Positions 1 to 64,000 of a stretch of DNA of 64,000 bases are shown piece by piece. The translations under genes were made by a program, and so were the position numbers. How positions within the stretch are numbered: the stretch's first letter is position 1; every line of letters starts with the position of its first letter. The notes below the pieces were generated by a model, which made no database searches, was not told the origin of the DNA, and saw nothing but the letters and a program-made list of their open reading frames with translations. The stretch comes from Pseudoxanthomonas japonensis (GTDB taxonomy: Bacteria > Pseudomonadota > Gammaproteobacteria > Xanthomonadales > Xanthomonadaceae), in the NCBI RefSeq assembly GCF_010093445.1, contig NZ_PDWW01000011.1:1-64000 (forward strand). Direction: 5' to 3'.

Positions 1-66
1 CTGCCAGCGATCCCACATCAGTGCCTTCTCGGTGTCGGTGTAGTAGAGCCTCTTCCTGCGCTTCAT
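1..66 (-). CDS. IS30-type transposase, N-terminal 22 residues (cut by window)
   Basis: Reading leftward from an ATG at 66, the 22 visible codons encode a basic N-terminus containing YYTDTEKALMWDRWQ. This matches the start of IS30-family DDE transposases, where it leads into the helix-turn-helix that binds the IS ends. An AGGAG ribosome binding site lies a few bases upstream (about 74-80 on this strand). The rest of the gene is outside the window, so integrity cannot be judged. It reads away from the decayed LysR/SDR pair and is a likely agent of that decay. Family assignment rests on the motif alone. Confidence 0.75.
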   Translation of the reverse strand, partial: MKRRKRLYYTDTEKALMWDRWQ

Positions 67-118
67 TCGCAACACTCCTGCTGCCTATGCAGCTATCCGT
101 GTGTTGCGTCGATCATAT
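1..118 (-). mobile_element. End of an IS30-like insertion sequence
   Basis: The transposase start is followed outward by about 50 bp of noncoding DNA holding, on the minus strand, ATGATCGACGCAACAC. This resembles the GACGCAACA-type terminal inverted repeats common in IS30-family elements. The exact IS boundary and any target duplication cannot be set because the other end is not visible; the right edge given is approximate. Confidence 0.5.
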
Positions 119-123
119 GAATC

Positions 124-176
124 CGCGGTCAGAAGCGGACATCGCCCAACACCTGAATTGGGTCGGAAGCTGACAT
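124..176. repeat. Two degenerate copies of the GGCCAGAAGCGGACAT repeat
   Basis: GGTCAGAAGCGGACAT at 128-143 differs by one base from GGCCAGAAGCGGACAT at 4361-4376. GGTCGGAAGCTGACAT at 161-176 is a second, more diverged copy. They lie between the IS end and the LysR remnant. The same repeat family appears at 4351-4397 and 7568-7591. Function unknown. Confidence 0.5.
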
Positions 177-205
177 CAAGGAAGTCGATCAGCTCTTGCA
201 ACCAA

Positions 206-826
206 TCAGCGGGGGCTTGCTGGGATTGGAGCGTCTTTACCTTCTAGGTCACGATCCAGCAGGCAATCGATGAATGCACGTAGCGCCGGCAGCAGGTAGC
301 GGCGGCTCGAGTAATGGAGGTACAGGCCAGGCACGGTCGGCGACCAGTCGGCCAGGACGCGTTTCAGCCGTCCGTCGCGCAAGGCCTCGGCGATGTCGTC
401 GTCGTTGTAGGCGTAGAGGATGCCGAGCCCCTGCAGCGCGGCGGGCAAGATGATGTCCTGGTGGTTCGAAATCACCCGGCCCTCGCCGAAGACCTCGACC
501 GTCTTGCCCTTCTTCGCGAACGACCAGCCCGCGATCTTGCCGCTGCCGGGGAAGCGCCAGTTGATGCACGCATGGCGATCCAAGTCGGCCGGCGTCTTTG
601 GTTCGCCATGCTGCGCGAGATACTCGGGCGAGGCCACCGCCAGCAGTTCGATGTCCGGCGTCAGCCGCACTGCCACCATGTCCTTCTGCAGGCGGCCGCC
701 CACGCGGATGCCGGCATCGAAGCCTTCGCCGGCGATGTCGCTCAGCGCGTCGTCGATCACGATGTCGAGCACGACATCGGGATTTGCTTTTGCGAAACGG
801 CCCAGCCGCGGCGCGTGCGCTCGTAC
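206..826 (-). pseudogene. LysR-type regulator, 5' end deleted (effector-binding domain only)
   Basis: The open frame encodes the C-terminal effector-binding half of a LysR-family regulator: the typical APRLGRFAKANPDVVLDI start of the domain, then DDALSDIAGEGFDAGIRVG and ALQGLGILY. Upstream the frame runs into a stop at 827-829, only about 45 bp before the divergent dehydrogenase start. The winged helix-turn-helix and linker, normally about 100 residues, are therefore missing, together with the usual divergent promoter. An internal GTG at 770-772 could start a 188-residue fragment, but it would have no DNA-binding domain. LysR genes divergent from short-chain dehydrogenases are a common arrangement, so this was probably once the local regulator. 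An IS30 end lies about 100 bp beyond its 3' end. Confidence 0.8.
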
Positions 827-873
827 CTACCGCCTTCGCCACGGCCTCGTCCATGTCGCATAGCATCGGCGCC

Positions 874-1645
874 ATGAGCTTCGATCTCTCCCTGGCGGGC
901 AAGCGCGTTCTGGTCACCGGCGGCACGCGCGGCGTCGGCGGCGCCGTCGTCGAACTGCTCTCTTCGCTGCAGGCACGCATCGTGGCGACCGCGCTGTCGG
1001 CACCGAAGCAGCCCATCGACGGCGTGCACTACGTGGCCGCCAACCTGGTCACCGCCGAGGGCGTCCGCGCCGCGACGGAGGCAGCGCAGCACCATCTCGG
1101 CGGCGTCGACATCCTCATCAACGTGGTGGGCGGCTCGTCGGCGCCCTTGGGCGGCTTCGCGAAACTGGACGATGGCGAGTGGGCGAAGGCGCTCGACCTC
1201 AACCTGATGTCGGCCGTGCGCATGGACCGCGCCCTGCTGCCGGCGATGCTCGCGCAGGGGTCCGGCGTGATCCTGCACGTGACCTCGATCCAGCGCCTGC
1301 TGCCGCTGCACGATTCCACGATTGCCTACGCCGCCGCGAAGGCCGCGTTGTCGACCTACAGCAAGGCGCTGTCGAAGGAAGTCACGCCGCAGGGCGTGCG
1401 CGTGGTCCGCGTGTCGCCGGGCTGGATCGAGACCGAAGCCTCGATCGATTTCCTCGGCGACATCGCGGCCAACGCCGGCACGGATTACGAAGGCGCCAAG
1501 CAGATGGTCATGAACGCGCTGGGCGGAATTCCCGTCGGGCGACCGGCCAAGCCCTCCGAGGTCGCCGACCTCATCGCGTTCCTGGTCTCGCCCCGCGCCG
1601 CGTCCATCTCGGGGTCGGAACGGCGGCACCGTGCCCACGGCGTAA
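874..1645 (+). pseudogene. Short-chain dehydrogenase/reductase with 3' frameshift
   Basis: This is a classical SDR: the NAD(P)-binding TGGTRGVGGA motif near residue 12, an NVVGG motif, and a Ser...Tyr-x3-Lys catalytic set (VTSIQ ... AYAAAK). Start chosen at ATG 874 (MSFDLSLAGKRVLVTGG); an in-frame ATG at 853 is also possible. The normal C-terminus of such SDRs ends GTEYVIDGGTVPT. Here the frame reads ISGSE up to 1620, and then NGGTVPTA plus a TAA at 1643-1645 continues in another frame. About 11 bases appear to be missing at 1620/1621. In the shifted frame the stop is lost and the protein reads on, without any stop, into the hydrolase at 1837. Catalytic residues are upstream of the lesion, so residual function is possible but unlikely. 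Confidence 0.75.
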
Positions 1646-1836
1646 GCGCCGCCGATGGCCTCCCTGCCCGCCGGCACCGCGGCGGGCAGACCCGGCAGGG
1701 CGCACGGCAGGAACGTACGATCGATCAAGTTTTCAGGACGTTACGTGCCTTATGGTTCCGGATACGCCGGCAAAGTACCCCTGCCGGCCAACGCCGCACC
1801 CCGAACGCCACCCACCACTGCCCCGAGGACACGACC

Positions 1837-2619
1837 ATGTTCAAGCTCATCCCCGCCCTGCTCGCCGCCGCCCTGGCCGCCAGCCTGTCCCCCGCCGTCC
1901 ACGCCGCCGAGTCCGCCCGCGACAGCGGTGCAGTGAAGAACGTGGTGCTGGTACACGGCGCGTTCGCCGACGGCGCCGGCTGGCGCCCGGTGTACGACGA
2001 CCTGACCGCACGCGGCTATCGCGTGTCCATCGTGCAGAACCCGCTGACCTCGCTCGCCGACGATGTCGCCGCGACCAGGCGCGTGCTCGACCGCCAGGAC
2101 GGTCCGGCCATCCTGGTCGGACATTCGTGGGGCGGCACGGTGATCACCGAAGCCGGCGTGCACGACAAGGTGGCCGGCCTGGTCTATGTGTCGGCGCTGG
2201 CGCCGGACGCAGGCGAGACCACGGCGCAGCAGTACACGGGCTTCGCGCCGACGCCTGAGTTCGTCATCGACACCAGCGCCGATGGGTTCGGCTTCATCGC
2301 CCCGGCGAAGTTCAAGGCCGGCTTCGCGCACGACACGACGGATGCGGACGCGGCGTTCCTGCGCGATTCGCAGGTGCCGATCAACATGGCGTCGTTCGGC
2401 ACCGTGCTGACGCACGCGGCGTGGCGCAGCAAGCCCAGCTGGGCGGTGATCGCCATCGAGGACAAGGCTTTCGACCAGGCCATGCTCATCCACATGGCCG
2501 AGCGCATCAACGCGCGCATCACCAAGGTCTCCGCCAGCCACGCGGTCTTCATGACGCAGCCGAAGGTGGTCGCTGACACGATCGACCGCGCAGCGAAGGA
2601 TGCGGCGCAGGCGAAGTAA
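1837..2619 (+). CDS. Secreted alpha/beta hydrolase
   Basis: A 260-residue alpha/beta hydrolase with an N-terminal signal peptide (hydrophobic core at residues 4-20, cleavage likely after AVHA), so probably periplasmic. It shows the oxyanion-side VLVHGAFADGAGW segment, the nucleophile elbow GHSWGG (about residue 91) and a late SASHAVFMTQP supplying the catalytic His. This resembles the pyrethroid hydrolase/EstC-like or AB hydrolase-6 group; the substrate is unknown. GAGGAC about 7 bases before the ATG is a plausible ribosome binding site. Because of the frameshift in the gene upstream, this reading frame is also open from the dehydrogenase into the hydrolase, so a fusion polypeptide could be made in addition to the free enzyme. 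Confidence 0.8.
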   Translation: MFKLIPALLAAALAASLSPAVHAAESARDSGAVKNVVLVHGAFADGAGWRPVYDDLTARGYRVSIVQNPLTSLADDVAATRRVLDRQDGPAILVGHSWGGTVITEAGVHDKVAGLVYVSALAPDAGETTAQQYTGFAPTPEFVIDTSADGFGFIAPAKFKAGFAHDTTDADAAFLRDSQVPINMASFGTVLTHAAWRSKPSWAVIAIEDKAFDQAMLIHMAERINARITKVSASHAVFMTQPKVVADTIDRAAKDAAQAK

Positions 2620-2750
2620 GCGCCGCTGGGACGCGACGGCATCTGCGGCCGTCGCGTCCGATATCTCTCCCCCTGAATTGCCCTTCCCCACGACAGGTGG
2701 CGCAACCCGCGCTGCCTGAAGGCCCCACGTCGCCCGGAGTTTCTGTCACC

Positions 2751-4337
2751 ATGCCCACGTCCTCTCCCACCGTCCCCGCCTACGCCACCGACCTGCAACA
2801 TCCGGGGCGCTACGACTTCATCGTCTGCGGCGCGGGTCCTGCCGGCTGCGCCCTTGCCGGCAGGCTCGCGGAAAATCCTGCCGTGCGCGTACTGCTGATC
2901 GAGGCAGGCGGCGCCGACGAGCTGCCGGAGATTCTCGATCCTACGCAGTGGCCATCGAACCTCGGCTCCGATCGCGACTGGGCATTTGTCGCCGAGCCCA
3001 ATCAGCATCTGCATGGCCGTGCCATTCCACTGAACATGGGCAAGGTGGTGGGCGGCGGCTCCAGCATCAACGTGATGGTGTGGGCACGCGGTCACCAGAG
3101 CGACTGGGATCACTTCGCCGAGGAAGCCGGCGACGGTGCTTGGGGCTATCGTGCGGTGCTCGACATCTACAAGCGCATCGAAGACTGGCGAGGGATGCCC
3201 GATCCCATCCGCCGTGGCACCGGCGGACCGGTGCATGTGGAAACGCCACCGCATCCACAGCCAGTGGCCATCGCCATGGTCGAGGCCGCGAAAGCCCTGG
3301 GCATGCCGACCTTCGACAGCCCGAACGGCGTGATGATGGAAGGCCGCGGTGGCGTTGCACTCAACGACCTGATCGTGAAGGCCGGCCGGCGCTCTTCAAT
3401 ATTTCGCTCCTACATCTTCCCGAAGCTGGGGCAGCCGAACCTGACGGTGATGATCAATGCACAGGTGAGCAAGCTCGTGTTCGAAGGCACCACCGTCGTC
3501 GGCGTTGACGTGATGCAGAACGGCCGCCGTACGCGCATCACCGCCGAGCGCGAGGTGATCCTGTCGATGGGCGCGATCAATACGCCCAAGCTGCTGATGC
3601 AATCCGGCATCGGTCCGGAAGACGAACTGCAGTCACATGGCATTCCGGTGATTCAGTCTCTGCCGGGCGTCGGACGGAACCACCAGGACCACGTCTCGTT
3701 CGGCTGCCTGTTCGAGGCGAATGCGCCAGTCGGCGTGGGTAATGGCGGATCGGAGGCCACGCTCTACTGGAAGACGGATGCTGCGCTCACCTCGCCAGAC
3801 GTCTTCCACTGTCAACTGGAGTTTCCGGTACCGACACCGGAAACGGCGCATCGTGGCGTGCCCGAGCACGGCTGGATGACGTTCGCCGGGTTGTCGCACC
3901 CCAAGAGCCGCGGCTCTCTGCACCTCACGGGTGCCGATGTCAGCGCACCCGTCCGTATCGTAGCGAACACGCTATCGCACCCCGACGATCTGCGCGATGC
4001 CATGGCGACCATCGCGCTGGCCCAGGAGATGGCGCACGCCTCACCGTTCAAGCGCTTGCTGAAGCGCGAAGCCATGCCTGGAAACCTGGCAAGGTCCGAC
4101 CTAAAAGCGTATCTCCGCGACGCGGCTGTAACGTTCTGGCACCAGGCCTGCACGGCCAAGATGGGACGCGATGCGATGTCGGTCGTCAACGGCCAGCTGC
4201 AGGTCTACGGCATTGAGCGACTGCGGATCGCGGATGCGTCGATCATGCCCAGCATGCCGAGCGGCAACACCATGGCGCCGTGCGTCGTTATCGGCGAGCG
4301 CGCTGCGGAAATCATCAAGCAGACGCACGGGATCTGA
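2751..4337 (+). CDS. GMC-family FAD oxidoreductase (choline dehydrogenase-like)
   Basis: A 528-residue protein with the FAD-binding CGAGPAGCALAGRL near residue 25, the GMC signature around GGGSSINVMVWARGH, the second signature SMGAINTPKLLMQSGIGP, and the C-terminal FWHQACTAKMG plus SGNTMAPC segment carrying the catalytic His and Asn. GMC enzymes oxidise alcohols (choline, glucose, aryl or aliphatic alcohols); which one is not readable here. There is no signal peptide, so it is probably cytoplasmic. ATG 2751 is preferred over the in-frame GTG at 2697 because conserved sequence starts about 20 residues after it. It stands alone, with a repeat hairpin immediately downstream. Confidence 0.88.
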   Translation: MPTSSPTVPAYATDLQHPGRYDFIVCGAGPAGCALAGRLAENPAVRVLLIEAGGADELPEILDPTQWPSNLGSDRDWAFVAEPNQHLHGRAIPLNMGKVVGGGSSINVMVWARGHQSDWDHFAEEAGDGAWGYRAVLDIYKRIEDWRGMPDPIRRGTGGPVHVETPPHPQPVAIAMVEAAKALGMPTFDSPNGVMMEGRGGVALNDLIVKAGRRSSIFRSYIFPKLGQPNLTVMINAQVSKLVFEGTTVVGVDVMQNGRRTRITAEREVILSMGAINTPKLLMQSGIGPEDELQSHGIPVIQSLPGVGRNHQDHVSFGCLFEANAPVGVGNGGSEATLYWKTDAALTSPDVFHCQLEFPVPTPETAHRGVPEHGWMTFAGLSHPKSRGSLHLTGADVSAPVRIVANTLSHPDDLRDAMATIALAQEMAHASPFKRLLKREAMPGNLARSDLKAYLRDAAVTFWHQACTAKMGRDAMSVVNGQLQVYGIERLRIADASIMPSMPSGNTMAPCVVIGERAAEIIKQTHGI

Positions 4338-4350
4338 ATGCTGATGTTAC

Positions 4351-4397
4351 GTCCGCTTCCGGCCAGAAGCGGACATGATGACCCGTCCGCTTCTTGT
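4351..4397. repeat. Palindromic intergenic repeat plus half-copy
   Basis: GTCCGCTTC (4351-4359) and GAAGCGGAC (4366-4374) form a perfect 9-bp stem with a 6-base CGGCCA loop. A further CGTCCGCTTCT half-copy follows at 4384-4394. The unit lies between the GMC oxidoreductase and the convergent cytochrome b561 gene. Related copies occur at 7568-7591 and 128-176. There is no T-run, so a terminator role is unproven. Confidence 0.7.
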
Positions 4398-4457
4398 CCC
4401 TGCCTGCATTGGGGCTCAATGTAAGCGCCCAATGCGATATCGGCCAGGTCCACCGCG

Positions 4458-5033
4458 TCAATTCGGCTCGATGTCGGATCGAGCGGGCGGCAGTTCTGCG
4501 ACGGCTCCGCTCCGCGCCATTGATCCAAACACGCCGTCACGACGTACCCACGCGTGATATAGCGCGGCGGTCAGGTGTAGCAGCACCAGCGCAAACAAGG
4601 CGAAGCCCAACGCCCCGTGCGCCTCCCTAAGCCAGGTATAGAGCGCGGGATCCTGTGGAAAGAGCGGCGGCAACCGCAGTGTGCCGACCATATGTACGGG
4701 ATATCCGCCCGCCGACAACATGGCCCATCCAAGCAGTGGCATCGCTAGCATCAAGGAATACAACAGCCAGTGCGACGCCTTTGCAGCGACTGCCTGCAGT
4801 CGCGGCAGGTCTGCAGGCAGGGGCGGTGGCGGACTACGCCACCGATGTACAAGCCTGAGAAGCGCCAACAGCAGGATAGCGATGCCAAGCGGTCGATGCA
4901 GATCGATCAGTGCCGGCCGCAGCGACAACGATGAGACCATGCCGACGCCGATGAACAGCATCACCACGATCAACAGCGCCATGCACCAATGAAGCAAGCG
5001 CGCCAGTCCATCAAAATGTCCATGCCGGTTCAT
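4458..5033 (-). CDS. Cytochrome b561-type di-haem membrane protein
   Basis: A 191-residue integral membrane protein with four transmembrane segments and the histidine pattern of bacterial cytochrome b561 (YodB/CybB type): LARLLHWCMAL in helix 1, DLHRPLGI in helix 2, ASHWLLYSL in helix 3, and AHGALGF ... LLHLTAALYH in helix 4. It would pass electrons between quinol and a periplasmic partner. Its ATG overlaps the stop of the catalase-like gene by 4 bases (ATGA), so the two are translationally coupled and probably form one redox unit, with the cytochrome as membrane electron carrier for the haem peroxidase. Confidence 0.88.
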   Translation of the reverse strand: MNRHGHFDGLARLLHWCMALLIVVMLFIGVGMVSSLSLRPALIDLHRPLGIAILLLALLRLVHRWRSPPPPLPADLPRLQAVAAKASHWLLYSLMLAMPLLGWAMLSAGGYPVHMVGTLRLPPLFPQDPALYTWLREAHGALGFALFALVLLHLTAALYHAWVRRDGVFGSMARSGAVAELPPARSDIEPN

Positions 5034-6133
5034 CGTGCGGCCTCCTGCACGGTGGCCCCGGTCGCCTCAGGCGCCTGCCCATGCGCGATCTCTCGCTCGC
5101 GCCGGTTGAACGAGACCGAATACGCCGCCGCCCGGGCAGCCAGAATTGGATCATCCGACAAGGCAATACCGCCAGGCACCACGGTCGGATCGTAGTTCAC
5201 ATCGCGGCATGCACCCGTTGCCTGCGGTTGGCTGCTTTCCAGCACCAGCGTGCCTGCGATGTAGTTGGGTCGGTCCTCGGGCCAGGCGCGCGAAGGATCC
5301 TCAATGGGATCCCCCGATTTGGCCTCGGTGACTACCAGATGCCAGCGCAGCGGCCCCTGCGACAATCGCGTCTGCAGGTCTTCCCGCAGGTAGTCGGGAT
5401 CGGCGTGCTGCCGCTCGGCCTCGCTGAGCGGTTCGAACGCCGCCAAGGGCTGCATCGACCAACGTACAAAGCGAACACGGCCTTGCGCATCAATGAAGCG
5501 GAACGCGTTGACGCCGTTGTAGGTCGTGTTGGCCCAACTGCTGGACCAGGGTGCGGACTTGGCCCACGCCTGGAAGCGCTTGGCTTCGGGGTACTGCGCC
5601 ACGAATGCGGCCATCTTCGCCGGATCCGGCTTGCCCGTCGCCGGATCGGGGCGCGACGCCAGTAGCTGGGCGTGGAAGCCGGCCGGCGTAGCCACCGCGA
5701 AGAATGGGAAGCTGTTCATCGCGGTGCGCCACTCTTGCCCATCATCCGTCTTCAGCAGCAGCGCCAAGCTGCGCACCCGGGCCTGTGCATCCAGGGCATA
5801 TGGATCTCCCCCCGCGATCGACAGGCGGCCGGATACCTCAGTGCGAGGCTGGCTGAAGATGCGCGCGCGCGACAATGCGGCCGCCGGCTCCGATGGTTCG
5901 AAGTACCCTGCTACGCATACGCCCTTGCTGTGGGCCCGACGAAACCCCGGATAGGCCTTGCCACCCTCGATGGCGTCCACCAGCCGCGGTGCGGTCAGGC
6001 GCTTGGGCCCAATCCACCCTGCAGTCCATGCGAATGCGCCCGCTAGCACCATGACAATGGCGGCAATGGCCGTCAAGGCAAGCCACGGGACGCGGGTCCG
6101 GGATGGGTGGGTTGCTTCGTGAGGTGTCGACAT
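5030..6133 (-). CDS. Membrane-anchored catalase-related peroxidase (SrpA-like)
   Basis: A 367-residue protein of the catalase-related (SrpA-like) family, shorter than true catalases. An N-terminal signal anchor spans about residues 15-37. The haem-distal His segment is RAHSKGVCVAGYFEPS, followed by the conserved NSFPFFAVATPAGFHAQLLAS and WANTTYNGVNAFRF. The late RAAAY sequence fits the R-x3-Y proximal haem motif. Family members are mostly haem peroxidases of the periplasm. ATG 6133 is preferred over ATG 6148 because GGAG sits about 6 bases upstream of it. It is cotranscribed with the cytochrome b561 gene and divergent from an ECF sigma gene; a matching ECF-type promoter at 6165-6189 suggests direct control by that sigma factor. 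Confidence 0.85.
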   Translation of the reverse strand: MSTPHEATHPSRTRVPWLALTAIAAIVMVLAGAFAWTAGWIGPKRLTAPRLVDAIEGGKAYPGFRRAHSKGVCVAGYFEPSEPAAALSRARIFSQPRTEVSGRLSIAGGDPYALDAQARVRSLALLLKTDDGQEWRTAMNSFPFFAVATPAGFHAQLLASRPDPATGKPDPAKMAAFVAQYPEAKRFQAWAKSAPWSSSWANTTYNGVNAFRFIDAQGRVRFVRWSMQPLAAFEPLSEAERQHADPDYLREDLQTRLSQGPLRWHLVVTEAKSGDPIEDPSRAWPEDRPNYIAGTLVLESSQPQATGACRDVNYDPTVVPGGIALSDDPILAARAAAYSVSFNRREREIAHGQAPEATGATVQEAAR

Positions 6134-6164
6134 GGATGGCTCCGGCATCGTGCAATGACCGTAT

Positions 6165-6189
6165 GACGCCCGGGCGCGGGATTTATTTC
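6165..6189 (-). promoter_or_regulatory. Candidate ECF-sigma promoter for the catalase/cytochrome unit
   Basis: On the minus strand GAAAT (6189-6185) is followed after exactly 16 bases by CGTC (6168-6165). CGTC is a typical ECF -10 core, and the spacing equals that of the divergent promoter at 6216-6240. It lies 31 bp upstream of the chosen catalase start. Inferred from pattern only. Confidence 0.5.
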
Positions 6190-6215
6190 ACATCCGCGAC
6201 ATCTTTCGATTCCGA

Positions 6216-6242
6216 GGAATAATCGGGCTACCCGCACGTCTC
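6216..6242 (+). promoter_or_regulatory. Candidate autoregulatory ECF-sigma promoter
   Basis: GGAAT (6216-6220) and CGTC (6237-6240) are separated by 16 bases, matching the GGAA(C/T)-N16-CGTC layout of many ECF-dependent promoters. It lies about 30 bp before the sigma gene, as expected for autoregulation. Confidence 0.6.
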
Positions 6243-6271
6243 ACCTTAGACCTGCCCCGTTCACGCGACCC

Positions 6272-6796
6272 ATGACCGCTTCATTGCCTCCGCTGGATGA
6301 CGACAGCCTGCGAGACCTGATTCCTCGCCTGCGCAGGTTCGCGCGCTCGCTGACCCAGGATCCAGTCGCTGCGGACGACCTGGTCCAGGCGACGCTGGAG
6401 CGAGCGCTTACACACGGCGCTGAGCGGACGAAGGAAGCGGCGCTGCAATCGTGGCTGTTCTCCGTGCTCTACCGAAAATTCGTCGATGAGCAGCGGCGCG
6501 TAACCCGTTGGAGGCGCATCGCATGGCTATTCGCAGCCGAGGAGGAGGCACAGGCGGCCACGCCCGAACAGGTTTTTGCCGCCCGCACCTCGCTGGCCGG
6601 CTTCTCCCGCCTGACGGTGGAACAGCGCGCCTTGCTGATGCTGGTGAGCGTCGAGGACATGGGCTATCGCGAGGCCGCCGAGACGCTTGGCATACCCATT
6701 GGCACTGTCATGTCCCGTTTGTCGCGGGCGCGGCAGGCACTGCGTGCCATGCAGGAGGACGGACCCCCTGCCCCATCGTTGAGAGTCATGAAATGA
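6272..6796 (+). CDS. ECF-type RNA polymerase sigma factor
   Basis: A 174-residue protein with sigma region 2 at about residues 17-82 (DLVQATLERAL, SWLFSVLYRKFVDEQRR) and region 4 at about 108-160 (LTVEQRALLMLVSVEDMGY, then the helix-turn-helix EAAETLGIPIGTVMSRLSRAR). No region 1 or 3, as normal for ECF factors. Its stop overlaps the ATG of the downstream anti-sigma gene (ATGA). It is divergent from a catalase-like/cytochrome b unit with paired candidate ECF promoters between them. This organisation suggests a self-contained response to peroxide or another oxidative signal (inference). Confidence 0.92.
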   Translation: MTASLPPLDDDSLRDLIPRLRRFARSLTQDPVAADDLVQATLERALTHGAERTKEAALQSWLFSVLYRKFVDEQRRVTRWRRIAWLFAAEEEAQAATPEQVFAARTSLAGFSRLTVEQRALLMLVSVEDMGYREAAETLGIPIGTVMSRLSRARQALRAMQEDGPPAPSLRVMK

Positions 6797-7545
6797 ACAT
6801 CCAGACCACACAGCCCGAACCGGATGAGAGTGAACTCCATGCTTACGTGGATGGTCAGCTCGAGCCGGCGCGTCGCGAGGCCGTCGAATGCTGGCTGGAC
6901 AGCCATCCTGAGCGTGCCCGCCAGATAGCCGACTGGAAGCGCGATGCCGGGCACCTGCGCGCACTGCACGCGCATCCGGAGCAGTGGGCGGCGAACGCGG
7001 CACTGGAGCCTCTACGGATACGGCGGCGCCTGCATGCAAGTCGCCGGCACCGCATGGGCATCGCTGCCTCCCTGATACTGGCGCTTGGATTGGGGGCTGG
7101 TGTGGGTTGGTGGGCACGTGACCTGCAGCCAGTGCCCATGCCCATGGCCGACGCGGTAGCGGCCTATCGCCAGTTCGCCGATGCCGATGCGCCTGCCATG
7201 GACTTCGATGCCAGTCGGAGCGCGGACCTGCAACGCTGGCTGCAGCGGCATTTCGGCAAAGTTGGCCGTGTCCCCGACCTCAAGCCGGCGGGCTACCGGC
7301 TGATGGGTGGACGCGTGCTGTCCACCGAACAGGGCACTGCCGCCATGCTGGTCTATCAAGATGGATCAGGTGCCCGTGTGGGGTTCTATCTCCGCCCGCG
7401 CGGCAAGCTGAAGGGTACAGGTCAGCGCCGCGACGGCGACCTGCTGGCTCAGTACTGGTCACATCAGAACACCAGCTTCGCTCTGGTTAGCGAGGTCGCA
7501 GATACAGCTGCTTTGCGACTTCCACACTTGTTAGACAACGGCTGA
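6793..7545 (+). CDS. Membrane anti-sigma factor
   Basis: A 250-residue protein with an N-terminal sigma-binding region (DESELHAYVDGQLEPARR), one transmembrane segment at about residues 88-107, and a periplasmic C-terminal domain rich in Arg/Gly/Tyr. The zinc-binding H-x3-C-x2-C signature of ZAS-type anti-sigmas is absent. It overlaps the sigma gene by 4 bases, so the pair is coupled. It would hold the sigma factor at the membrane until an envelope signal. The last residues (LRLPHLLDNG) run into a short inverted repeat and a TGT motif that may mark the left edge of the Tn7-like element, so the natural C-terminus may have been altered. Confidence 0.85.
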   Translation: MNIQTTQPEPDESELHAYVDGQLEPARREAVECWLDSHPERARQIADWKRDAGHLRALHAHPEQWAANAALEPLRIRRRLHASRRHRMGIAASLILALGLGAGVGWWARDLQPVPMPMADAVAAYRQFADADAPAMDFDASRSADLQRWLQRHFGKVGRVPDLKPAGYRLMGGRVLSTEQGTAAMLVYQDGSGARVGFYLRPRGKLKGTGQRRDGDLLAQYWSHQNTSFALVSEVADTAALRLPHLLDNG

Positions 7546-8050
7546 GTTTTCTAACACAAACTAGAGAGTCCGCTATCGGCCACAAGCGGACATCTGCCAA
7601 ACCTCTAAACTCGACCGGCTCGTGAGTCATTATCGGACAGAGCTAGATGCCAGACGCCTAGCCTTCCTTGGAGGTAAGTGGAGCGCTCTCTAACCTTATA
7701 AATTTCGTCAGCAAGCGATCAATTCAGCTAGCTACCTGATTTGGCTAGGTTAGGCATGAACCCTACGCATTCTTGCCAAAGGGCCTACTGACGGCTTTTG
7801 ATGAGTGACCGTGTCTCAATGGCATTAATTAGCAATACGATTTGGCGGGCTGACACGATTAATCCATGTCTAGGCTCGAGGCGGCCCCCGCGGGAGCGCA
7901 AGTTATGCTCGTGGTACATGCCGGGCTGCTAAGCAGAGCGAATTCGGCCCATGCAGTGTCCCCTTTGACGAGTGCGCATCATGACGAACGACGAGCAGAT
8001 GGATCTTTGGCTGTGGAGTCAGGGTGTAGGCCAATGGCATGCGGGTCGCG
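7546..8050. other. 505-bp gap without a convincing gene; probable left edge of the Tn7-like element
   Basis: No open frame here looks like protein. The stretch is A+T-richer than the flank to its left. It starts with a short inverted repeat (TGTTAGA at 7529-7535 and TCTAACA at 7549-7555) straddling the anti-sigma stop, then the palindromic repeat at 7568-7591. TTTGGC occurs at about 7742, 7842 and 8006 and might be degenerate transposase-binding sites, but the match to the right-end repeats is weak. Confidence 0.5.
7568..7591. repeat. Palindromic intergenic repeat copy
   Basis: GTCCGCT (7568-7574) pairs with AGCGGAC (7585-7591) around a central CGGCCA-containing loop. Same family as 4351-4374, with the same GCGGACAT tail. 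It lies just after the anti-sigma gene. Confidence 0.6.
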
Positions 8051-8320
8051 TTAAGAGATGGGGGGGTCACCGAGCAGCTTGATTAGCTGTTCGGTTTCCT
8101 TCCTCAGGTACTTCGCTGTGATCTCACCCAATGTGGGAATGAAGGTGGCCCACCAGTCAGGCCACTCGCATTCGCTTCGCTCGCGTCCTGTCATTACCCG
8201 GGAGAACCTGCGCGACGTCGCGAGCGTACGTGCGGCAAACCACAGATACGATCTGCGCCAAGCGACGGTGCTGGTGTTCGTGACGCATCGATCGCTCGTT
8301 GGCTTTGTTAGAACGTTCAT
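8051..8320 (-). CDS. Small protein of unknown function, element-borne
   Basis: An 89-residue protein, not recognised. The N-terminal half is basic (RRSYLWFAAR, RRFSRVMTGR) and the C-terminal half is Trp- and Glu-rich (EWPDWWATFIPTLGEITAKY). No signal peptide or membrane helix. Its ATG lies 4 bases after the stop that the upstream gene would have without its frameshift (TGA CGAG ATG), so the two were built as one tightly coupled operon. They are divergent from tnsAB. A role in the element (regulation, immunity or cargo) is inference from position only. Confidence 0.45.
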   Translation of the reverse strand: MNVLTKPTSDRCVTNTSTVAWRRSYLWFAARTLATSRRFSRVMTGRERSECEWPDWWATFIPTLGEITAKYLRKETEQLIKLLGDPPIS

Positions 8321-8324
8321 CTCG

Positions 8325-9217
8325 TCAGATCAAGGCCAAAAGCGCGGTGGCGCACTTGACCGCATCAACATCAGCTCTCGAGTTTTCTCGCTCAAGAAGC
8401 GCCAGGTAAATGGTTGATTTCTCACCGAAGCCCTTCGAGTATTTGTAAGCGAGATCAAGCGACGCTTGGACCACCTAAAGTGCCTCCATCTTCCCATCAC
8501 CTGCTGAATCACAGCTCCGCGCTCTGAAAGAATGCGACTCCCTTCACAGTCATCGAATATGCCTACTTCGGAACCAGGCAAAATCGCATGTAACGGGAGG
8601 AGTTGCTCCGGCATCAGGTCTAGCAACCGATCTAGCACATCGATGAACTCAATCTCGTAGCGCTGCATCATAGGACTATGCGCCATTGGACCTATCATCG
8701 ACAGCAAACGATCAGTTCGCGACAGCAATGTACGTACATCTCGACCACCCAACGCGCGCCGCCACTCACAGAGTGACCACCAGAATTCTGCTGTGGTCAC
8801 GTCCTCACCGACCTTGGTAGAGAGCCTGATAGCTGGCTCCTTATCTAGTCGTCTCGGATGCAGTGCTTCCCAAGGCATGGCCGTCACGAAACCAAGCGCT
8901 ACCTCTACTGACAACGCCTCCATTCGATCACGTGTGAGTCTGCGCTGGCCGGATTCATATAGCCAGAACTGCCGCCCAGCGTTACGGGGATGGATACCCC
9001 AAGCGAGGGCTGCCTTGTGAACTAGGTCCTCTCTACCACCCACGATAGTCTCCGCCGCGCCCAAGATAACGTGCGTCGCTAAGACGTCTGCCAAGTCGCT
9101 GTCGGGCTGACCTCTCCTTCTACGCGGATATCTAACCAGGTCTGAAATCCGGACATAGTCAAGAACTGCGGGATACGTGTACGTCGAAGAGGCGCGACTT
9201 GCAGCAGACGTATGCAT
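8325..9217 (-). pseudogene. Unknown protein divergent from tnsAB, with one-base 3' frameshift
   Basis: The open frame runs from ATG 9217 with protein-like sequence up to RWRHFRW, then continues as an implausible Arg/Ser-rich tail to a stop at 8330-8332. The neighbouring frame instead reads VQASLDLAYKYSKGFGEKS and on to ALLALI before TGA 8325-8327, which looks like the true C-terminus. One missing base in the CC at about 8470-8472 (GGG to GG in the coding sense) explains the switch. The restored product would be about 297 residues. WLYESGQRRLTRDRMEAL resembles the end of an XRE-like helix-turn-helix, so a regulator is possible but not shown. No other domain recognised. The shift may be a real mutation or a sequencing error. 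Confidence 0.55.
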
Positions 9218-9284
9218 AGACCTGTCCTCGCATGTGTCGTGTTCGGATTATCCCCCCTTCTTTTGGGAATAAAAGGACGCGCCC

Positions 9285-9305
9285 GGGTCACACCTTGTGG
9301 GACCC
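9285..9305. promoter_or_regulatory. Imperfect palindrome in the divergent promoter region (candidate operator)
   Basis: GGGTC (9285-9289) and GACCC (9301-9305) flank an inner CAC/GTG pair around a CTT centre, giving a 21-bp near-palindrome with one mismatch per arm. It sits between the divergent unknown gene and tnsAB, where an operator controlling the transposase would be expected. Function inferred from position and symmetry only. Confidence 0.35.
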
Positions 9306-9371
9306 TGATGCAGCTTCACGACCACAGCACAGGCGAATCTGGGTCGCGTGTGGCCCGAAGGGTGAATCTGT

Positions 9372-11855
9372 ATGGCTGCGCTTCCACTCGATGCTGTCAC
9401 GCGTCAAGATCTACTGGAAAAGCTTGGGCTGAATCAACAGGCGGTTTCACATCTCGACCTTTCGCCCGAAGGCATCTCGTATGTCGTCGAGACCGCGATT
9501 TCTCCTCCGGCCAAGAAGGTTGGCAGGAGGCGGCGCCGCAACCTAATACTTGATGTACCGCTTAAGAGCATCCCAGGCGTCGTTCTCCAAGCCGAATCGA
9601 TGACTGGCGAGTTCAACTTCCTAGTCGAACTTGATCGACGCCCTGATCTCACCGCGGTCTTTGACCAGCCGATAACCATCAAGGTCTGCATCACCGACAG
9701 CAGAGGTCGCAGAACCCGAACAACTTACACGGCCGACTACCTGGTGATCTACAGCCGCAGCGTATGTGTCTACGAGATAAAGGCCGACTCGGAACTCGAA
9801 AGGCTGGTCCGAGAGCGCCCCAGGGATTGGATCGTGCAGGATAGTGAGTATCACTATGTCCCAGCATCAAAGCATTTCAGCTCAATGGGAATTGATCATG
9901 TCGTCGTCCCGATTAGCTCATTGAGCTCGCTTCGGGCAGACAATCTTCGACTTCTCACAAGCTCTCGAGAGGCGCCGGACACGAAGAGATACCGCTGGAC
10001 CAGGAAAGCGATTTTGACCCTGCTAGAGCATGAGTCAACCCTGCGCATGTCCGACATCCTTGAACGGCTCGGGATGCCGGATGGAACCCCAGTCCTACAA
10101 CTCTTGGACGCTGAGCAGATCTTTGCAGACCTAGACCGTGTAACTCTGGCGGACCCCAATAGCGTCTGGTTATCAACAAGCTTGGAGCTCGCCAAGATTG
10201 CGCAAGAGTCGTGCAGTAGGCTCGCGACTAATCTCCGATCTGACGAACTCGGTACCGATGAAGTAGTTGACCCTCGTTATGAGCTAGAGGTCGCCAGCCG
10301 TCTCGCCCTTGTCCAGGGAACAACGCGTACAAATAGCAATGGCAAGAATGTCTCAGATCGATCCATACGGCGCTATCGGAAGGCCTTTCAGGATGCCAAT
10401 GGCGACCCTCTCAGCCTTACGCCGCGCTGGAGTAACTGCGGAAATCGCGACCCTCTTATCGGAATAGTTCATTTGTCGTTCCTTGAATCCATTATTCGTG
10501 CAGGCAAAAGCGACCGCCACCACACATCCATTAGCGCATGTTTCTTTGCCTATCAGACAGCATTTCCTGAAGCAAGACGCCAACTCGAGTTCTTCGATGA
10601 GCACCCCGTGTCCCGTTCAACTTTCTACACGTACTGGGATCGCATAGCTCTCAACAATGAAGACTCTTTCAAGAAGGGCGGGAGGCGACTCCGCAACGAG
10701 CAGTCTGACTCGTTTGATCCCGCAAAGAGGACGATCCTCGCTACTCGGCCGTTTGCAGTTGCCCATATCGACCACTGGAAGACAGACCTTCATCTTGTTG
10801 TTGGATACATCAACGGAGCAAAGATAACAAAGCGAGCATGGCTTACCGCCATGGTCGATTCATTCAGTGGAGAAGTGCTGGCAATCTGGCTGTCATTCGC
10901 TGACCCGAGCAAGAAATCCTGCACAATGGTAATCCGAGACTGCGCAAGACGTCATGGCAGATTGCCGGAGATGGTCATTGTCGACGGCGGAAGTGACTTT
11001 AGGAGCAGTCACTTCTTTGTGATGCTTGCTTCTTTGAAGGTTGTCCGATGTGAGCGGCCACCTGAAGACCCGCGCTTCGGACAGCAGGTTGAGCGTCTCT
11101 TCAGAGACTTTAAAGAACGATTCGCTCGCGGCCTTCCTGGCTTCGGCATCAGCATTGAGCGCTCTCGTGCCGTTTCAGGCGCGTTCAAGGCGGCGGCGGG
11201 CTCAACCCTTACGCTCCTGGACGCTTTCGAAGCCCTTGAGGCGTTCGTGTTTCAAGGCTACAACAATGGCTCTAAACCCGGAGAAGTATCGTCACGCTAC
11301 GCTCTGCGCCACAAGGCGGAGCGCACCTATCCACATGGCGGCCGGAGAATCGCTTGGGATATGAGGTTCCTGATCGCCACCTCAGTTGAATCTCCCGACG
11401 CAGGTTACAAGCTATGGACTGGGCGCGGCATCCATGTTCACGGTAAGTGGTATAGCTCTCCGAAGTTGTTGGCGTATCGCGGCTACAAGAAGGACCTTTC
11501 CGTTAGGATCGAGCCCTATGCCGATTCCGTTATCTACGTTTGCATTGAAGGGAAATGGCTTGAGTGCAGGAACTCCGACTCTCCTTTACAGCTAGCCATG
11601 TCCGAAACAAGCTTGCTTTTCCGGACTGCGGAACGACACGATCTTTCGGCACTTCGTGTTGAACTTACAAACGACATGAATCGTTGCGTCGCTGAAATAG
11701 TCAACGGCAAACTTCACGAAATTGCCGAACGCAAGGAATCTAACTCCACCCGACCTACCTCCAATGACAACCAGACGGATGACGTTCGGGATTCGTCCAC
11801 CTTCGTGCCATTCAACTTCGACGACGTCGAACCGTACGAGAACGAGACGTTATAG
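9372..11855 (+). CDS. tnsAB: TnsA-TnsB fusion transposase of a Tn7-like element
   Basis: A single 827-residue chain joins the two Tn7 nucleases. Residues about 55-190 form a TnsA-like restriction-endonuclease fold with E80 (TGEFN), D122 (TADYLVIY) and E135-x-K137 (VYEIKAD), the set that cuts the 5' strands. About 205-275 is a TnsA C-terminal/winged-helix-like linker. Residues about 325-440 hold DNA-binding segments (SDRSIRRYRKAF). The DDE core is D467 (AHIDHWKTDL), D538 (VDGGSDF) and E574 (QQVERLF), with 35 residues between the last two, as usual for this retroviral-integrase-like superfamily; it makes the 3' cuts and joins. A beta-barrel-like region and an acidic tail follow. In Tn7 these are two genes; natural fusions are known in some Tn7-like lineages. 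tnsC starts directly after its stop. All catalytic residues are present, so it looks functional. G+C is visibly lower than in neighbouring core genes. Confidence 0.92.
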   Translation: MAALPLDAVTRQDLLEKLGLNQQAVSHLDLSPEGISYVVETAISPPAKKVGRRRRRNLILDVPLKSIPGVVLQAESMTGEFNFLVELDRRPDLTAVFDQPITIKVCITDSRGRRTRTTYTADYLVIYSRSVCVYEIKADSELERLVRERPRDWIVQDSEYHYVPASKHFSSMGIDHVVVPISSLSSLRADNLRLLTSSREAPDTKRYRWTRKAILTLLEHESTLRMSDILERLGMPDGTPVLQLLDAEQIFADLDRVTLADPNSVWLSTSLELAKIAQESCSRLATNLRSDELGTDEVVDPRYELEVASRLALVQGTTRTNSNGKNVSDRSIRRYRKAFQDANGDPLSLTPRWSNCGNRDPLIGIVHLSFLESIIRAGKSDRHHTSISACFFAYQTAFPEARRQLEFFDEHPVSRSTFYTYWDRIALNNEDSFKKGGRRLRNEQSDSFDPAKRTILATRPFAVAHIDHWKTDLHLVVGYINGAKITKRAWLTAMVDSFSGEVLAIWLSFADPSKKSCTMVIRDCARRHGRLPEMVIVDGGSDFRSSHFFVMLASLKVVRCERPPEDPRFGQQVERLFRDFKERFARGLPGFGISIERSRAVSGAFKAAAGSTLTLLDAFEALEAFVFQGYNNGSKPGEVSSRYALRHKAERTYPHGGRRIAWDMRFLIATSVESPDAGYKLWTGRGIHVHGKWYSSPKLLAYRGYKKDLSVRIEPYADSVIYVCIEGKWLECRNSDSPLQLAMSETSLLFRTAERHDLSALRVELTNDMNRCVAEIVNGKLHEIAERKESNSTRPTSNDNQTDDVRDSSTFVPFNFDDVEPYENETL

Positions 11856-12923
11856 ATGAATCGTTTGTCGCGAGTCACTAACGGCGTAATCAAGCATCGA
11901 CTTCTTGAAAGAGCAAGGGATATCTTCGTTCCACTGTGTCGTGATGCGTCCGATGGACTCGTACTCCTGCTTCTTGGCCCGACGCAGTCCGGAAAGTCCA
12001 TCATATTTCACGAGATAGTTACGGCATTGAAGGATTCCTTCCAAGATAGTCGTCCCGGTGCAATCCCCATAGTGAGCCTACAGATTGAAACTGTCAGCGA
12101 GGGACGCGCGAAGGCGAAGTGGATCGGAATCGAGTTGCTGAAGTCGCTTGAACATCCGATATACAAGCATATCGGAGGTTTAGATGAGAACGAGCACTAC
12201 TTTCCTTCGCGAGGCCGGGACGAGTCCACCATTCGCATCGCGCTGAAGGAAGCGCTTAGTCATAGGTTCACTCGTCGCACCTGCCTAGATGAAGCGCACC
12301 TTCTTACCCGGACCAAGGACCCAGAACTCCGCGCCGCAATTCTTGAGTCCATCAAGTCAACATGCGCGATAGATCGAACTCTCATAGCGAGTGGCGGATA
12401 CGAGATGGCATACAAAGGATTATTCGACTCCTCCCACTTTTGCGGACGTGTATTAAGCTTTAATTTCGGCCACTACGGTGCATGCAATCCCGACGATCTC
12501 GAGTCCTGGGCACGGATTCTAAAGACATACAGCGGGAAGCTTGAACTGAGTCCGAAATCTCTACTCCTAGACGAAGCCGTCAATCTCTTGCACTGGAACA
12601 ACGGAACGGTCGGACTGCTTGACAAGCACCTCTGGTCGTGCAGCGTGCAGGCTCGTGCGCGCCATATGTACATAGACAGAGCGCTCCTTAGGGCATGTGC
12701 CCCTCCCGAGCGGGAGCGAAAGGCTATCGCTGAGGACATCCGAAGGGGCGAGGAAGCACTCCAATCCAGCTCCCAGTTCTCCATTCCTAGTTCAGGGAAG
12801 TCACGCCAAGAAGAAGAGGGGCCTGGCGACAAGGCGGATAACTCCAGTCAAAGAAACACGCCGTTCCAACGTGCGCCAAACCGCAATGCTGCCGCGGAGG
12901 TTGTTGTTCATGACGACGACTGA
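11856..12923 (+). CDS. tnsC: TnsC/TniB-like AAA+ transposition regulator
   Basis: A 355-residue ATPase with Walker A GPTQSGKS (residues 41-48) and Walker B TCLDEAHLL (D145-E146). Known TnsC proteins form ATP-dependent filaments on target DNA and link the target selector to the transposase. The C-terminal 60 residues are hydrophilic, low in complexity and end in an acidic DDD, probably the TnsAB- or TniQ-contacting tail. The ATG abuts the tnsAB stop, and the 3' end overlaps tniQ by 14 bases, so the three form a translationally coupled operon. Length is intermediate between Tn5053 TniB (about 300) and Tn7 TnsC (about 555). Confidence 0.9.
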   Translation: MNRLSRVTNGVIKHRLLERARDIFVPLCRDASDGLVLLLLGPTQSGKSIIFHEIVTALKDSFQDSRPGAIPIVSLQIETVSEGRAKAKWIGIELLKSLEHPIYKHIGGLDENEHYFPSRGRDESTIRIALKEALSHRFTRRTCLDEAHLLTRTKDPELRAAILESIKSTCAIDRTLIASGGYEMAYKGLFDSSHFCGRVLSFNFGHYGACNPDDLESWARILKTYSGKLELSPKSLLLDEAVNLLHWNNGTVGLLDKHLWSCSVQARARHMYIDRALLRACAPPERERKAIAEDIRRGEEALQSSSQFSIPSSGKSRQEEEGPGDKADNSSQRNTPFQRAPNRNAAAEVVVHDDD

Positions 12924-14286
12924 GTACTTGCCGATATCGCCGCTAGGCCAAGGCACGGTCGAGATTGAGGCTTTCGGTTCATTGTTCTGCAGAATGGCTG
13001 TATCCCACAGCGTAACCATCCATGCCCTGTCCAAACATCTCCGCAGCTGGTGGCTACGCCAGAATCCGGGCGTTTTCGAGCTCAGCATAGGCGGCATCAA
13101 TGGCAAGAATCCAATGTTCTGCGGCACCGGGCTGATCGTTCAATCATTCGTAGATCTCTTAAGCGAGGCTGTAGGTTGTCCTACGCTCAAACGAACAACG
13201 TTCTTGGCGCTCACGCCAGTACTAAGCTTGCAAGGGCATGGAATAGTTCGAGAGGGTCGCGCATGGTGTCCCGCTTGCTTGGAGGAGGCCATTAGCAGCC
13301 AGAACCAGTTCTATGATCGACTGATTTGGGCTATTCCCGTCATCAAGCGATGCACAATTCACCGAATATCCCTTCAAACCCTGTGCCCGCGGTGTGGGAG
13401 CCGCCAGGCGCGGTACCATCATCTTGGACAAATGGCCTTGTGCTTCAGATGCAAAGGATCTTTACGCCAAGCTTCGTCCGGATGGCAAACGGCGCTCGAT
13501 ACGACAATGTATGAGAAGGAATGCTTCGAGTTGGTTGAGGCGATCTCTACTGGGAACCTTGAAACTGTTGTTCCCGATGCCTATAGCATGCTCCTCAAGG
13601 AGGGCATCAAGTCCAGACCTGAGATCTACGATGCTTTCGGCCGTAAGAGTCACATCTCGATGGCGGTGACTCGAATTACTCTGCGTACCTCTGGCCGCCC
13701 ACACTTGCGCACGCTAATGAAGCGCTGCGTTTTGCTGGGTGTCAGCCCGGTTGATCTGATCAGGGATCCAATCGGGACGTTCAACTCAGTTGACCTTCTT
13801 GATCTGGCGGCTGCAACGGTGCCAGAAGATCGAAAACCAAAGCGGCCTGAGCACCTTACAAAAATCGCCGAGAAGTGGCTTAAAGCAGAACTCGAGAAGA
13901 CCGACTTCGATTCGATGGTTTCTCTAGCTTTTATCGCGAAGCAGCTTGGGGTTTCTAAAGGCTTTCTACGCTATAGGCTACGTGAGCTTTGCGCACGGTA
14001 CGCTCGTCATCGCAAGCAATATGGATATCTTAAGCACGTCGAGAGAATTCGCCTCGCTGCGGACTACCTCCTCAACGGCCCTGTTTTGAGCTACCCCTCT
14101 GCCGAGTATCCAAGTCATGATCACCTTGTCGCCGCCGCCGTCAGCGAGACTGGCGTCGGAGTGCGGGTTGCTCGGCTTGCTGTCGAAGCAGCCCTTAAGA
14201 AAGTGACAAGCGATTGGAATTACAGGCGGTACCGCGAGGCCAACCGTCTCTTTCGAGTTCCTCGACCAACGATAGCGGCTGAGTAG
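12910..14286 (+). CDS. tniQ: TniQ/TnsD-family target-selection protein
   Basis: A 458-residue protein with the TniQ N-terminal domain (about residues 5-185). Zinc-ligand pairs are C120-x2-C123 (WCPACLEE), C148-x2-H151 (KRCTIHR), C159-x2-C162 (LCPRCG) and C178-x2-C181 (LCFRCKG). A longer C-terminal part contains helix-turn-helix-like segments (IAKQLGVSKGFLRYRLREL) that would read a target sequence. ATG 12910 was chosen because the conserved start (LPISPLGQGTVEIEAFGSLF) follows it; upstream in-frame codons overlap tnsC. In Tn7-like elements this protein recognises the attachment site. The gene ends 585 bp before a tRNA-Ile gene, the suspected target. No TnsE, Cas genes or CRISPR are seen nearby. 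Confidence 0.9.
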   Translation: MTTTEYLPISPLGQGTVEIEAFGSLFCRMAVSHSVTIHALSKHLRSWWLRQNPGVFELSIGGINGKNPMFCGTGLIVQSFVDLLSEAVGCPTLKRTTFLALTPVLSLQGHGIVREGRAWCPACLEEAISSQNQFYDRLIWAIPVIKRCTIHRISLQTLCPRCGSRQARYHHLGQMALCFRCKGSLRQASSGWQTALDTTMYEKECFELVEAISTGNLETVVPDAYSMLLKEGIKSRPEIYDAFGRKSHISMAVTRITLRTSGRPHLRTLMKRCVLLGVSPVDLIRDPIGTFNSVDLLDLAAATVPEDRKPKRPEHLTKIAEKWLKAELEKTDFDSMVSLAFIAKQLGVSKGFLRYRLRELCARYARHRKQYGYLKHVERIRLAADYLLNGPVLSYPSAEYPSHDHLVAAAVSETGVGVRVARLAVEAALKKVTSDWNYRRYREANRLFRVPRPTIAAE

Positions 14287-14770
14287 CCTTAGATGATGTC
14301 CGCGCATCCTCTCTGTGCGGCGATACAAACACTTGAACGTGGCCCAGCGCGGCGTAAGGAAGGCGACCCCATTGCTGCGTCTTGGTCTTGCCTCGAGACA
14401 ATTCATGCTTCTGCCAGCAGCCCCAGCATCGCTACTCGGGTCCGAATTGCTAACGCTATCAGTTGGTCGCTGATCGCCAACATGCTGGTCATCGGCGCCA
14501 GCTCAAACTGGAAGGCTAACTCCAATTACTCAGAGCAGCTGCTTGAACCAACTCTAGAAGTCTCCCGGCCTGACAAAGCCGCACGGACCCTAAGTCCTAG
14601 TACCCCGAAGTTGGGTTGGGTCCGCGATGGGCACTGGGAACCCCGCATTGTGGACGGCACTGCGTTGATTACGGCCATGCATTAACTGGTGGAACTACTT
14701 TCCTACGAGATAGCGTCAACTTTGACGCCATTTAAGTTGGAGTACCCGTCCACGCACCGCCTAGTCCCCC

Positions 14771-14833
14771 TGCCCCAAGCGGCCAAACTTGTCGGACATC
14801 CATCAAGGTTTGTCCCAAATGGCCAAACTTGGC
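14771..14833. repeat. Two 23-bp direct repeats with 40-bp period (candidate transposase-binding sites)
   Basis: Units at 14771-14793 and 14811-14833 agree at 19 of 23 positions and share the core GGCCAAACTTG (14781-14791 and 14821-14831). Repeated sites of this size next to an element end are typical of TnsB-binding arrays. If the element ends at 14798 the second copy is outside it, possibly left by an earlier insertion; otherwise the true end lies between 14834 and the tRNA. Confidence 0.6.
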
Positions 14834-14845
14834 TGGATCGCGCAG

Positions 14846-14865
14846 AATCCGGATACTGCCGGATT
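14846..14865 (-). terminator. Hairpin downstream of the tRNA
   Basis: AATCCGG (14846-14852) and CCGGATT (14859-14865) form a 7-bp stem with a 6-base loop, beginning 6 bases beyond the tRNA 3' end in the direction of transcription. No strong U-run follows. Probably the native tRNA transcript end, which would put the insertion point beyond it. Confidence 0.45.
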
Positions 14866-14871
14866 GCTTTA

Positions 14872-14947
14872 TGGTGGGCCCACCAGGACTCGAACCTGGA
14901 ACCAAAGGATTATGAGTCCTCTGCTCTAACCATTGAGCTATAGGCCC
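14872..14947 (-). tRNA. tRNA-Ile (CAT anticodon, lysidine type)
   Basis: A 76-base cloverleaf with encoded CCA. The acceptor stem GGGCCTA pairs with TGGGCCC. The anticodon stem GAGGA/TCCTT carries loop CTCATAA (anticodon CAT), and the T arm contains GGTTCGAGTCC. The CAT anticodon within GACTCATAATC matches the isoleucine-2 tRNA (ileX/ileY type), whose C34 is converted to lysidine by TilS to read AUA, rather than a methionine tRNA. Its 3' end faces the Tn7-like element, consistent with use as an attachment site. Confidence 0.92.
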
Positions 14948-15268
14948 GACGATGCTTTCAAGCGGATGTGTGCGATGCCCGGTGCAATCCGGTGTACCCC
15001 TGCTTCCGGAAAGCCGGTTCCGCAGCGGTCCATCGCGCGCCGCATTGGAGCCGCGTGAGTATAGCGTTCGGCCATTGCGTGAGTCTTCCAGCCCCTTGTC
15101 GGCGGGTGGGTGCAGCGTCCTCACCCGCGCGCGTGGCGTTCTTCACCGTAGCTCGGTTACGGGACATGGCCCGTTGCCAGTGGCGTTCCGTAGCCCGACG
15201 TCTCGACGGTTGAAATGGGCGCGTCGCGGAATAGAATCCGGCGCGTGCGGCACGGGGTTGGATGAAGC
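14948..15268. other. 321-bp intergenic region upstream of the tRNA
   Basis: G+C-rich, with no protein-like frame. It must contain the tRNA promoter on the minus strand and any promoter for the small gene at 15269, but no convincing -35/-10 pair was found by eye. Confidence 0.4.
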
Positions 15269-15493
15269 ATGACGGTGAAGACGATCACTGAGAATGGACA
15301 CCAGCTGACAGTCCAGATATTGCAGAGGACCGACGCTTCCGGATTGAGCTACTGGCAGGCCCGGGCCATGTTTCGTGTGGCGAACCAGACCGCCAGGGGC
15401 GACGTGATCACGACATCCCGGCACGCCTCGACGGAGGCGGCGGAGCGGGCGGCCATTCGACTGGCGCGGGACCATGGCTGGGGCCGGAGCTGA
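15269..15493 (+). CDS. Small protein of unknown function
   Basis: A 74-residue soluble protein, not recognised. It reads like a compact alpha/beta domain (LTVQILQRTDASGLSYWQAR, then TEAAERAAIRLARDHGW) with a plausible helix near the C-terminus. G+C and residue use match the core genome, and it is convergent with opgH. Start at ATG 15269; no strong ribosome binding site. Confidence 0.5.
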   Translation: MTVKTITENGHQLTVQILQRTDASGLSYWQARAMFRVANQTARGDVITTSRHASTEAAERAAIRLARDHGWGRS

Positions 15494-15614
15494 GCCGGAG
15501 CGGCCGATCAGGCGTCGTTGACAGCGGCACCGACAGTGCCAAGGCGCCTTGTTCCAGGTCGCTTAGGCAAGAAGCGGAATTCGCGGCATGCCGAAAAGCC
15601 CCGGCAGCATCGGA

Positions 15615-17588
15615 TCACGCGTCCTCTGCGCCGACCATCGGGCCATAGCTCCTCAGCGACAGCGTTGTGCCGGAGGCTTCAACGATTGAAGGCATGCCCT
15701 CGTTCCGGGAACGAAGTTCGAGCGCGCGGGCGAGCACGGGCGGGGGCGTGGTGTCCTCCGGGGTGCGGAACCACCCTGCGGCACACAGGCGGCCTCCGAC
15801 TCGGGGCGACGCGGTCACCATGTTGATCGGCACCGACAGCACCATGCCCAGGATCACCGGCGCCATCCACGCCGCCAGCGCCGGCGACACGAGGTAGGCG
15901 AGCACGCCGCAGAAGAGGCCGAACAGCGTCAGCCCGGCATATCGCCGCACAAGGCCGGCGAGCGCGACGCTGCCGTCGTCGCGACGCTGGGTTTCCCAGC
16001 CCGAGTCGCGGCCGGCCAGCACTTCCGCCACGCCACGCGACTGCACGTACATGGTGACGGGTGCCATCAGCGCCGCCATCGCCGTTTCCAGCAGCGCACT
16101 GCCGGCGATGCGGGCGGCGCCGCCACATTGCCGCCGGAGCGCAGGGTCCAGCATCGTGGCGATGCAGCCCATCACTTTCGGGGCAAGCAGCACCGCCATG
16201 GTGAAGTAGAAGACCCACAGGAAGCGTTCGGGGTCGCCACCGCGCCAGTACAGCGCAGGCGTGAATCCCGCCAGCTGCGGCTGGTCCAGATGGAAGCCCG
16301 CCTGCTGCAGCGGGATCGCCAGGCCGACCAGCATCAGCATCGCCCACATCGGCGCGGTGAAGTAGTGGCCGATGCCCACCAGCAGGTGCAGGCGACTGAT
16401 CCAGTGCAGGCCGCGTGCGGGCAGCACGGCACCATGCTGCAGATTGCCCTGGCACCAGCGTCGATCACGCACCAGCATGTCGGTCAACGAGGGCGGGCCC
16501 TCTTCGAAACTGCCGCCCAGGCCCGGCGCCATGTGCACCGCCCAGCCACCCCGCCGCAGCAATGCCGCCTCGACGAAGTCATGGCTCAGTACCGCGCCCT
16601 CGAACGGCTTTCCGCCTCCCAGATGCGGCAGCCCTGCGTGCCGCGCGAACGCCGCGGTGCGGATGATGGCGTTGTGGCCCCAGTAGTTGCCTTCGGCACC
16701 ATGCCACCACGCGATACCGTGCGCGACGACAGGCCCGTACACGCGGCCGGCGAACTGCTGCATGCGCGCAAAGAACGTGCGCCCGTTGACGATCATCGGC
16801 AGCGTCTGCACGAGCGCCAGCGCGGGCTGCCGCTCCATGGCCGCGGCCAGCCGGACCAGCGTGTCGCCGGTCATCAGGCTGTCGGCGTCCAGGATGAGGA
16901 AGTGCGGATAGGCACCACCGAAACGACGGACCCACTCGGCGATGTTGCCCGCCTTCCGCTCGGTGTTTTTCTGGCGACGCCGGTAGAACACGCGGGCGCC
17001 GCTGCCGAGCCGATGCAGCAATTCCCGCACGGCCGCGAGTTCTTCCTGCTGCGTGTCCGGCCTGGTCGTATCGCTCAGGATGAAGAAGTCGAAGCGATCC
17101 CCCTGCCCGCTCTCCGCCAGCGATTCGTGCATCGCCTGCACACCCGCGAGGACCCGCCACGGATCTTCGTTGTAGGTCGGCACCAGGAGCGCGGTGCGCT
17201 GGGTCAGCGTGGGCAACGGCGCATCCGGATCAATACCCAGCGGATGCGAACGCCTCGCGAGCAGCATGACGAAGCCTGCCAGGGCGCTCGAGAACGAGAG
17301 CGCTATCCACGCGAACAGCGCGACGAACAGCACGAGCAGGATGCCCTCGAGTACGTCGATGCCATCGCCCCGCAGCACCCACCACACCTGGTAGGTCGCG
17401 AAGATCGTCAGCATCGCTGCGACGCCCATCACCAGCGCGCGACGTCCTCCGATCCCGGCGGGGGACGTAGGCGGAACACGCGATGGAAGACGACCCTCGC
17501 GCAGTTCCTGCACGGGCATGGGCAGGGGGGATTCGAGGGGCAGCCACTCATTCTGCAGAGGGGAGGAATGCGGGGTTCGGTCGTTCAT
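15615..17588 (-). CDS. opgH: Osmoregulated periplasmic glucan glucosyltransferase
   Basis: A 657-residue inner-membrane GT2 enzyme that polymerises glucose from UDP-glucose into the glucan backbone. Two N-terminal transmembrane helices lie at about residues 50-110. The catalytic domain holds [11 protein letters not shown] (about 133-143), the DAD metal motif in [10 protein letters not shown] (about 230-239) and a Q/RxxRW-type RDRRWCQGN. Further C-terminal membrane helices and a cytosolic tail follow. It is somewhat shorter than the E. coli protein (847), as is usual in xanthomonads. The ATG overlaps the opgD stop by 4 bases, so the pair is cotranscribed. Confidence 0.93.
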
Positions 17589-19123
17589 GGCGGGCTCCAG
17601 CGGTACAGCCAGGTTTCGGACAGCGGCACGTGCCCCTCCAGCACGCGCGCATGCAGTTCCACATCATGTCTGTCCCCATGGGGACGGAATTCGAAGCTCA
17701 GCCGCCATCCGCCCGCTTCCGGATTCGGATACGCGACTGCATTCACGACGTCGCCATGGGCCGCCCACACGTCGGGCGTCAGCGTCGTGTCGTGGGCGAT
17801 GGATGCCAGGCGCCCGCCTTCCAGGTCGATCACCACCAGGCGCCGTGTCGCGTCCGGGGCCGCGCCGATGCGGGTGGCGCCGACGGTGGCCAGCGCTGCC
17901 TCCGAGCGGTGCGTGTCGCACCAGTGCATGCGGTAATCGAAACGGTATTCGCGGCCAGCACGCAAGGGCTGCTGCGGCCGCCAGAACGCCACGATGTTGT
18001 CGTGGTATTCGTCGGCGGTGGGAATCTCCACCAGCACCACCGCGCCGTCGCCCCAGTCGCCCACGGGTTCGATCCAGAGGCTCGGCCGCTGGTGGTAACG
18101 CGCTTCCGTATCCGCGTAGTCGGCGAAGTGGCGCTTGCGCTGCATCAGGCCGAAGCCTTTCGGGCGCGCATCCGTGAAGCCGCTGATCCTGACGCGCGGC
18201 GGATTGCCCAACGGCCGCCATATCTGCTCGCCTGCGCCATCGAGGATCGCCAGTCCGTCGGAATCGTGCACGGCAGGACGGTAGTCGTCGATATCCACAC
18301 GGTCGCCGGCGTCGAACTCGAACATGCTGGTCAACGGCGCAATACCCGCACGGGCAAGATCCACGCGCGGATACAGGCGCGACTGCACATCGATGATCGT
18401 CTCTCCGCCGGGCCGGATCGCGAAACGGAATGCACCCGTGACACTGGGACTGTCGAGCAGTGCGTGGACGACCAGATGGTCCGCACCGGATGCGGGCTGC
18501 TCTATCCAGAAGGCGCGGAAGACGGGGAACTCCTCCGCGCCAGGATCGCCGCTGCCCAGCGCCAACCCGCGCGCGGACAGACCGTAGAGGTGTCCTTTGC
18601 CGAGCGCGCGGAAGTAGCTTGCGCCCAGGAAGACGATCAGTTCGTCATACACCGTCGCCCGGTTGAGCGGCGCATGCACGCGGAATCCCGCAAACCCGGT
18701 GTCTTCTCCCAACTCCGCGCCGACGCCGGGTGGCAGGGAGAACATTCCCGGCGAATAGACGAGCGGCGTGGCGACGCCGTCGTGCACCAGATGCAGATCC
18801 ACGCGCTGCTTGAACAGGAAACCGCGATGGAACATCTGCAACTGGAACGGCAGGGCTTCGCGGCGCCAGATCGCCTGTTCCGGATCGAAGCGCAGGTCGC
18901 GGTAGGCATCGTAATCGGCGGCCAACGCGGCAGGCAGGCGGTCGTCCGGCGCGCGGAAGGGCTGTTTCGCCATCGCCTGCGCGAGGCGTGGAACCGTTTC
19001 CAAGTCGAATCGTGCAAGTGGTGCGGCGGTGTTCGCCGCTGTGGAGGCCTGCGCCATCACGCGGGGCATGGTGCCCAGCAACGCCATGGCGAGGACGGAT
19101 TTCACTGCGTCCCGTCGCTGCAC
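17585..19123 (-). CDS. opgD: Periplasmic glucan biosynthesis protein OpgD
   Basis: A 512-residue periplasmic protein of the OpgG/OpgD family. The start [17 protein letters not shown] carries a twin-arginine and hydrophobic core, suggesting Tat export, which is typical of OpgD rather than OpgG. Family landmarks include [38 protein letters not shown] and [13 protein letters not shown]. It shapes the glucan made by OpgH. The first gene of an opgD-opgH operon, reading away from rpoD. There is no second opgG in the window. Confidence 0.9.
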
Positions 19124-19212
19124 GCGGAAGTCTTGCTCGTGGGGTACCGTCAGTCTATGCAGGCGTGCGTGATGAAGATGAAAAGGCTGGCGTCATGGCG
19201 TCGCGCGGCCTG

Positions 19213-19246
19213 CACCAAAAACAAACGCGGCCCATCGGGGCCGCGT
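19213..19246 (-). terminator. Rho-independent terminator of rpoD
   Basis: A perfect 9-bp stem, ACGCGGCCC (19225-19233) with GGGCCGCGT (19238-19246), and a 4-base loop. On the minus strand it is followed by TTTGTTTTTGG. It ends rpoD transcription 30 bp after the stop codon and before the opgD promoter region. Confidence 0.9.
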
Positions 19247-19275
19247 CTGTTTGGTGCATCTCGTTGGCGGATGCG

Positions 19276-21129
<1,854 letters not shown>

Positions 21130-21169
21130 GGAGGTTGCGCCACCGGGAGTGAGGAAGGGAGAACCCCGT

Positions 21170-21178
21170 ATTATACCA
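21170..21178 (-). promoter_or_regulatory. Extended -10 promoter for rpoD
   Basis: The minus strand reads TGGTATAAT (21178-21170): a consensus TATAAT preceded by TGN. It lies about 40 bp before the rpoD ATG. No good -35 is seen at 17-bp spacing, consistent with an extended -10 promoter. Confidence 0.65.
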
Positions 21179-21229
21179 GCCCGGACCGGCTTGGGTTCCT
21201 GCTACCTGGTGCCCGGCAAGGGGGAAACG

Positions 21230-21670
21230 TCAGGGACGGAGCAGGAAGGTCACGGGCCCGTCGTTGACGAGGCTGATCACCATATGGGCACCGAAACGGC
21301 CCGTTTCCACCCTCCCTGAGTGCATTTGGCGACAGATTGCGACCAGCTGGTTGAAGCCCTGTTCAGCCTCGGCGGGAGGGGCGGCCGTGGTGAAGCTGGG
21401 GCGCATCCCCGACCGGGTATCCGCAGCCAACGTGAACTGACTGACCAGCAGCAGGCCACCGCCCGTGTCGGTCAGGGAGCGGTTCATGCGCCCGGCCTCG
21501 TCGGCGAACACGCGATACCCCAGCAGACGCTCGGCCATGCGCGCGATCTGCGCATCGCCGTCTCCCGGCTCCACCGCGACCAGCGCAAGCAGGCCGCCGT
21601 CGATGGCTCCCACGACAAGCTCATCGACGGCCACAGAGGCCCGGGTCACGCGCTGGATCAGGGAAAGCAT
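21230..21670 (-). CDS. dtd: D-aminoacyl-tRNA deacylase
   Basis: A 146-residue protein of the DTD family, which hydrolyses D-amino acids wrongly attached to tRNA and so protects translation. The starting MLSLIQRVTRASV and the signature motifs SQFTLAAD (about residues 78-85) and NDGPVTFLL (C-terminal) that line the active site are all present. Full length. Divergent from the acyltransferase gene. Confidence 0.96.
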   Translation of the reverse strand: MLSLIQRVTRASVAVDELVVGAIDGGLLALVAVEPGDGDAQIARMAERLLGYRVFADEAGRMNRSLTDTGGGLLLVSQFTLAADTRSGMRPSFTTAAPPAEAEQGFNQLVAICRQMHSGRVETGRFGAHMVISLVNDGPVTFLLRP

Positions 21671-21760
21671 GGGCAGACATCCGGACGGAGAGCGACAGGA
21701 TAACGGCGCTCCACCTCCGGACCACCAGGGCCTGCCATCCGGGTTGGCTACACTCGACGG

Positions 21761-22660
21761 ATGAAACCGGACACCCTCGCCGCCCTCGGCTACCACGCTG
21801 CCGCCCTGCTCGGGCGCCTCCCCTGGTCCTGGTTGCGCGCGCTCGGCGACGTGATGGCATGGGCGTGGCGCAAGGCGGATGCGCGGGAGAGCCGGGTGAC
21901 GCGGCGCAACCTCGAGATCGCCTACCCCGATCTGCTGCCCAGCCAGCGCGAGGACCTGCATCGCGCGATCCTCCGCACAACGGCGCGGCAGGCCCTTGAA
22001 ACCCTCCGCTTCTGGACCCGCCCGCCCGCCGAGAACCTCGCCCACCTGCGCGAGCGCCACGGCGAGGCGCTGTATGACGCCGCGCTGGCCAGCGGCAAGG
22101 GCGTGATCGTCGCCGCGCCGCATTTCGGCAATTGGGAACTGCTCAACCAATGGCTGGCATCGCGCGGCCCGCTGGCCATCGTCTATCGCCCACCAGCCTC
22201 GCCCGCGGGCGACGCCTTCCTGCTGCGCGTGCGGGGCGCCGACAACATCCGCCAGGTGCGCGCGGAAGGCCCGGCCGTGCGCCAGTTGTGGAAGGTGCTC
22301 AAGGAAGGCGGCGCGGTCGGCATCCTGCCGGACCAGCAGCCCAAGGCCGGCGACGGCGAGTTCGCACCGTTCTTCGGCAAGCAGGCGTTGACCATGACGC
22401 TGGTATCGCGGCTTGCCGAGCGCACCGGCGCGGTCGTCCTGTTCGCCTGGTGCGAACGGATCGGACCCGGGCCGGACTTCGCGCTGCACGTCGAACCCGC
22501 ATCCCCGGCGATCGCGGATGCGGATCCGGTGGCAGCGGTCACCGCGCTCAACGAAACCGTCGAACGGATCGCGCGCCGCGATCCCGCGCAGTACCAGTGG
22601 ACGTACAAACGCTATACGCTGCGGCCTGCGGGCAGCGGAGAGGACACACCCTACCGCTGA
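21761..22660 (+). CDS. Lipid A biosynthesis-type acyltransferase (LpxL/HtrB family)
   Basis: A 299-residue inner-membrane acyltransferase of the lauroyl/myristoyl transferase family. The catalytic H-x4-E dyad is HFGNWE (H121, E126); the family's YRPPASPAGD, ILPDQQPK and C-terminal YQWTYKRY elements are conserved. It would add a secondary acyl chain to Kdo2-lipid IVA or a related lipid. A hydrophobic N-terminal segment anchors it. It leads a rightward gene run with a Sel1-type protein and two PH-domain membrane proteins. Which of lpxL or lpxM it equals cannot be told by eye. Confidence 0.85.
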   Translation: MKPDTLAALGYHAAALLGRLPWSWLRALGDVMAWAWRKADARESRVTRRNLEIAYPDLLPSQREDLHRAILRTTARQALETLRFWTRPPAENLAHLRERHGEALYDAALASGKGVIVAAPHFGNWELLNQWLASRGPLAIVYRPPASPAGDAFLLRVRGADNIRQVRAEGPAVRQLWKVLKEGGAVGILPDQQPKAGDGEFAPFFGKQALTMTLVSRLAERTGAVVLFAWCERIGPGPDFALHVEPASPAIADADPVAAVTALNETVERIARRDPAQYQWTYKRYTLRPAGSGEDTPYR

Positions 22661-22682
22661 GGGGAACGGACAGGGGACGACG

Positions 22683-24143
22683 ATGCGGATACGGGGATGG
22701 CTGACCGGGATGTTGGCTGGCGTGCTGGCGCTGCCGGCATGGGCGACACAGGACGTGTCCACGATGAACGACGTGTCGCGGACCTGGGAGCGCTACAGCG
22801 CCCTGAGCAGCCAGGACAAGATCGAGTCCGTGGACATGCTGTCGGCGTCCAGCCTGGCGCATGTGGGGTTTCTCCGCGACATGGCGCTGTATGCCTCGAC
22901 CGAGCAGCTGCGCCGCCTGCCGGTCCTCGATCGCATCGTCGTCTACCTTCTGCGGGCCTCGCAGACCGACGACGCCCTGCAGGCCATGGACGCTCGCGCG
23001 GTTGCCACGCTGTGCGTGGGTCGCGGCTGGATCAATGTGCGGGCGCCCCAGGCGGGAATGGCGTTGCCTAGCCTGTCGCATGTCACCGTCTTGGGCGACC
23101 AGGCCATCGGGGAACTGAGCCCGCCGACGGAAACGCAATTCCATTTCGGGCCGGCGTTCGTTCGCGAAGACGGCCATTGGCGCTTCCTCTACATGTCGAT
23201 GGTGGGTGATATGTCCACCGTCATGGACGAGCAGATCCGGCGTACCGGGATGAACGAATCCCGTGTGCTGGAAATGTCGATCTCCAATGCACTGAAAGGT
23301 CCGGCGCCCAGTCTGGCCACCCTGGACCGCGCGCCGCTGGACGACGCCGCCAGGCGGACACGGCTCAACGAGGCCTGGCCCGACTACGCCCAGTGGCTGC
23401 AGCTGCGCGTGCGTGCCATTTTCCGCAAGGCGGAGGATGGCGATGCGCTCGCGCAGTACGCCGCGGGCAGCATCACCTACGTGGGCGAGATGCCGGCCAT
23501 CGCGCCCAAGGACGAAGCCGCCGGCCTGGCATGGTGGGAGAAGGCCAGCCAGAACGGACATGGCCTGGCGGCCTGGATGGCCTTCATGGCGATCACCGAC
23601 GGCAAAGACGGGCAGACGGACGCGGCCGCGCTGCGCGCCCTGCCCCACCTGCAACGTGCGGCCGCCCAAGGCACGCCACCCGACGCGTTGCTGGCCCAGT
23701 CCAACTACTACCTGGATGGCATGGCCGGGCTGCCGCGCGATTGCAGGCAGGCCGCCGAGTGGGCCACGCGCGCCGAAGAAGCCGGCGTGGAAAGCGCGCG
23801 CAACGAGCGCGTCTGGATCTGGGCCACCTGCCCGGTGGAGGGCCAGCGTGATCCTGCCCAGGCCCTGGCACTCGCGCAGTACATGATCGGGCGCGAAGAC
23901 ACCCTGAAATGGCATGAACTCGACACCGTGGCCGCAGCGCTGGCCGCCAACCGCGACTTCCCGCAGGCGGTCCGGTTCCAGCAGCTTGCCGTGACGAAGA
24001 TGGGCGCGGATCCCGAGTACACGGGCCGCGACCGGACGGCGACGCTGAAGCGGATGAAGGCGCGTCTGAACCGCTATCGCGCCGGGCGCGACTATGTGCT
24101 CGACTACCGCATGATCGACGAACTCAGGACAGGCAAGCAGTGA
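22683..24143 (+). CDS. Exported Sel1-like repeat protein of unknown function
   Basis: A 486-residue protein with a signal peptide (hydrophobic residues about 6-20, AWA cleavage site). The first 200 residues match nothing I recognise (VGRGWINVRAPQAGMALPSL, HFGPAFVREDGHWRFLYMS). The C-terminal half has Sel1/TPR-like helical repeats (AQYAAGSITYVG, GLAAWMAFMAI, ALLAQSNYYLDGMAGLPRD, AAEWATRAEEAGVESAR), usually protein-interaction surfaces. Its stop overlaps the GTG of the next gene, so it is coupled to the PH-domain genes. Confidence 0.7.
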   Translation: MRIRGWLTGMLAGVLALPAWATQDVSTMNDVSRTWERYSALSSQDKIESVDMLSASSLAHVGFLRDMALYASTEQLRRLPVLDRIVVYLLRASQTDDALQAMDARAVATLCVGRGWINVRAPQAGMALPSLSHVTVLGDQAIGELSPPTETQFHFGPAFVREDGHWRFLYMSMVGDMSTVMDEQIRRTGMNESRVLEMSISNALKGPAPSLATLDRAPLDDAARRTRLNEAWPDYAQWLQLRVRAIFRKAEDGDALAQYAAGSITYVGEMPAIAPKDEAAGLAWWEKASQNGHGLAAWMAFMAITDGKDGQTDAAALRALPHLQRAAAQGTPPDALLAQSNYYLDGMAGLPRDCRQAAEWATRAEEAGVESARNERVWIWATCPVEGQRDPAQALALAQYMIGREDTLKWHELDTVAAALAANRDFPQAVRFQQLAVTKMGADPEYTGRDRTATLKRMKARLNRYRAGRDYVLDYRMIDELRTGKQ

Positions 24144-24634
24144 CATCCCCCGGCATTGATGCACCTTCGACCGACGCGTGGCATGCCTTGCCCGGCCGCG
24201 GCGCCTGGCTGGCCGCACTCGGCGGGGCGACGCTGCTGTTCCCGCTCGGTTTCCCGGTGTTCTTCATTTCCCGGTCGACGGATATCGTGTCGCCCTGGCT
24301 GGCGGTGCCGGTCGCGGCCATCGTCGGTGCCGCAGTGGGTGCCTGGGTCGCCGTCAAGCGCCACCGGCGCACGCGCTGGCGCCTCGACGACCGCGGCTTC
24401 GCCGTGCGCCGCGGCAACTGGTGGCAGAGCGAAACGCACGTGCCGATCTCGCGCGTGCAACACCTCGACCTGAAGCGCGGGCCGCTGGAGCGCAGCGCCG
24501 GGCTGTCCACGCTGGTCGTGCACACGGCCGGTACGCGCATGGCCTCCGTCAGCGTCTCGGGCCTGGATGCGGACGATGCGGAGCGGCTGCGAGAGCGGCT
24601 GGCGACCCAGGTCGACCACGACGACGCCCTGTGA
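24140..24634 (+). CDS. PH-domain (bPH2) membrane protein, YdbS-like
   Basis: A 164-residue protein with two N-terminal transmembrane helices (about residues 22-68) and a bacterial PH domain: WRLDDRGFAVRRGNWWQSETHVPISRVQHLDLKRGPLER, abbreviated by its core PISRVQHLDL, matching the YdbS/YdbT family. GTG start overlapping the previous TGA. Always paired in genomes with a longer YdbT-like partner, here the next gene. Function in the family is membrane-associated and poorly known. Confidence 0.8.
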   Translation: MTSPGIDAPSTDAWHALPGRGAWLAALGGATLLFPLGFPVFFISRSTDIVSPWLAVPVAAIVGAAVGAWVAVKRHRRTRWRLDDRGFAVRRGNWWQSETHVPISRVQHLDLKRGPLERSAGLSTLVVHTAGTRMASVSVSGLDADDAERLRERLATQVDHDDAL

Positions 24635-26166
24635 TGGACGGAGCACGCCAGGGCGCGTCGCCGGACGAACGCCGCCTGCATCCCTGGTCGTGGCTGTTCG
24701 TGCTGTTGCAGCAGCTCAAGCAGTTCATCTTCCCGCTGGTCGCGCTGGTGGTGTTCGGCGCGCGCAGGAGCAGTGGCGACGGCGAGCTGTGGGCTTCGCT
24801 CGCGCCCGTCATCGGCATCACGGTGCTGGTGGTCCTGGCCATCCTGCAGTACTTCACGTATCGCTACACGATCGGGCGCGACGGACTGACCGTACGCGAA
24901 GGGTTGCTGCACCGCTCGCGCCGCGAGATCCCGTTCTCGCGCATCCACAACGTGGTCGTGCACCAGTCGCTGCTGCACCGCGTGTTCGGCGTGGCCGAAG
25001 TCCGGCTGGAATCGGCCGGCGGCACCAAGCCGGAAGCGCAGATGCGCGTGCTCGGCCTGCACGATGCGCTCGCACTGGAAGACCTGGTGCGCCACCAGTC
25101 GCACGGAACCGCACCGGTTGCCCCCGGGCAGGAAGCGGCGCCGCGCGACGAAGGCACCACGCTGCTGTCGTTGTCGACGATGGAAGTGCTACGGCTGGGC
25201 CTGATCTCCAATCGCGGCATGATCGTGGTGGCCGCCGGCTTCGGCGCCGCGTGGCAGATCCTGCCCGAGAACGTGATGGCGCAGTTCTTCCGCCAGGGCG
25301 CGAAACAGGCCTATGGCTATGCCGAGGGCCTGCACCTGGGCTGGCTGACCGGCGCCGTCGGCGGCGTCGCCCTGATCGGTGTCGCGCTGGCGCTGGTGCG
25401 CCTGCTGTCCGTCGCGCTGGCGCTGTCGCAGTTCCATGGTTTCCGACTGACCGAGGAGCCGCGCCGCCTGATGGTGGAACGCGGCCTGTTCGCGCGCCTG
25501 CGCACCAGCGTGGCGCGTCGGCGCATCCAGGCGTGGACGCTGCACGAAGGCGTGCTGCATCGGCTGTTCGGGCGCCGCTCGCTGCGCATCGACACGGCGG
25601 TCGCCGAGAAATCGGGACAGCAGGACACGCGCGCACTGAAGGATGTCGCCCCCATCGCGCCACCCGAGGCCTGCGACGCGCTGATCTCCCACCTGTTGCC
25701 GCAGGCGCACTGGCCGCGCGACGACTGGCGGGCGGTCGATGCGTCCGCGCGCTGGCGCCTGTGGCTGCCTTCGCTCGCATGGCTGCTGCCGGTGACGGCC
25801 CTGGTCGCCTGGCAGTTCGGTGCCTGGGTGTGGTTACCGGGGCTGGCGTGGATGCTCGCGGCCGCGTACGCCGCACGCCGGCAGGCGCATCGGATCGGAT
25901 GGGCGCTGGACGACCACCTGGTCGCCGTGCGCAGCGGCTGGTGGTCCCGCTACTGGCGCTTCGCCGAGATCGACAAGCTGCAGGCGCTACGGCTGTCGCG
26001 CTCGCCGCTGGACCACCGCATGGGCACCGCGACGCTGTGGCTGGACACGGCCGGCGCGAGCGGCATGTCCGCGCCGCTGGCGCTGCGCTTCATACCCGAG
26101 GCCGACGCCGTGGTCGTCCACGAACGGCTGACCACGGCGCTGGCACGGCGACGCCTGCACTGGTGA
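24634..26166 (+). CDS. Large PH-domain (bPH2) membrane protein, YdbT-like
   Basis: A 510-residue membrane protein with three bPH2 modules, each after a pair of transmembrane helices: module 1 (YTIGRDGLTVREGLLHR, IPFSRIHNVVVHQSLLHR), module 2 (FRLTEEPRRLMVERGLFAR, RRRIQAWTLHEGVLHR) and module 3 (WALDDHLVAVRSGWW, FAEIDKLQALRL). This three-module layout is that of YdbT. ATG 24634 overlaps the YdbS-like stop by one base. The pair probably works as one membrane complex. Confidence 0.82.
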   Translation: MDGARQGASPDERRLHPWSWLFVLLQQLKQFIFPLVALVVFGARRSSGDGELWASLAPVIGITVLVVLAILQYFTYRYTIGRDGLTVREGLLHRSRREIPFSRIHNVVVHQSLLHRVFGVAEVRLESAGGTKPEAQMRVLGLHDALALEDLVRHQSHGTAPVAPGQEAAPRDEGTTLLSLSTMEVLRLGLISNRGMIVVAAGFGAAWQILPENVMAQFFRQGAKQAYGYAEGLHLGWLTGAVGGVALIGVALALVRLLSVALALSQFHGFRLTEEPRRLMVERGLFARLRTSVARRRIQAWTLHEGVLHRLFGRRSLRIDTAVAEKSGQQDTRALKDVAPIAPPEACDALISHLLPQAHWPRDDWRAVDASARWRLWLPSLAWLLPVTALVAWQFGAWVWLPGLAWMLAAAYAARRQAHRIGWALDDHLVAVRSGWWSRYWRFAEIDKLQALRLSRSPLDHRMGTATLWLDTAGASGMSAPLALRFIPEADAVVVHERLTTALARRRLHW

Positions 26167-26193
26167 CCCGATGCTGATCCAGGTTCCGACGCC

Positions 26194-26700
26194 ATGACGT
26201 CCCCGCTTCCCCTCTCCGCCGTCATCATCACCAGGAACGAGGCCGACCGGCTGGGTCGTTGCCTCGCTTCGGTGCGTGATGTGTGCAGCGAGATCCTGGT
26301 GCTGGACTGCGGATCCGACGACGGAACGGTCGTGTTGGCGCAGTCGTACGGCGCGCGTGTCGAACACCAGGACTGGCTGGGTTTCGCAGAGCAGACGAAC
26401 GAAGCCATCCGCCGTGCCACGCAGCCCTGGCTGCTGCTGATGGACGCGGACGAGTGGCTCGCCGACGGCAGCGACAAGAACGACCGCTATGCGCGCCTGT
26501 GGACCGAACAGCGGCACGAGGACGGCAAGCGCTGCTCCGCGATCAGCCCATGGACGCATGCGGCCGCCTACTGGCCGATGATGTATCTGCTGCGCGGTGC
26601 CTGGCGCGACGGTCGCCAGGGCTGGTGGTTCCATGCCAACCACGCGCGCGCCGTGATTCGCAAGTATCGACATCTGCATGAGTTGAGGAAGTCCGCTTGA
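26194..26700 (+). CDS. GT2 glycosyltransferase with internal deletion (WaaE/KdtX-like)
   Basis: A 168-residue protein. The N-terminus is a normal GT2 nucleotide-binding half (PLSAVIITRNEADRLGRCL, EILVLDCGSDDGT, LLLMDADEWL), and the C-terminus is the normal end of WaaE/KdtX-like enzymes (RYARLWTEQRHEDGKR, YLLRGAWRDGRQGWWFHANH). The middle 80-100 residues, with the acceptor-side RVHE-type motif seen in the paralogue at 29737-30558, are missing although the frame is preserved. It is probably inactive or a remnant. Its stop overlaps the TTG start of the next gene. Confidence 0.7.
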   Translation: MTSPLPLSAVIITRNEADRLGRCLASVRDVCSEILVLDCGSDDGTVVLAQSYGARVEHQDWLGFAEQTNEAIRRATQPWLLLMDADEWLADGSDKNDRYARLWTEQRHEDGKRCSAISPWTHAAAYWPMMYLLRGAWRDGRQGWWFHANHARAVIRKYRHLHELRKSA

Positions 26701-27755
26701 CCGTGAACGACGCGACCTCCGCGCCTCCCCTGGTCGTGCGCTGTGGCGCCTTCGGCGACGTGGTGATGCTGACCACCATGGTCCGGCTGCTGCATGCACG
26801 GTACGGCCAGCCTGTCGATGTGCTGGGCTCAGGAGGCTGGACCGGCCCCCTGCTGGAGCCCCTGCCGGAGATCGGACACGTCCGGATCGTCACCAGCCGC
26901 AACACGCCCTACCTGCTGTGTCCCAGCCAGTGGGCCGCCATCCGCTGGCTGCGCGCACGCGGCCGCGGCCCCGTCTACGTCTGCGACACCGATGCCGCGA
27001 CACTGCAGCTGCTGACGCGTGCCGGCCTGCATCCGGACGACCGCGTGCAACGCACCCGGGACGACGACGAAAGCGACGGCATCACGCGCCTGTGGCCGGA
27101 CCGCTGGCTGCGGATCGGCATGCGCGATCCCGGGCACGCGTATCCGACGCGCGAGGTGGATCCGCTCGAGTACCTGTATCCGCGCCTGCGGATCACCGAA
27201 GAGGATCGCCGCGACCTAGCCCGATGGCGTGCCGGACATGGACTGGAAGGCCCCTGCGTGCTGTTCCAGCCCGGCAACAAGCGCACGCACAAGCGGGGCA
27301 ATGTGGCGACGGCCTCGCACCCCAAGTACTGGCCGCCGTCGGCATGGGCCGCGCTGGCGGCTTCGATATGGCGCGACCTGCCGGAGGCTCGCATCGTGCT
27401 TTGCGGATCGCCCGCCGAGCACGGGGTACTGGAGGAGATCGCGACCGCGGCCGGTCACGATCCCCGCATGCACAACGCCGCGCGCGAACTGCCGATCCCA
27501 CGCCTGCTCGCGTTGCTTGAACAGGCACACAGCCTGGTCTCGGTGGACACCGGTCCTGCGCATGCGGCGGCGGCGCTTGGCTGCCCGCTGGTGGTGATGT
27601 TCGGGGCGGCGTCGCCGGCGAAATGGCGCCCGATCGGACCCGGTGCGATCACGGTACTGGGCGGCGAACGGGGTGAAACCAGCCGTGTGCGCGACATCCC
27701 GGCGACCGACGTGATCGCCGCATGGTCGACGCTGCCGGACCGCGACGCCGGCTGA
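26697..27755 (+). CDS. Glycosyltransferase family 9 (heptosyltransferase-like)
   Basis: A 352-residue GT9 (GT-B fold) protein resembling ADP-heptose:LPS heptosyltransferases. N-terminal VVRCGAFGDVVMLTTMVRLL is the acceptor-side GxxGD motif. C-terminal CVLFQPGNKRTHKRG, RIVLCGSPAEHGVLEEI and the donor-site SLVSVDTGPAHAAAALGCPLVVMFG are conserved. Likely adds a sugar to lipopolysaccharide core at the cytoplasmic face. A TTG at 26697 is taken as start because of the TTGA overlap; GTG 26703 is an alternative. Confidence 0.85.
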   Translation: MTVNDATSAPPLVVRCGAFGDVVMLTTMVRLLHARYGQPVDVLGSGGWTGPLLEPLPEIGHVRIVTSRNTPYLLCPSQWAAIRWLRARGRGPVYVCDTDAATLQLLTRAGLHPDDRVQRTRDDDESDGITRLWPDRWLRIGMRDPGHAYPTREVDPLEYLYPRLRITEEDRRDLARWRAGHGLEGPCVLFQPGNKRTHKRGNVATASHPKYWPPSAWAALAASIWRDLPEARIVLCGSPAEHGVLEEIATAAGHDPRMHNAARELPIPRLLALLEQAHSLVSVDTGPAHAAAALGCPLVVMFGAASPAKWRPIGPGAITVLGGERGETSRVRDIPATDVIAAWSTLPDRDAG

Positions 27756-27760
27756 GGCGT

Positions 27761-28591
27761 TCAGCCCGCCGGACTGCCGGCGGACTTGTCGATGCCGTAC
27801 CGTGTCCAGGTGATGCGCTGCGCACGCGTCTGCGCACGGATGGCGAGGTTGCGCTCCACCGACTCGCGGGTCTTGTAGCCGCGCGCATGGTCCAGGTGCA
27901 CGCAGACGGCACGGTGGCGGACCTGCTTGCCGCGGATGCCGTTGTTCTCCAGCCGCTCTCCCAGCTCGCGATCCGGCCCGCCGTACTTCATCCGCTCGTC
28001 GTAGCCGTTGATCGCCAGCAGGTCCGACTTCCAGGCCGATGAATTGCAGTTGTTGAACGTCGGCCGCGTGGTGGTGATGGTGTCCAGCAGCTTCGCCGTC
28101 ACGGTACCGGCACCCAGCTTCAGCGTGTTCGACAGGCCGAGCCGATCCTGCGCGCGTAGCCAGCTGCGGTCGAAGGCGCGTCCGTCACGGATATCGTCGG
28201 GACCGATCGCCTTGCTGAGTTTCATGCTCAGCTTGCAGTAGCCGCCGGAGAGGAACCGGCCCGGCTCCGCCTGCTCGGCATGGACCTGCACGAAATCGCG
28301 CCGCGGGATGCAGTCGCCGTCGGTGAACAGGAGGTAGTCGTGCCGCGCTTCCAGAATGGCGACGTTGAGGATTTCCTGTCGCCGATAGCCCTCGTCTTCG
28401 TGCCAGACATGCCGCAGCGGCAACGGATAGTCGGCGGCGAACCGTTCCACCAGCGCGCGGGTCGATTCGCGCGACCCGTCGTCCGCCACGATCAGCTCGA
28501 AATCGCGCCAGGTCTGGCAGCGGTAGCCCAGCAGGACCTTTTCCAGCCATTCCTCGGCGTTGTAGGTACTGGCGATGACGGTGATCTTCAT
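27761..28591 (-). CDS. Glycosyltransferase family 2
   Basis: A 276-residue GT2 enzyme. MKITVIASTYNAEEWLEKVL starts the fold, IVADDGSRESTR is the nucleotide site, LFTDGDCIPRRDFV is the DxD-type metal site, and YGGPDRELGERLENNGIRG lies in the acceptor part. It resembles LPS/capsule glycosyltransferases. Start at ATG 28591 because homology begins there. It is convergent with the GT9 gene and is followed, 117 bp away on the same strand, by the polyol-phosphate transferase gene upstream in transcription. Confidence 0.85.
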   Translation of the reverse strand: MKITVIASTYNAEEWLEKVLLGYRCQTWRDFELIVADDGSRESTRALVERFAADYPLPLRHVWHEDEGYRRQEILNVAILEARHDYLLFTDGDCIPRRDFVQVHAEQAEPGRFLSGGYCKLSMKLSKAIGPDDIRDGRAFDRSWLRAQDRLGLSNTLKLGAGTVTAKLLDTITTTRPTFNNCNSSAWKSDLLAINGYDERMKYGGPDRELGERLENNGIRGKQVRHRAVCVHLDHARGYKTRESVERNLAIRAQTRAQRITWTRYGIDKSAGSPAG

Positions 28592-28708
28592 GGTGCCTCT
28601 CCATACGCCAACAGCGGCGACGCCCCATCGGGGCGACGCTTGTTCCCGCACGGATTGTCCCTGGGCCGGATGACAGCCAGCAGCACCGCCAGTCTCCGGC
28701 CTCAGGCC

Positions 28709-29737
28709 TCAGGCCGGGCCCCAATAGCCGATGCGCCGGCGGATCTTCAGCTTGCGCCACAGGTTCATCGGCTTGGGCCTGGGATTGCGCGCGCCCGCAG
28801 CGATGAACGCATCGATGGCCTCCAGCACACGCTCGCTCGAACGGCCATCGCGGTAGGGATGGATGCTGTCGGCGTAATCGACGATGGCCCGCATCAATTC
28901 CGGCGGCCGCGACAGTGCGCGGCGGATCGCCGGTTCGAACTGCGCAGGATCGTCGATATCGATCAACTGCGGGCCGGGACGGCGGTTCTTGAACGTCACC
29001 ACCGGCTTGTGGGTCAGCAGGAACTCGTTGAGTGCCGACGAGGTGTCCGAGCACATCATGTCCACCTGCGGGAACAGCTCGAGGATGTTGTCGTCGTCGG
29101 CGAAGCGCAGGTGTTCGTTCTCCAGCGCGCGGAACTTCGCCACCGTGTCCAGGCTCATCTTGGGGTGGAAGGTCACGATCCACTTCCACTCGCCGGTGCG
29201 CGAGAGCCGCTTCACTTCCTCGTACAGCGTTTCCGCCGCGCTCCACGACGGCGAGAACGTGGAGTGGTAGAGGATCACCGGTGGCTGGCGCACCGGCGGC
29301 AGGTCACCGGCGATCTCCTGCATGAAGGGATCGATTTTCGGCCAGCCGGTCTCCACCACGCTGAAGTGGCCCACCTTGTCGGCGATGGCCTTGAACTGCG
29401 CGGTGTCGCGCGGCCCCGTGGTGCAGTACAGGTCGAAGAATCCCCGGATGTAGATATGGCGCGGCTTGCCGGCATCGAAGCCATGGAAGGTTTCCACCTT
29501 CACGCCGGGGAAGAAGTGCGGCACCGCATTGCTGCCGGTGATCACGGCGATGGCGTTCCAGCGGCGGACCTCCTCGGTCGTCGTCAGCAGCTTCTCGTCG
29601 GGATGCAGATCCTCGGCGCCGGGGCCGTCGAAGAACCAGGCAGCCTCGCCGCCGCGCGCACGGATGGCCTCCTGCACGGGCCGCAGGATCGCCAGCGCAT
29701 AGCGCTCGGAGCCGTAGAGGAGGTAGTGCTTGGCCAT
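28709..29737 (-). CDS. CDP-glycerol glycerophosphotransferase-like protein
   Basis: A 342-residue protein related to the TagB/TagF-type glycerophosphotransferase superfamily. It shows FHGFDAGKP, IYIRGFFDLYCTTGP, VETGWPKID, ILYHSTFSPSWS, WKWIVTFHPK, MMCSDTSSALNEFLLTHKPVVTF and HPYRDGRSSERVLEAI, which correspond to the CDP-alditol binding half. In Gram-positives these enzymes build teichoic acid; here a surface-polysaccharide role, such as a phosphoglycerol substitution, is likely. ATG 29737 shares one base with the stop of the upstream WaaE-like gene, so they are coupled. Confidence 0.8.
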   Translation of the reverse strand: MAKHYLLYGSERYALAILRPVQEAIRARGGEAAWFFDGPGAEDLHPDEKLLTTTEEVRRWNAIAVITGSNAVPHFFPGVKVETFHGFDAGKPRHIYIRGFFDLYCTTGPRDTAQFKAIADKVGHFSVVETGWPKIDPFMQEIAGDLPPVRQPPVILYHSTFSPSWSAAETLYEEVKRLSRTGEWKWIVTFHPKMSLDTVAKFRALENEHLRFADDDNILELFPQVDMMCSDTSSALNEFLLTHKPVVTFKNRRPGPQLIDIDDPAQFEPAIRRALSRPPELMRAIVDYADSIHPYRDGRSSERVLEAIDAFIAAGARNPRPKPMNLWRKLKIRRRIGYWGPA

Positions 29738-30558
29738 CAGTGTTCCAGTTCGTGGTGGGCGAGCTTGCGGTGCGCGGCGTCGATGGATGGGGGATTGTGC
29801 TGCATCTCGTAGTAGCGCATGCGTTTGTATATGGCGTAGCTGGCCGCGGTCTGCGCGATGATGAAACCACGCCAGCCGTCCAGGAACGCCAGGCGCAGCA
29901 GGTAATCCTTGATGAAGCTGGACAGGTAGACCAGCGGCGTCAGCCACATGTAGACCGGCCGCCGCTTGTCGCGCCAGTCGAGCGCCTTCAGCTCGCTGTA
30001 GCGCAATACCTTCAGCTGCTTGTGCACCAGGCTGGGGTTGTCGACATGGTTGAACGGCGCCTTGAACTCCACCGTCTCGCCATCGAACCGCAGGGATTCG
30101 TGCACGCGCGCATCTGTCCAGCGCGCACGGCCGCGATGGTAGAGGCGCGCCATCCGCTCGCCGACCATCGGCCGGTACCAGCGCATCGGCGCCCCCATCA
30201 GCCAGGTACGACGGCGCAACCAGGCGCCGGCCTTCGCCGATGCCATCAGCGCCGGCAACTCCTTCTCGAGTTGCGCTGCCAGTTCGGGAGACAGGAACTC
30301 GTCGGCATCCAGGACCAGGATCCAGTCATGCGCCGCCTGGGTACTCGCGAAGTTGCGCTGCGGACCGAACCCCAGCCAGTCCTGGTGCACCACCCTGGCG
30401 CCATGTGCCTGCGCGACGGCAATGGTGTCGTCGGTGCTGCCGCTGTCCACCACCAGCTTGTCCGCTGCGAGCGGGACGCTGTCCAGACAGCGGGCGATGT
30501 TCAACCCCTCGTTGTGGGCGATGACGACGAGGGAGAAGGGCAAGTTTGGCATCGTCAC
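29737..30558 (-). CDS. LPS core glycosyltransferase, WaaE/KdtX-like (GT2)
   Basis: A 273-residue GT2 enzyme: [46 protein letters not shown] (DAD metal site), [22 protein letters not shown] (catalytic-region RVHE), and the C-terminal [21 protein letters not shown] that associates with the membrane. The family adds glucose or a similar sugar to the inner core. It is the intact paralogue of the internally deleted protein at 26194-26700. First gene of a leftward unit. Confidence 0.88.
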
Positions 30559-30573
30559 ATTCTAGGGGGCGTG

Positions 30574-30592
30574 GGCCCTCCCGGGGAGGGCC
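30574..30592. repeat. Inverted repeat between divergent polysaccharide genes
   Basis: GGCCCTCC (30574-30581) and GGAGGGCC (30585-30592) form an 8-bp stem with a 3-base loop, 16 bp upstream of the WaaE-like start and 120 bp upstream of uxs. No U-run. It may be an attenuator or regulatory hairpin in the 5' leader of the leftward operon. Confidence 0.35.
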
Positions 30593-30713
30593 GCGAAGTC
30601 CCGGTTGCCGCGCAATTTCTGACTGGGGGCTGTCTCGATGGCAAGACCCCTGCTGTCCGGGGGGCACGCAGCCCGGACAATTGTTAATCACACATCACTT
30701 TGCCCCAGCCCCC

Positions 30714-31658
30714 ATGCAACGCATTCTGGTTACCGGCGGCGCCGGCTTTCTGGGCTCGCATCTGTGCGAGCGACTGGTTGAACAAGGTCACGACGTTCTC
30801 TGCTTAGACAATTTCTTCACCGGCAGCAAACGGAACATCTCGCACCTGCTAGGTCACCCCTCCTTTGAACTGATGCGCCACGACGTGACGTTTCCGTTGT
30901 ACGTAGAGGTGGACGGGATCTACAACCTCGCATGCCCTGCGTCGCCGGTGCACTATCAGCATGATCCCGTGCAGACGACCAAGACGAGCGTGCATGGCGC
31001 CATCAACATGCTCGGACTTGCCAAGCGCCTTGACGCCCGGATTCTGCAGGCATCAACTAGCGAGGTATACGGCGACCCGGAGGTGCATCCCCAGAAAGAG
31101 AACTACTGGGGTCGGGTCAACCCCATAGGCATCCGTAGTTGCTACGACGAAGGCAAGCGCTGCGCGGAGACATTGTTCTTCGATTACTTCCGGCAGCACA
31201 AACTGGACATCAAGGTGGTACGGATATTCAACACCTACGGCCCGCGCATGCATCCGAACGATGGCCGGGTGGTTTCCAACTTTGTGGTGCAAGCGCTTCG
31301 TGGCGAAGACATCACCATCTATGGCGACGGAAGCCAGACGCGCAGCTTCTGCTACGTCGACGATCTGATCGATGCGATGCAGGGGATGATGTCTACCGAG
31401 CGAGGCTTCACCGGCCCGATCAACATCGGAAACCCGGGCGAATTCAGCATGCTGGAACTCGCGGAAAAAGTACTATCGCTGGTGGGCGGACGCTCGAAGC
31501 TAACCTACATGCCGCTGCCACACGATGATCCGCGCCAACGCCAGCCCGACATCGAACTGGCGCGCGAGAAGCTAGGCTGGGAGCCTAGAGTAAGCCTGGA
31601 TGACGGGCTGAAAGAGACGATCGCATATTTCCGCCGACTGCTGCAGGACGCAGCATGA
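30714..31658 (+). CDS. uxs: UDP-glucuronate decarboxylase (UDP-xylose synthase)
   Basis: A 314-residue extended SDR converting UDP-glucuronate to UDP-xylose. It has the NAD motif [11 protein letters not shown] (residues 7-17), the YxxxK catalytic pair in [12 protein letters not shown] (about 142-148), the family-specific [18 protein letters not shown], and [24 protein letters not shown]-xylose feeds surface polysaccharide; xylose is a known component of xanthomonad LPS. Its end overlaps the next glycosyltransferase by 4 bases. uxs and that gene are visibly less G+C-rich than the genes on either side. Confidence 0.92.
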
Positions 31659-32575
31659 CTACGTACGCCGTCATCATCACCAACTACAACTACCAGAGCT
31701 TCGTGGTAGAGGCGATTGAAAGCGTTCTGCGACAAAATCGCGCAGCCAACCAGATCATCGTGATCGACGACGGATCGACAGACGCATCCAGGCAAGTCCT
31801 CCAGGATAAGTTTGGCGCTGATAGCCGCATCAATCTGATTTTCAGTGAGAACGGCGGCCAGCTGACTGCGTTCCAGCGCGGGATGTCGCTCGTCGCTTCG
31901 ACGATCACCTGTTTCCTCGATGCCGATGACCGCTGGGGTCCCGACTATCTTGAGCAGATCGCGCGCGTCTACGATCAGCGACCTGACGTCGGATTCATCT
32001 TCTCGGACATCATCCTGTTCGGGAACGAGCAGGCCCATTTGCGGTTTGCACCTCACATGGTGGATCTGGGATACACCGCCGTCAGCACTTATGCGCTCAC
32101 GTACTGGTACGGAGCGCCGACATCGGCCCTGTCCATGCGTAGCGCCGTGGCGACATGGGCGCTGAGCCTCCCGGAAGAACTGGCACGCATATGGCGACTA
32201 TCGGCCGACAACTGCCTGGTGTATGGCGCCAGCCTTCAGGGCGCGAGGAAATGCTACGTCCCTACCGGCCAAGTCGAATATCGGATACACGGGAAGAATG
32301 GCTGGTGGTCTCAGCGTGGTGATACAGAGGTCTATCACAATCGCTTGCGGTCTCGCGGCCTGATCGGACACTACGCGCGCGTGGCCGGCCTGGACGACTC
32401 CTGCCTCGAGTTAGCGAAGCTGGAATACAAAACCAAGCCCGCGCCGGACTGGAGCGAGACCCGGCGCTACATGGAGGTATGTTGGCGTGACCGCACCAGC
32501 ATATTCAAGAAGGTAGAAAGGAGCCTGAGTATCGTGAAGCTCTATTTTCGTGCCAAGCAGCGAGCGAAACGGTGA
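31655..32575 (+). CDS. Glycosyltransferase family 2, possible xylosyltransferase
   Basis: A 306-residue GT2 protein: [51 protein letters not shown] (DxD), [15 protein letters not shown], and a divergent basic C-terminus. Coupled to uxs (ATGA overlap), so UDP-xylose is a reasonable donor (inference). Its 3' end is followed within 70 bp by the GT4 gene. Lower G+C than its neighbours suggests arrival with uxs as a cassette. Confidence 0.85.
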
Positions 32576-32645
32576 AAGTGCTGCCAACGAACTTCCGTCA
32601 CAGCAGCGGCGGCTTTTGCGCCCCGCTTACCACCCCGACCACCGC

Positions 32646-33896
32646 ATGAAACTCCTGTACACCAATTTCCACAGCGGCAGCGGCGGGGGACACACCACCT
32701 ACATCCGCGAACTAGCGCGCGGACTGTCCGTTCGGCACGAAGTGCACGTCGCGGCACCGGAGGACAGTCGGCTGCTGCGTGAAGCTCGGGAGATCCCGCG
32801 CCTCCACGCCTTCACCCAGACCTATCCCAACGGCCTGCGCCTGCGGCCCGCCCGCAGGCGCGCCTGCGCACACCTGCGGGCGTACCTCGAGGAACATCGC
32901 TTCGATATCGTGCACGTGAACGGGTCGGCGGATCACCGTCTCGTGATCGCGGCCCTGAGAGGCCTGCAGCCCCGCCCCCTGGTCGTGCTGACGAAGCACA
33001 ACACCAAGCCGATGCGCGGCCTGCAACATGCGTGGCGTGCGCGCTTCGGGACCGACAAGGTGATCGCGGTGTGCGAATTCGTGCGCCGCCAGCTGAGCCA
33101 CACCCCCTATCGTCGATGCCAACCGGAAACCGTCTACAACGGCGTCGACACCGCGTTCTACTCACCTGCCGAACCAGCCGACCGCGCGGATGCGCGACAG
33201 CTCTGGATCGGAAGCAACGCCGGCACGGCGGACTACAAGGGATGGACCGACCTGATGGCGGCGCTGGCGTTGCTGACGCCGGACGAGCGCGACCGCATCC
33301 AGGTCGTCATTGCCGGCCACCCGCCGTCTGCGGCCCAGCGGGAGATGCTTGCGCGATCCGGGCTGCAGGACCGCTTCCATTTTCCCGGCCTGCTGGACGA
33401 CGTGCGTCCGATGATTGCCCGACTGGATGCCGGCTTCGTGCTGTCCCATGACATCGAAACGATCTCCTTCGCCTGCCGCGAGATGATGGCGATGGGCAAG
33501 CCGGTCATGGTGACCGACTACGCCGGCCTGCCGGAGAACATCCGCCCCGGCACCGATGGCTGGATCGTGCCGGTGCATGGACACGCCGCGATGGCGGCGG
33601 CGCTGCGCGACATGCTGAACGACCGCGAAGACGTCCTGCGCCGCGGCAAGGCGGCCCGCGATCACGCGCTCGCCGAATTCGGCATCGGAACCTTCCTCGA
33701 TCACACCGAGGCTGTCTATGCGCGGCTGCTGGCAGGCGTGCCCTCGCTCGACTCCGAGCCCAATCCGAGCCAGGACCTGGCGTCCACGGGCAGGCTCATC
33801 GGCGAAGACGGCCAACCACGGCGCCACGGGCCGATGCAGATGCCGGACATGCCTGCCTCACCTCAACCCGTGGCCGATCCGCCGAGTGTCTGGTGA
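32646..33896 (+). CDS. Glycosyltransferase family 4
   Basis: A 416-residue GT-B enzyme: LYTNFHSGSGGGHTTYIRELARGL (acceptor side), DIVHVNGSADHR, LTKHN, VIAVCEFVRRQL, TVYNGVDTAFYSP, and the donor-binding region with SHDIETISFACREMMAMGKPVMVTDY (EX7E-like) and ENIRPGTDGWIV. The last 40 residues are Pro/Gln-rich and dispensable-looking. Start ATG 32646 is where homology begins. It returns to the high G+C of the core genome. Confidence 0.87.
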   Translation: MKLLYTNFHSGSGGGHTTYIRELARGLSVRHEVHVAAPEDSRLLREAREIPRLHAFTQTYPNGLRLRPARRRACAHLRAYLEEHRFDIVHVNGSADHRLVIAALRGLQPRPLVVLTKHNTKPMRGLQHAWRARFGTDKVIAVCEFVRRQLSHTPYRRCQPETVYNGVDTAFYSPAEPADRADARQLWIGSNAGTADYKGWTDLMAALALLTPDERDRIQVVIAGHPPSAAQREMLARSGLQDRFHFPGLLDDVRPMIARLDAGFVLSHDIETISFACREMMAMGKPVMVTDYAGLPENIRPGTDGWIVPVHGHAAMAAALRDMLNDREDVLRRGKAARDHALAEFGIGTFLDHTEAVYARLLAGVPSLDSEPNPSQDLASTGRLIGEDGQPRRHGPMQMPDMPASPQPVADPPSVW

Positions 33897-33997
33897 GGCG
33901 CTCGCGGAATATCGGGTTGCGGTGACGCATCCTTTGCCCGGATGGACTGCGCCGAACGGACACCTCACGCCTTCCTGCATCTCTCCTGCGGACAGCG

Positions 33998-35257
33998 CTA
34001 TTCCGAGCCGTTTTCCTCCGCAGTCCCCGCAGCGTCGCGAGGCACCATCCCCATGCCCAGCAAAAGTCCGACCAGCACCACGTAGGCGCTGGTGCTGAGG
34101 GCATGGGAGAACATCGACTGTGTCAGCCCGGACACCAGGTAGGCGAACACCAGCATCCCCGCGGCCCAGGAGGGACCGACGGGTGCGTGCAGGCGGTTAC
34201 GGCGGATTTGACGAGTCGCGATCGCCAGCGGCACGCCATAGAGCGCCAGCAAAACCGCCAGACCCGGAATTCCCATCGTGGCGGCCCACTGCGCGACATC
34301 GTTGTGCGCATGCTCCAGTCCGCAGAAATGCCGTGACGCGCCCTGGCAGTAGAGGCTGGCGTCGACCCGCGACTTGAAGGCCTCGATCCCCACACCCGTG
34401 AACGGCGCCTCACGGAATGCATCCCACGCCACCGACCACAACGCCAGCCGCGCACTGATCGGCTGGTCCACCTGACCCTGCGCGTAACCCGCCACGTCCG
34501 CGTGCAACTGGTCGAACCGGAACTGCGCCGACAGCCACGGCACCGTCCACAACGCGGCCAGCAGCAGCGCCAGCGCGACGCCGGTCGCGCCCAGCCGCCA
34601 CCCGCGATGCCGTGCTTCGTTGCCGGCAAGCAGCATCAGTAGCACCAGCCCGAGACCGGGCAGCACGCCACGGCTGCCACTGAGGATCACGGCGACCACG
34701 GCTAGCGCCACCAGCGCGGCCAGCAGCAACTGCATCGAGAATCCGTTGCGTGCCGGCCGGCAGAACACGCCCACCACCAGCAGCGCCAGCACGGCGTTCG
34801 CGAACACAATGGGGTTGGCCTCGCCGCCCGCGCGCTCCACGCCCCACGACGCCTGCGCCATCGAGATCGTGAACGCAAGCGCCAATCCCGCCAGCGCGCC
34901 ATACCAGAGACTCGTCGCGCGCATGCACGTGGACCATGCCAGCCAGGCACACCACGGCAGCAGCAAGGCGCGCGAGGGATTGTCGAGCGCGGACAGGTCG
35001 GCGCCGCTGCCGCACATGGAAAGCGCGGCGACGGCCAGGACCGCCGACGCTGTACCCAGCAAGAGATGCAAGGCACGCGGTGTGCGCGCGTCACGACCAC
35101 GCCAGGCATCCGGCAGCGCCAGCATTGTGGCCACAAGCATCAGCATGGCGAACGCACCCAGTCCCTTGGGTACCACCAGCAAGGCAGGGGCACTGAATCC
35201 TGACAGCCACGCGAACACGCGCGCGACATCCTGTCGACGATGGCTCCTGCCTTGCAT
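33998..35257 (-). CDS. O-antigen ligase-like membrane protein
   Basis: A 419-residue polytopic membrane protein with about 10-12 transmembrane helices and a long periplasmic loop (about residues 230-310) containing RLALWSVAWDAFREAPFTGVGIEAF and CGLEHAHNDVAQWAATMG, the Wzy_C/WaaL signature with its HxHND-type histidine. Such proteins ligate O-chains to the lipid A core or polymerise them. ATG 35257 is favoured because AAGGA lies 9 bases upstream; ATG 35293 is possible. It is convergent with the GT4 gene and closes the polysaccharide cluster. Confidence 0.85.
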   Translation of the reverse strand: MQGRSHRRQDVARVFAWLSGFSAPALLVVPKGLGAFAMLMLVATMLALPDAWRGRDARTPRALHLLLGTASAVLAVAALSMCGSGADLSALDNPSRALLLPWCAWLAWSTCMRATSLWYGALAGLALAFTISMAQASWGVERAGGEANPIVFANAVLALLVVGVFCRPARNGFSMQLLLAALVALAVVAVILSGSRGVLPGLGLVLLMLLAGNEARHRGWRLGATGVALALLLAALWTVPWLSAQFRFDQLHADVAGYAQGQVDQPISARLALWSVAWDAFREAPFTGVGIEAFKSRVDASLYCQGASRHFCGLEHAHNDVAQWAATMGIPGLAVLLALYGVPLAIATRQIRRNRLHAPVGPSWAAGMLVFAYLVSGLTQSMFSHALSTSAYVVLVGLLLGMGMVPRDAAGTAEENGSE

Positions 35258-35471
35258 TGCCTTGGATCCTTCCCTGCGCGACGACACGTTCATGAAGGCA
35301 GCGTGTGCGAACCGACCATGACGACGGAGTCTGCGCCTACTCCGTCCCCGCCACGTCAAGGCGAGGTGAACAGCGGCACGCTGCCTTCGTCGTCAGTATC
35401 GCGCACTCAGGGAATGGAACGTCAGCAGTGCATCACTACGCGCGTGGCGTTACCGAGCACTGCTGCGCGAA

Positions 35472-36767
35472 TCACGCTTTCCGCAGGACGGCATAGAAAA
35501 ATCCGTCCATGTCGCATTCGCCCGGCAGCCGCTGTCGACCACCCCCATCGGCATGCCCCCACGTTTCATCGAGCGACTCGACCAGCGCCGCGGCGTGGCG
35601 TGCGCGAAATGCCTCCAACTGCAGCGCATTCTCGGCGCGCAGGATCGAGCAGGTGGTGTAGACCAGGCGTCCGCCCGGACGCAGCACCTGCCACGCGGCA
35701 TCGAGCAGGCGTGCCTGCAGGCGAGTGAGCGCCACCAGGTCGTCGGCACGCCGATGCATCAGCACATCGGGTTGGCGGCGCACGATGCCCATGGCGGAAC
35801 AGGGCGCATCCAACAGGACCGCATCGAACGGCTCACCGTCCCACCATGCCGAGGGATCGGCCGCGTCCGCGGGCTTCATGTCGGCCTGCACACCGACGCG
35901 ATCGAAGGTCTCACGCACGCGCTGGAGCCTGCGCGCATCCACATCGATCGCCAGCAGGCGCCGCATGGGGTCGCGCTCGAGCAGATGCGCGGACTTGCCG
36001 CCCGGCGCCGCGCACATGTCCAGCACCCGCGCACCGGCGGGCAGCCCGTCCAGCAGGTCCGCCACGCGTTGCGCGGCGCCATCCTGCACCGACACATCGC
36101 CTTGGGCGAATCCGGGCAGACCCGTCGCAGCCACCGGAGCGCGGAGCAGCAGCGCGTCCGGCACCCCGTCCGGAACTTCCGCCTCGATGCCCGCGTCCAG
36201 CAGCCGTTGCCCATAGTCGTCACGGTTGCCATGCCGCCGGTTGACCCGCAACCACAGCGGCGCCTCCTGCTGGCTGGCGGCAAAGATCGCATCGGCCTGC
36301 AACGGCCAGTCCTCGCGCACCTGCCGTCGCAGCCAGGCGGGCCACAGGGCATCGGCGGGCGCGGACGGCAGCCCTTCGCGCTGCGCGCGCCTCAGCAGTG
36401 CATTGACCAGTTTGTCCTGATGCGGACGTCCCAGCGCACGGACCGCCTCGACGGTCGCCGACAGGGCCGCATGGGCCGGCAACTCCATGACCACCAGTTG
36501 CGCGAAGCCGACATGCAGCAGCGCGCGCAGTTCGTTGTCGGCGCGCCCCAGCGGCCGTGGCATCCAGGCTGCGAGCGCGGCCTCGCTGCGGGCACGCGAA
36601 CGCAGCACCGCGAAGCAGATCGCCTCGAGCAATGCGCGATCGCGCGGGTCTTCGATCCGGGGCAGGTTCGCCGCCAGTTCGGCCTTCAGCGAACGGCCGC
36701 GGTACATCACGGCATCCACCACCCGTGCCGCCATCACCCGCACGGCCACGCCGGCCTGCGTGGTCAC
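35472..36767 (-). CDS. rsmB: 16S rRNA (cytosine-967-C5) methyltransferase
   Basis: A 431-residue enzyme with a NusB-like N-terminal RNA-binding domain (residues about 10-140) and a SAM methyltransferase domain: [15 protein letters not shown] (motif I), [16 protein letters not shown] (motif IV) and YTTCSI (motif VI) with the two catalytic cysteines. Usual length for RsmB/Sun. The GTG start at 36767 overlaps the fmt TGA (GTGA), giving the common def-fmt-rsmB order. Confidence 0.95.
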
Positions 36768-37684
36768 GACGACACCAGGTCGCGCCTTGCGTTGAGATAG
36801 TCGGCGGCGGTGATCGCCTTGCCGCCCTCGCGCTGGACCACGCGCAGGCGCAGCACGCCGGCCCCGCAGGCGATGTCGAGCCCTTGCCGGCTGGCGGTCA
36901 ACAGCGTGCCCGGTGCCGCCGCATGCGCCTGCTCGACCGCCACCGCGCCATGGATGCGCAGGCGCTCGCCGGCGACCTGCGCTTCGGCGACTGGCCACGG
37001 ATTGAAGGCACGGACCTTGCGCGCCAGCACCTCGGCCGGCTGCGCCCAGTCCAGCTTCGCCTCCGCCTTGTCCAGCTTGTGCGCGTACTCGACGCCCACC
37101 TCCGGTTGCGGATGCGGCGGCAAGCGCACGCCGGCGCGCAGCAGGCCCAGCGCATCGCGCAACACCTGCGCACCCAGATCGGACAGGCGGTCGTGCAACT
37201 GCCCGCCCGTGTCGTCCGGCCCGATCGGCAGACTCTGCGCCAACAGCACCGGGCCGGTGTCGAGACCGGCTTCCATCTGCATCAGGCAGACGCCGGTTTC
37301 ATCGTCGCCGGCTTCAATCGCGCGCTGGATCGGCGCCGCACCGCGCCAGCGCGGCAGCAGCGAGGCGTGCACGTTCCAGCAGCCGTACTGCGGAATGTCG
37401 AGCACCGCCTGCGGCAGGATCAGGCCGTAGGCCACCACGATCATCACGTCAGGCTGCATCTCGCGCAGCGCATCCTGGGTGGACTTCTTCTTCAACGACA
37501 CCGGCTGCAAGACCGGAATGCCGCGCTGGATCGCCTCCAGCTTCACCGGCGAGGGCGTCAGGCCACGCCCGCGGCCGGCCGGCCGGTCGGGCTGGGTGTA
37601 GACCGCGACGACTTCATGGTGGGCATGGGCCGCGCGCAGGCAGGGAACGGCAAAAGCCGGCGTGCCGGCGAAGACGATTCTCAT
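36764..37684 (-). CDS. fmt: Methionyl-tRNA formyltransferase
   Basis: A 306-residue enzyme that formylates initiator Met-tRNA. N-terminal [15 protein letters not shown], then [12 protein letters not shown], the catalytic region [21 protein letters not shown] and DTGPVLL, and a C-terminal tRNA-binding barrel. Full length. It lies 73 bp downstream of def and overlaps rsmB. Confidence 0.97.
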
Positions 37685-37757
37685 GGGGACCGATATGAGT
37701 AGGGGAAGGACGGAACCGGCGGGAGCATCCCGTACGCCCGGTTCCGCGGCGCGGCGA

Positions 37758-38270
37758 TCAGGCCACGTGCTTGCGTTGCTTGGCCAGCTTCTTGCGCACC
37801 ATTTCGCGCTTCAGCGGCGAGAGGTAGTCGACGAACAGCTTGCCGTCCAGGTGGTCCATCTCGTGCTGGATGCACACCGCCAGCAGACCGTCGGCGCGCA
37901 GTTCCTGCGGCTGGCCCTGGCGGTCGAGGAAACGCACGGTGATCTCGTCGGCGCGGGTGACGTCGGCAAAGATGCCCGGAACCGACAGGCAGCCTTCCTG
38001 GTACACCTGCTCGCCCCCCTTGTCGCTCAGCTCGGGGTTGATGAAGACCTGCGGCTGGTTCTTCTCTTCGCTGATGTCGATCACCATGAAACGCTGGTGC
38101 ACGTCCACCTGGCTGGCAGCCAGGCCGATGCCGGGAGCGTCGTACATGGTCTCGAACATGTCGTCGAGCAGGCGCTGGAATGCGGGCGTCGTCACATGAC
38201 CGGCGTCGACCGGCACCGCCTTCGTGCGCAGGCGCGGATCGGGGAATTCGAGGATGGGGAGCAGGGCCAT
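37758..38270 (-). CDS. def: Peptide deformylase
   Basis: A 170-residue metalloenzyme removing the N-formyl group from new proteins. The three family motifs are present: GIGLAASQ (about residues 48-55), EGCLSVPG (about 93-100) and QHEMDHLDG (about 136-144), which supply Cys and two His for the metal and the catalytic Glu. First gene of the leftward def-fmt-rsmB unit; divergent from the LysM gene. Confidence 0.97.
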
Positions 38271-38335
38271 GGTACGTCTCGGGATGGGGGCGCCAGTGGA
38301 ATCCGGCAAGGCCTCACGAATTCTAACGCGGGCGC

Positions 38336-38366
38336 TTGCGTTGCGCCGGGTTTTCTGGACTATAGT
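38336..38366 (+). promoter_or_regulatory. Possible sigma-70 promoter of the LysM gene
   Basis: TATAGT at 38361-38366 is a good -10 hexamer 37 bp before the ATG. The nearest -35-like TTGCGT (38336-38341) lies at 19-bp spacing, which is long. Moderate support only. Confidence 0.4.
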
Positions 38367-38402
38367 GCTGACCACCTGTCGGGGAATCAGGTAGATACCG
38401 CC

Positions 38403-39527
38403 ATGTTTAAATGTTTTCGTACGGTTTTCGCCGTTGCGGTGCTGACCGTCGGCACCTACGCGGCTGCCGCCGAGATGGCGGAACGCCATCCTGATACCTA
38501 TGTGGTCAAGCGTGGCGACACGCTGTGGGACATCTCGGCCCGCTTCCTGAAGAAGCCGTGGCTGTGGCCGGAGATCTGGCAGGCCAACCCGCAGATCCAG
38601 AACCCGCACCTGATCTATCCGGGCGACGTGATCAGCCTGGCCTACCTGGACCGCGTCGCGGTACAGCCGGGTCCGCGCCAGGAAGCGCCGCTCAACGCCA
38701 TTCCGCTGTCCGACATCGAGGCCTACTTGAAGGACCGCCGCGTCGTCGACAGCTTCGAGCACCTCCCGCACGTGGCGGCGCTGGAAGAGGACCGCCTGCG
38801 CGGTTCCGGTGGCCACAACATCTACGTGCGCGGCCTCGACGGCGCGCAGGCCGGCCAGCGCTTCCTGGTCGTCCGTCCGACCGCCCGGTTCACCGACAAC
38901 CCGCGCGCCCAGGACCTGGACTTCCGCGGCAAGACCATCCGCGGCGAGATCGACCAGTGGAAGGACATCGTCGAGCAGACGGGCAAGGGCGCGTTCCTCG
39001 GCTACGAACTGGCCAAGGTCAACGTGGCCACCTTCACCCGCGGCGTCGTGCCGGGCACCGAGGTCAGCACGCTGGTCGCCGACATCGGCGGTCACGAAGT
39101 GCGCGTCGGCGACCGCCTGATCCCGGTCGATGCCCAGCCTTACGACCTGCACTTCTTCCCGCATGCGCCCGCCGCCGATCCGGCCGGCAAGCTGCGCGTG
39201 CTGGCCGTGGCCGACGCCCTGACCTCGGGCGGCACGCGTGATGTGATCGCCATTTCCGGCGGTCGTCTGGACGGCGTGGACAACGGCACCGTGTTCTCGA
39301 TCTGGCGCAACGGCAGCCACACCGCCAACCGCATGGCCCATCCGGGGTCCTCGCGCATCAGCGAATCGACGAAGCCGGGCGCCGGTCGCGTGAGCCTGCC
39401 GGACGAGTACGCCAGCCATGCGATGGTGTTCCGCACCTTCGACAAGGTCAGCTACGCGCTGGTGATGGAAGGCGTGGACGTCACGCGCGTCGGCTACGAA
39501 CTGAAGCATCCCGACGCGACGTACTGA
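38403..39527 (+). CDS. Exported LysM peptidoglycan-binding protein
   Basis: A 374-residue protein with a signal peptide ([16 protein letters not shown]) and a LysM domain at about residues 33-80 ([23 protein letters not shown] ... IYPGDVISL, cited here by its RGDTLWDIS core). The remaining 290 residues are a conserved but poorly described periplasmic region ([24 protein letters not shown]). In proteobacteria this gene regularly sits between def and dprA. It ends with a strong hairpin. Confidence 0.88.
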
Positions 39528-39559
39528 CGACGCAGGTCAGGCAAGTCCTACGCAACACC

Positions 39560-39585
39560 GCGACGGCGCCCGAGGGCGCCGTCGC
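39560..39585 (+). terminator. Strong hairpin after the LysM gene (terminator-like)
   Basis: GCGACGGCGCC (39560-39570) and GGCGCCGTCGC (39575-39585) form a perfect 11-bp stem with a 4-base loop, 32 bp after the stop. No T-run follows, so termination efficiency is uncertain. Confidence 0.45.
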
Positions 39586-39607
39586 CATATGCGGCCTACG
39601 CTGGCGC

Positions 39608-40786
39608 ATGCCCAACGAAGACCTGATCGCGCTGGCCCGGCTTGTCCTGGCCGGTGGTCCCGTCCTGCCCCGCCGCCGCCTGCTGGAGCAGCATGCGGCG
39701 CCAGCGCTTGCGCTCGCCGCCGGAACCGGCGCCTGGCGGGCGGAGGGACTGGACGCCGTCCAGATCACACACCTGCAAGGCGGGGATACCGATGGCGCGC
39801 TGGCGCGCACGCGGCATTGGCTGGAGGGGCCGGGCCACCACCTGATCGGTTGGCACGACGCGGACTACCCCGCCCAGTTGCGCGCGATGCCCAGCCCACC
39901 GCTCGCGCTGTTCGTCGATGGCGACCCCACCCTGCTCTGGCGTCCCGCGGTCGCGATCGTGGGCAGCCGCAGCCCGACCAGCGGGGGCCGCGACAATGCG
40001 CATTACTTCGCGCGCGCGCTCGCTTCGGCCGGGATCGTCGTGGTCAGCGGCATGGCGCGGGGCATCGACGCGGCCGCACACGAAGCCGCCTTGGCCGCCG
40101 GCAGCGGCACGACGGTGGCGGTGGTGGGCACGGGCCCCGACATCGCCTACCCGCCCGCCCACGACCGCCTCCGCGACCGGCTGGCCATGCAGGGGGCCGT
40201 GGTCAGCGAGCACCCGCCCGGCACGCCCGCGGTGCGCAGCCACTTCCCGGCGCGCAACCGGATCCTCGCCGGGCTGGCGCTGGGCACACTGGTCGTGGAA
40301 GCGGCAGAGCAGTCCGGTGCGCTGATCACCGCCCGGCAGGCCGGCGAAGCGGGACGCGAGGTCTTCGCCGTTCCCGGGTCGATCCACAACCCCAGGGCCC
40401 GTGGCTGCCATCGGCTGATCCGCGATGGCGCCGCGCTCGTGGAAGACCCGCGTGAGGTCGTCGACGGCCTCGCCCATCTGGCGGCCGACCTCGCCGACGC
40501 CCTGCGCGCGCGGCTGGGCGAGGCTGAATCGGGGGCGATCGCAGGCCCGGGAGAGACACCGCAACGCCTGGACCCGGACTACCAGCGATTGTGGGAGGCA
40601 CTCGGTCATGACCCAACAGGTATGGATCAGCTCGTCTCACGCACCCGATTGACGGCCGCGGAACTGTCCTCCATGCTGCTGGTCATGGAACTGGATGGCT
40701 TAGTAACGGCGGAACACGGCCGATACCAGAGAAAGACCGGTTTCTTCACCTCCACAGCGTCGACGACGCAGGCCGAGGGGCAATGA
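39608..40786 (+). CDS. dprA: DNA-processing protein A (natural transformation)
   Basis: A 392-residue DprA/Smf protein that loads RecA on incoming single-stranded DNA. The Rossmann core includes [49 protein letters not shown] and [14 protein letters not shown]-terminal winged-helix domain ([20 protein letters not shown]) is present, as in most gammaproteobacterial DprA. The stop overlaps smg (ATGA), the usual dprA-smg coupling. Confidence 0.95.
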
Positions 40787-41256
40787 AAGAGAGCATCCTG
40801 GATGTACTGCTGTACCTGTTCGAACACTACTTCACCGAAGATGCGGACCCTGTCCGCGACCGCGACTCTCTCCAGAACGGCCTGATCCAGGCCGGCTTCA
40901 GCCCCACCGAGATCAGCAAGGCCTTCGACTGGCTCGACGCCCTGGCCGACCAGCGGCCCGCGGCATCCACGCCGCGCGTCGGTGGCCCGACCCGCGTCTT
41001 CCACGGGCCGGAGCTCGAGAAGCTGGACGTCGACTGCCGCGGCTTCCTGCTGTTCCTGGAGCAGCATGGGGTCCTCGACGCGGACCAGCGCGAGCTGGTG
41101 CTGGACCGCGCCATGGCACTGGACCAGGACGAGCTGGACCTGGACGACCTGAAGTGGGTCGTGCTGATGGTGCTGTTCAACCAACCGGGTTCCGAAGCCG
41201 CCTACGCGTGGATGGAAACCCAGATGTTTGCCGACGAGCCCGAGCCGGTACACTGA
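40783..41256 (+). CDS. smg: Smg family protein (DUF494)
   Basis: A 157-residue acidic protein beginning [17 protein letters not shown], with [13 protein letters not shown] and [13 protein letters not shown]-type elements of the Smg/DUF494 family. Biochemical role not established; gene order dprA-smg-topA is conserved in gammaproteobacteria. Full length. Confidence 0.93.
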
Positions 41257-41282
41257 GACGTTGATCCGCTTCAGGGGGAAGC

Positions 41283-42017
41283 ATGTCGGGTTGGTATTAC
41301 GCCGACCGGAACCGTGAGCAGCACGGTCCGGTCTCGTCTGATGAACTGGTCACCCACTTCCGTTACGGACGCATCGCGCTGGACAGCCTGGTCTGGCGCG
41401 AGGGCATGGCGCAGTGGCAACCGCTGCGCGATTTCGCCGACGAAATCGGCCTGAATCCCTCCCCCGTCGAGGCGGCCACCATGCCGCCCCCGGTCCCGTC
41501 CGCGCCTTCCGCGCCCGCCTCCGCCTCGCCGCATGACCGTCTGTTGCGCACACCCGTGGCGCCCGCCCCCAGGCCGCGCATGTCGGGCGGCAAGATCGCG
41601 CTGATCGTCATCGCCGTGCTGCTGGTGCCGTGCCTGGGCATCGGCGCGATCCTCGCCGCGATCTCGCTGCCCGCCTATCAGCAGTACACGCTGCGCACGA
41701 AGGTCACGCAGGCGATCACCGACAACGTCGGACTGCGCACCGACGTCAAAGCCTTCCTCGAGGCGGAAGGCCGCTGCCCGAGCAATGGCGAAGGCAACAT
41801 CGGTACGCCCGAGCGCTACGCCAGCACCTACGTCACGCGCGCGACCGTCGGCGAGTTCGACGACGGCACCTGCGGGTTCGAGCTGGAGTTCGGCAACACC
41901 GGCAACGCGGAGATCGACGGCCGCAAACTGTGGTGGGACCTGGGCAGCGACAACAGCGAGTGGCACTGCTCGTCGGAGATCGACGACAAGTGGCTGCCGC
42001 TGGATTGCCGCGGCTGA
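41283..42017 (+). CDS. GYF-domain protein fused to a pilin-like segment
   Basis: A 244-residue protein. Residues 1-50 are a GYF_2 domain (GWYYADRNREQHGPVSSDEL, SLVWREGMAQWQPL). A Pro/Ala linker follows, then a transmembrane helix at about 104-127 that runs straight into AAISLPAYQQYTLRTKV, the stretch typical of the type IV pilin N-terminal helix after the prepilin site. The C-terminus has a CG...C pattern like the pilin disulphide loop. So it looks like a pilin-type domain carried behind a cytoplasmic GYF domain, with no normal prepilin peptidase site at its start. First of three GYF-domain genes in a row. Function unknown. Confidence 0.75.
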   Translation: MSGWYYADRNREQHGPVSSDELVTHFRYGRIALDSLVWREGMAQWQPLRDFADEIGLNPSPVEAATMPPPVPSAPSAPASASPHDRLLRTPVAPAPRPRMSGGKIALIVIAVLLVPCLGIGAILAAISLPAYQQYTLRTKVTQAITDNVGLRTDVKAFLEAEGRCPSNGEGNIGTPERYASTYVTRATVGEFDDGTCGFELEFGNTGNAEIDGRKLWWDLGSDNSEWHCSSEIDDKWLPLDCRG

Positions 42018-42068
42018 ACAACGTCAGCGTGGCGACGCGGGCCACGCTTTTCATCGGGGAATGATGCA

Positions 42069-42959
42069 ATGACGCAGTGGTACTACGCCGACGCCAGCGG
42101 GCAGCGGCAGGGGCCGTTCTCGGCCGAGGAACTGGAAGGCCACGTGCGCCACGCGCGCCTGGGTGCGGCGTCGCTGGTGTGGCGCGAGGGGCTGCAGGAC
42201 TGGCAGCCGCTGTCCAGCGTGGCGGCGGAACTCGGCCTGCCACTCGACGCGCCGGCCGCGCCCGCCATGGACGCCGTCGTGCCGGCGGCGGACGCGCCCT
42301 ACACGCCGCCGACCGCCGACCTCGCTTCGTTCCAGCCGGTGGTCGCCGGCCACATCGTGCACGGCGGCCTGTGGAAGCGCTTCGCCGCCAGCTTCATCGA
42401 CGGCATCGTCACCACTGTCGTCAGCTACGCGCTGATGATCCCGCTGATGCTGATCGGCGTGGGCGTGATGGGCGCCGGCGGCTCCGACAATCCGTTCGCC
42501 ACCGGGGCCGGCCTCGCCTCGATGCTGGCGATCTATCCGATCCTGTTCCTCGCGCCGTGCGTCTACTTCGGCTGGATGCAGTCCTCGTCGCTGCAGGCCA
42601 GCCTGGGCAAACTGGCGGTGGGCATCAAGGTGACGCGTACCGACGGGCAGCGGATGAGCTTCTGGCGCGGCTTCCTGCGCTCGCTGGCCTACCTGGTCTT
42701 CACCATGGTCACCTGCGGCCTGGGCGTGCTGATTTCCGGCCTGATGGTGGCGTTCACCGACCGCAAGCAGGCACTGCACGACATGCTCTGCGACACCCTG
42801 GTGGTCGACAAGTGGGCCTTCACCGCATTCCCCGAGCGGCAGCGCGATGAGCTGGGCGTGGTCACCATCGTCATCCTGGTGCTGGCCGGGCTGATGATCT
42901 TCGGCAGCCTGGCGATCTACGGCGTCATGGGCGCGCTGATGATGAAGGGGCTGTCATGA
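42069..42959 (+). CDS. GYF-domain and RDD-family membrane protein
   Basis: A 296-residue protein with an N-terminal GYF_2 domain (WYYADASGQRQGPFSAEEL, LVWREGLQDWQPL), a Pro/Ala linker, and an RDD membrane domain from about residue 95 (GLWKRFAASFIDGIVTTVV, ... LGKLAVGIKVTRTDG ... DRKQALHDMLCDTLVV). A last transmembrane helix closes the protein. RDD proteins are implicated in transport in a few cases; the GYF part may bind proline-rich peptides. Its stop overlaps the next gene by 4 bases. Confidence 0.82.
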   Translation: MTQWYYADASGQRQGPFSAEELEGHVRHARLGAASLVWREGLQDWQPLSSVAAELGLPLDAPAAPAMDAVVPAADAPYTPPTADLASFQPVVAGHIVHGGLWKRFAASFIDGIVTTVVSYALMIPLMLIGVGVMGAGGSDNPFATGAGLASMLAIYPILFLAPCVYFGWMQSSSLQASLGKLAVGIKVTRTDGQRMSFWRGFLRSLAYLVFTMVTCGLGVLISGLMVAFTDRKQALHDMLCDTLVVDKWAFTAFPERQRDELGVVTIVILVLAGLMIFGSLAIYGVMGALMMKGLS

Positions 42960-43954
42960 GCCAGTGGTACTACGTCGATGCGCACCAGCAGCGCCACGGT
43001 CCGGTCGACCCCGGCAGGGTCGCCGACCTCTTCCGCGACGGCACCCTCACGCGGACATCGCTGGTCTGGCGCGAAGGCATGCAGGAGTGGACCGCACTGA
43101 TCAACGTGGCACCGGAGTTGCGGCTGGACATGACGCCGCCGCTTCCACCCGTGCCCGAGACGACCGACGCACCGGTCACGGCCACGGCCACGGCCGAGGA
43201 AGTCCGCCCGCTCACGGGCCGCGCCGTGTTCACGGCAAGTGAGCCCACCTACGCACCCGCCGCCGCGCCGGTCGCGCATCCGGACGCCACGGTCACGACC
43301 GGCGACTCTCCCTACGCCGCACCGCACGCGGACATCGGCGCCCATGCTTATGCCCCCGCGGTGCGTGAGGGACACGTCGTCTACGCGGGCTTCTGGAAAC
43401 GGGTGGCGGCCTGCCTCATCGACGGCTTCGCCCTCGGCATTCCGGTCGCCATCATCGTGACGATCGTCGGCGGCCTGCTGGGCTGGGGAAGCAGCTTCAG
43501 CGGCACCTTGTTGGGACGCAGCCAGTTCAATCCGGCCGAGACCGTCATGTCCTGGGTGTTGAGCGCGCTGGTGTTCGCCTGGTTCCATTCCAGCGCCGGC
43601 CTGTTGGCGACGCCCGGCAAGCTGGCCATCGGCATCAAGGTGGTCCGCACCGACGGCGGCCGGATCAGTTTCCTGCGCGGCTTCGCGCGCTACTGGGCGT
43701 ACATGCTCAGCAGCCTGCTGTTGTGCATCGGCCTGCTGATGGCCGCCTTCACCGGCCGCAAGCAGGGCCTGCACGATTTCATGTGCGACACCCTGGTGGT
43801 CGACAAGTGGGCCTTCACGTCCCACCCGGAGCGGCAGCGCGATGAACTGGGCACGGTGGCCGTGGTCGTGCTGGTTCTGGGCGGCCTGCTGATCGTCGGC
43901 CTGCTTGTGCTCGCCGTGGCGGCCGGTTTCGCCATCGCCTCGATGGGCCGCTGA
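42956..43954 (+). CDS. GYF-domain and RDD-family membrane protein (paralogue)
   Basis: A 332-residue paralogue of the preceding gene: GYF_2 domain (WYYVDAHQQRHGPVDPGRV, LVWREGMQEWTALI), a longer Pro/Thr/Ala linker, then the RDD domain (GFWKRVAACLIDGFALGIPV, TPGKLAIGIKVVRTDGGRI, RKQGLHDFMCDTLVVDKWAF). The C-terminal HPERQRDELG stretch and terminal helix are nearly the same in both, pointing to tandem duplication. ATGA overlap means the two are cotranslated. Confidence 0.82.
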   Translation: MSQWYYVDAHQQRHGPVDPGRVADLFRDGTLTRTSLVWREGMQEWTALINVAPELRLDMTPPLPPVPETTDAPVTATATAEEVRPLTGRAVFTASEPTYAPAAAPVAHPDATVTTGDSPYAAPHADIGAHAYAPAVREGHVVYAGFWKRVAACLIDGFALGIPVAIIVTIVGGLLGWGSSFSGTLLGRSQFNPAETVMSWVLSALVFAWFHSSAGLLATPGKLAIGIKVVRTDGGRISFLRGFARYWAYMLSSLLLCIGLLMAAFTGRKQGLHDFMCDTLVVDKWAFTSHPERQRDELGTVAVVVLVLGGLLIVGLLVLAVAAGFAIASMGR

Positions 43955-44160
43955 ACCCGCCCCGGGGCGTGACCGGGGTCGCGGCCCCGGCGTCCGGCCC
44001 GGTACGGCGGCTTGACAGGCCGGCCCCGCCCGTGACACCACTATAAAAAGGAAATCTGAACGCCCGGGGCCCCCGCTCCGGGCGTCCGCTTCTCTGGCGC
44101 CCGCATCTGGGCCACCCTTGCCGGCCCCGGACGGCCCATCCGAACCCCTGAACCCCTGAC

Positions 44161-46659
<2,499 letters not shown>

Positions 46660-46680
46660 TTCCACCCAGACGCCCAGACC

Positions 46681-47244
46681 ATGCCGATCGAAAGGACCAT
46701 CGAGGAAGCCGCGGAAACGATCCGCAGCGGCGGCGTCGTCGCCTACCCCACCGAGGCCGTGTGGGGCCTGGGCTGCGATCCGTTCGACGAGGGCGCGGTA
46801 CACCGCCTGCTGGCGATCAAGCAGCGACCGGTCGAGAAGGGCCTGATCCTCATCGCCGCCACGCTGGACCAGTTGAAGCCCCTGATCGACGTGTCGGCGG
46901 TGCCCACCGAGCGCCTGACCGAAGTGCTGTCCAGCTGGCCCGGCCCGCATACGTGGATCATGCCGGCGACCGTACAGGCGCCTCGCTGGGTCACCGGTGC
47001 GCACCGCGGCATCGCCGTACGGGTCAGCCAGCACACCATCGTCGTCGGCCTCTGCCAGGCCTACGGCGGCGCGCTGGTGTCGACCAGCGCCAACCTCAGC
47101 GGCCAACCCGCCGTCAGCGAACAGGCAGCGCTGGATCCCGCCCTGCTGGCGCGCGTCGACGCCGTCGTGCCGGGCGCGACCGGCGGCCTGGACCGCCCCA
47201 CCGCCATCCGCGACGCACTGACGGGCCAGTCGCTGCGTGACTGA
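46681..47244 (+). CDS. tsaC: Threonylcarbamoyl-AMP synthase
   Basis: A 187-residue YrdC/Sua5 protein of the short TsaC type (no C-terminal Sua5 domain). It makes threonylcarbamoyl-AMP for the t6A37 modification of ANN-reading tRNAs. Motifs: GGVVAYPTEAVWGLGCDP, KQRPVEKGLILI, PGPHTWIMPA, IAVRVSQH and STSANLSGQPA. Linked to topA and dprA as in many gammaproteobacteria. Confidence 0.95.
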   Translation: MPIERTIEEAAETIRSGGVVAYPTEAVWGLGCDPFDEGAVHRLLAIKQRPVEKGLILIAATLDQLKPLIDVSAVPTERLTEVLSSWPGPHTWIMPATVQAPRWVTGAHRGIAVRVSQHTIVVGLCQAYGGALVSTSANLSGQPAVSEQAALDPALLARVDAVVPGATGGLDRPTAIRDALTGQSLRD

Positions 47245-47304
47245 CGGCCATACGGGCCGCGCCATCGCCTTTCCATCGACCGCTCCGGCGCGCACCATGG
47301 CGCC

Positions 47305-48021
47305 ATGCACCTCGCCCTGCCCCTGCTGCTGGTCCTGCTGACGGCCGTGCCGTCCGCGGCGCGTGCGCAGGCGACCACGGGAAGCCAGGTGACCATCTAC
47401 CGCTGCGTCGCCGCGAACGGCACGGTCGCCCTGCGCGACTCGCCTTGCCTGAAGGGCGAGAAGCAGGAAGTCCGCGCGATGCAGCGGCCGCAGGATCCGC
47501 CGCCGCGCCCCGCCGTCGCCGCCCCGGTGCCCGCACCGCAAGCCACGCCCACACCGGCTCCACCCGCGCGCGTCGTGTACCTCAGTCCGCCCAAGCCCAT
47601 GTACGAGTGCACCACGCCCGAGGGTCGGGTCTATACGAGCGACAACGACGACGGCAATCCACGCTGGGTGCCGTATGGCGTGGGGTACGCCGCCTATCCG
47701 GCGTGGCCGCGCGCCAGCGGCGGCAGCGTGTCGGGCAGCGTCTCGATCGGCAACGGCAATCTGTCGTTCGAAAGCGGCGACCGTCGTCCTCCGCGTCCCC
47801 CGGGAGGCGGCGGCCATCATCACGGCCCGGTGATCGTGCCTGGCGGCGCCTGGGTACGCGATGCCTGCCATCCGCTGCCGCAGGAAGAAGTCTGCGCACG
47901 CCTGTCCGACCGGCGCTACGAGATCCTCCGCCGCTACGGCGCCGCACTGCCCAGCGAACGCCGCACGCTAGACTTGGAGCAGCGCGGCATCGATGCGCGC
48001 CTGGCCAACGACTGCAGGTAA
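47305..48021 (+). CDS. Exported DUF4124-type protein
   Basis: A 238-residue secreted protein. A signal peptide (LPLLLVLLTAVPSAARA) precedes a DUF4124 module (VTIYRCVAANGTVALRDSPC), common in xanthomonads. A Pro-rich linker follows, then a second short motif (MYECTTPEGRVYTSDNDDG), a Gly/Ser/His-rich stretch, and a Cys-containing helical C-terminus (CHPLPQEEVCARLSDRRYEILRR). Cys residues suggest periplasmic disulphides. Function unknown. It overlaps the homologous next gene by one base. Confidence 0.75.
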   Translation: MHLALPLLLVLLTAVPSAARAQATTGSQVTIYRCVAANGTVALRDSPCLKGEKQEVRAMQRPQDPPPRPAVAAPVPAPQATPTPAPPARVVYLSPPKPMYECTTPEGRVYTSDNDDGNPRWVPYGVGYAAYPAWPRASGGSVSGSVSIGNGNLSFESGDRRPPRPPGGGGHHHGPVIVPGGAWVRDACHPLPQEEVCARLSDRRYEILRRYGAALPSERRTLDLEQRGIDARLANDCR

Positions 48022-48674
48022 TGATGAGCCCCACCGTCCGCACCTTCGCCCGCCTGCTGCTTGCGCTGTCGTGCGTCATCTCCGGCATCGCCACCGCGAC
48101 GGCCGCCGACATCACCATATACCGGTGCACCGACGCCAGCGGCGCACTGACCCTGCAGAACGCGCCCTGTCCCAAGGGCATGAAGCAGGAAGCCCGGACC
48201 ATGCAGGGCGTGAACAGCGTGCCGATGGCGCCCGGCCAGACGGGTACCGCGCCGCCACCGGCCACCGCGCCCGCCGCACCCGCTCCTGCGACGACGCCCG
48301 CCACGGACGTCGTCACGCCGCCCGCGACGCCAAGCCCCGACATCCGACGCCTGCCGCCGCCCGTCATGTTCCAGTGCACGACCTACGACAAGGGCCGCTA
48401 CGTCACCGAAGATCCCGAACCGGCGTCCCGCTGCGTCGCGCTGCAGACCATCGGGCTGGACGGCAACCCGCAGTCCGGGGCCGGCCAGGCCTGCGAAGTG
48501 GTGCGCGACGTCTGCGCGCGCGTACCCGACGGCGCGCTGTGCGATGCGTGGAAGCAGCGCCGCGACGAAACCGAAGTCGCCTTCCGCTTCGCCCGCCCCG
48601 AGAACGCCGAGAAGAACCGCGCCGAGTACGAACGCGTCGCGCGCATCGTCGCCGAGAGCAGCTGCCGGCAGTAG
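48021..48674 (+). CDS. Exported DUF4124-type protein (paralogue)
   Basis: A 217-residue paralogue of the preceding protein: signal peptide (LLLALSCVISGIATATA), DUF4124 module (ITIYRCTDASGALTLQNAPCPKGMKQEARTMQ, core IYRCTDASGALTLQN), long Ala/Pro/Thr linker, MFQCTTYDKGRYVTEDPE, and a C-terminal Cys-rich helical part (QACEVVRDVCARVPDG). Start is ATG 48021 or the adjacent ATG 48024. The two look like a tandem duplication. Confidence 0.75.
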   Translation: MMSPTVRTFARLLLALSCVISGIATATAADITIYRCTDASGALTLQNAPCPKGMKQEARTMQGVNSVPMAPGQTGTAPPPATAPAAPAPATTPATDVVTPPATPSPDIRRLPPPVMFQCTTYDKGRYVTEDPEPASRCVALQTIGLDGNPQSGAGQACEVVRDVCARVPDGALCDAWKQRRDETEVAFRFARPENAEKNRAEYERVARIVAESSCRQ

Positions 48675-48681
48675 GCGGTAC

Positions 48682-48816
48682 TCAACCGCGCGTGCCCCTC
48701 ATGCCGTCATGCATGAACTGCAGGTCCAGCGCATGCACGCAGGCGAAGCCACCCACACCCACCACCAGCAAGACCACCAGGCACGCCAGCAGGCCGCGCG
48801 TGATCCATCGCTTCAT
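48682..48816 (-). CDS. Small membrane protein of unknown function
   Basis: A 44-residue protein with a single hydrophobic helix (LLACLVVLLVVGVGGFAC) and a short polar tail. Not recognised. Its ATG at 48816 follows an AGCGGAC-type purine stretch with GGGAGCGG upstream. Convergent with the DUF4124 pair. Too short to be sure it is a gene. Confidence 0.4.
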   Translation of the reverse strand: MKRWITRGLLACLVVLLVVGVGGFACVHALDLQFMHDGMRGTRG

Positions 48817-48980
48817 GTCCGCTCCCGCTTCCGTCGATGCAGCCACGCTACGCATCGCGTGTAAAACGAACGTCAATCGCGCCGGCGGCGGTGGCCCGGC
48901 CCAGCATTGCGGACACGCGTGAGGCCCCTGCGCACGGCACGCTCGCTAGAATCGACGGTTTCCCACCGCAAGGACCTCCG

Positions 48981-49640
48981 ATGCCGCACGACCCGATGCC
49001 TCGCCTGCTGCGCGAAATGCGCCTGTTGCGCCTGTACGCCGGTGCGCTGACCCTCGCCTTCGTCGCCGTGCTGCTGACGGCCTTCAAGGCACCGGATCCG
49101 CACTTCGAACGTCTGTCGGTCGAGCGGCTGGACATCGTGGATGCCGATGGCGCCACGCGCATGGTGCTGGCCAACCAGCAGCGCTTTCCGCCGCCCATGT
49201 TGAACGGCGAGACGTTCAAGCGCGCGGTCACGCCCGCGGGGCTGGTGTTCTACGACCGCAAGGGCAACGAAGTGGGTGGGCTGGCGCTGACCGACGTGGA
49301 GGCCGGCAAGATCTCCGCGCTCGCCTTCGACAATCCGAACATGGATGCCATCGGCCTGATGACGCGCATCGGCGCCGACGGCGAGCCGATCAGCAGTGGC
49401 CTGCAGATCAACCAGGCCGTGCCGTCGCATGTGAAGGTACTGGACGCCGCGAAACAGGCCACGCGCCGCATCGCCATCCAGAACGACCGCAACGATGCCG
49501 AGATCCTGCTGGCCGACGCCAGCGGCAAGGACCGCATCCGCCTGCGCGTGGACCGCGCCGGCGACGCGCGCATCGAAGTGCTGGATGCCGACGGCCGCGT
49601 GGTGTTCAGTGCGCCGGAGGCGGCGACCCGGACGCCGTAG
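48981..49640 (+). CDS. Membrane-anchored protein of unknown function
   Basis: A 219-residue protein with an N-terminal transmembrane anchor (LYAGALTLAFVAVLLTAF, residues about 17-34) and a periplasmic beta-rich domain with repeated phrases: ERLDIVDADGATRMVLANQ, LVFYDRKGNEVGGLALTD, RRIAIQNDRNDAEILLAD and RIEVLDADGRVVFSAPE. The repeated DxDG/N-K-D type strands suggest a beta-helix-like or propeller-like fold. AAGGA lies 7 bases before the ATG. No family named with confidence. Confidence 0.65.
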   Translation: MPHDPMPRLLREMRLLRLYAGALTLAFVAVLLTAFKAPDPHFERLSVERLDIVDADGATRMVLANQQRFPPPMLNGETFKRAVTPAGLVFYDRKGNEVGGLALTDVEAGKISALAFDNPNMDAIGLMTRIGADGEPISSGLQINQAVPSHVKVLDAAKQATRRIAIQNDRNDAEILLADASGKDRIRLRVDRAGDARIEVLDADGRVVFSAPEAATRTP

Positions 49641-49763
49641 CGCAGGTACGCGACGCGCGACTGCCGTGCGCGCATCGCCTCACACTCGGGCATGGCTTCC
49701 AGCCCATGAAAGCGTGCGCTCGCGACGCGTAACGTCATCCGCATTCCGGCGAGGGCGTGCGCG

Positions 49764-50966
49764 ATGGCGACATGGATGAAGCGGTTGGCGCTGGTGTCCG
49801 CACTGGCCGTCGCGGCGGTGATCGGACTGGTGGTGTTCGGTGGTTTCCGCCTGAAGGATCCGCAGGGAAACATCGCGTTCGGCTGGGATGCGGACGCGCG
49901 GCGTTTCCAGATCATGGAAAAGCCGATGCTGGCCGCGGAAGGCCCGCACGTCTTCCTCCACGACGGCGGCTACGAAGTGCTCGCCACGCAGCAGGATGCG
50001 GATGCCTGGCGACTGGTCCGCACGCAGCTGCCCGCATCGCCATTGCCGACGCTCACCGTGCAGGTCGGCAATGCATCGAAGACGCGCTTCCAAGTGACGC
50101 TGCGGCCGGCATCGCCCGCACGCAGCGCGGTGCACGCCGACAATCCTCCGCGCCTGCTGATGCTGTCGGACATCGAGGGCGAGTTCGACAGGCTCACCTC
50201 GCTGCTGCGCGCGAACGGCGTCATCGACGACGCCCTGCACTGGCGCTACGGCGACGGCCATGTCGCGCTGGTCGGCGACTTCGTCGACCGCGGCGACGAC
50301 ATGACCGCGGTGCTGTGGCTGATCTACCGGCTTCAGGCGGAAGCAGATGCCACCGGTGGACGCGTCCACTACGTGCTGGGCAACCATGAGCACCTCGCGA
50401 TGTCGGGCCGCAAGAAGTACTGGCCCGGCGGCCTGGTCGCGTTCGCCACCGCCCTGGGCGACGACGGCGACGAGCGCCTGTTTTCCTCACAGTCCGTGCT
50501 CGGCGAATGGCTGGCGGAACAGCCGGTGATCGCGCGCGTTGGCGACCATCTGTTCGTCCACGGCGGCATCAGTGGGGACGTACTGGCACTCGACCTGGAC
50601 ATCGACCAGATCAACGCCCTCGCGCAACCGCACCTGCATGCCGAACCGGAGAGCCTGCAGGGCGACGCCGACACCCTGCTCGGCCGCACCGGCCTGACCT
50701 GGTACCGCGGCATGGCGATGCCGGACGACGCGAAGCAGCGTCGCGAAGCCGATCCCGCCGCCCACCTGCAACGAGTCCTTGCCCGCTACGGCGTCAAGCG
50801 CCTCGCCATCGGCCACACGCTGGTGCCGGACATCACGCTGGAGCAGCAGGGGCGCCTGCTGCGTCTGGATGTGCACCACGCCGAGCAAACCCCGCAGGCC
50901 GCGCTATACGAGGGCGACGAACTGTGGCGCGTGGATGCGGCCGGCGGACGTGTACGTCTGCAATGA
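49764..50966 (+). CDS. Membrane-anchored metallophosphoesterase
   Basis: A 400-residue protein with an N-terminal anchor (LALVSALAVAAVIGLVVFGG) and a calcineurin-like phosphoesterase domain from about residue 130: LMLSDIEGEFDRL, ALVGDFVDRGDD, YVLGNHEHLA, HLFVHGGISG and RLAIGHTLV. These are the five metal-binding blocks, except that the usual D-x-H of block 1 reads D-I-E. Probably a periplasmic phosphatase of the Shelph/PPP-like type; substrate unknown. Stands alone, convergent with the next gene. Confidence 0.8.
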   Translation: MATWMKRLALVSALAVAAVIGLVVFGGFRLKDPQGNIAFGWDADARRFQIMEKPMLAAEGPHVFLHDGGYEVLATQQDADAWRLVRTQLPASPLPTLTVQVGNASKTRFQVTLRPASPARSAVHADNPPRLLMLSDIEGEFDRLTSLLRANGVIDDALHWRYGDGHVALVGDFVDRGDDMTAVLWLIYRLQAEADATGGRVHYVLGNHEHLAMSGRKKYWPGGLVAFATALGDDGDERLFSSQSVLGEWLAEQPVIARVGDHLFVHGGISGDVLALDLDIDQINALAQPHLHAEPESLQGDADTLLGRTGLTWYRGMAMPDDAKQRREADPAAHLQRVLARYGVKRLAIGHTLVPDITLEQQGRLLRLDVHHAEQTPQAALYEGDELWRVDAAGGRVRLQ

Positions 50967-50969
50967 CGA

Positions 50970-51401
50970 TCATCTGCGGTGACGCCGACAGACCTGCGGC
51001 GTGATGGTGTACTGCAGTCGCCGGCTTGGATCCGATGCAATCCGCTCGGCATCGCCGAACGCGGCGTATGCGAAATGGCCGGTCAACGCTGCGCCCGGTT
51101 CGATCCGCGTTCTACCGCAGCCGCCGGGGCAATAGACGCTGAGGAGAGAGCTCTTCACCGCCAGCAGACCGTCCATAGTCGACAGCGATACGACGGGGCT
51201 CTCGACCACCAGCGTCCCTTCGGACGATGGCCAGTCGTGCGCCCCCACGCACAGCGCGCGATCGTGGTGCGATTGCAGTACGACATCGAATCGGCGCTTG
51301 GCCGGGTTGTCGGTGACAGTGAGGCTGTATGCGTCCGACGTGAGCAGCGTGGACGTCGAGGCGCACGCCGCCGTCACCAGAGCGAGCATGCTGGCCAACA
51401 T
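50970..51401 (-). CDS. Putative lipoprotein of unknown function
   Basis: A 143-residue protein beginning MLASMLALVTAACAS, a short hydrophobic leader ending in a lipobox-like TAAC, so probably lipid-anchored. The mature part is unrecognised and has three further cysteines (ALCVGAHDWPS, VYCPGGCGRTRIEPG) and a Tyr/Phe-rich end. It lies 29 bp after the SDR gene on the same strand and may be cotranscribed with it. Confidence 0.5.
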   Translation of the reverse strand: MLASMLALVTAACASTSTLLTSDAYSLTVTDNPAKRRFDVVLQSHHDRALCVGAHDWPSSEGTLVVESPVVSLSTMDGLLAVKSSLLSVYCPGGCGRTRIEPGAALTGHFAYAAFGDAERIASDPSRRLQYTITPQVCRRHRR

Positions 51402-51430
51402 GCGGCATACGACGTGTGGCAGACGACGGC

Positions 51431-52207
51431 TCAGAACCCGTACCGCAGGAACCCGCCATCCACCGCGATGCATTCGCCGGTGACGTAGCTGGCGGCGGGC
51501 AGACAGAGAAAGGCGACAGCGGCGGCAACCTCTTCCGGCTCGCCGATCCGGCGCATCGGCGTGCGCGCGACGACTTCGTCGTAGTAGTCCGCATCGGACA
51601 GCGGGCCGGAGGTGCGGCGCGTGCGGATGTACCACGGCGCCACCGCGTTGACGCGCACGCCGTCCTCGGCCCATTCGGCGGCGAGGTTGCGGGTGAGCTG
51701 GTGCAGCGCGGCCTTGGTCATGCCGTAGGGGGCGCCGCTGCGCACGGCGGTGATCCCAGACACGCTACCGACGTTGACGATGCTCGAGGCCGCATGCCGC
51801 GTCAGCAGCGGATGCGCATAGCGCGACAGCTCGAATGCCGAGAACAGGTTGGTCTCGAAGATGCCGCGCCACTCGTCCTCGGTGTAGTCCACCGCGGCAC
51901 GGGTGACGTTGCCGCCGGCATTGTTGACCAGGATGTTGAGGCCGTCGCCGTGGTCTTCCACCCAGTCGAGGATGGCGCGGCGGTCTTCGTCGTCGGCCAC
52001 GTCGGCGGCCAGCGTGGCGATGGTGCGTTCAGGGAACTCGTCTGCCAGGTCCGTGCGCGCGTCCTGCAGCGCATCCTCGTCGCGCGCCACCATCAGCACG
52101 TCCGCGCCGAAGCCGAGCAATTCGCGTGCGATCGCCATCCCGATGCCCGCGCTGGCACCGGTCACCAGTGCCAGTTGCCCTTCCAGTCGCCACCGGTTCG
52201 CCGCCAC
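51431..52207 (-). CDS. Short-chain dehydrogenase/reductase (tropinone reductase-like)
   Basis: A 258-residue classical [24 protein letters not shown] (cofactor site), [14 protein letters not shown], the catalytic Ser-Tyr-Lys in [24 protein letters not shown], and the C-terminal [13 protein letters not shown]. The closest pattern is the tropinone reductase-like NADPH enzymes of bacteria and plants. GTG 52207 is chosen as start because GGAGG sits 5 bases upstream, better placed than for the in-frame ATGs at 52222 and 52237. Intact, unlike the SDR at 874. Confidence 0.88.
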
Positions 52208-52265
52208 ATGCGCCTCCTTCATCGAAGGGCGTAGCATAGCGCCACGTCACAGGAGGACCGTCGCC

Positions 52266-52388
52266 ATGACCCGGCTCCGCCTCACCCTGCTCGCCATCGC
52301 ATTGCTGGCCTGCGCCGCCTGCCGCGCACCCGAGCCACCGCCCACCGACGATCCACCGGAACCTCAGGCGGCGCCCGAGACCGCCTGA
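52266..52388 (+). CDS. Small lipoprotein
   Basis: A 40-residue peptide: a hydrophobic leader RLTLLAIALLACAACRAPEP with a lipobox Cys at 17 or 20, then a short Pro/Glu-rich tail. A strong AGGAGG lies about 8 bases upstream. Xanthomonads carry many such tiny lipoproteins (entericidin-like in length only). Divergent from the SDR gene. Confidence 0.55.
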   Translation: MTRLRLTLLAIALLACAACRAPEPPPTDDPPEPQAAPETA

Positions 52389-52472
52389 GTCCTGCGGATC
52401 ATCGCCACACGGCGCGGATGGCGCCGCATGGCACGCGACGTCGCCCGTCGGCATCCGACACCCCGACACGCA

Positions 52473-52502
52473 ACGGGCCGCGCGGTTGCCCACGCGGCCC
52501 GT
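52473..52502. terminator. Hairpin between the small lipoprotein and sppA
   Basis: ACGGGCCGCG (52473-52482) and CGCGGCCCGT (52493-52502) make a perfect 10-bp stem with a 10-base loop in the gap between two convergent genes. No U-run on either strand, so a bidirectional stop is likely but unproven. Confidence 0.5.
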
Positions 52503-52525
52503 CGATCACGCGTTGTCGGGTGGAC

Positions 52526-54430
52526 TCAGAACCCGCAGAAGCAGTACGCCAGGCTCTTCACCGGGGCGCCGTTGCGGTCGTTCACCGCCTCGTCGACGAA
52601 GCGCAGCTGCGCTTCCATCTCCGGCAGGCTGCGCGCCAGCAGCGCGCGGGCGAAATCGGAGTCCTTCAACCAAGCCGCACCGATGCGGCTGCCGGCGAAG
52701 CCGCCCATGAACTGCGAGAACGGCGAGGACATCTTCTCGATGTAGCGCACGCGGTACTTGTCCGGCTCGCCCAGCTTGGCGCGCTTGGCCGCGTCGGCCA
52801 CCGCCGCGTCGAAGCCGGCGAGTTCGTCGACCAGCCCGCGCTCCTTCGCCTGCGCACCGCTCCACACGCGACCGCGCGCGACGGCATCGATCTCTTCGAC
52901 CGGCTTCTTGCGCGCTTCGGCGACCTTGCCGGTGAAATCGGCATAGCCCTTGTCGATGACCGACTGGATCACCTGGCCCACGGCCGGGTCCAGCGGACGG
53001 GTGATGTCGAACGCGCCGGCGAAGCGGGTGGTGCCCACGCCGTCGGTGCGCACGCCGATCTTCTCCAGCGTGCGCGGCACGGTGGGGATCACGCCGAAGA
53101 TGCCGATCGAACCGGTGATCGTGGACGGATCGGCATAGATGCGGTCGGCATTCATGCTGATCCAGTAGCCGCCGGACGCGGCCAGGTCGCCCATCGAGAC
53201 GACCACCGGCTTGCCGGCCTTCTTCAGCGCCGCCACTTCGCGGCGGATCTGTTCGGAGGCGTACACGCCGCCGCCCGGCGAATCCACGCGCAGCACCACG
53301 GCCTTCACGTCGTCGTCGTCGCGCGCCTCGCGCAGCAGCGCCGAGGTGGACAGGCCACCGACGCGGCCGGCCGGCTGGTCGCCATCGGTGATCTCGCCTT
53401 CGGCCACGACTACGGCGACCTGCGGACGCTTGTCGAGCGGATTGATCTTGGCGTCGAGGTGGGTCAGGTAACCGGCCAGGCCGACCGCACGGAAGCCGGT
53501 GTCGGAATCCTCATCGGCCACGCCACGCTCGATCAGCAGGTTCTCGACTTCTTCCTGCGTTTTCAGGCCATCGACGAGCTTCTGCTGCAGCGCGTACTTG
53601 GCCAGGTCGCCACCGGCGGCGGCAATGCCTTCGGGCAGCGTGTCGATGCCGGCGGCCAGCGCTTCCGGCGTGGTCTTGCGGACCTTGGCTATGTCGGCCA
53701 GCAAGCGCTGCCACACGTCGTTCATCCAGAACAGGTCGGCTTCCTTGGCTTCCTTCGACGCGCCATCCAGCACGTAGGGCTCGGCGGCCGACTTGTACTC
53801 GCCCACCTTGAACAGGTGCACGTCCACGCCGAGCTTTTCCTGCAGGCCTTCGCGGTAGTACTGGCGGTAGCGGCCCAGGCCCTCCAGCATCAGGCTGCCC
53901 ATCGGGTCGAGATAGACCTCGTCGGCCTGCGCGGCCAGCAGGTACTGCGTCTGGCTGATGTTCTCGCCGAAGGCGACGATCTGCTTGCCGGAGGCACGGA
54001 ACTTCGCGAGCGCCGCGGCGACTTCACGCAGCGAGGCGTAGCCGGTGGGCTGCAGCTGGTCCACGCGCAACAGCATGCGCTCGATCTTGTCGTCCTTCTG
54101 CGCGGCCTCGATGGCGCGCAGCAGGTCGCGCAGCTGCACTTCCTCGGCGCTCTTGTCGCCGAACGCCTTGGCCAGCGCGCGCGTGGCGGGATCGGTGGTG
54201 AACTGCTCGACCAGGCGGCCTTCCGGCGCCAGCACGAAGGTGGTGCGCTCCATCATCGGCTTCACCCCGCCACTGCCGGCGGCGATGACGAACACGATGA
54301 AGACCAGGAACAGCAACCCGAAGAAGATCAGGTTGAGGACCAGCTTGCGGGTGAAGTTCATCACGTCCCACAGGCCGACGAAGAAGGCGACGATGGGGCT
54401 GCGACGCGGCGGGGGTGCGACTTGGTTCAT
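52526..54430 (-). CDS. sppA: Signal peptide peptidase SppA (67 kDa type)
   Basis: A 634-residue inner-membrane serine protease that digests leftover signal peptides. One transmembrane anchor (LVLNLIFFGLLFLVFIVFVI) lies near residues 30-50. Two tandem S49 domains follow. The N-terminal half holds YKSAAEPYV with the general-base Lys; the C-terminal half holds VLRVDSPGGGVYASEQIRRE and MGDLAASGGYWIS with the nucleophilic Ser. Length fits the E. coli type (618). Confidence 0.95.
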   Translation of the reverse strand: MNQVAPPPRRSPIVAFFVGLWDVMNFTRKLVLNLIFFGLLFLVFIVFVIAAGSGGVKPMMERTTFVLAPEGRLVEQFTTDPATRALAKAFGDKSAEEVQLRDLLRAIEAAQKDDKIERMLLRVDQLQPTGYASLREVAAALAKFRASGKQIVAFGENISQTQYLLAAQADEVYLDPMGSLMLEGLGRYRQYYREGLQEKLGVDVHLFKVGEYKSAAEPYVLDGASKEAKEADLFWMNDVWQRLLADIAKVRKTTPEALAAGIDTLPEGIAAAGGDLAKYALQQKLVDGLKTQEEVENLLIERGVADEDSDTGFRAVGLAGYLTHLDAKINPLDKRPQVAVVVAEGEITDGDQPAGRVGGLSTSALLREARDDDDVKAVVLRVDSPGGGVYASEQIRREVAALKKAGKPVVVSMGDLAASGGYWISMNADRIYADPSTITGSIGIFGVIPTVPRTLEKIGVRTDGVGTTRFAGAFDITRPLDPAVGQVIQSVIDKGYADFTGKVAEARKKPVEEIDAVARGRVWSGAQAKERGLVDELAGFDAAVADAAKRAKLGEPDKYRVRYIEKMSSPFSQFMGGFAGSRIGAAWLKDSDFARALLARSLPEMEAQLRFVDEAVNDRNGAPVKSLAYCFCGF

Positions 54431-54479
54431 GGAAAACTCCGGGAAACTGGGGCCACTGTAGCGTGCGCGTGTGAGGGTT

Positions 54480-55868
54480 TCATGCCCCGTTGGTCACCGT
54501 GACCGGGGCGGGAGACGCGGACCAGCGCCGGCTGCTGCGCTCGAAGCGCCAGCCCAGCAGCACGGCCGCGGCGGTCAGGCCGACGATCAGGCCCAGCCAC
54601 ATGCCCTGCGGGCCCCAGCCGAGGCCCAGGCCCAGCCCGGCGCCCAGCGGCATGCCCAGGCCCCAGTACGAGACCACCGCCAGCCACATGGGCACGCGGG
54701 TGTCCTTCAGTCCGCGCAGCGCGCCGGCCGACAGCACCTGGATGCCGTCGGGGAACTGGAACGCCGCGGCGAACAGCAGCAGCGTGCCCGCCAACGCGGC
54801 CACCGCCAGGTCGTCGGTGTACAGCGACACCACCAGGTCGTGGCCGAGCAGCAGGAACAGCGCCGAGATCGCCTGCGTGGCCAGCACGATGACGTAGCCC
54901 GCGTGCGCGGCGCGGCGGATGCCCGGCGTGTTGCCCGCGCCCACCGCATGGCCCACGCGCACCGTGGTGGCCTCGGCCACGCCCATCGGGATCATGAAGC
55001 ACAGCGCCGACACGTTGATGGCGATCTGGTGCGCCGCCGCCGGGATGGCGCCGAGGCGCGCGATCAGCAGCGCGGTGACGATGAAGAGGCTGCCCTCCAT
55101 CAGCACGGTGATGCCGATCGGCAGGCCGGTGCGCAGCAGCTGCATGATCGGCGCGCGGCGCGGCGGATCGAACCGCGCGAACAGCTGCAGGTCGGCGAAG
55201 CGGCGCGCACGCGTCAGGTAGATCGCGAAGGCGATCGCCTGCAGCCACATGGTCAGCGCCGAGGCGATGCCCAGCCCGCCCGCGCCCAGCTCCGGAAAGC
55301 CGAACTTGCCGAACGCCAGCACGTAGCCCACCGGCGCCAGCACCAGCAGGCCGCCGAAGCCGAGGATCATGGTCGGCAGCGTCCAGTGCGTGCCTTCGCT
55401 GAGGTAGCGCATGCAGAAGTAGAACGTCAGCGCCGGCACGCCCCAGCGGATGCCGTGCAGAAAGGCGGTGGCGCCGGGAATGATGTCGGGCGCGATGCCG
55501 AACGCGGCCAGCGCGTACGGCGCCACGCTGAGGAAGGCGAACATCAGCAGGCCCAGGCCCAGCGACAGCCACAGCGCCTGGCAGAACAACGGGCCGATCT
55601 CGGCGCGCCGCTTGGCGCCGTCGAGCTGCGAGACCGACGCGGTCAGCGAGATCAGCGTGCCGATCGGCACCATCATCGGCAGCCACAGCAGCGCGGTGCC
55701 CACCGTCACCGCCGCCAGCGTGGCCGTGGCGTGGTGGCCGGCGATGACGTTGTCGACGAAGCCGATCAGGCCGGTGGACACGTGGCCCAGCACCAGCGGC
55801 AAAGCGAGCGTGCCCGTGGCGCGCACTTCCTGGCCGAAGCGCGGGGTCGGGGAGGGGGAGACGGACAT
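54480..55868 (-). CDS. MATE-family multidrug exporter (NorM-like)
   Basis: A 462-residue polytopic protein with 12 predicted transmembrane helices and two MatE repeats. Landmarks: LALPLVLGHVSTGLIGFVDNVIAGH, PIGTLISLTASVSQLDGA, GLPIGITVLMEGSLFIVTALLI, VAEATTVRVGHAVGAGN and FPDGIQVLSAGALRGLKDTRVPM. Exports drugs or metabolites using H+ or Na+ gradients. ATG 55868 gives the conserved N-terminus. Divergent from the DUF3667 gene. Confidence 0.92.
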   Translation of the reverse strand: MSVSPSPTPRFGQEVRATGTLALPLVLGHVSTGLIGFVDNVIAGHHATATLAAVTVGTALLWLPMMVPIGTLISLTASVSQLDGAKRRAEIGPLFCQALWLSLGLGLLMFAFLSVAPYALAAFGIAPDIIPGATAFLHGIRWGVPALTFYFCMRYLSEGTHWTLPTMILGFGGLLVLAPVGYVLAFGKFGFPELGAGGLGIASALTMWLQAIAFAIYLTRARRFADLQLFARFDPPRRAPIMQLLRTGLPIGITVLMEGSLFIVTALLIARLGAIPAAAHQIAINVSALCFMIPMGVAEATTVRVGHAVGAGNTPGIRRAAHAGYVIVLATQAISALFLLLGHDLVVSLYTDDLAVAALAGTLLLFAAAFQFPDGIQVLSAGALRGLKDTRVPMWLAVVSYWGLGMPLGAGLGLGLGWGPQGMWLGLIVGLTAAAVLLGWRFERSSRRWSASPAPVTVTNGA

Positions 55869-55970
55869 GAGGATCAACCGCCGGACTGCGGTCGCGCGGC
55901 ATCGCGCTGGCACCGGGTCACGGGAGGCCGGTATCTTACCCGCTCGCCCGCCGCGCCACCCGAACGCCCC

Positions 55971-57188
55971 ATGACCCCATCGCACGATGCCGACGCCGTG
56001 CACGCCAGCGCGTGCGACAACTGCAGGACGCCGCTGCAGGGCGGCTTCTGCCACGTCTGCGGACAGAACGCGCACAACCCGCTGCGCAGCTTCGGGCATG
56101 CGGTGGAAGAGGTGTTCGAATCGTTCTGGCACCTGGACGGGCGCATCTTCCGCACCCTCCGCACCCTGCTCTCGCCCGGCAAGCTGGCCAACGCCTACCT
56201 AGCAGGCCACCGCGCGCCGTACGTGGCGCCGCTGCGGCTGTTCGTCATCGTCAGCGTGCTGACGTTCTTCGTCGCCAGGCTGACCCTGCATATCGGCGAA
56301 GTGAGGCTGCCGGAGCCGCCACCGACCGCGGACGGCCAGACCAACCTGGTCGCCAAGCCGGACGAATCCGGCATCAGCTTCGCCAGGCAGGCCACGGTCG
56401 AAGCCGTCATCAAGGAGCGCGACCGCACCCTGGAAGGCCTGGTGGCGGCACGGACCACGCTTCCTCCCGGCCTGGGCTTCGTGCGCGAGCGCATGGACCA
56501 GAACATCTTCGCCACCCAGCGACTGGCGCGCGAACGGATTATCCAGTTGCAACCGGATCATCCGGCATTGGCGCAACCCGATCCGTATCCGGAGGGCAAG
56601 CCGCTGCCGGAGGTGCCGCAAGGCTCGCTGATCTCGATCGGCGACAAGCCGTTCGACGCCCAGAGCAACCCGGTGAAGATCGGCTGGCTACCCGATTTCG
56701 CCAACGGCTGGATCAACAGGAAGCTGGCGCGTGCCGAGCAGAACATGCCGCGCGTGGCGGAGGACCCCGAGTATTTCTTCACCCGTCTGATCGGCTCGGT
56801 ACCGTCGGCGCTGTTCGTGCTCGTGCCCGTCTTCGCCCTGCTGCTGAAACTCGCCTACATCGGGACGCGGCGCGTCTATCTGGAGCACTTGGTCGTGGCG
56901 CTGTACAGCCATGCCTACCTGTGCCTCTGCATCCTGGCGCTGTGCCTCACCCAGGCGCTCGGCAGCGTGATTGCGACGGACAGTTTCTGGTGGAAGATCC
57001 CCTACTGGACGGTGCTGACGGCGATCCTGGTGTGGATGCCGATCTACCTGCTGAAGATGCAGCAGCGCGTGTACCGGCAGCACAAGATCGTCACGCTGAT
57101 CAAGTTTTCGGTGCTGGGCGCGCTGTACTTCATGATGCTGCTGACGGCGCTGATCTTCCTGACGCTGACGACCTGGGTAAACGCCTAG
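55971..57188 (+). CDS. DUF3667 membrane protein with N-terminal zinc ribbon
   Basis: A 405-residue protein. N-terminal CDNCRTPLQGGFCHVCGQ is a four-Cys zinc ribbon, followed by FGHAVEEVFESFWHLDGRIFRTLRTLLSPGKLANAYLAGHR (core LDGRIFRTLRTLLSPG), the DUF3667 signature. One transmembrane helix, a long periplasmic or cytosolic insert (about residues 115-265), then four to five transmembrane helices. Function unknown. Divergent from the MATE gene. Confidence 0.85.
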   Translation: MTPSHDADAVHASACDNCRTPLQGGFCHVCGQNAHNPLRSFGHAVEEVFESFWHLDGRIFRTLRTLLSPGKLANAYLAGHRAPYVAPLRLFVIVSVLTFFVARLTLHIGEVRLPEPPPTADGQTNLVAKPDESGISFARQATVEAVIKERDRTLEGLVAARTTLPPGLGFVRERMDQNIFATQRLARERIIQLQPDHPALAQPDPYPEGKPLPEVPQGSLISIGDKPFDAQSNPVKIGWLPDFANGWINRKLARAEQNMPRVAEDPEYFFTRLIGSVPSALFVLVPVFALLLKLAYIGTRRVYLEHLVVALYSHAYLCLCILALCLTQALGSVIATDSFWWKIPYWTVLTAILVWMPIYLLKMQQRVYRQHKIVTLIKFSVLGALYFMMLLTALIFLTLTTWVNA

Positions 57189-57195
57189 CGACGTA

Positions 57196-57246
57196 GCGTG
57201 CGCCATGCGCACGCGGTGACTTATGTGGTCCTGCGAATGGCGCACG
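57196..57246. repeat. REP-like inverted repeat between convergent genes
   Basis: GCGTGCGC (57196-57203) and GCGCACGC (57207-57214) make an 8-bp stem with a 3-base loop. ATGGCGCACGC recurs about 30 bp downstream (57236-57246) in inverted relation to the first arm. This double arrangement resembles the REP-type palindromes common in xanthomonad intergenic DNA. It could also stop transcription from both sides. Confidence 0.45.
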
Positions 57247-57262
57247 CCACGGTGGAGCGCGG

Positions 57263-57856
57263 CTAACGGTCCCGTCGCTGCCGCAGCCACGCGCGGCGCT
57301 GGCCCTCGGGCACGGCCAGCAACGCACGACGGAACCCCTCGCGATCCTGCGGCGGAAGACGCTGTGCCAGCGCAGCAAGGTCGTCGCGCTGTTCCGCATC
57401 CAGGCGCCGCAGCAATGCGAGCAGTCCATCGCGCTCTTCCGGCGGAACGTACGCGAACAGCGGCTGCAGTCGCGGCCAGTCCGCACCGAGTTCCGGTCCC
57501 AGCCGCCAGCCCTGCCGCTGCATGCCGTCCAGCACGCTGAACTGCGTGCGCAGCGCGGCCTGGTGCTCCGGCGGCAGCGCCGCGATCTCGCTGGCGGCGG
57601 CACGCAGGCGTGCACGCTGCACCTCGTCCAGGGCACGCCAGGCGGCATAGCGCGCGCGCCGGTCCTCACGCTCGTGCCTCGGCAAGGCATCCCACGCCGA
57701 CCGGCGCTGCTGCCAGTCGGCCTGCGCGGCCGGCGACATCGCGGCCCAGCGGGTGGCATTCGCGGCATCCTGCGCGGACGACGCGGCAATGCCCACCACG
57801 ACGGCAAGGCCTGCCATCACGCAGGCTGCGGCACGGCGCCTGCGGTCAACGCGCAT
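57263..57856 (-). CDS. Exported DUF3106-type protein
   Basis: A 197-residue protein with a signal peptide (AAACVMAGLAVVVGIAASSAQ) and a helical, Arg/Trp/Leu-rich repeat region (RWAAMSPAAQADWQQRRSAWDALP, then RARYAAWRALDEVQRARLRAA), the pattern of DUF3106 proteins. An AGGAGGGG Shine-Dalgarno sequence precedes ATG 57856. Overlaps the sigma-like gene by 11 bases and is probably cotranscribed with it. Function unknown. Confidence 0.75.
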   Translation of the reverse strand: MRVDRRRRAAACVMAGLAVVVGIAASSAQDAANATRWAAMSPAAQADWQQRRSAWDALPRHEREDRRARYAAWRALDEVQRARLRAAASEIAALPPEHQAALRTQFSVLDGMQRQGWRLGPELGADWPRLQPLFAYVPPEERDGLLALLRRLDAEQRDDLAALAQRLPPQDREGFRRALLAVPEGQRRAWLRQRRDR

Positions 57857-58820
57857 CTGCCCCTCCTGCATCCGCATCGGGCGAAGGCGCCGCGGTGGCA
57901 CCGGCACCCGCGACATACCAGGCCAGGAAATCCGCCTCGCGCGCGCGCGCTTCATCGTCGGCGTCCGTGAGGAGCTGGAAATCCGGGTGCGAGGCAGGCG
58001 CGACCGCTTCGGCCGGGGCTGGCAGCGGCGTGTTGTCGGCGGGAAGCGCGGTCGATGTGATCACCGGATCGGGCGGCAGTGGCGATACGCCGTCTTCGTC
58101 GGTCGGAATCGCCTGTGGCAACGCGGACGACGTCGACAATCCGGAACCGCGCCACCACCACAGGCCGCCCACCAGCGCAGCCAGCAGGACAAGGGCCGAC
58201 AGGATCCACGGCCAGCGCCGGGGCGTCCGCGCAACGACCGGCGCGGGCGCCTTGGCCTCGACAGGCGGCAACCGCGTGCCGGCGAGTGCGTCCTCGCGCA
58301 GGCGCGTGAGCGTGGCCAGCCGATCATCGGGCAGTTCGCGAAGATGCTGCTGGATGGCGTCGGCCAAGGCGCGCCAGGCACCGGCATCGGGGTGGCCCAG
58401 GCTGTCCCGCGGACAGGCGCGGGCCAGCGCGTCGCGGTAGGCCGCGCCATCGAGGCCCAGGGCGTCGGCCGCCTCCGCCTCCTGCAGCCCCCCGGCGAGG
58501 CGCAGCAGCAAGGCCGCGCGGTCCGCGGTGGCGGGACGGGCCAGGGCGGCGAACGCGTCGGGCCACTGGGCGGCAGGACCGTCGGCGCGCAATTGCGGCG
58601 TCGCCGCCAGCAGCGCCCAGAAGCGCACCGGCCAGTCCGCCATCGGCAGGGCGGCGGCCTTGCCGCGGAACGCACGCAGGGCCGCGGCAAGGGCCACGTC
58701 GCCGCGATCGGCATTGCCGCATTGGAGTTCGGCGAACACGGCCCCCCGGCGTTCGCAGCCGCGGAGGAAGGCGGCAAGCGCGGCGGGCGCGGGAGAAGAC
58801 GAGGCGGGGGAAGAGACCAT
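57846..58820 (-). CDS. Sigma-like membrane protein of unknown function
   Basis: A 324-residue protein. Residues about 10-75 (LRGCERRGAVFAELQCGN, FWALLAATPQLR) and 101-137 (RAALLLRLAGGLQEAEAADALGLDGAAYRDALARA) follow the helical pattern of ECF sigma regions 2 and 4, but with poor conservation. A single transmembrane helix at about 203-223 (WILSALVLLAALVGGLWWW) then leads to a Pro/Ala/Asp-rich tail. A sigma factor would not normally have a membrane anchor, so this may be a degenerate sigma/anti-sigma fusion or an unrelated protein. Start ATG 58820; ATG 58850 possible. Confidence 0.55.
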   Translation of the reverse strand: MVSSPASSSPAPAALAAFLRGCERRGAVFAELQCGNADRGDVALAAALRAFRGKAAALPMADWPVRFWALLAATPQLRADGPAAQWPDAFAALARPATADRAALLLRLAGGLQEAEAADALGLDGAAYRDALARACPRDSLGHPDAGAWRALADAIQQHLRELPDDRLATLTRLREDALAGTRLPPVEAKAPAPVVARTPRRWPWILSALVLLAALVGGLWWWRGSGLSTSSALPQAIPTDEDGVSPLPPDPVITSTALPADNTPLPAPAEAVAPASHPDFQLLTDADDEARAREADFLAWYVAGAGATAAPSPDADAGGADAR

Positions 58821-59265
58821 CTTGGAACCGGTTGCGGACGTGCCGATCATAGTCACCCGGGGCGCCCGTACGGATGCTTGACAGGGCGTCGAAATCTGCT
58901 CTCCCCGGCGGCACAAGGGTTTCGGCGAAAAACGTTGTGCACAGCAGTCACCGATCTGTCATCCACTGCCCCCGTGAATCGGACCGATGCCATATGTCAA
59001 TCGCGTTTCACGCCCAAGTGTCTGATTACATTGAATAAAGCCGTGCTGGCACTTTTTTGGCCAACCCGGTCCGGAGGCTTATGGAAGCGCCGTCGCGCCG
59101 TGAAGCATTCCCGCCATGCACAGATTTATCCACAGCAGGTGTGGATAAACCGGAATCTCCTTCAGGGATCAGCACTTGCGTGAATTTCGTCAAGATTCTG
59201 ACAGGACATGGACGCAACTGCGTGAGATGTGACCCGCGCCCGGACGGGCCGATACACTGCCCGGA
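58821..59265. other. 445-bp gap upstream of priA containing DnaA boxes
   Basis: No gene supported. The region is more A+T-rich than its flanks, holds a pair of perfect inverted DnaA boxes (59126-59148), a short TGTGCACA-like palindrome near 58936, and should contain promoters for priA and, on the other strand, the sigma-like gene. Confidence 0.55.
59126..59148. promoter_or_regulatory. Pair of perfect inverted DnaA boxes
   Basis: TTATCCACA (59126-59134) and TGTGGATAA (59140-59148) are both consensus 9-mer DnaA boxes, in inverted orientation with a 5-base spacer, 118 bp before the priA ATG. Likely a DnaA-controlled promoter or a DnaA-titration site rather than oriC, since no dnaA, dnaN or cluster of further boxes is present. 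Confidence 0.75.
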
Positions 59266-61452
59266 ATGCCGCCCGTTTCCGTCCTCCAGGTCGCCCTGCC
59301 CGTGCCGCTGCCACGGCTGTTCGACTATCTGCCACCGCCCGGTCTCGTCACCTCGCTCGGGGACGTCGGCAAGCGGGTGAAGGTGATGTTCGGCAACCGG
59401 TCACTGACCGGTCTCGTCGCCCAGGTCGGCCCGCCAGCCGACCCTACCCTCGAGCTGCGCCCGGCCGATGCCCTGCTGGACGATGCGCCCTTGCTGCGGG
59501 GCGAGTTGCTCGACTCGCTGCACTGGCTGGCCCGCTACACCCACGCCCCGCTGGGCGAGGTGGTCGCGACCGCGCTGCCCACCGCGCTGCGCCAGGGCGA
59601 TCCGTTGCCCGACACCCATGCCTGGCACTGGCGCCTGACCGAAGCCGGCCAGTTGCAGCGCGACCGCCTGCGCACCGGCAGCCGGCCGCGCCGCCTGGCC
59701 GACCTGCTGGCGGAGCACTCTTCGCTCGACGAAGACGTGCTGGACCTGCACCTGGACAGCGGCCGCGCCACCGCCCGCGATCTGGGCAAGCGCGGCCTCG
59801 CCGAACGCTACCCCGCAGCCGCCGCGCAGATGGCGCCCGCGCCTCGACCCGGGCCAGCGCTCAACGAGGAACAACAGGCCGCCGCCGAGGCGATCGTCGG
59901 CACGACCGGTTTCGGCGCCCTGCTGCTCGACGGCGTGACCGGCAGCGGCAAGACCGAGGTCTACCTGCATGCCATCACCGACTGCCTGCGTCGCGGGCGG
60001 CAGGCGCTGGTGCTGGTGCCGGAGATCGGCCTGACCCCGCAGACGCTGTCGCGCTTCCGCGAGCGCCTGGGTGTGCCGGTGCACGCGCTGCATTCCGGCC
60101 TCAACGACGGCGAGCGCGCCCGCACGTGGGCGGCCTGCCTGCGCGGCGAGGCGCGCGTCATCGTCGGAACACGCTCGGCGGTGTTCACGCCGTTGCCGGA
60201 GGCCGGACTGATCGTGATCGACGAAGAGCACGACGGCAGCTACAAGCAGCAGGACGGCATCCGCTACCACGCGCGCGATTTCGCGCTGGTGCGCGGCAAG
60301 GCGCTCGACGTGCCCGTGGTGCTGGGCAGTGCGACGCCGTCGCTGGAAACGCTGCACAACGCGCGCACGGGCCGCTACGTGCACCTGCGCCTGTCGCGCC
60401 GCGCGGGCGAGGCGCAGCCGCCGACCGTCCGCGTGCTCGACGTCCGCAAGCGCCTGCAACAGGCGGGCCTGCTGGCCGACACGCTGCAGGCGATCCGCCA
60501 GGCGCTGGACGCCGGCGGCCAGGTGCTGGTGTTCAAGAACCGCCGCGGCTACGCGCCCGTGCTGCTGTGCCACGACTGCGGCTGGAGCGCGCACTGCAAA
60601 CGCTGCGACAGCCCGATGACCGTGCATGCCGGTGGCAAGCGTCTGCAATGCCATCACTGCGGCGCGCGCCAGGCGGCGCCGCCCGCGTGTCCCGACTGCG
60701 GTGGACTGGCCTTGCAGCCGCAGGGCATCGGCACGGAACGGCTGGAGGAACTGCTGACCGAACAGTTCACCGACGTGCCCGTGCTGCGCGTCGATCGCGG
60801 CACCACCCAGAAGCGCGACGGTCTGGCGCAGCAGCTGGCGAAGCTGGGCGATGCGCCCGGCATCCTCGTCGGCACGCAGATCCTGGCCAAGGGCCACGAC
60901 CTGCCGCACCTGACGCGCGTGGCGGTCGTCGGCGTGGACGAAGGCCTGTTCTCCACCGATTTCCGTGCCGGCGAGAAGCTGGCGCAACAGCTGATCCAGG
61001 TGGCCGGTCGCGCAGGGCGCGCGGGCAAGCGCGGCGACGTGTGGCTGCAGACGCACCATCCCGACCATCCGCTTTTGAACACGCTGATCAGCGGCGGCTA
61101 CCACGCGTTCGCCGAGGCGGAGCTCGAGCAGCGGCGCATGGCCGGCTTCCCGCCGTTCGCGCACCTCGCCCTGTTGCGCGCCGAAGCCCAGCATGTCGAC
61201 GCCGCGCAGCAGTTCCTGCAGGCAGCGAAGCAGGCGCTGCGCCGGCACGACGAGACGCTCGAAATGCACGGTCCGCTGCTGGCGCCGATGCCACGCCGCG
61301 CCGGCCTGCACCGCGTGCAGCTGTTGCTGACCTCGCCCGAGCGCCGCACGCTGCATCGCACGCTCGCTCTCGCCCTGCCGGACATCCACGCCCTGCCGGA
61401 AGCGCGCCGCACGCGCTGGTCGCTCGATGTCGATCCCATGGACCTCTATTGA
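59266..61452 (+). CDS. priA: Primosomal protein N' (replication restart helicase)
   Basis: A 728-residue superfamily 2 helicase that reloads the replisome at stalled forks. N-terminal 3'-binding and winged-helix domains occupy residues 1-195. Walker A is DGVTGSGKTEVY (about 222-233), Walker B VIDEEHDGSYKQQ. A zinc-binding insert has eight Cys (CHDCGWSAHCKRCDSPM, LQCHHCG, ACPDCGG). The helicase C-terminal motif VGTQILAKGHDLPHL and the QVAGRAGR arginine finger are present. Normal length (E. coli 732). Its stop overlaps the transporter start. Confidence 0.97.
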   Translation: MPPVSVLQVALPVPLPRLFDYLPPPGLVTSLGDVGKRVKVMFGNRSLTGLVAQVGPPADPTLELRPADALLDDAPLLRGELLDSLHWLARYTHAPLGEVVATALPTALRQGDPLPDTHAWHWRLTEAGQLQRDRLRTGSRPRRLADLLAEHSSLDEDVLDLHLDSGRATARDLGKRGLAERYPAAAAQMAPAPRPGPALNEEQQAAAEAIVGTTGFGALLLDGVTGSGKTEVYLHAITDCLRRGRQALVLVPEIGLTPQTLSRFRERLGVPVHALHSGLNDGERARTWAACLRGEARVIVGTRSAVFTPLPEAGLIVIDEEHDGSYKQQDGIRYHARDFALVRGKALDVPVVLGSATPSLETLHNARTGRYVHLRLSRRAGEAQPPTVRVLDVRKRLQQAGLLADTLQAIRQALDAGGQVLVFKNRRGYAPVLLCHDCGWSAHCKRCDSPMTVHAGGKRLQCHHCGARQAAPPACPDCGGLALQPQGIGTERLEELLTEQFTDVPVLRVDRGTTQKRDGLAQQLAKLGDAPGILVGTQILAKGHDLPHLTRVAVVGVDEGLFSTDFRAGEKLAQQLIQVAGRAGRAGKRGDVWLQTHHPDHPLLNTLISGGYHAFAEAELEQRRMAGFPPFAHLALLRAEAQHVDAAQQFLQAAKQALRRHDETLEMHGPLLAPMPRRAGLHRVQLLLTSPERRTLHRTLALALPDIHALPEARRTRWSLDVDPMDLY

Positions 61453-62768
61453 TGACGCAGACGCCACGTACCGCCCTGACCCCCACCCAGCGGCTGCGCA
61501 GCATCTTCAGCGGTTCGGTCGGCAATCTGGTGGAGTGGTACGACTGGTACGTGTACGCGGCGTTCTCGCTGTACTTCGCCGAGGTGTTCTTCCCCGGCGG
61601 GGATCGCACCAGCCAGTTGCTGAAGACGGCGGTGATCTTCGCGGTGGGTTTCCTGATGCGTCCGCTCGGGGGCTGGCTGCTCGGACGCTATGCCGACCGC
61701 CACGGCCGCAAGCGCGCCCTGATGCTGTCGGTGGTGATGATGTGCGGCGGCTCGCTGATCATCGCCTGCACGCCGGGCTACGCGAGCATCGGTATCGCCG
61801 CGCCGATCCTGCTGGTGCTGGCACGGCTGCTGCAGGGCCTGTCGGTCGGCGGCGAGTACGGCACGTCGGCGACCTATCTCAGCGAGATGGCCACGCGCGA
61901 GCACCGCGGCTTCTGGTCGAGCTTCCAGTACGTCACCCTGGTAATGGGCCACCTGATCGCGCTGGGTGTGCTGATCGCCTTGCAGCGCGTGTTCCTCACC
62001 GACGACCAGCTGCGCGAGTGGGGCTGGCGCATTCCGTTCGCGATCGGCGCGGTCGCGGCGCTGGTGGCGCTGTGGCTGCGCCGGAACATGGTGGAAACCG
62101 AGTCGTTCCAGCGCAACGATGCGGCGACGACGGGACAGCAGCGCACCGAGGGCACGCTGCGTGCACTGATGCGGCACCCGCGCGCCGTGTTCGCGGTGGT
62201 CGGCCTGACCATGGGCGGCACGCTGGCGTTCTATACGTACACCACCTACGTGCACAAGTTCCTGGTCAACAGCGCCGGCATGGCGGCCGAGACGGCCAGC
62301 CTGATCAATGCGTCCACGCTGTTCTTCTACATGCTGCTGCAACCGGTGGTGGGCGCGCTGTCGGACAAGATCGGGCGGCGGCGCATCCTGATCGCGTTCG
62401 GCGTGCTTGGCACGTTGTGCACCGTGCCCATCCTCAGCCAGCTGCAGGACGTGCAGAGCGCCACGCAGGCCTTCTGGCTGGTGATGGCGGCGCTGGTGAT
62501 CGTCAGCGGCTACACCGCGATCAATGCGGTGGTGAAGGCCGAACTGTTCCCGGTCGAGATCCGCGCGCTCGGCGTCGGCCTGCCGTATGCGCTGACCGTG
62601 GCGATCTTCGGCGGCACCGCCGATGCGGTGGCGCTGTGGTTCAAGCGCATCGGTCACGAAACCGGCTTCTACTGGTACGTCACCGCCTGCATCGCCTGCT
62701 CGCTGCTGGTGTACCTGTGGATGCCGGACACGCGCGAGACGTCGCTGATCGATCGCGACCCGGCCTGA
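61452..62768 (+). CDS. MHS-family MFS transporter (alpha-ketoglutarate permease-like)
   Basis: A 438-residue 12-helix transporter of the metabolite:H+ symporter family: GNLVEWYDWYVYAAFSLYFAE, GFLMRPLGGWLLGRYADRHGRK (MFS motif A), LQGLSVGGEYGTSATYLSE and SDKIGRRR. The closest pattern is KgtP/ProP-type uptake of dicarboxylates or similar. ATG 61452 overlaps the priA stop by one base, an unusual coupling for two unrelated functions. Substrate not readable. Confidence 0.9.
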   Translation: MTQTPRTALTPTQRLRSIFSGSVGNLVEWYDWYVYAAFSLYFAEVFFPGGDRTSQLLKTAVIFAVGFLMRPLGGWLLGRYADRHGRKRALMLSVVMMCGGSLIIACTPGYASIGIAAPILLVLARLLQGLSVGGEYGTSATYLSEMATREHRGFWSSFQYVTLVMGHLIALGVLIALQRVFLTDDQLREWGWRIPFAIGAVAALVALWLRRNMVETESFQRNDAATTGQQRTEGTLRALMRHPRAVFAVVGLTMGGTLAFYTYTTYVHKFLVNSAGMAAETASLINASTLFFYMLLQPVVGALSDKIGRRRILIAFGVLGTLCTVPILSQLQDVQSATQAFWLVMAALVIVSGYTAINAVVKAELFPVEIRALGVGLPYALTVAIFGGTADAVALWFKRIGHETGFYWYVTACIACSLLVYLWMPDTRETSLIDRDPA

Positions 62769-62780
62769 GCCACGCGCGAC

Positions 62781-62799
62781 GCATGCGACAATCGCATGC
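62781..62799 (+). terminator. Hairpin between the transporter gene and ndh
   Basis: GCATGCGA (62781-62788) and TCGCATGC (62792-62799) form a perfect 8-bp stem with a CAA loop, 13 bp after the transporter stop and just before the ndh ribosome binding site. No U-run; may act as a terminator or mRNA-stabilising hairpin. Confidence 0.4.
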
Positions 62800-62817
62800 G
62801 GTGACAGGAGAATGAGC

Positions 62818-64000
62818 ATGCAGGCAGCACGTCCCCACGTCGTCATCATCGGCGGCGGCTTCGGTGGTCTCTGGACGACGCGCGCGCTGGCGAACGCGCC
62901 GGTCCGCATAACCCTCATCGACCGGCACAACCACCACCTGTTCCAGCCGCTGCTGTACCAGGTGGCCACCGCCGGCCTGTCCGCCCCCGATATCGCCGCG
63001 CCGCTGCGCCACATCCTGCGCAAGCAGAAGAACGTGGAGGTGCGGCTGGCCGAGGTTGCCTCGATCGCACCGCAGGACAAGCAGGTCGTGCTCGCCGACG
63101 GCACGACGCTCGCGTTCGACCATCTGCTGCTGGCGACCGGCGCGACGCATGCCTACTTCGGCCACGACGAGTGGGCGCAGCATGCGCCGGGACTGAAGAC
63201 ACTGGACGATGCGCTGCAGCTGCGCCGCCACCTGCTGCTCGCCTTCGAACGCGCCGAGGCCGAAACCGATCCGGCGAAACGCGCCGCATGGCTGAGCTTC
63301 GCCATCGTCGGCGGTGGTCCGACCGGCGTGGAGCTGGCGGGCACGCTGGCCGAGATCGCACGGCATACGCTGAAGAACGAGTTCCGCCACATCGACCCCT
63401 CGCAGGCGCGCGTGCGCCTGGTGGAAGCCGGACCCCGCGTGCTGGCCTCGTTCCCCGAAGCGCTGTCCGAAAAAGCCCGCCGCCAGTTGGAGAAACTGGG
63501 TGTGGAGGTCGTCACCGGCACGCCGGTCAGCGACATCACCGGCGACGGTTATCGGTTGGGCGACACGTTCGTGCCGGCGAAGACGGTGGTGTGGGCCGCC
63601 GGCGTCGCGGCGTCGCCGTTGGCGCGCTCGCTGGGCGTGCCGCTGGATCGCGCCGGACGGGTGCTGGTGCAGCCCGACCTCAGCGTGCCGGGGCATCCCG
63701 ACATCTTCGTCGCTGGCGACCTCGCCGCGGTGACGTCGGACGGTCGAGCGGTTCCCGGCGTTGCGCCGGCGGCCAAGCAGATGGGCCGGCACGTGGCACA
63801 GGTGCTCCGTGCACGACTGTCAGGCGGCACGTCGCCCGGTGCATTCCGCTACCAGGACTACGGCAACCTCGCGACCATCGGCCGCATGGCGGCGGTAGTG
63901 GACTTCGGCCGGCTGAAGTTCTCCGGCCTGCTGGCGTGGTGGTTCTGGCTGACCGCGCACGTGTTCTTCCTGATCGGCTTCCGCAATCGCCTGGTCGTGC
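62818..64000 (+). CDS. ndh: Type II NADH:quinone oxidoreductase (3' end outside window)
   Basis: 394 codons are visible of a roughly 430-residue NDH-2, the single-subunit enzyme that oxidises NADH to reduce quinone without pumping protons. FAD site VVIIGGGFGGLWTTRAL, QPLLYQVATAGLS, NADH site AIVGGGPTGVELAGTLAE, second FAD segment IFVAGDLAAV and VAPAAKQMGRHVA. The final hydrophobic residues begin the membrane-binding C-terminus. ATG 62818 is chosen over ATG 62812 because AGGAG is then 7 bases upstream rather than nearly touching. Confidence 0.93.
   Translation, partial: MQAARPHVVIIGGGFGGLWTTRALANAPVRITLIDRHNHHLFQPLLYQVATAGLSAPDIAAPLRHILRKQKNVEVRLAEVASIAPQDKQVVLADGTTLAFDHLLLATGATHAYFGHDEWAQHAPGLKTLDDALQLRRHLLLAFERAEAETDPAKRAAWLSFAIVGGGPTGVELAGTLAEIARHTLKNEFRHIDPSQARVRLVEAGPRVLASFPEALSEKARRQLEKLGVEVVTGTPVSDITGDGYRLGDTFVPAKTVVWAAGVAASPLARSLGVPLDRAGRVLVQPDLSVPGHPDIFVAGDLAAVTSDGRAVPGVAPAAKQMGRHVAQVLRARLSGGTSPGAFRYQDYGNLATIGRMAAVVDFGRLKFSGLLAWWFWLTAHVFFLIGFRNRLVV

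Follow-up and report, generated by a model that had tools for sequence, protein, structure and literature searches.

The genes at this locus raise the question of what kind of mobile element they belong to and what places that element beside a tRNA gene. We analysed a stretch of 64,000 nucleotides from Pseudoxanthomonas japonensis (contig NZ_PDWW01000011.1, positions 1 to 64,000), referred to as the window. The reading we prefer, with a probability of roughly 0.86, is a Tn7-like transposon that has a one-chain TnsAB, in which no CRISPR component was found and whose TniQ homes on a tRNA-Ile(CAT) gene. The sequences compared show its genes, both ends and the target-site duplication, as well as a relative in which the site is uninterrupted and repeated occurrence beside one tRNA gene. 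The features are collected in Table 1.

Table 1. Features of the locus in window coordinates (second copies on contig C40 of the same genome, G000, where given).
Feature	Position	Strand	Remarks
High-GC block	1..7545	.	LysR, SDR/hydrolase, GMC oxidoreductase, b561, catalase-like, ECF sigma
Low-GC stretch, element-like	7546..9371	.	52-56% GC in 500-base steps
295-aa ORF divergent from tnsAB, possible element gene	8330..9217	-	no family found
tnsAB	9372..11855	+	fused TnsA nuclease and TnsB DDE transposase, 827 aa
tnsC	11856..12923	+	AAA+ ATPase, 355 aa
tniQ (tnsD-like)	12910..14286	+	458 aa; zinc-ribbon TniQ N-terminus and long C-terminal extension
Right-end repeat GGCCAAACTTG, likely TnsB site	14781..14791	+	exact copy
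Right-end repeat GGCCAAACTTG, likely TnsB site	14821..14831	+	exact copy
Right terminal inverted repeat GGATCGCGCA, 10 bp	14835..14844	+	14844 is the final element base
Target-site duplication GAATC	14845..14849	+	second copy G000:C40:211-215
tRNA-Ile(CAT) gene, attachment gene	14872..14947	-	3' end toward element; ARAGORN and E. coli matches

We compared the three operon proteins with Pfam, PADLOC and the PDB. The initial annotation had proposed a TnsA and a TnsB joined in a single chain, and the open reading frame and the best PDB match, 9bw1 (E = 2.3e-56), which aligned along both parts (residues 22-265 and 430-736), agreed with this. The TnsA part had no Pfam profile match, which taken literally is one half of the refuting outcome named in the initial annotation, but residues 22-265 aligned to the TnsAB chain of 9bw1, in its N-terminal part, with 55 bits. 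For the transposase part, the rve profile fell slightly short of the Pfam cut-off, and the PADLOC TnsB profile matched with an E value of 2.5e-11. Both active sites had been described as complete. Across 12 aligned fused TnsABs, E80, D122, K137, D467, D538 and E574 were invariant, E80, D122 and K137 being the presumed catalytic residues of the TnsA part, whereas position 135, originally counted in the nuclease site, was E or Q.

The coupled operon with TnsC and a zinc-ribbon TniQ was also as first described, tniQ starting at the ATG at 12910 and overlapping tnsC by 14 bp. With a query from 12922, TniQ matched PF06527 above the cut-off and PADLOC TniQ_IB with an E value of 2.2e-17; in the PDB it matched the TniQ of 8fcu (E = 1.1e-13) and the TnsD of 8v32/9bw1 (E = 2.1e-9). 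This was the single PF06527 match in the genome (0/14 control genomes matched). The assignment of TnsC was weak by each measure, with AAA_22 (E = 4.8e-4) and TniB (E = 0.029) below the Pfam cut-off and PDB matches to the TnsC of 8fcu/9bw1 and to 9g0f at E = 0.0029 each, and draws in addition on its operon position; the protein shares 70.5% identity with its counterpart in G013 and 77.7% with that in L079. The best PDB sequence matches of TnsAB, TniQ and, weakly, TnsC fell within one set of entries (8fcu, 8v32 and 9bw1), which we take to represent Tn7744/PmcCAST. Profiles, PDB matches and conserved residues indicated the Tn7-like set of a TnsB-type DDE transposase, a TnsA nuclease, TnsC and a TniQ/TnsD protein. 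AlphaFold2 models from three-row alignments were of low quality (mean pLDDT 47 for TniQ and 31 for TnsAB), and searching for similar folds with the TniQ model yielded no match at E <= 0.001.

To the right of the operon, the two exact copies of the end repeat were spaced 40 bp apart, and the same array was present in three relatives; allowing two mismatches, the count of this repeat over the whole window was at chance level. The left end was found on the other contig, where the terminal repeat has an exact inverse (G000:C40:216-225) next to the identical 5-bp duplication. The exact 15-mer GAATC+TGCGCGATCC occurred once in the genome, on C40, and C40:216-266 matched the left end of the element in G013 with 98% identity. 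Because its left end sits on a separate contig, the element extends beyond the operon. When the flanks were joined, they aligned without gaps to G008 (92% of 125 bp, with 26 bp left of the junction), giving an uninterrupted site; the site was likewise uninterrupted in G012 and G036, which also aligned without gaps and have little left flank (9 bp left of the junction). Ends, 5-bp duplication and empty locus, which the initial annotation had proposed to define from related genomes, were obtained in this way. Scans for the right-end repeat and the terminal 10-mer to the left of tnsAB gave only chance-level matches. The drop in GC had pointed to a left end near 7546, which was rejected, and a motif at 7899 resembling other Tn7-like ends was dropped. 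The interior of the element is incompletely assembled.

The right end lies 27 bp beyond the 3' end of the tRNA gene, just past it as originally noted. ARAGORN labels it tRNA-Met(CAT). The five best E. coli records listed, among 5,982 matching records, are annotated as tRNA-Ile (81.6%), and because of this annotation the earlier call of tRNA-Ile2 is supported. Most likely, TniQ homes on this gene. TniQ would bind the tRNA-Ile(CAT) gene itself, and TnsC would bridge the TniQ-bound target to TnsAB at the terminal repeats. TnsAB would then cut both strands at both ends, presumably as cut-and-paste excision, and insert the transposon 23-27 bp past the 3' end of the tRNA, producing the 5-bp duplication and sparing the tRNA gene. 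The element may still be active.

We then considered the relatives. All four elements with at least about 70% TnsAB identity, the window's included, ended beside the same tRNA gene (at 27 bp in the window and at 24, 23 and 25 bp in the others), bearing out the proposed tRNA linkage as fixed-site insertion beside a conserved gene. The G013 element was complete at 26,640 bp (terminal 20-mers 18/20, duplication CAAGG), as was that of G171 at 31,267 bp (terminal 10-mers 10/10, duplication GAAAG), and the terminal 10-mer of the window's element was present at both ends of each. Terminal inverted repeats, repeated predicted transposase sites and a 5-bp duplication recurred in this group, except that the duplication did not match in G305, where GCAGG precedes the left terminal repeat and GGGTA stands on the right; GGGTA followed by the terminal repeat, sought in the G305 genome via L079, was not found. 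The ends of the four elements agreed at 56-64 of 64 bases, while their flanks agreed at just 3-8 of 23-25. Because the ends agree while the flanks differ, the four appear to have inserted independently at one target, with the tRNA gene as its constant part. One old insertion inherited vertically would also link the element to this tRNA, and the close relatives were all found in the same family. We regard such descent as highly improbable: the four elements differ in flanks, adjacent 5-mers and distances, the G008 site is uninterrupted, and the 13 genomes listed all have an open TnsAB reading frame.

Another selector, either a guide RNA from the unassembled part of the element or an additional protein that binds DNA, might bring the element to the tRNA in place of TniQ; in other Tn7-like groups, TniQ adaptors work together with further selectors (excerpts of PMC10293859). 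The searches spoke against this. PF01867 (Cas1) and PF01905 (a Cas7-type family) had no match in the genome (9/14 and 2/14 control genomes matched, respectively), and no direct repeats of at least 22 nt within 90 bp occurred in window positions 1-16000 or on C40; within this scope the absence of Cas and CRISPR held. The 130-aa ORF 3' of tniQ had no homologue in 38 loci. The length of TniQ, with its C-terminal extension, also favours direct targeting, more than 400 aa having been taken as suggestive of it at dual TniQ-TnsD loci in the excerpted text of PMC10293859. We therefore consider another selector unlikely and retain TniQ as the probable reader of the tRNA gene. PF18623 (TnsE) had no match in the genome, nor in any control genome (0/14).

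Beyond the closest group, tRNA linkage weakened. G226, a 45% relative, has the tRNA 11 kb downstream. At about 30% TnsAB identity linkage was mixed, with G139 unlinked, and at about 20% five of six relatives had no tRNA in the stretch around TnsAB. A duplication-plus-repeat search gave chance-like matches in several loci and no ends for the G006, G032 and G226 elements; G013 (18/20) alone was taken as proven by this search, and the ends in G025 (15/20) are candidates. Within the closest lineage TniQ identity was 46-52%, compared with 70-77% for TnsAB. We lean slightly towards the view that the tRNA-Ile(CAT) 3' flank is a common landing site for several fused-TnsAB lineages of the xanthomonad family, and that in the closest one TniQ outpaces TnsAB while the target stays unchanged. 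If so, these elements form a natural experiment on the code by which TniQ recognises a tRNA gene, in a one-chain system outside cyanobacteria that is free of CRISPR.

To place the element among known systems, we compared it with Tn7 and with cyanobacterial elements. Tn7 has separate TnsA and TnsB proteins, carries TnsE and targets glmS. The window's element shares with it TnsA, TnsB, TnsC, a TniQ-family selector, end repeats, a 5-bp duplication and insertion beside a conserved gene, but has TnsA and TnsB in one chain and tRNA-Ile(CAT) in place of glmS. Tn7744/PmcCAST (type I-B2, from a Peltigera membranacea cyanobiont) likewise combines a fused TnsAB, TnsC and a TnsD-type TniQ by a tRNA, its homing target plasmid carrying tRNA-Val (excerpts of PMC10293859). 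It is cyanobacterial and has Cascade and a second TniQ, whereas our element has one TniQ, no Cas gene from the two families tried, a different tRNA and low sequence identity to PmcCAST. In Tn7745/CyCAST (type I-D, Cyanothece PCC 7425), TnsAB, TnsC and TnsD gave homing, with insertion about 30-33 nt beyond the tRNA-Leu end (same excerpts), compared with 23-27 bp and tRNA-Ile(CAT) here; CyCAST also has type I-D CRISPR-Cas and a small TniQ. Neither the Cascade genes (PF01905 and PF01867 searched), nor a CRISPR array (window 1-16000 and C40), nor the dual TniQ and TnsD of type I-B2 and I-D systems (one PF06527 match genome-wide) was found in our case. A further close design is that of cyanobacterial non-CRISPR elements with a fused TnsAB, CRISPR-Cas-independent targeting and tRNA sites in the same branch (Hsieh and Peters 2022, as cited in the excerpted review PMC11406308), which belong to another phylum.

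Because cyanobacteria are already known to combine a fused TnsAB with TnsD homing to tRNA genes (excerpts of PMC11406308 and PMC10293859), the novelty is smaller than the initial annotation had hoped; new are the xanthomonad lineage, its ends, its use of tRNA-Ile2 as target and a TniQ that diverges fast and retains a single site. The element looks like a separate xanthomonad-family branch of the cyanobacterial design with its own tRNA target. In a TnsAB tree of 24 rows, in which PmcCAST and CyCAST were not included, three Nostocaceae rows and one Caballeronia row clustered together, apart from the window's clade. In a tblastn search of plasmids, TnsAB matched 47 records, none covering 80% of the query; among the 25 listed, matches lay in the C-terminal (TnsB) part only, at 25-29% identity. 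The locus places in proteobacteria a compact Tn7-like system of the tRNA-homing kind, whose TnsAB is a single chain and in which no CRISPR part was found; ends, duplication and uninterrupted site are defined. TnsAB, TnsC and a single TniQ make a small protein set for testing TnsD-type reading of tRNA genes, and might also allow DNA to be inserted without damage to the host gene.

Finally, we examined the DNA to the left of tnsAB, where the low-GC stretch separates the operon from a block of 60-71% GC. The 295-aa ORF in this stretch had a sole Pfam match at chance level (E = 0.23), no NCBIfam or PADLOC match and no homologue among the ORFs of 38 loci. Part of the block (4458-7545) was located elsewhere in 24/37 other genomes of the genus and is single-copy in the window's genome. 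If the assembly is colinear, the block lies inside the element; otherwise it marks a rearrangement or a misassembly. The interior may have been rearranged with chromosomal DNA, so that the element might no longer move as a unit, a reading compatible with our account of genes and ends. This is suggested by the junction of this single-copy block with the low-GC stretch and by the contig's opening in what we take to be the start of an IS30-like transposase gene. Both ends, both duplication copies and left-end cargo shared with G013 are nevertheless present, and the block could instead be captured cargo or an assembly error; we hold rearrangement as a tentative possibility, somewhat short of even odds. 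What lies next to the sigma-factor block in five relatives did not discriminate between cargo and rearrangement. The locus is, in addition, a hotspot for cargo that includes candidate defence and NAD-related genes.

The element is real and well defined. The strongest results are the definition of its ends and the finding that elements with a quickly diverging selector have inserted repeatedly beside one tRNA. We read the open reading frames of the operon, and the positions of the three proteins claimed in the initial annotation were confirmed.

Coordinates of the operon genes and the neighboring tRNA gene in the window
Feature	Position	Strand	Remark
TnsAB	9372-11855	+	ORF, 827 aa
TnsC	11856-12923	+	ORF, 355 aa
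TniQ	12910-14286	+	ORF, 458 aa; 14 bp overlap with tnsC
tRNA gene with CAT anticodon	14872-14947	-	ARAGORN call: tRNA-Met(CAT)

The operon proteins were searched against Pfam, NCBIfam and PADLOC, for which the TniQ query began at 12922, four residues short, and against PDB with phmmer, for which all 458 aa were used. Pfam gave TniQ over the cut-off, rve slightly under it, and AAA_22 and TniB below it, while the matching PADLOC profiles were TnsB and TniQ_IB. Among the proteins named in the initial annotation, profiles thus matched TniQ (Pfam and PADLOC) and TnsB (PADLOC), and no Pfam TnsA family matched. The best PDB match of TnsAB was 9bw1 (E 2.3e-56), which aligned twice, with residues 22-265 on 6-249 of the chain (55 bits) and residues 430-736 on 480-787 (137 bits); Tn6677 TnsB came second (E 3e-10). 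TniQ matched the TniQ of 8fcu (E 1.1e-13) and the TnsD of 8v32/9bw1 (E 2.1e-9), and TnsC matched equally weakly the TnsC common to 8fcu/8v32/9bw1 and the AAA+ protein of 9g0f (both E 0.0029). We take 9bw1 and 8v32 to be structures of the type I-B CAST of a Peltigera cyanobiont.

We then aligned 12 fused TnsABs: those of the window and of the G305 element, and ten others found within the genus. All 12 shared E75, E80, D122, K137, D467, D538 and E574, and position 135 was E or Q. As in Tn7 TnsA and TnsB, these positions are presumably catalytic. In the phmmer alignment, the 9bw1 chain carries A opposite E80.

The sequence shared by the window and the G013 element ran to GGATCGCGCA and was unrelated beyond it. 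The last base of the element is 14844, followed by GAATC, and the element stops just past the tRNA 3' end, as first described. The left end was not found within the window. We searched the whole genome with GAATCTGCGCGATCC, allowing one mismatch, and obtained a single exact match, at 211-225 of another contig of the source genome (C40), and two further matches with one mismatch, one of which was the window's own right end. C40:216-266 was 98% identical to the G013 left end, and C40:416-3925 was 89.6% identical in DNA to the G013 element near its left end. The element was removed in silico by joining C40:1-215 to window 14850 onward, and the product was searched against 39 loci. It aligned without gaps across the junction to G008, at 92% over 125 bp of which 26 bp lie on the left side, and to G012 and G036, with 9 bp on that side; all other alignments began right of the junction.

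The G013 element is complete, with 26,640 bp, terminal 20-mers identical at 18/20 positions, the duplication CAAGG on both sides and 24 bp between its right end and the tRNA. That of G171 spans 31,267 bp with the duplication GAAAG. In G305, GCAGG precedes the left repeat, but GGGTA stands on the right side, and a search of that genome found no left repeat copy preceded by GGGTA. The proposed comparison of related genomes defined ends with a matching 5-bp duplication for the elements of the window (GAATC), G013 and G171, and end repeats without a matching duplication for G305.

TnsAB matches were found in 13 of 38 genomes of the genus (E <= 0.001) and 13 of 395 of the family (E <= 1e-60), own genome included in both, and in 2 of 398 across the phylum (E <= 1e-60), the own genome and G607 of the same order. 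In a tree of 24 TnsABs, the window, G171, G305, G013 and G226 formed one clade (support 100/99), with identities to the window of 79%, 78%, about 70% and 45%, respectively. The suggested tRNA linkage held for all four elements with about 70% or higher TnsAB identity (window included), each of them separated from the same tRNA by 23-27 bp, but was mixed among distant relatives. The tRNA lies about 11 kb downstream in G226, whose element ends were searched for and not found; G025 has a candidate element of 20,964 bp ending 20 bp from the tRNA; and in G006 and G032 the tRNA is downstream of the operon, with no ends defined in the end search. In G190, a tRNA fragment of 47 nt lies about 12 kb downstream, and the complete tRNA follows at about 51 kb. 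The operon of G139 is unlinked, about 340 kb away on one contig, and in G022, G290 and G121 the tRNA is on a different contig from TnsAB. No tRNA was found in G101, nor within the stretch fetched around TnsAB in G030, G017, G015, G027 and G028 (TnsAB about 20%).

Among the four closest elements, the ends matched at 56-64 of 64 bases, and their flanks at only 3-8 of 23-25. The stretch separating element and tRNA thus shows no conservation, so that the tRNA gene is the constant feature of the target. Identity among the window, G305 and G013 was 46-52% for TniQ versus 70-77% for TnsAB; the probable selector, TniQ, diverges quickly while the elements repeatedly insert at one tRNA. PF06527 had one match in the source genome and none in control genomes. 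The source genome gave no match to PF01867 (Cas1; 9/14 control genomes matched) or PF01905 (Cas7-type; 2/14), and the TnsE profile had 0 matches there and likewise 0 in control genomes.

The tRNA gene was taken as tRNA-Ile2 because the best five of 5,982 matching E. coli records, in a distant blastn search of 20,395 records, were all annotated tRNA-Ile (81.6%). Similarity of its 5' flank (14948-15612) to G030, G029, G032 and G305 reaches about 15095. In these four, the 5' half of the tRNA recurs kilobases away, with a lambda tail I-like gene between the copies in G305; it occurs only once in the window. Such a layout suggests a prophage or island with one end inside this tRNA, of which the window may keep only a remnant. 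The 3' flanks at 27 other tRNA-Ile(CAT) sites of the genus mostly differ from one another, and several contain repeats resembling, by eye, other Tn7-like ends; from these two features, the 3' flank looks like a multi-element hotspot.

Passages of PMC11406308 trace the I-D and I-B2 CASTs to a subfamily in which TnsA is fused to TnsB and TnsD uses different tRNA genes, and place other non-CRISPR targeting systems on the same branch. A tree in PMC10293859 marks tnsAB fusions, and the accompanying text has CyCAST homing about 30-33 nt past tRNA-Leu, whereas the window lineage ends 23-27 bp from tRNA-Ile(CAT). TnsABCD structures from the Peltigera cyanobiont CAST are described in PMC12585508. Among the literature titles and abstract starts listed, with subscription journals mostly outside the scope, none presented such a Tn7-like element for Xanthomonadaceae, Pseudoxanthomonas, Xanthomonas, Lysobacter, Stenotrophomonas or tRNA-Ile, a weak indication that it is undescribed.

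Provided that contig C40 is colinear with C2, the element takes in window 1-9371. The cargo module at C40 416-3925 is closer to that of the G013 element (89.6%) than the tns genes of both are to each other (about 69%), which suggests that the left-end module was exchanged between these elements. C40 encodes a bifunctional NMN adenylyltransferase/Nudix protein, which passed the NCBIfam cut-off, a Band_7 protein identified by Pfam, and a third protein with weak NAD-kinase matches far below cut-off; PADLOC gave nothing on this cargo beyond a weak Nudix match. The module may serve in defence or counter-defence related to NAD. The G013 cargo (L039 10682-17873) includes an HKD-Snf2-type helicase and two proteins that match PDC-M61A and PDC-M61B, which PADLOC lists as candidate defence families.

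Window 4458-7545, single-copy in the source genome, had a match in 25 of the 38 genomes of the genus, the source genome among them; where both were listed, the match and the tRNA were on different contigs or separated by at least about 96 kb. Because genus genomes carry this block away from the tRNA, its place next to the operon may be due to capture as cargo, to rearrangement or to misassembly. The contig begins within the start of a putative transposase gene (window 1-142), presumably IS30-type, and in G019, DNA 92% identical to it and the same tRNA lie about 1.2 kb apart. AAGCGGACAT is repeated at window 133, 4367 and 7584 and at C40 4009 in palindrome-like surroundings, one copy being near the point where the high-GC block gives way to the low-GC part of the element.
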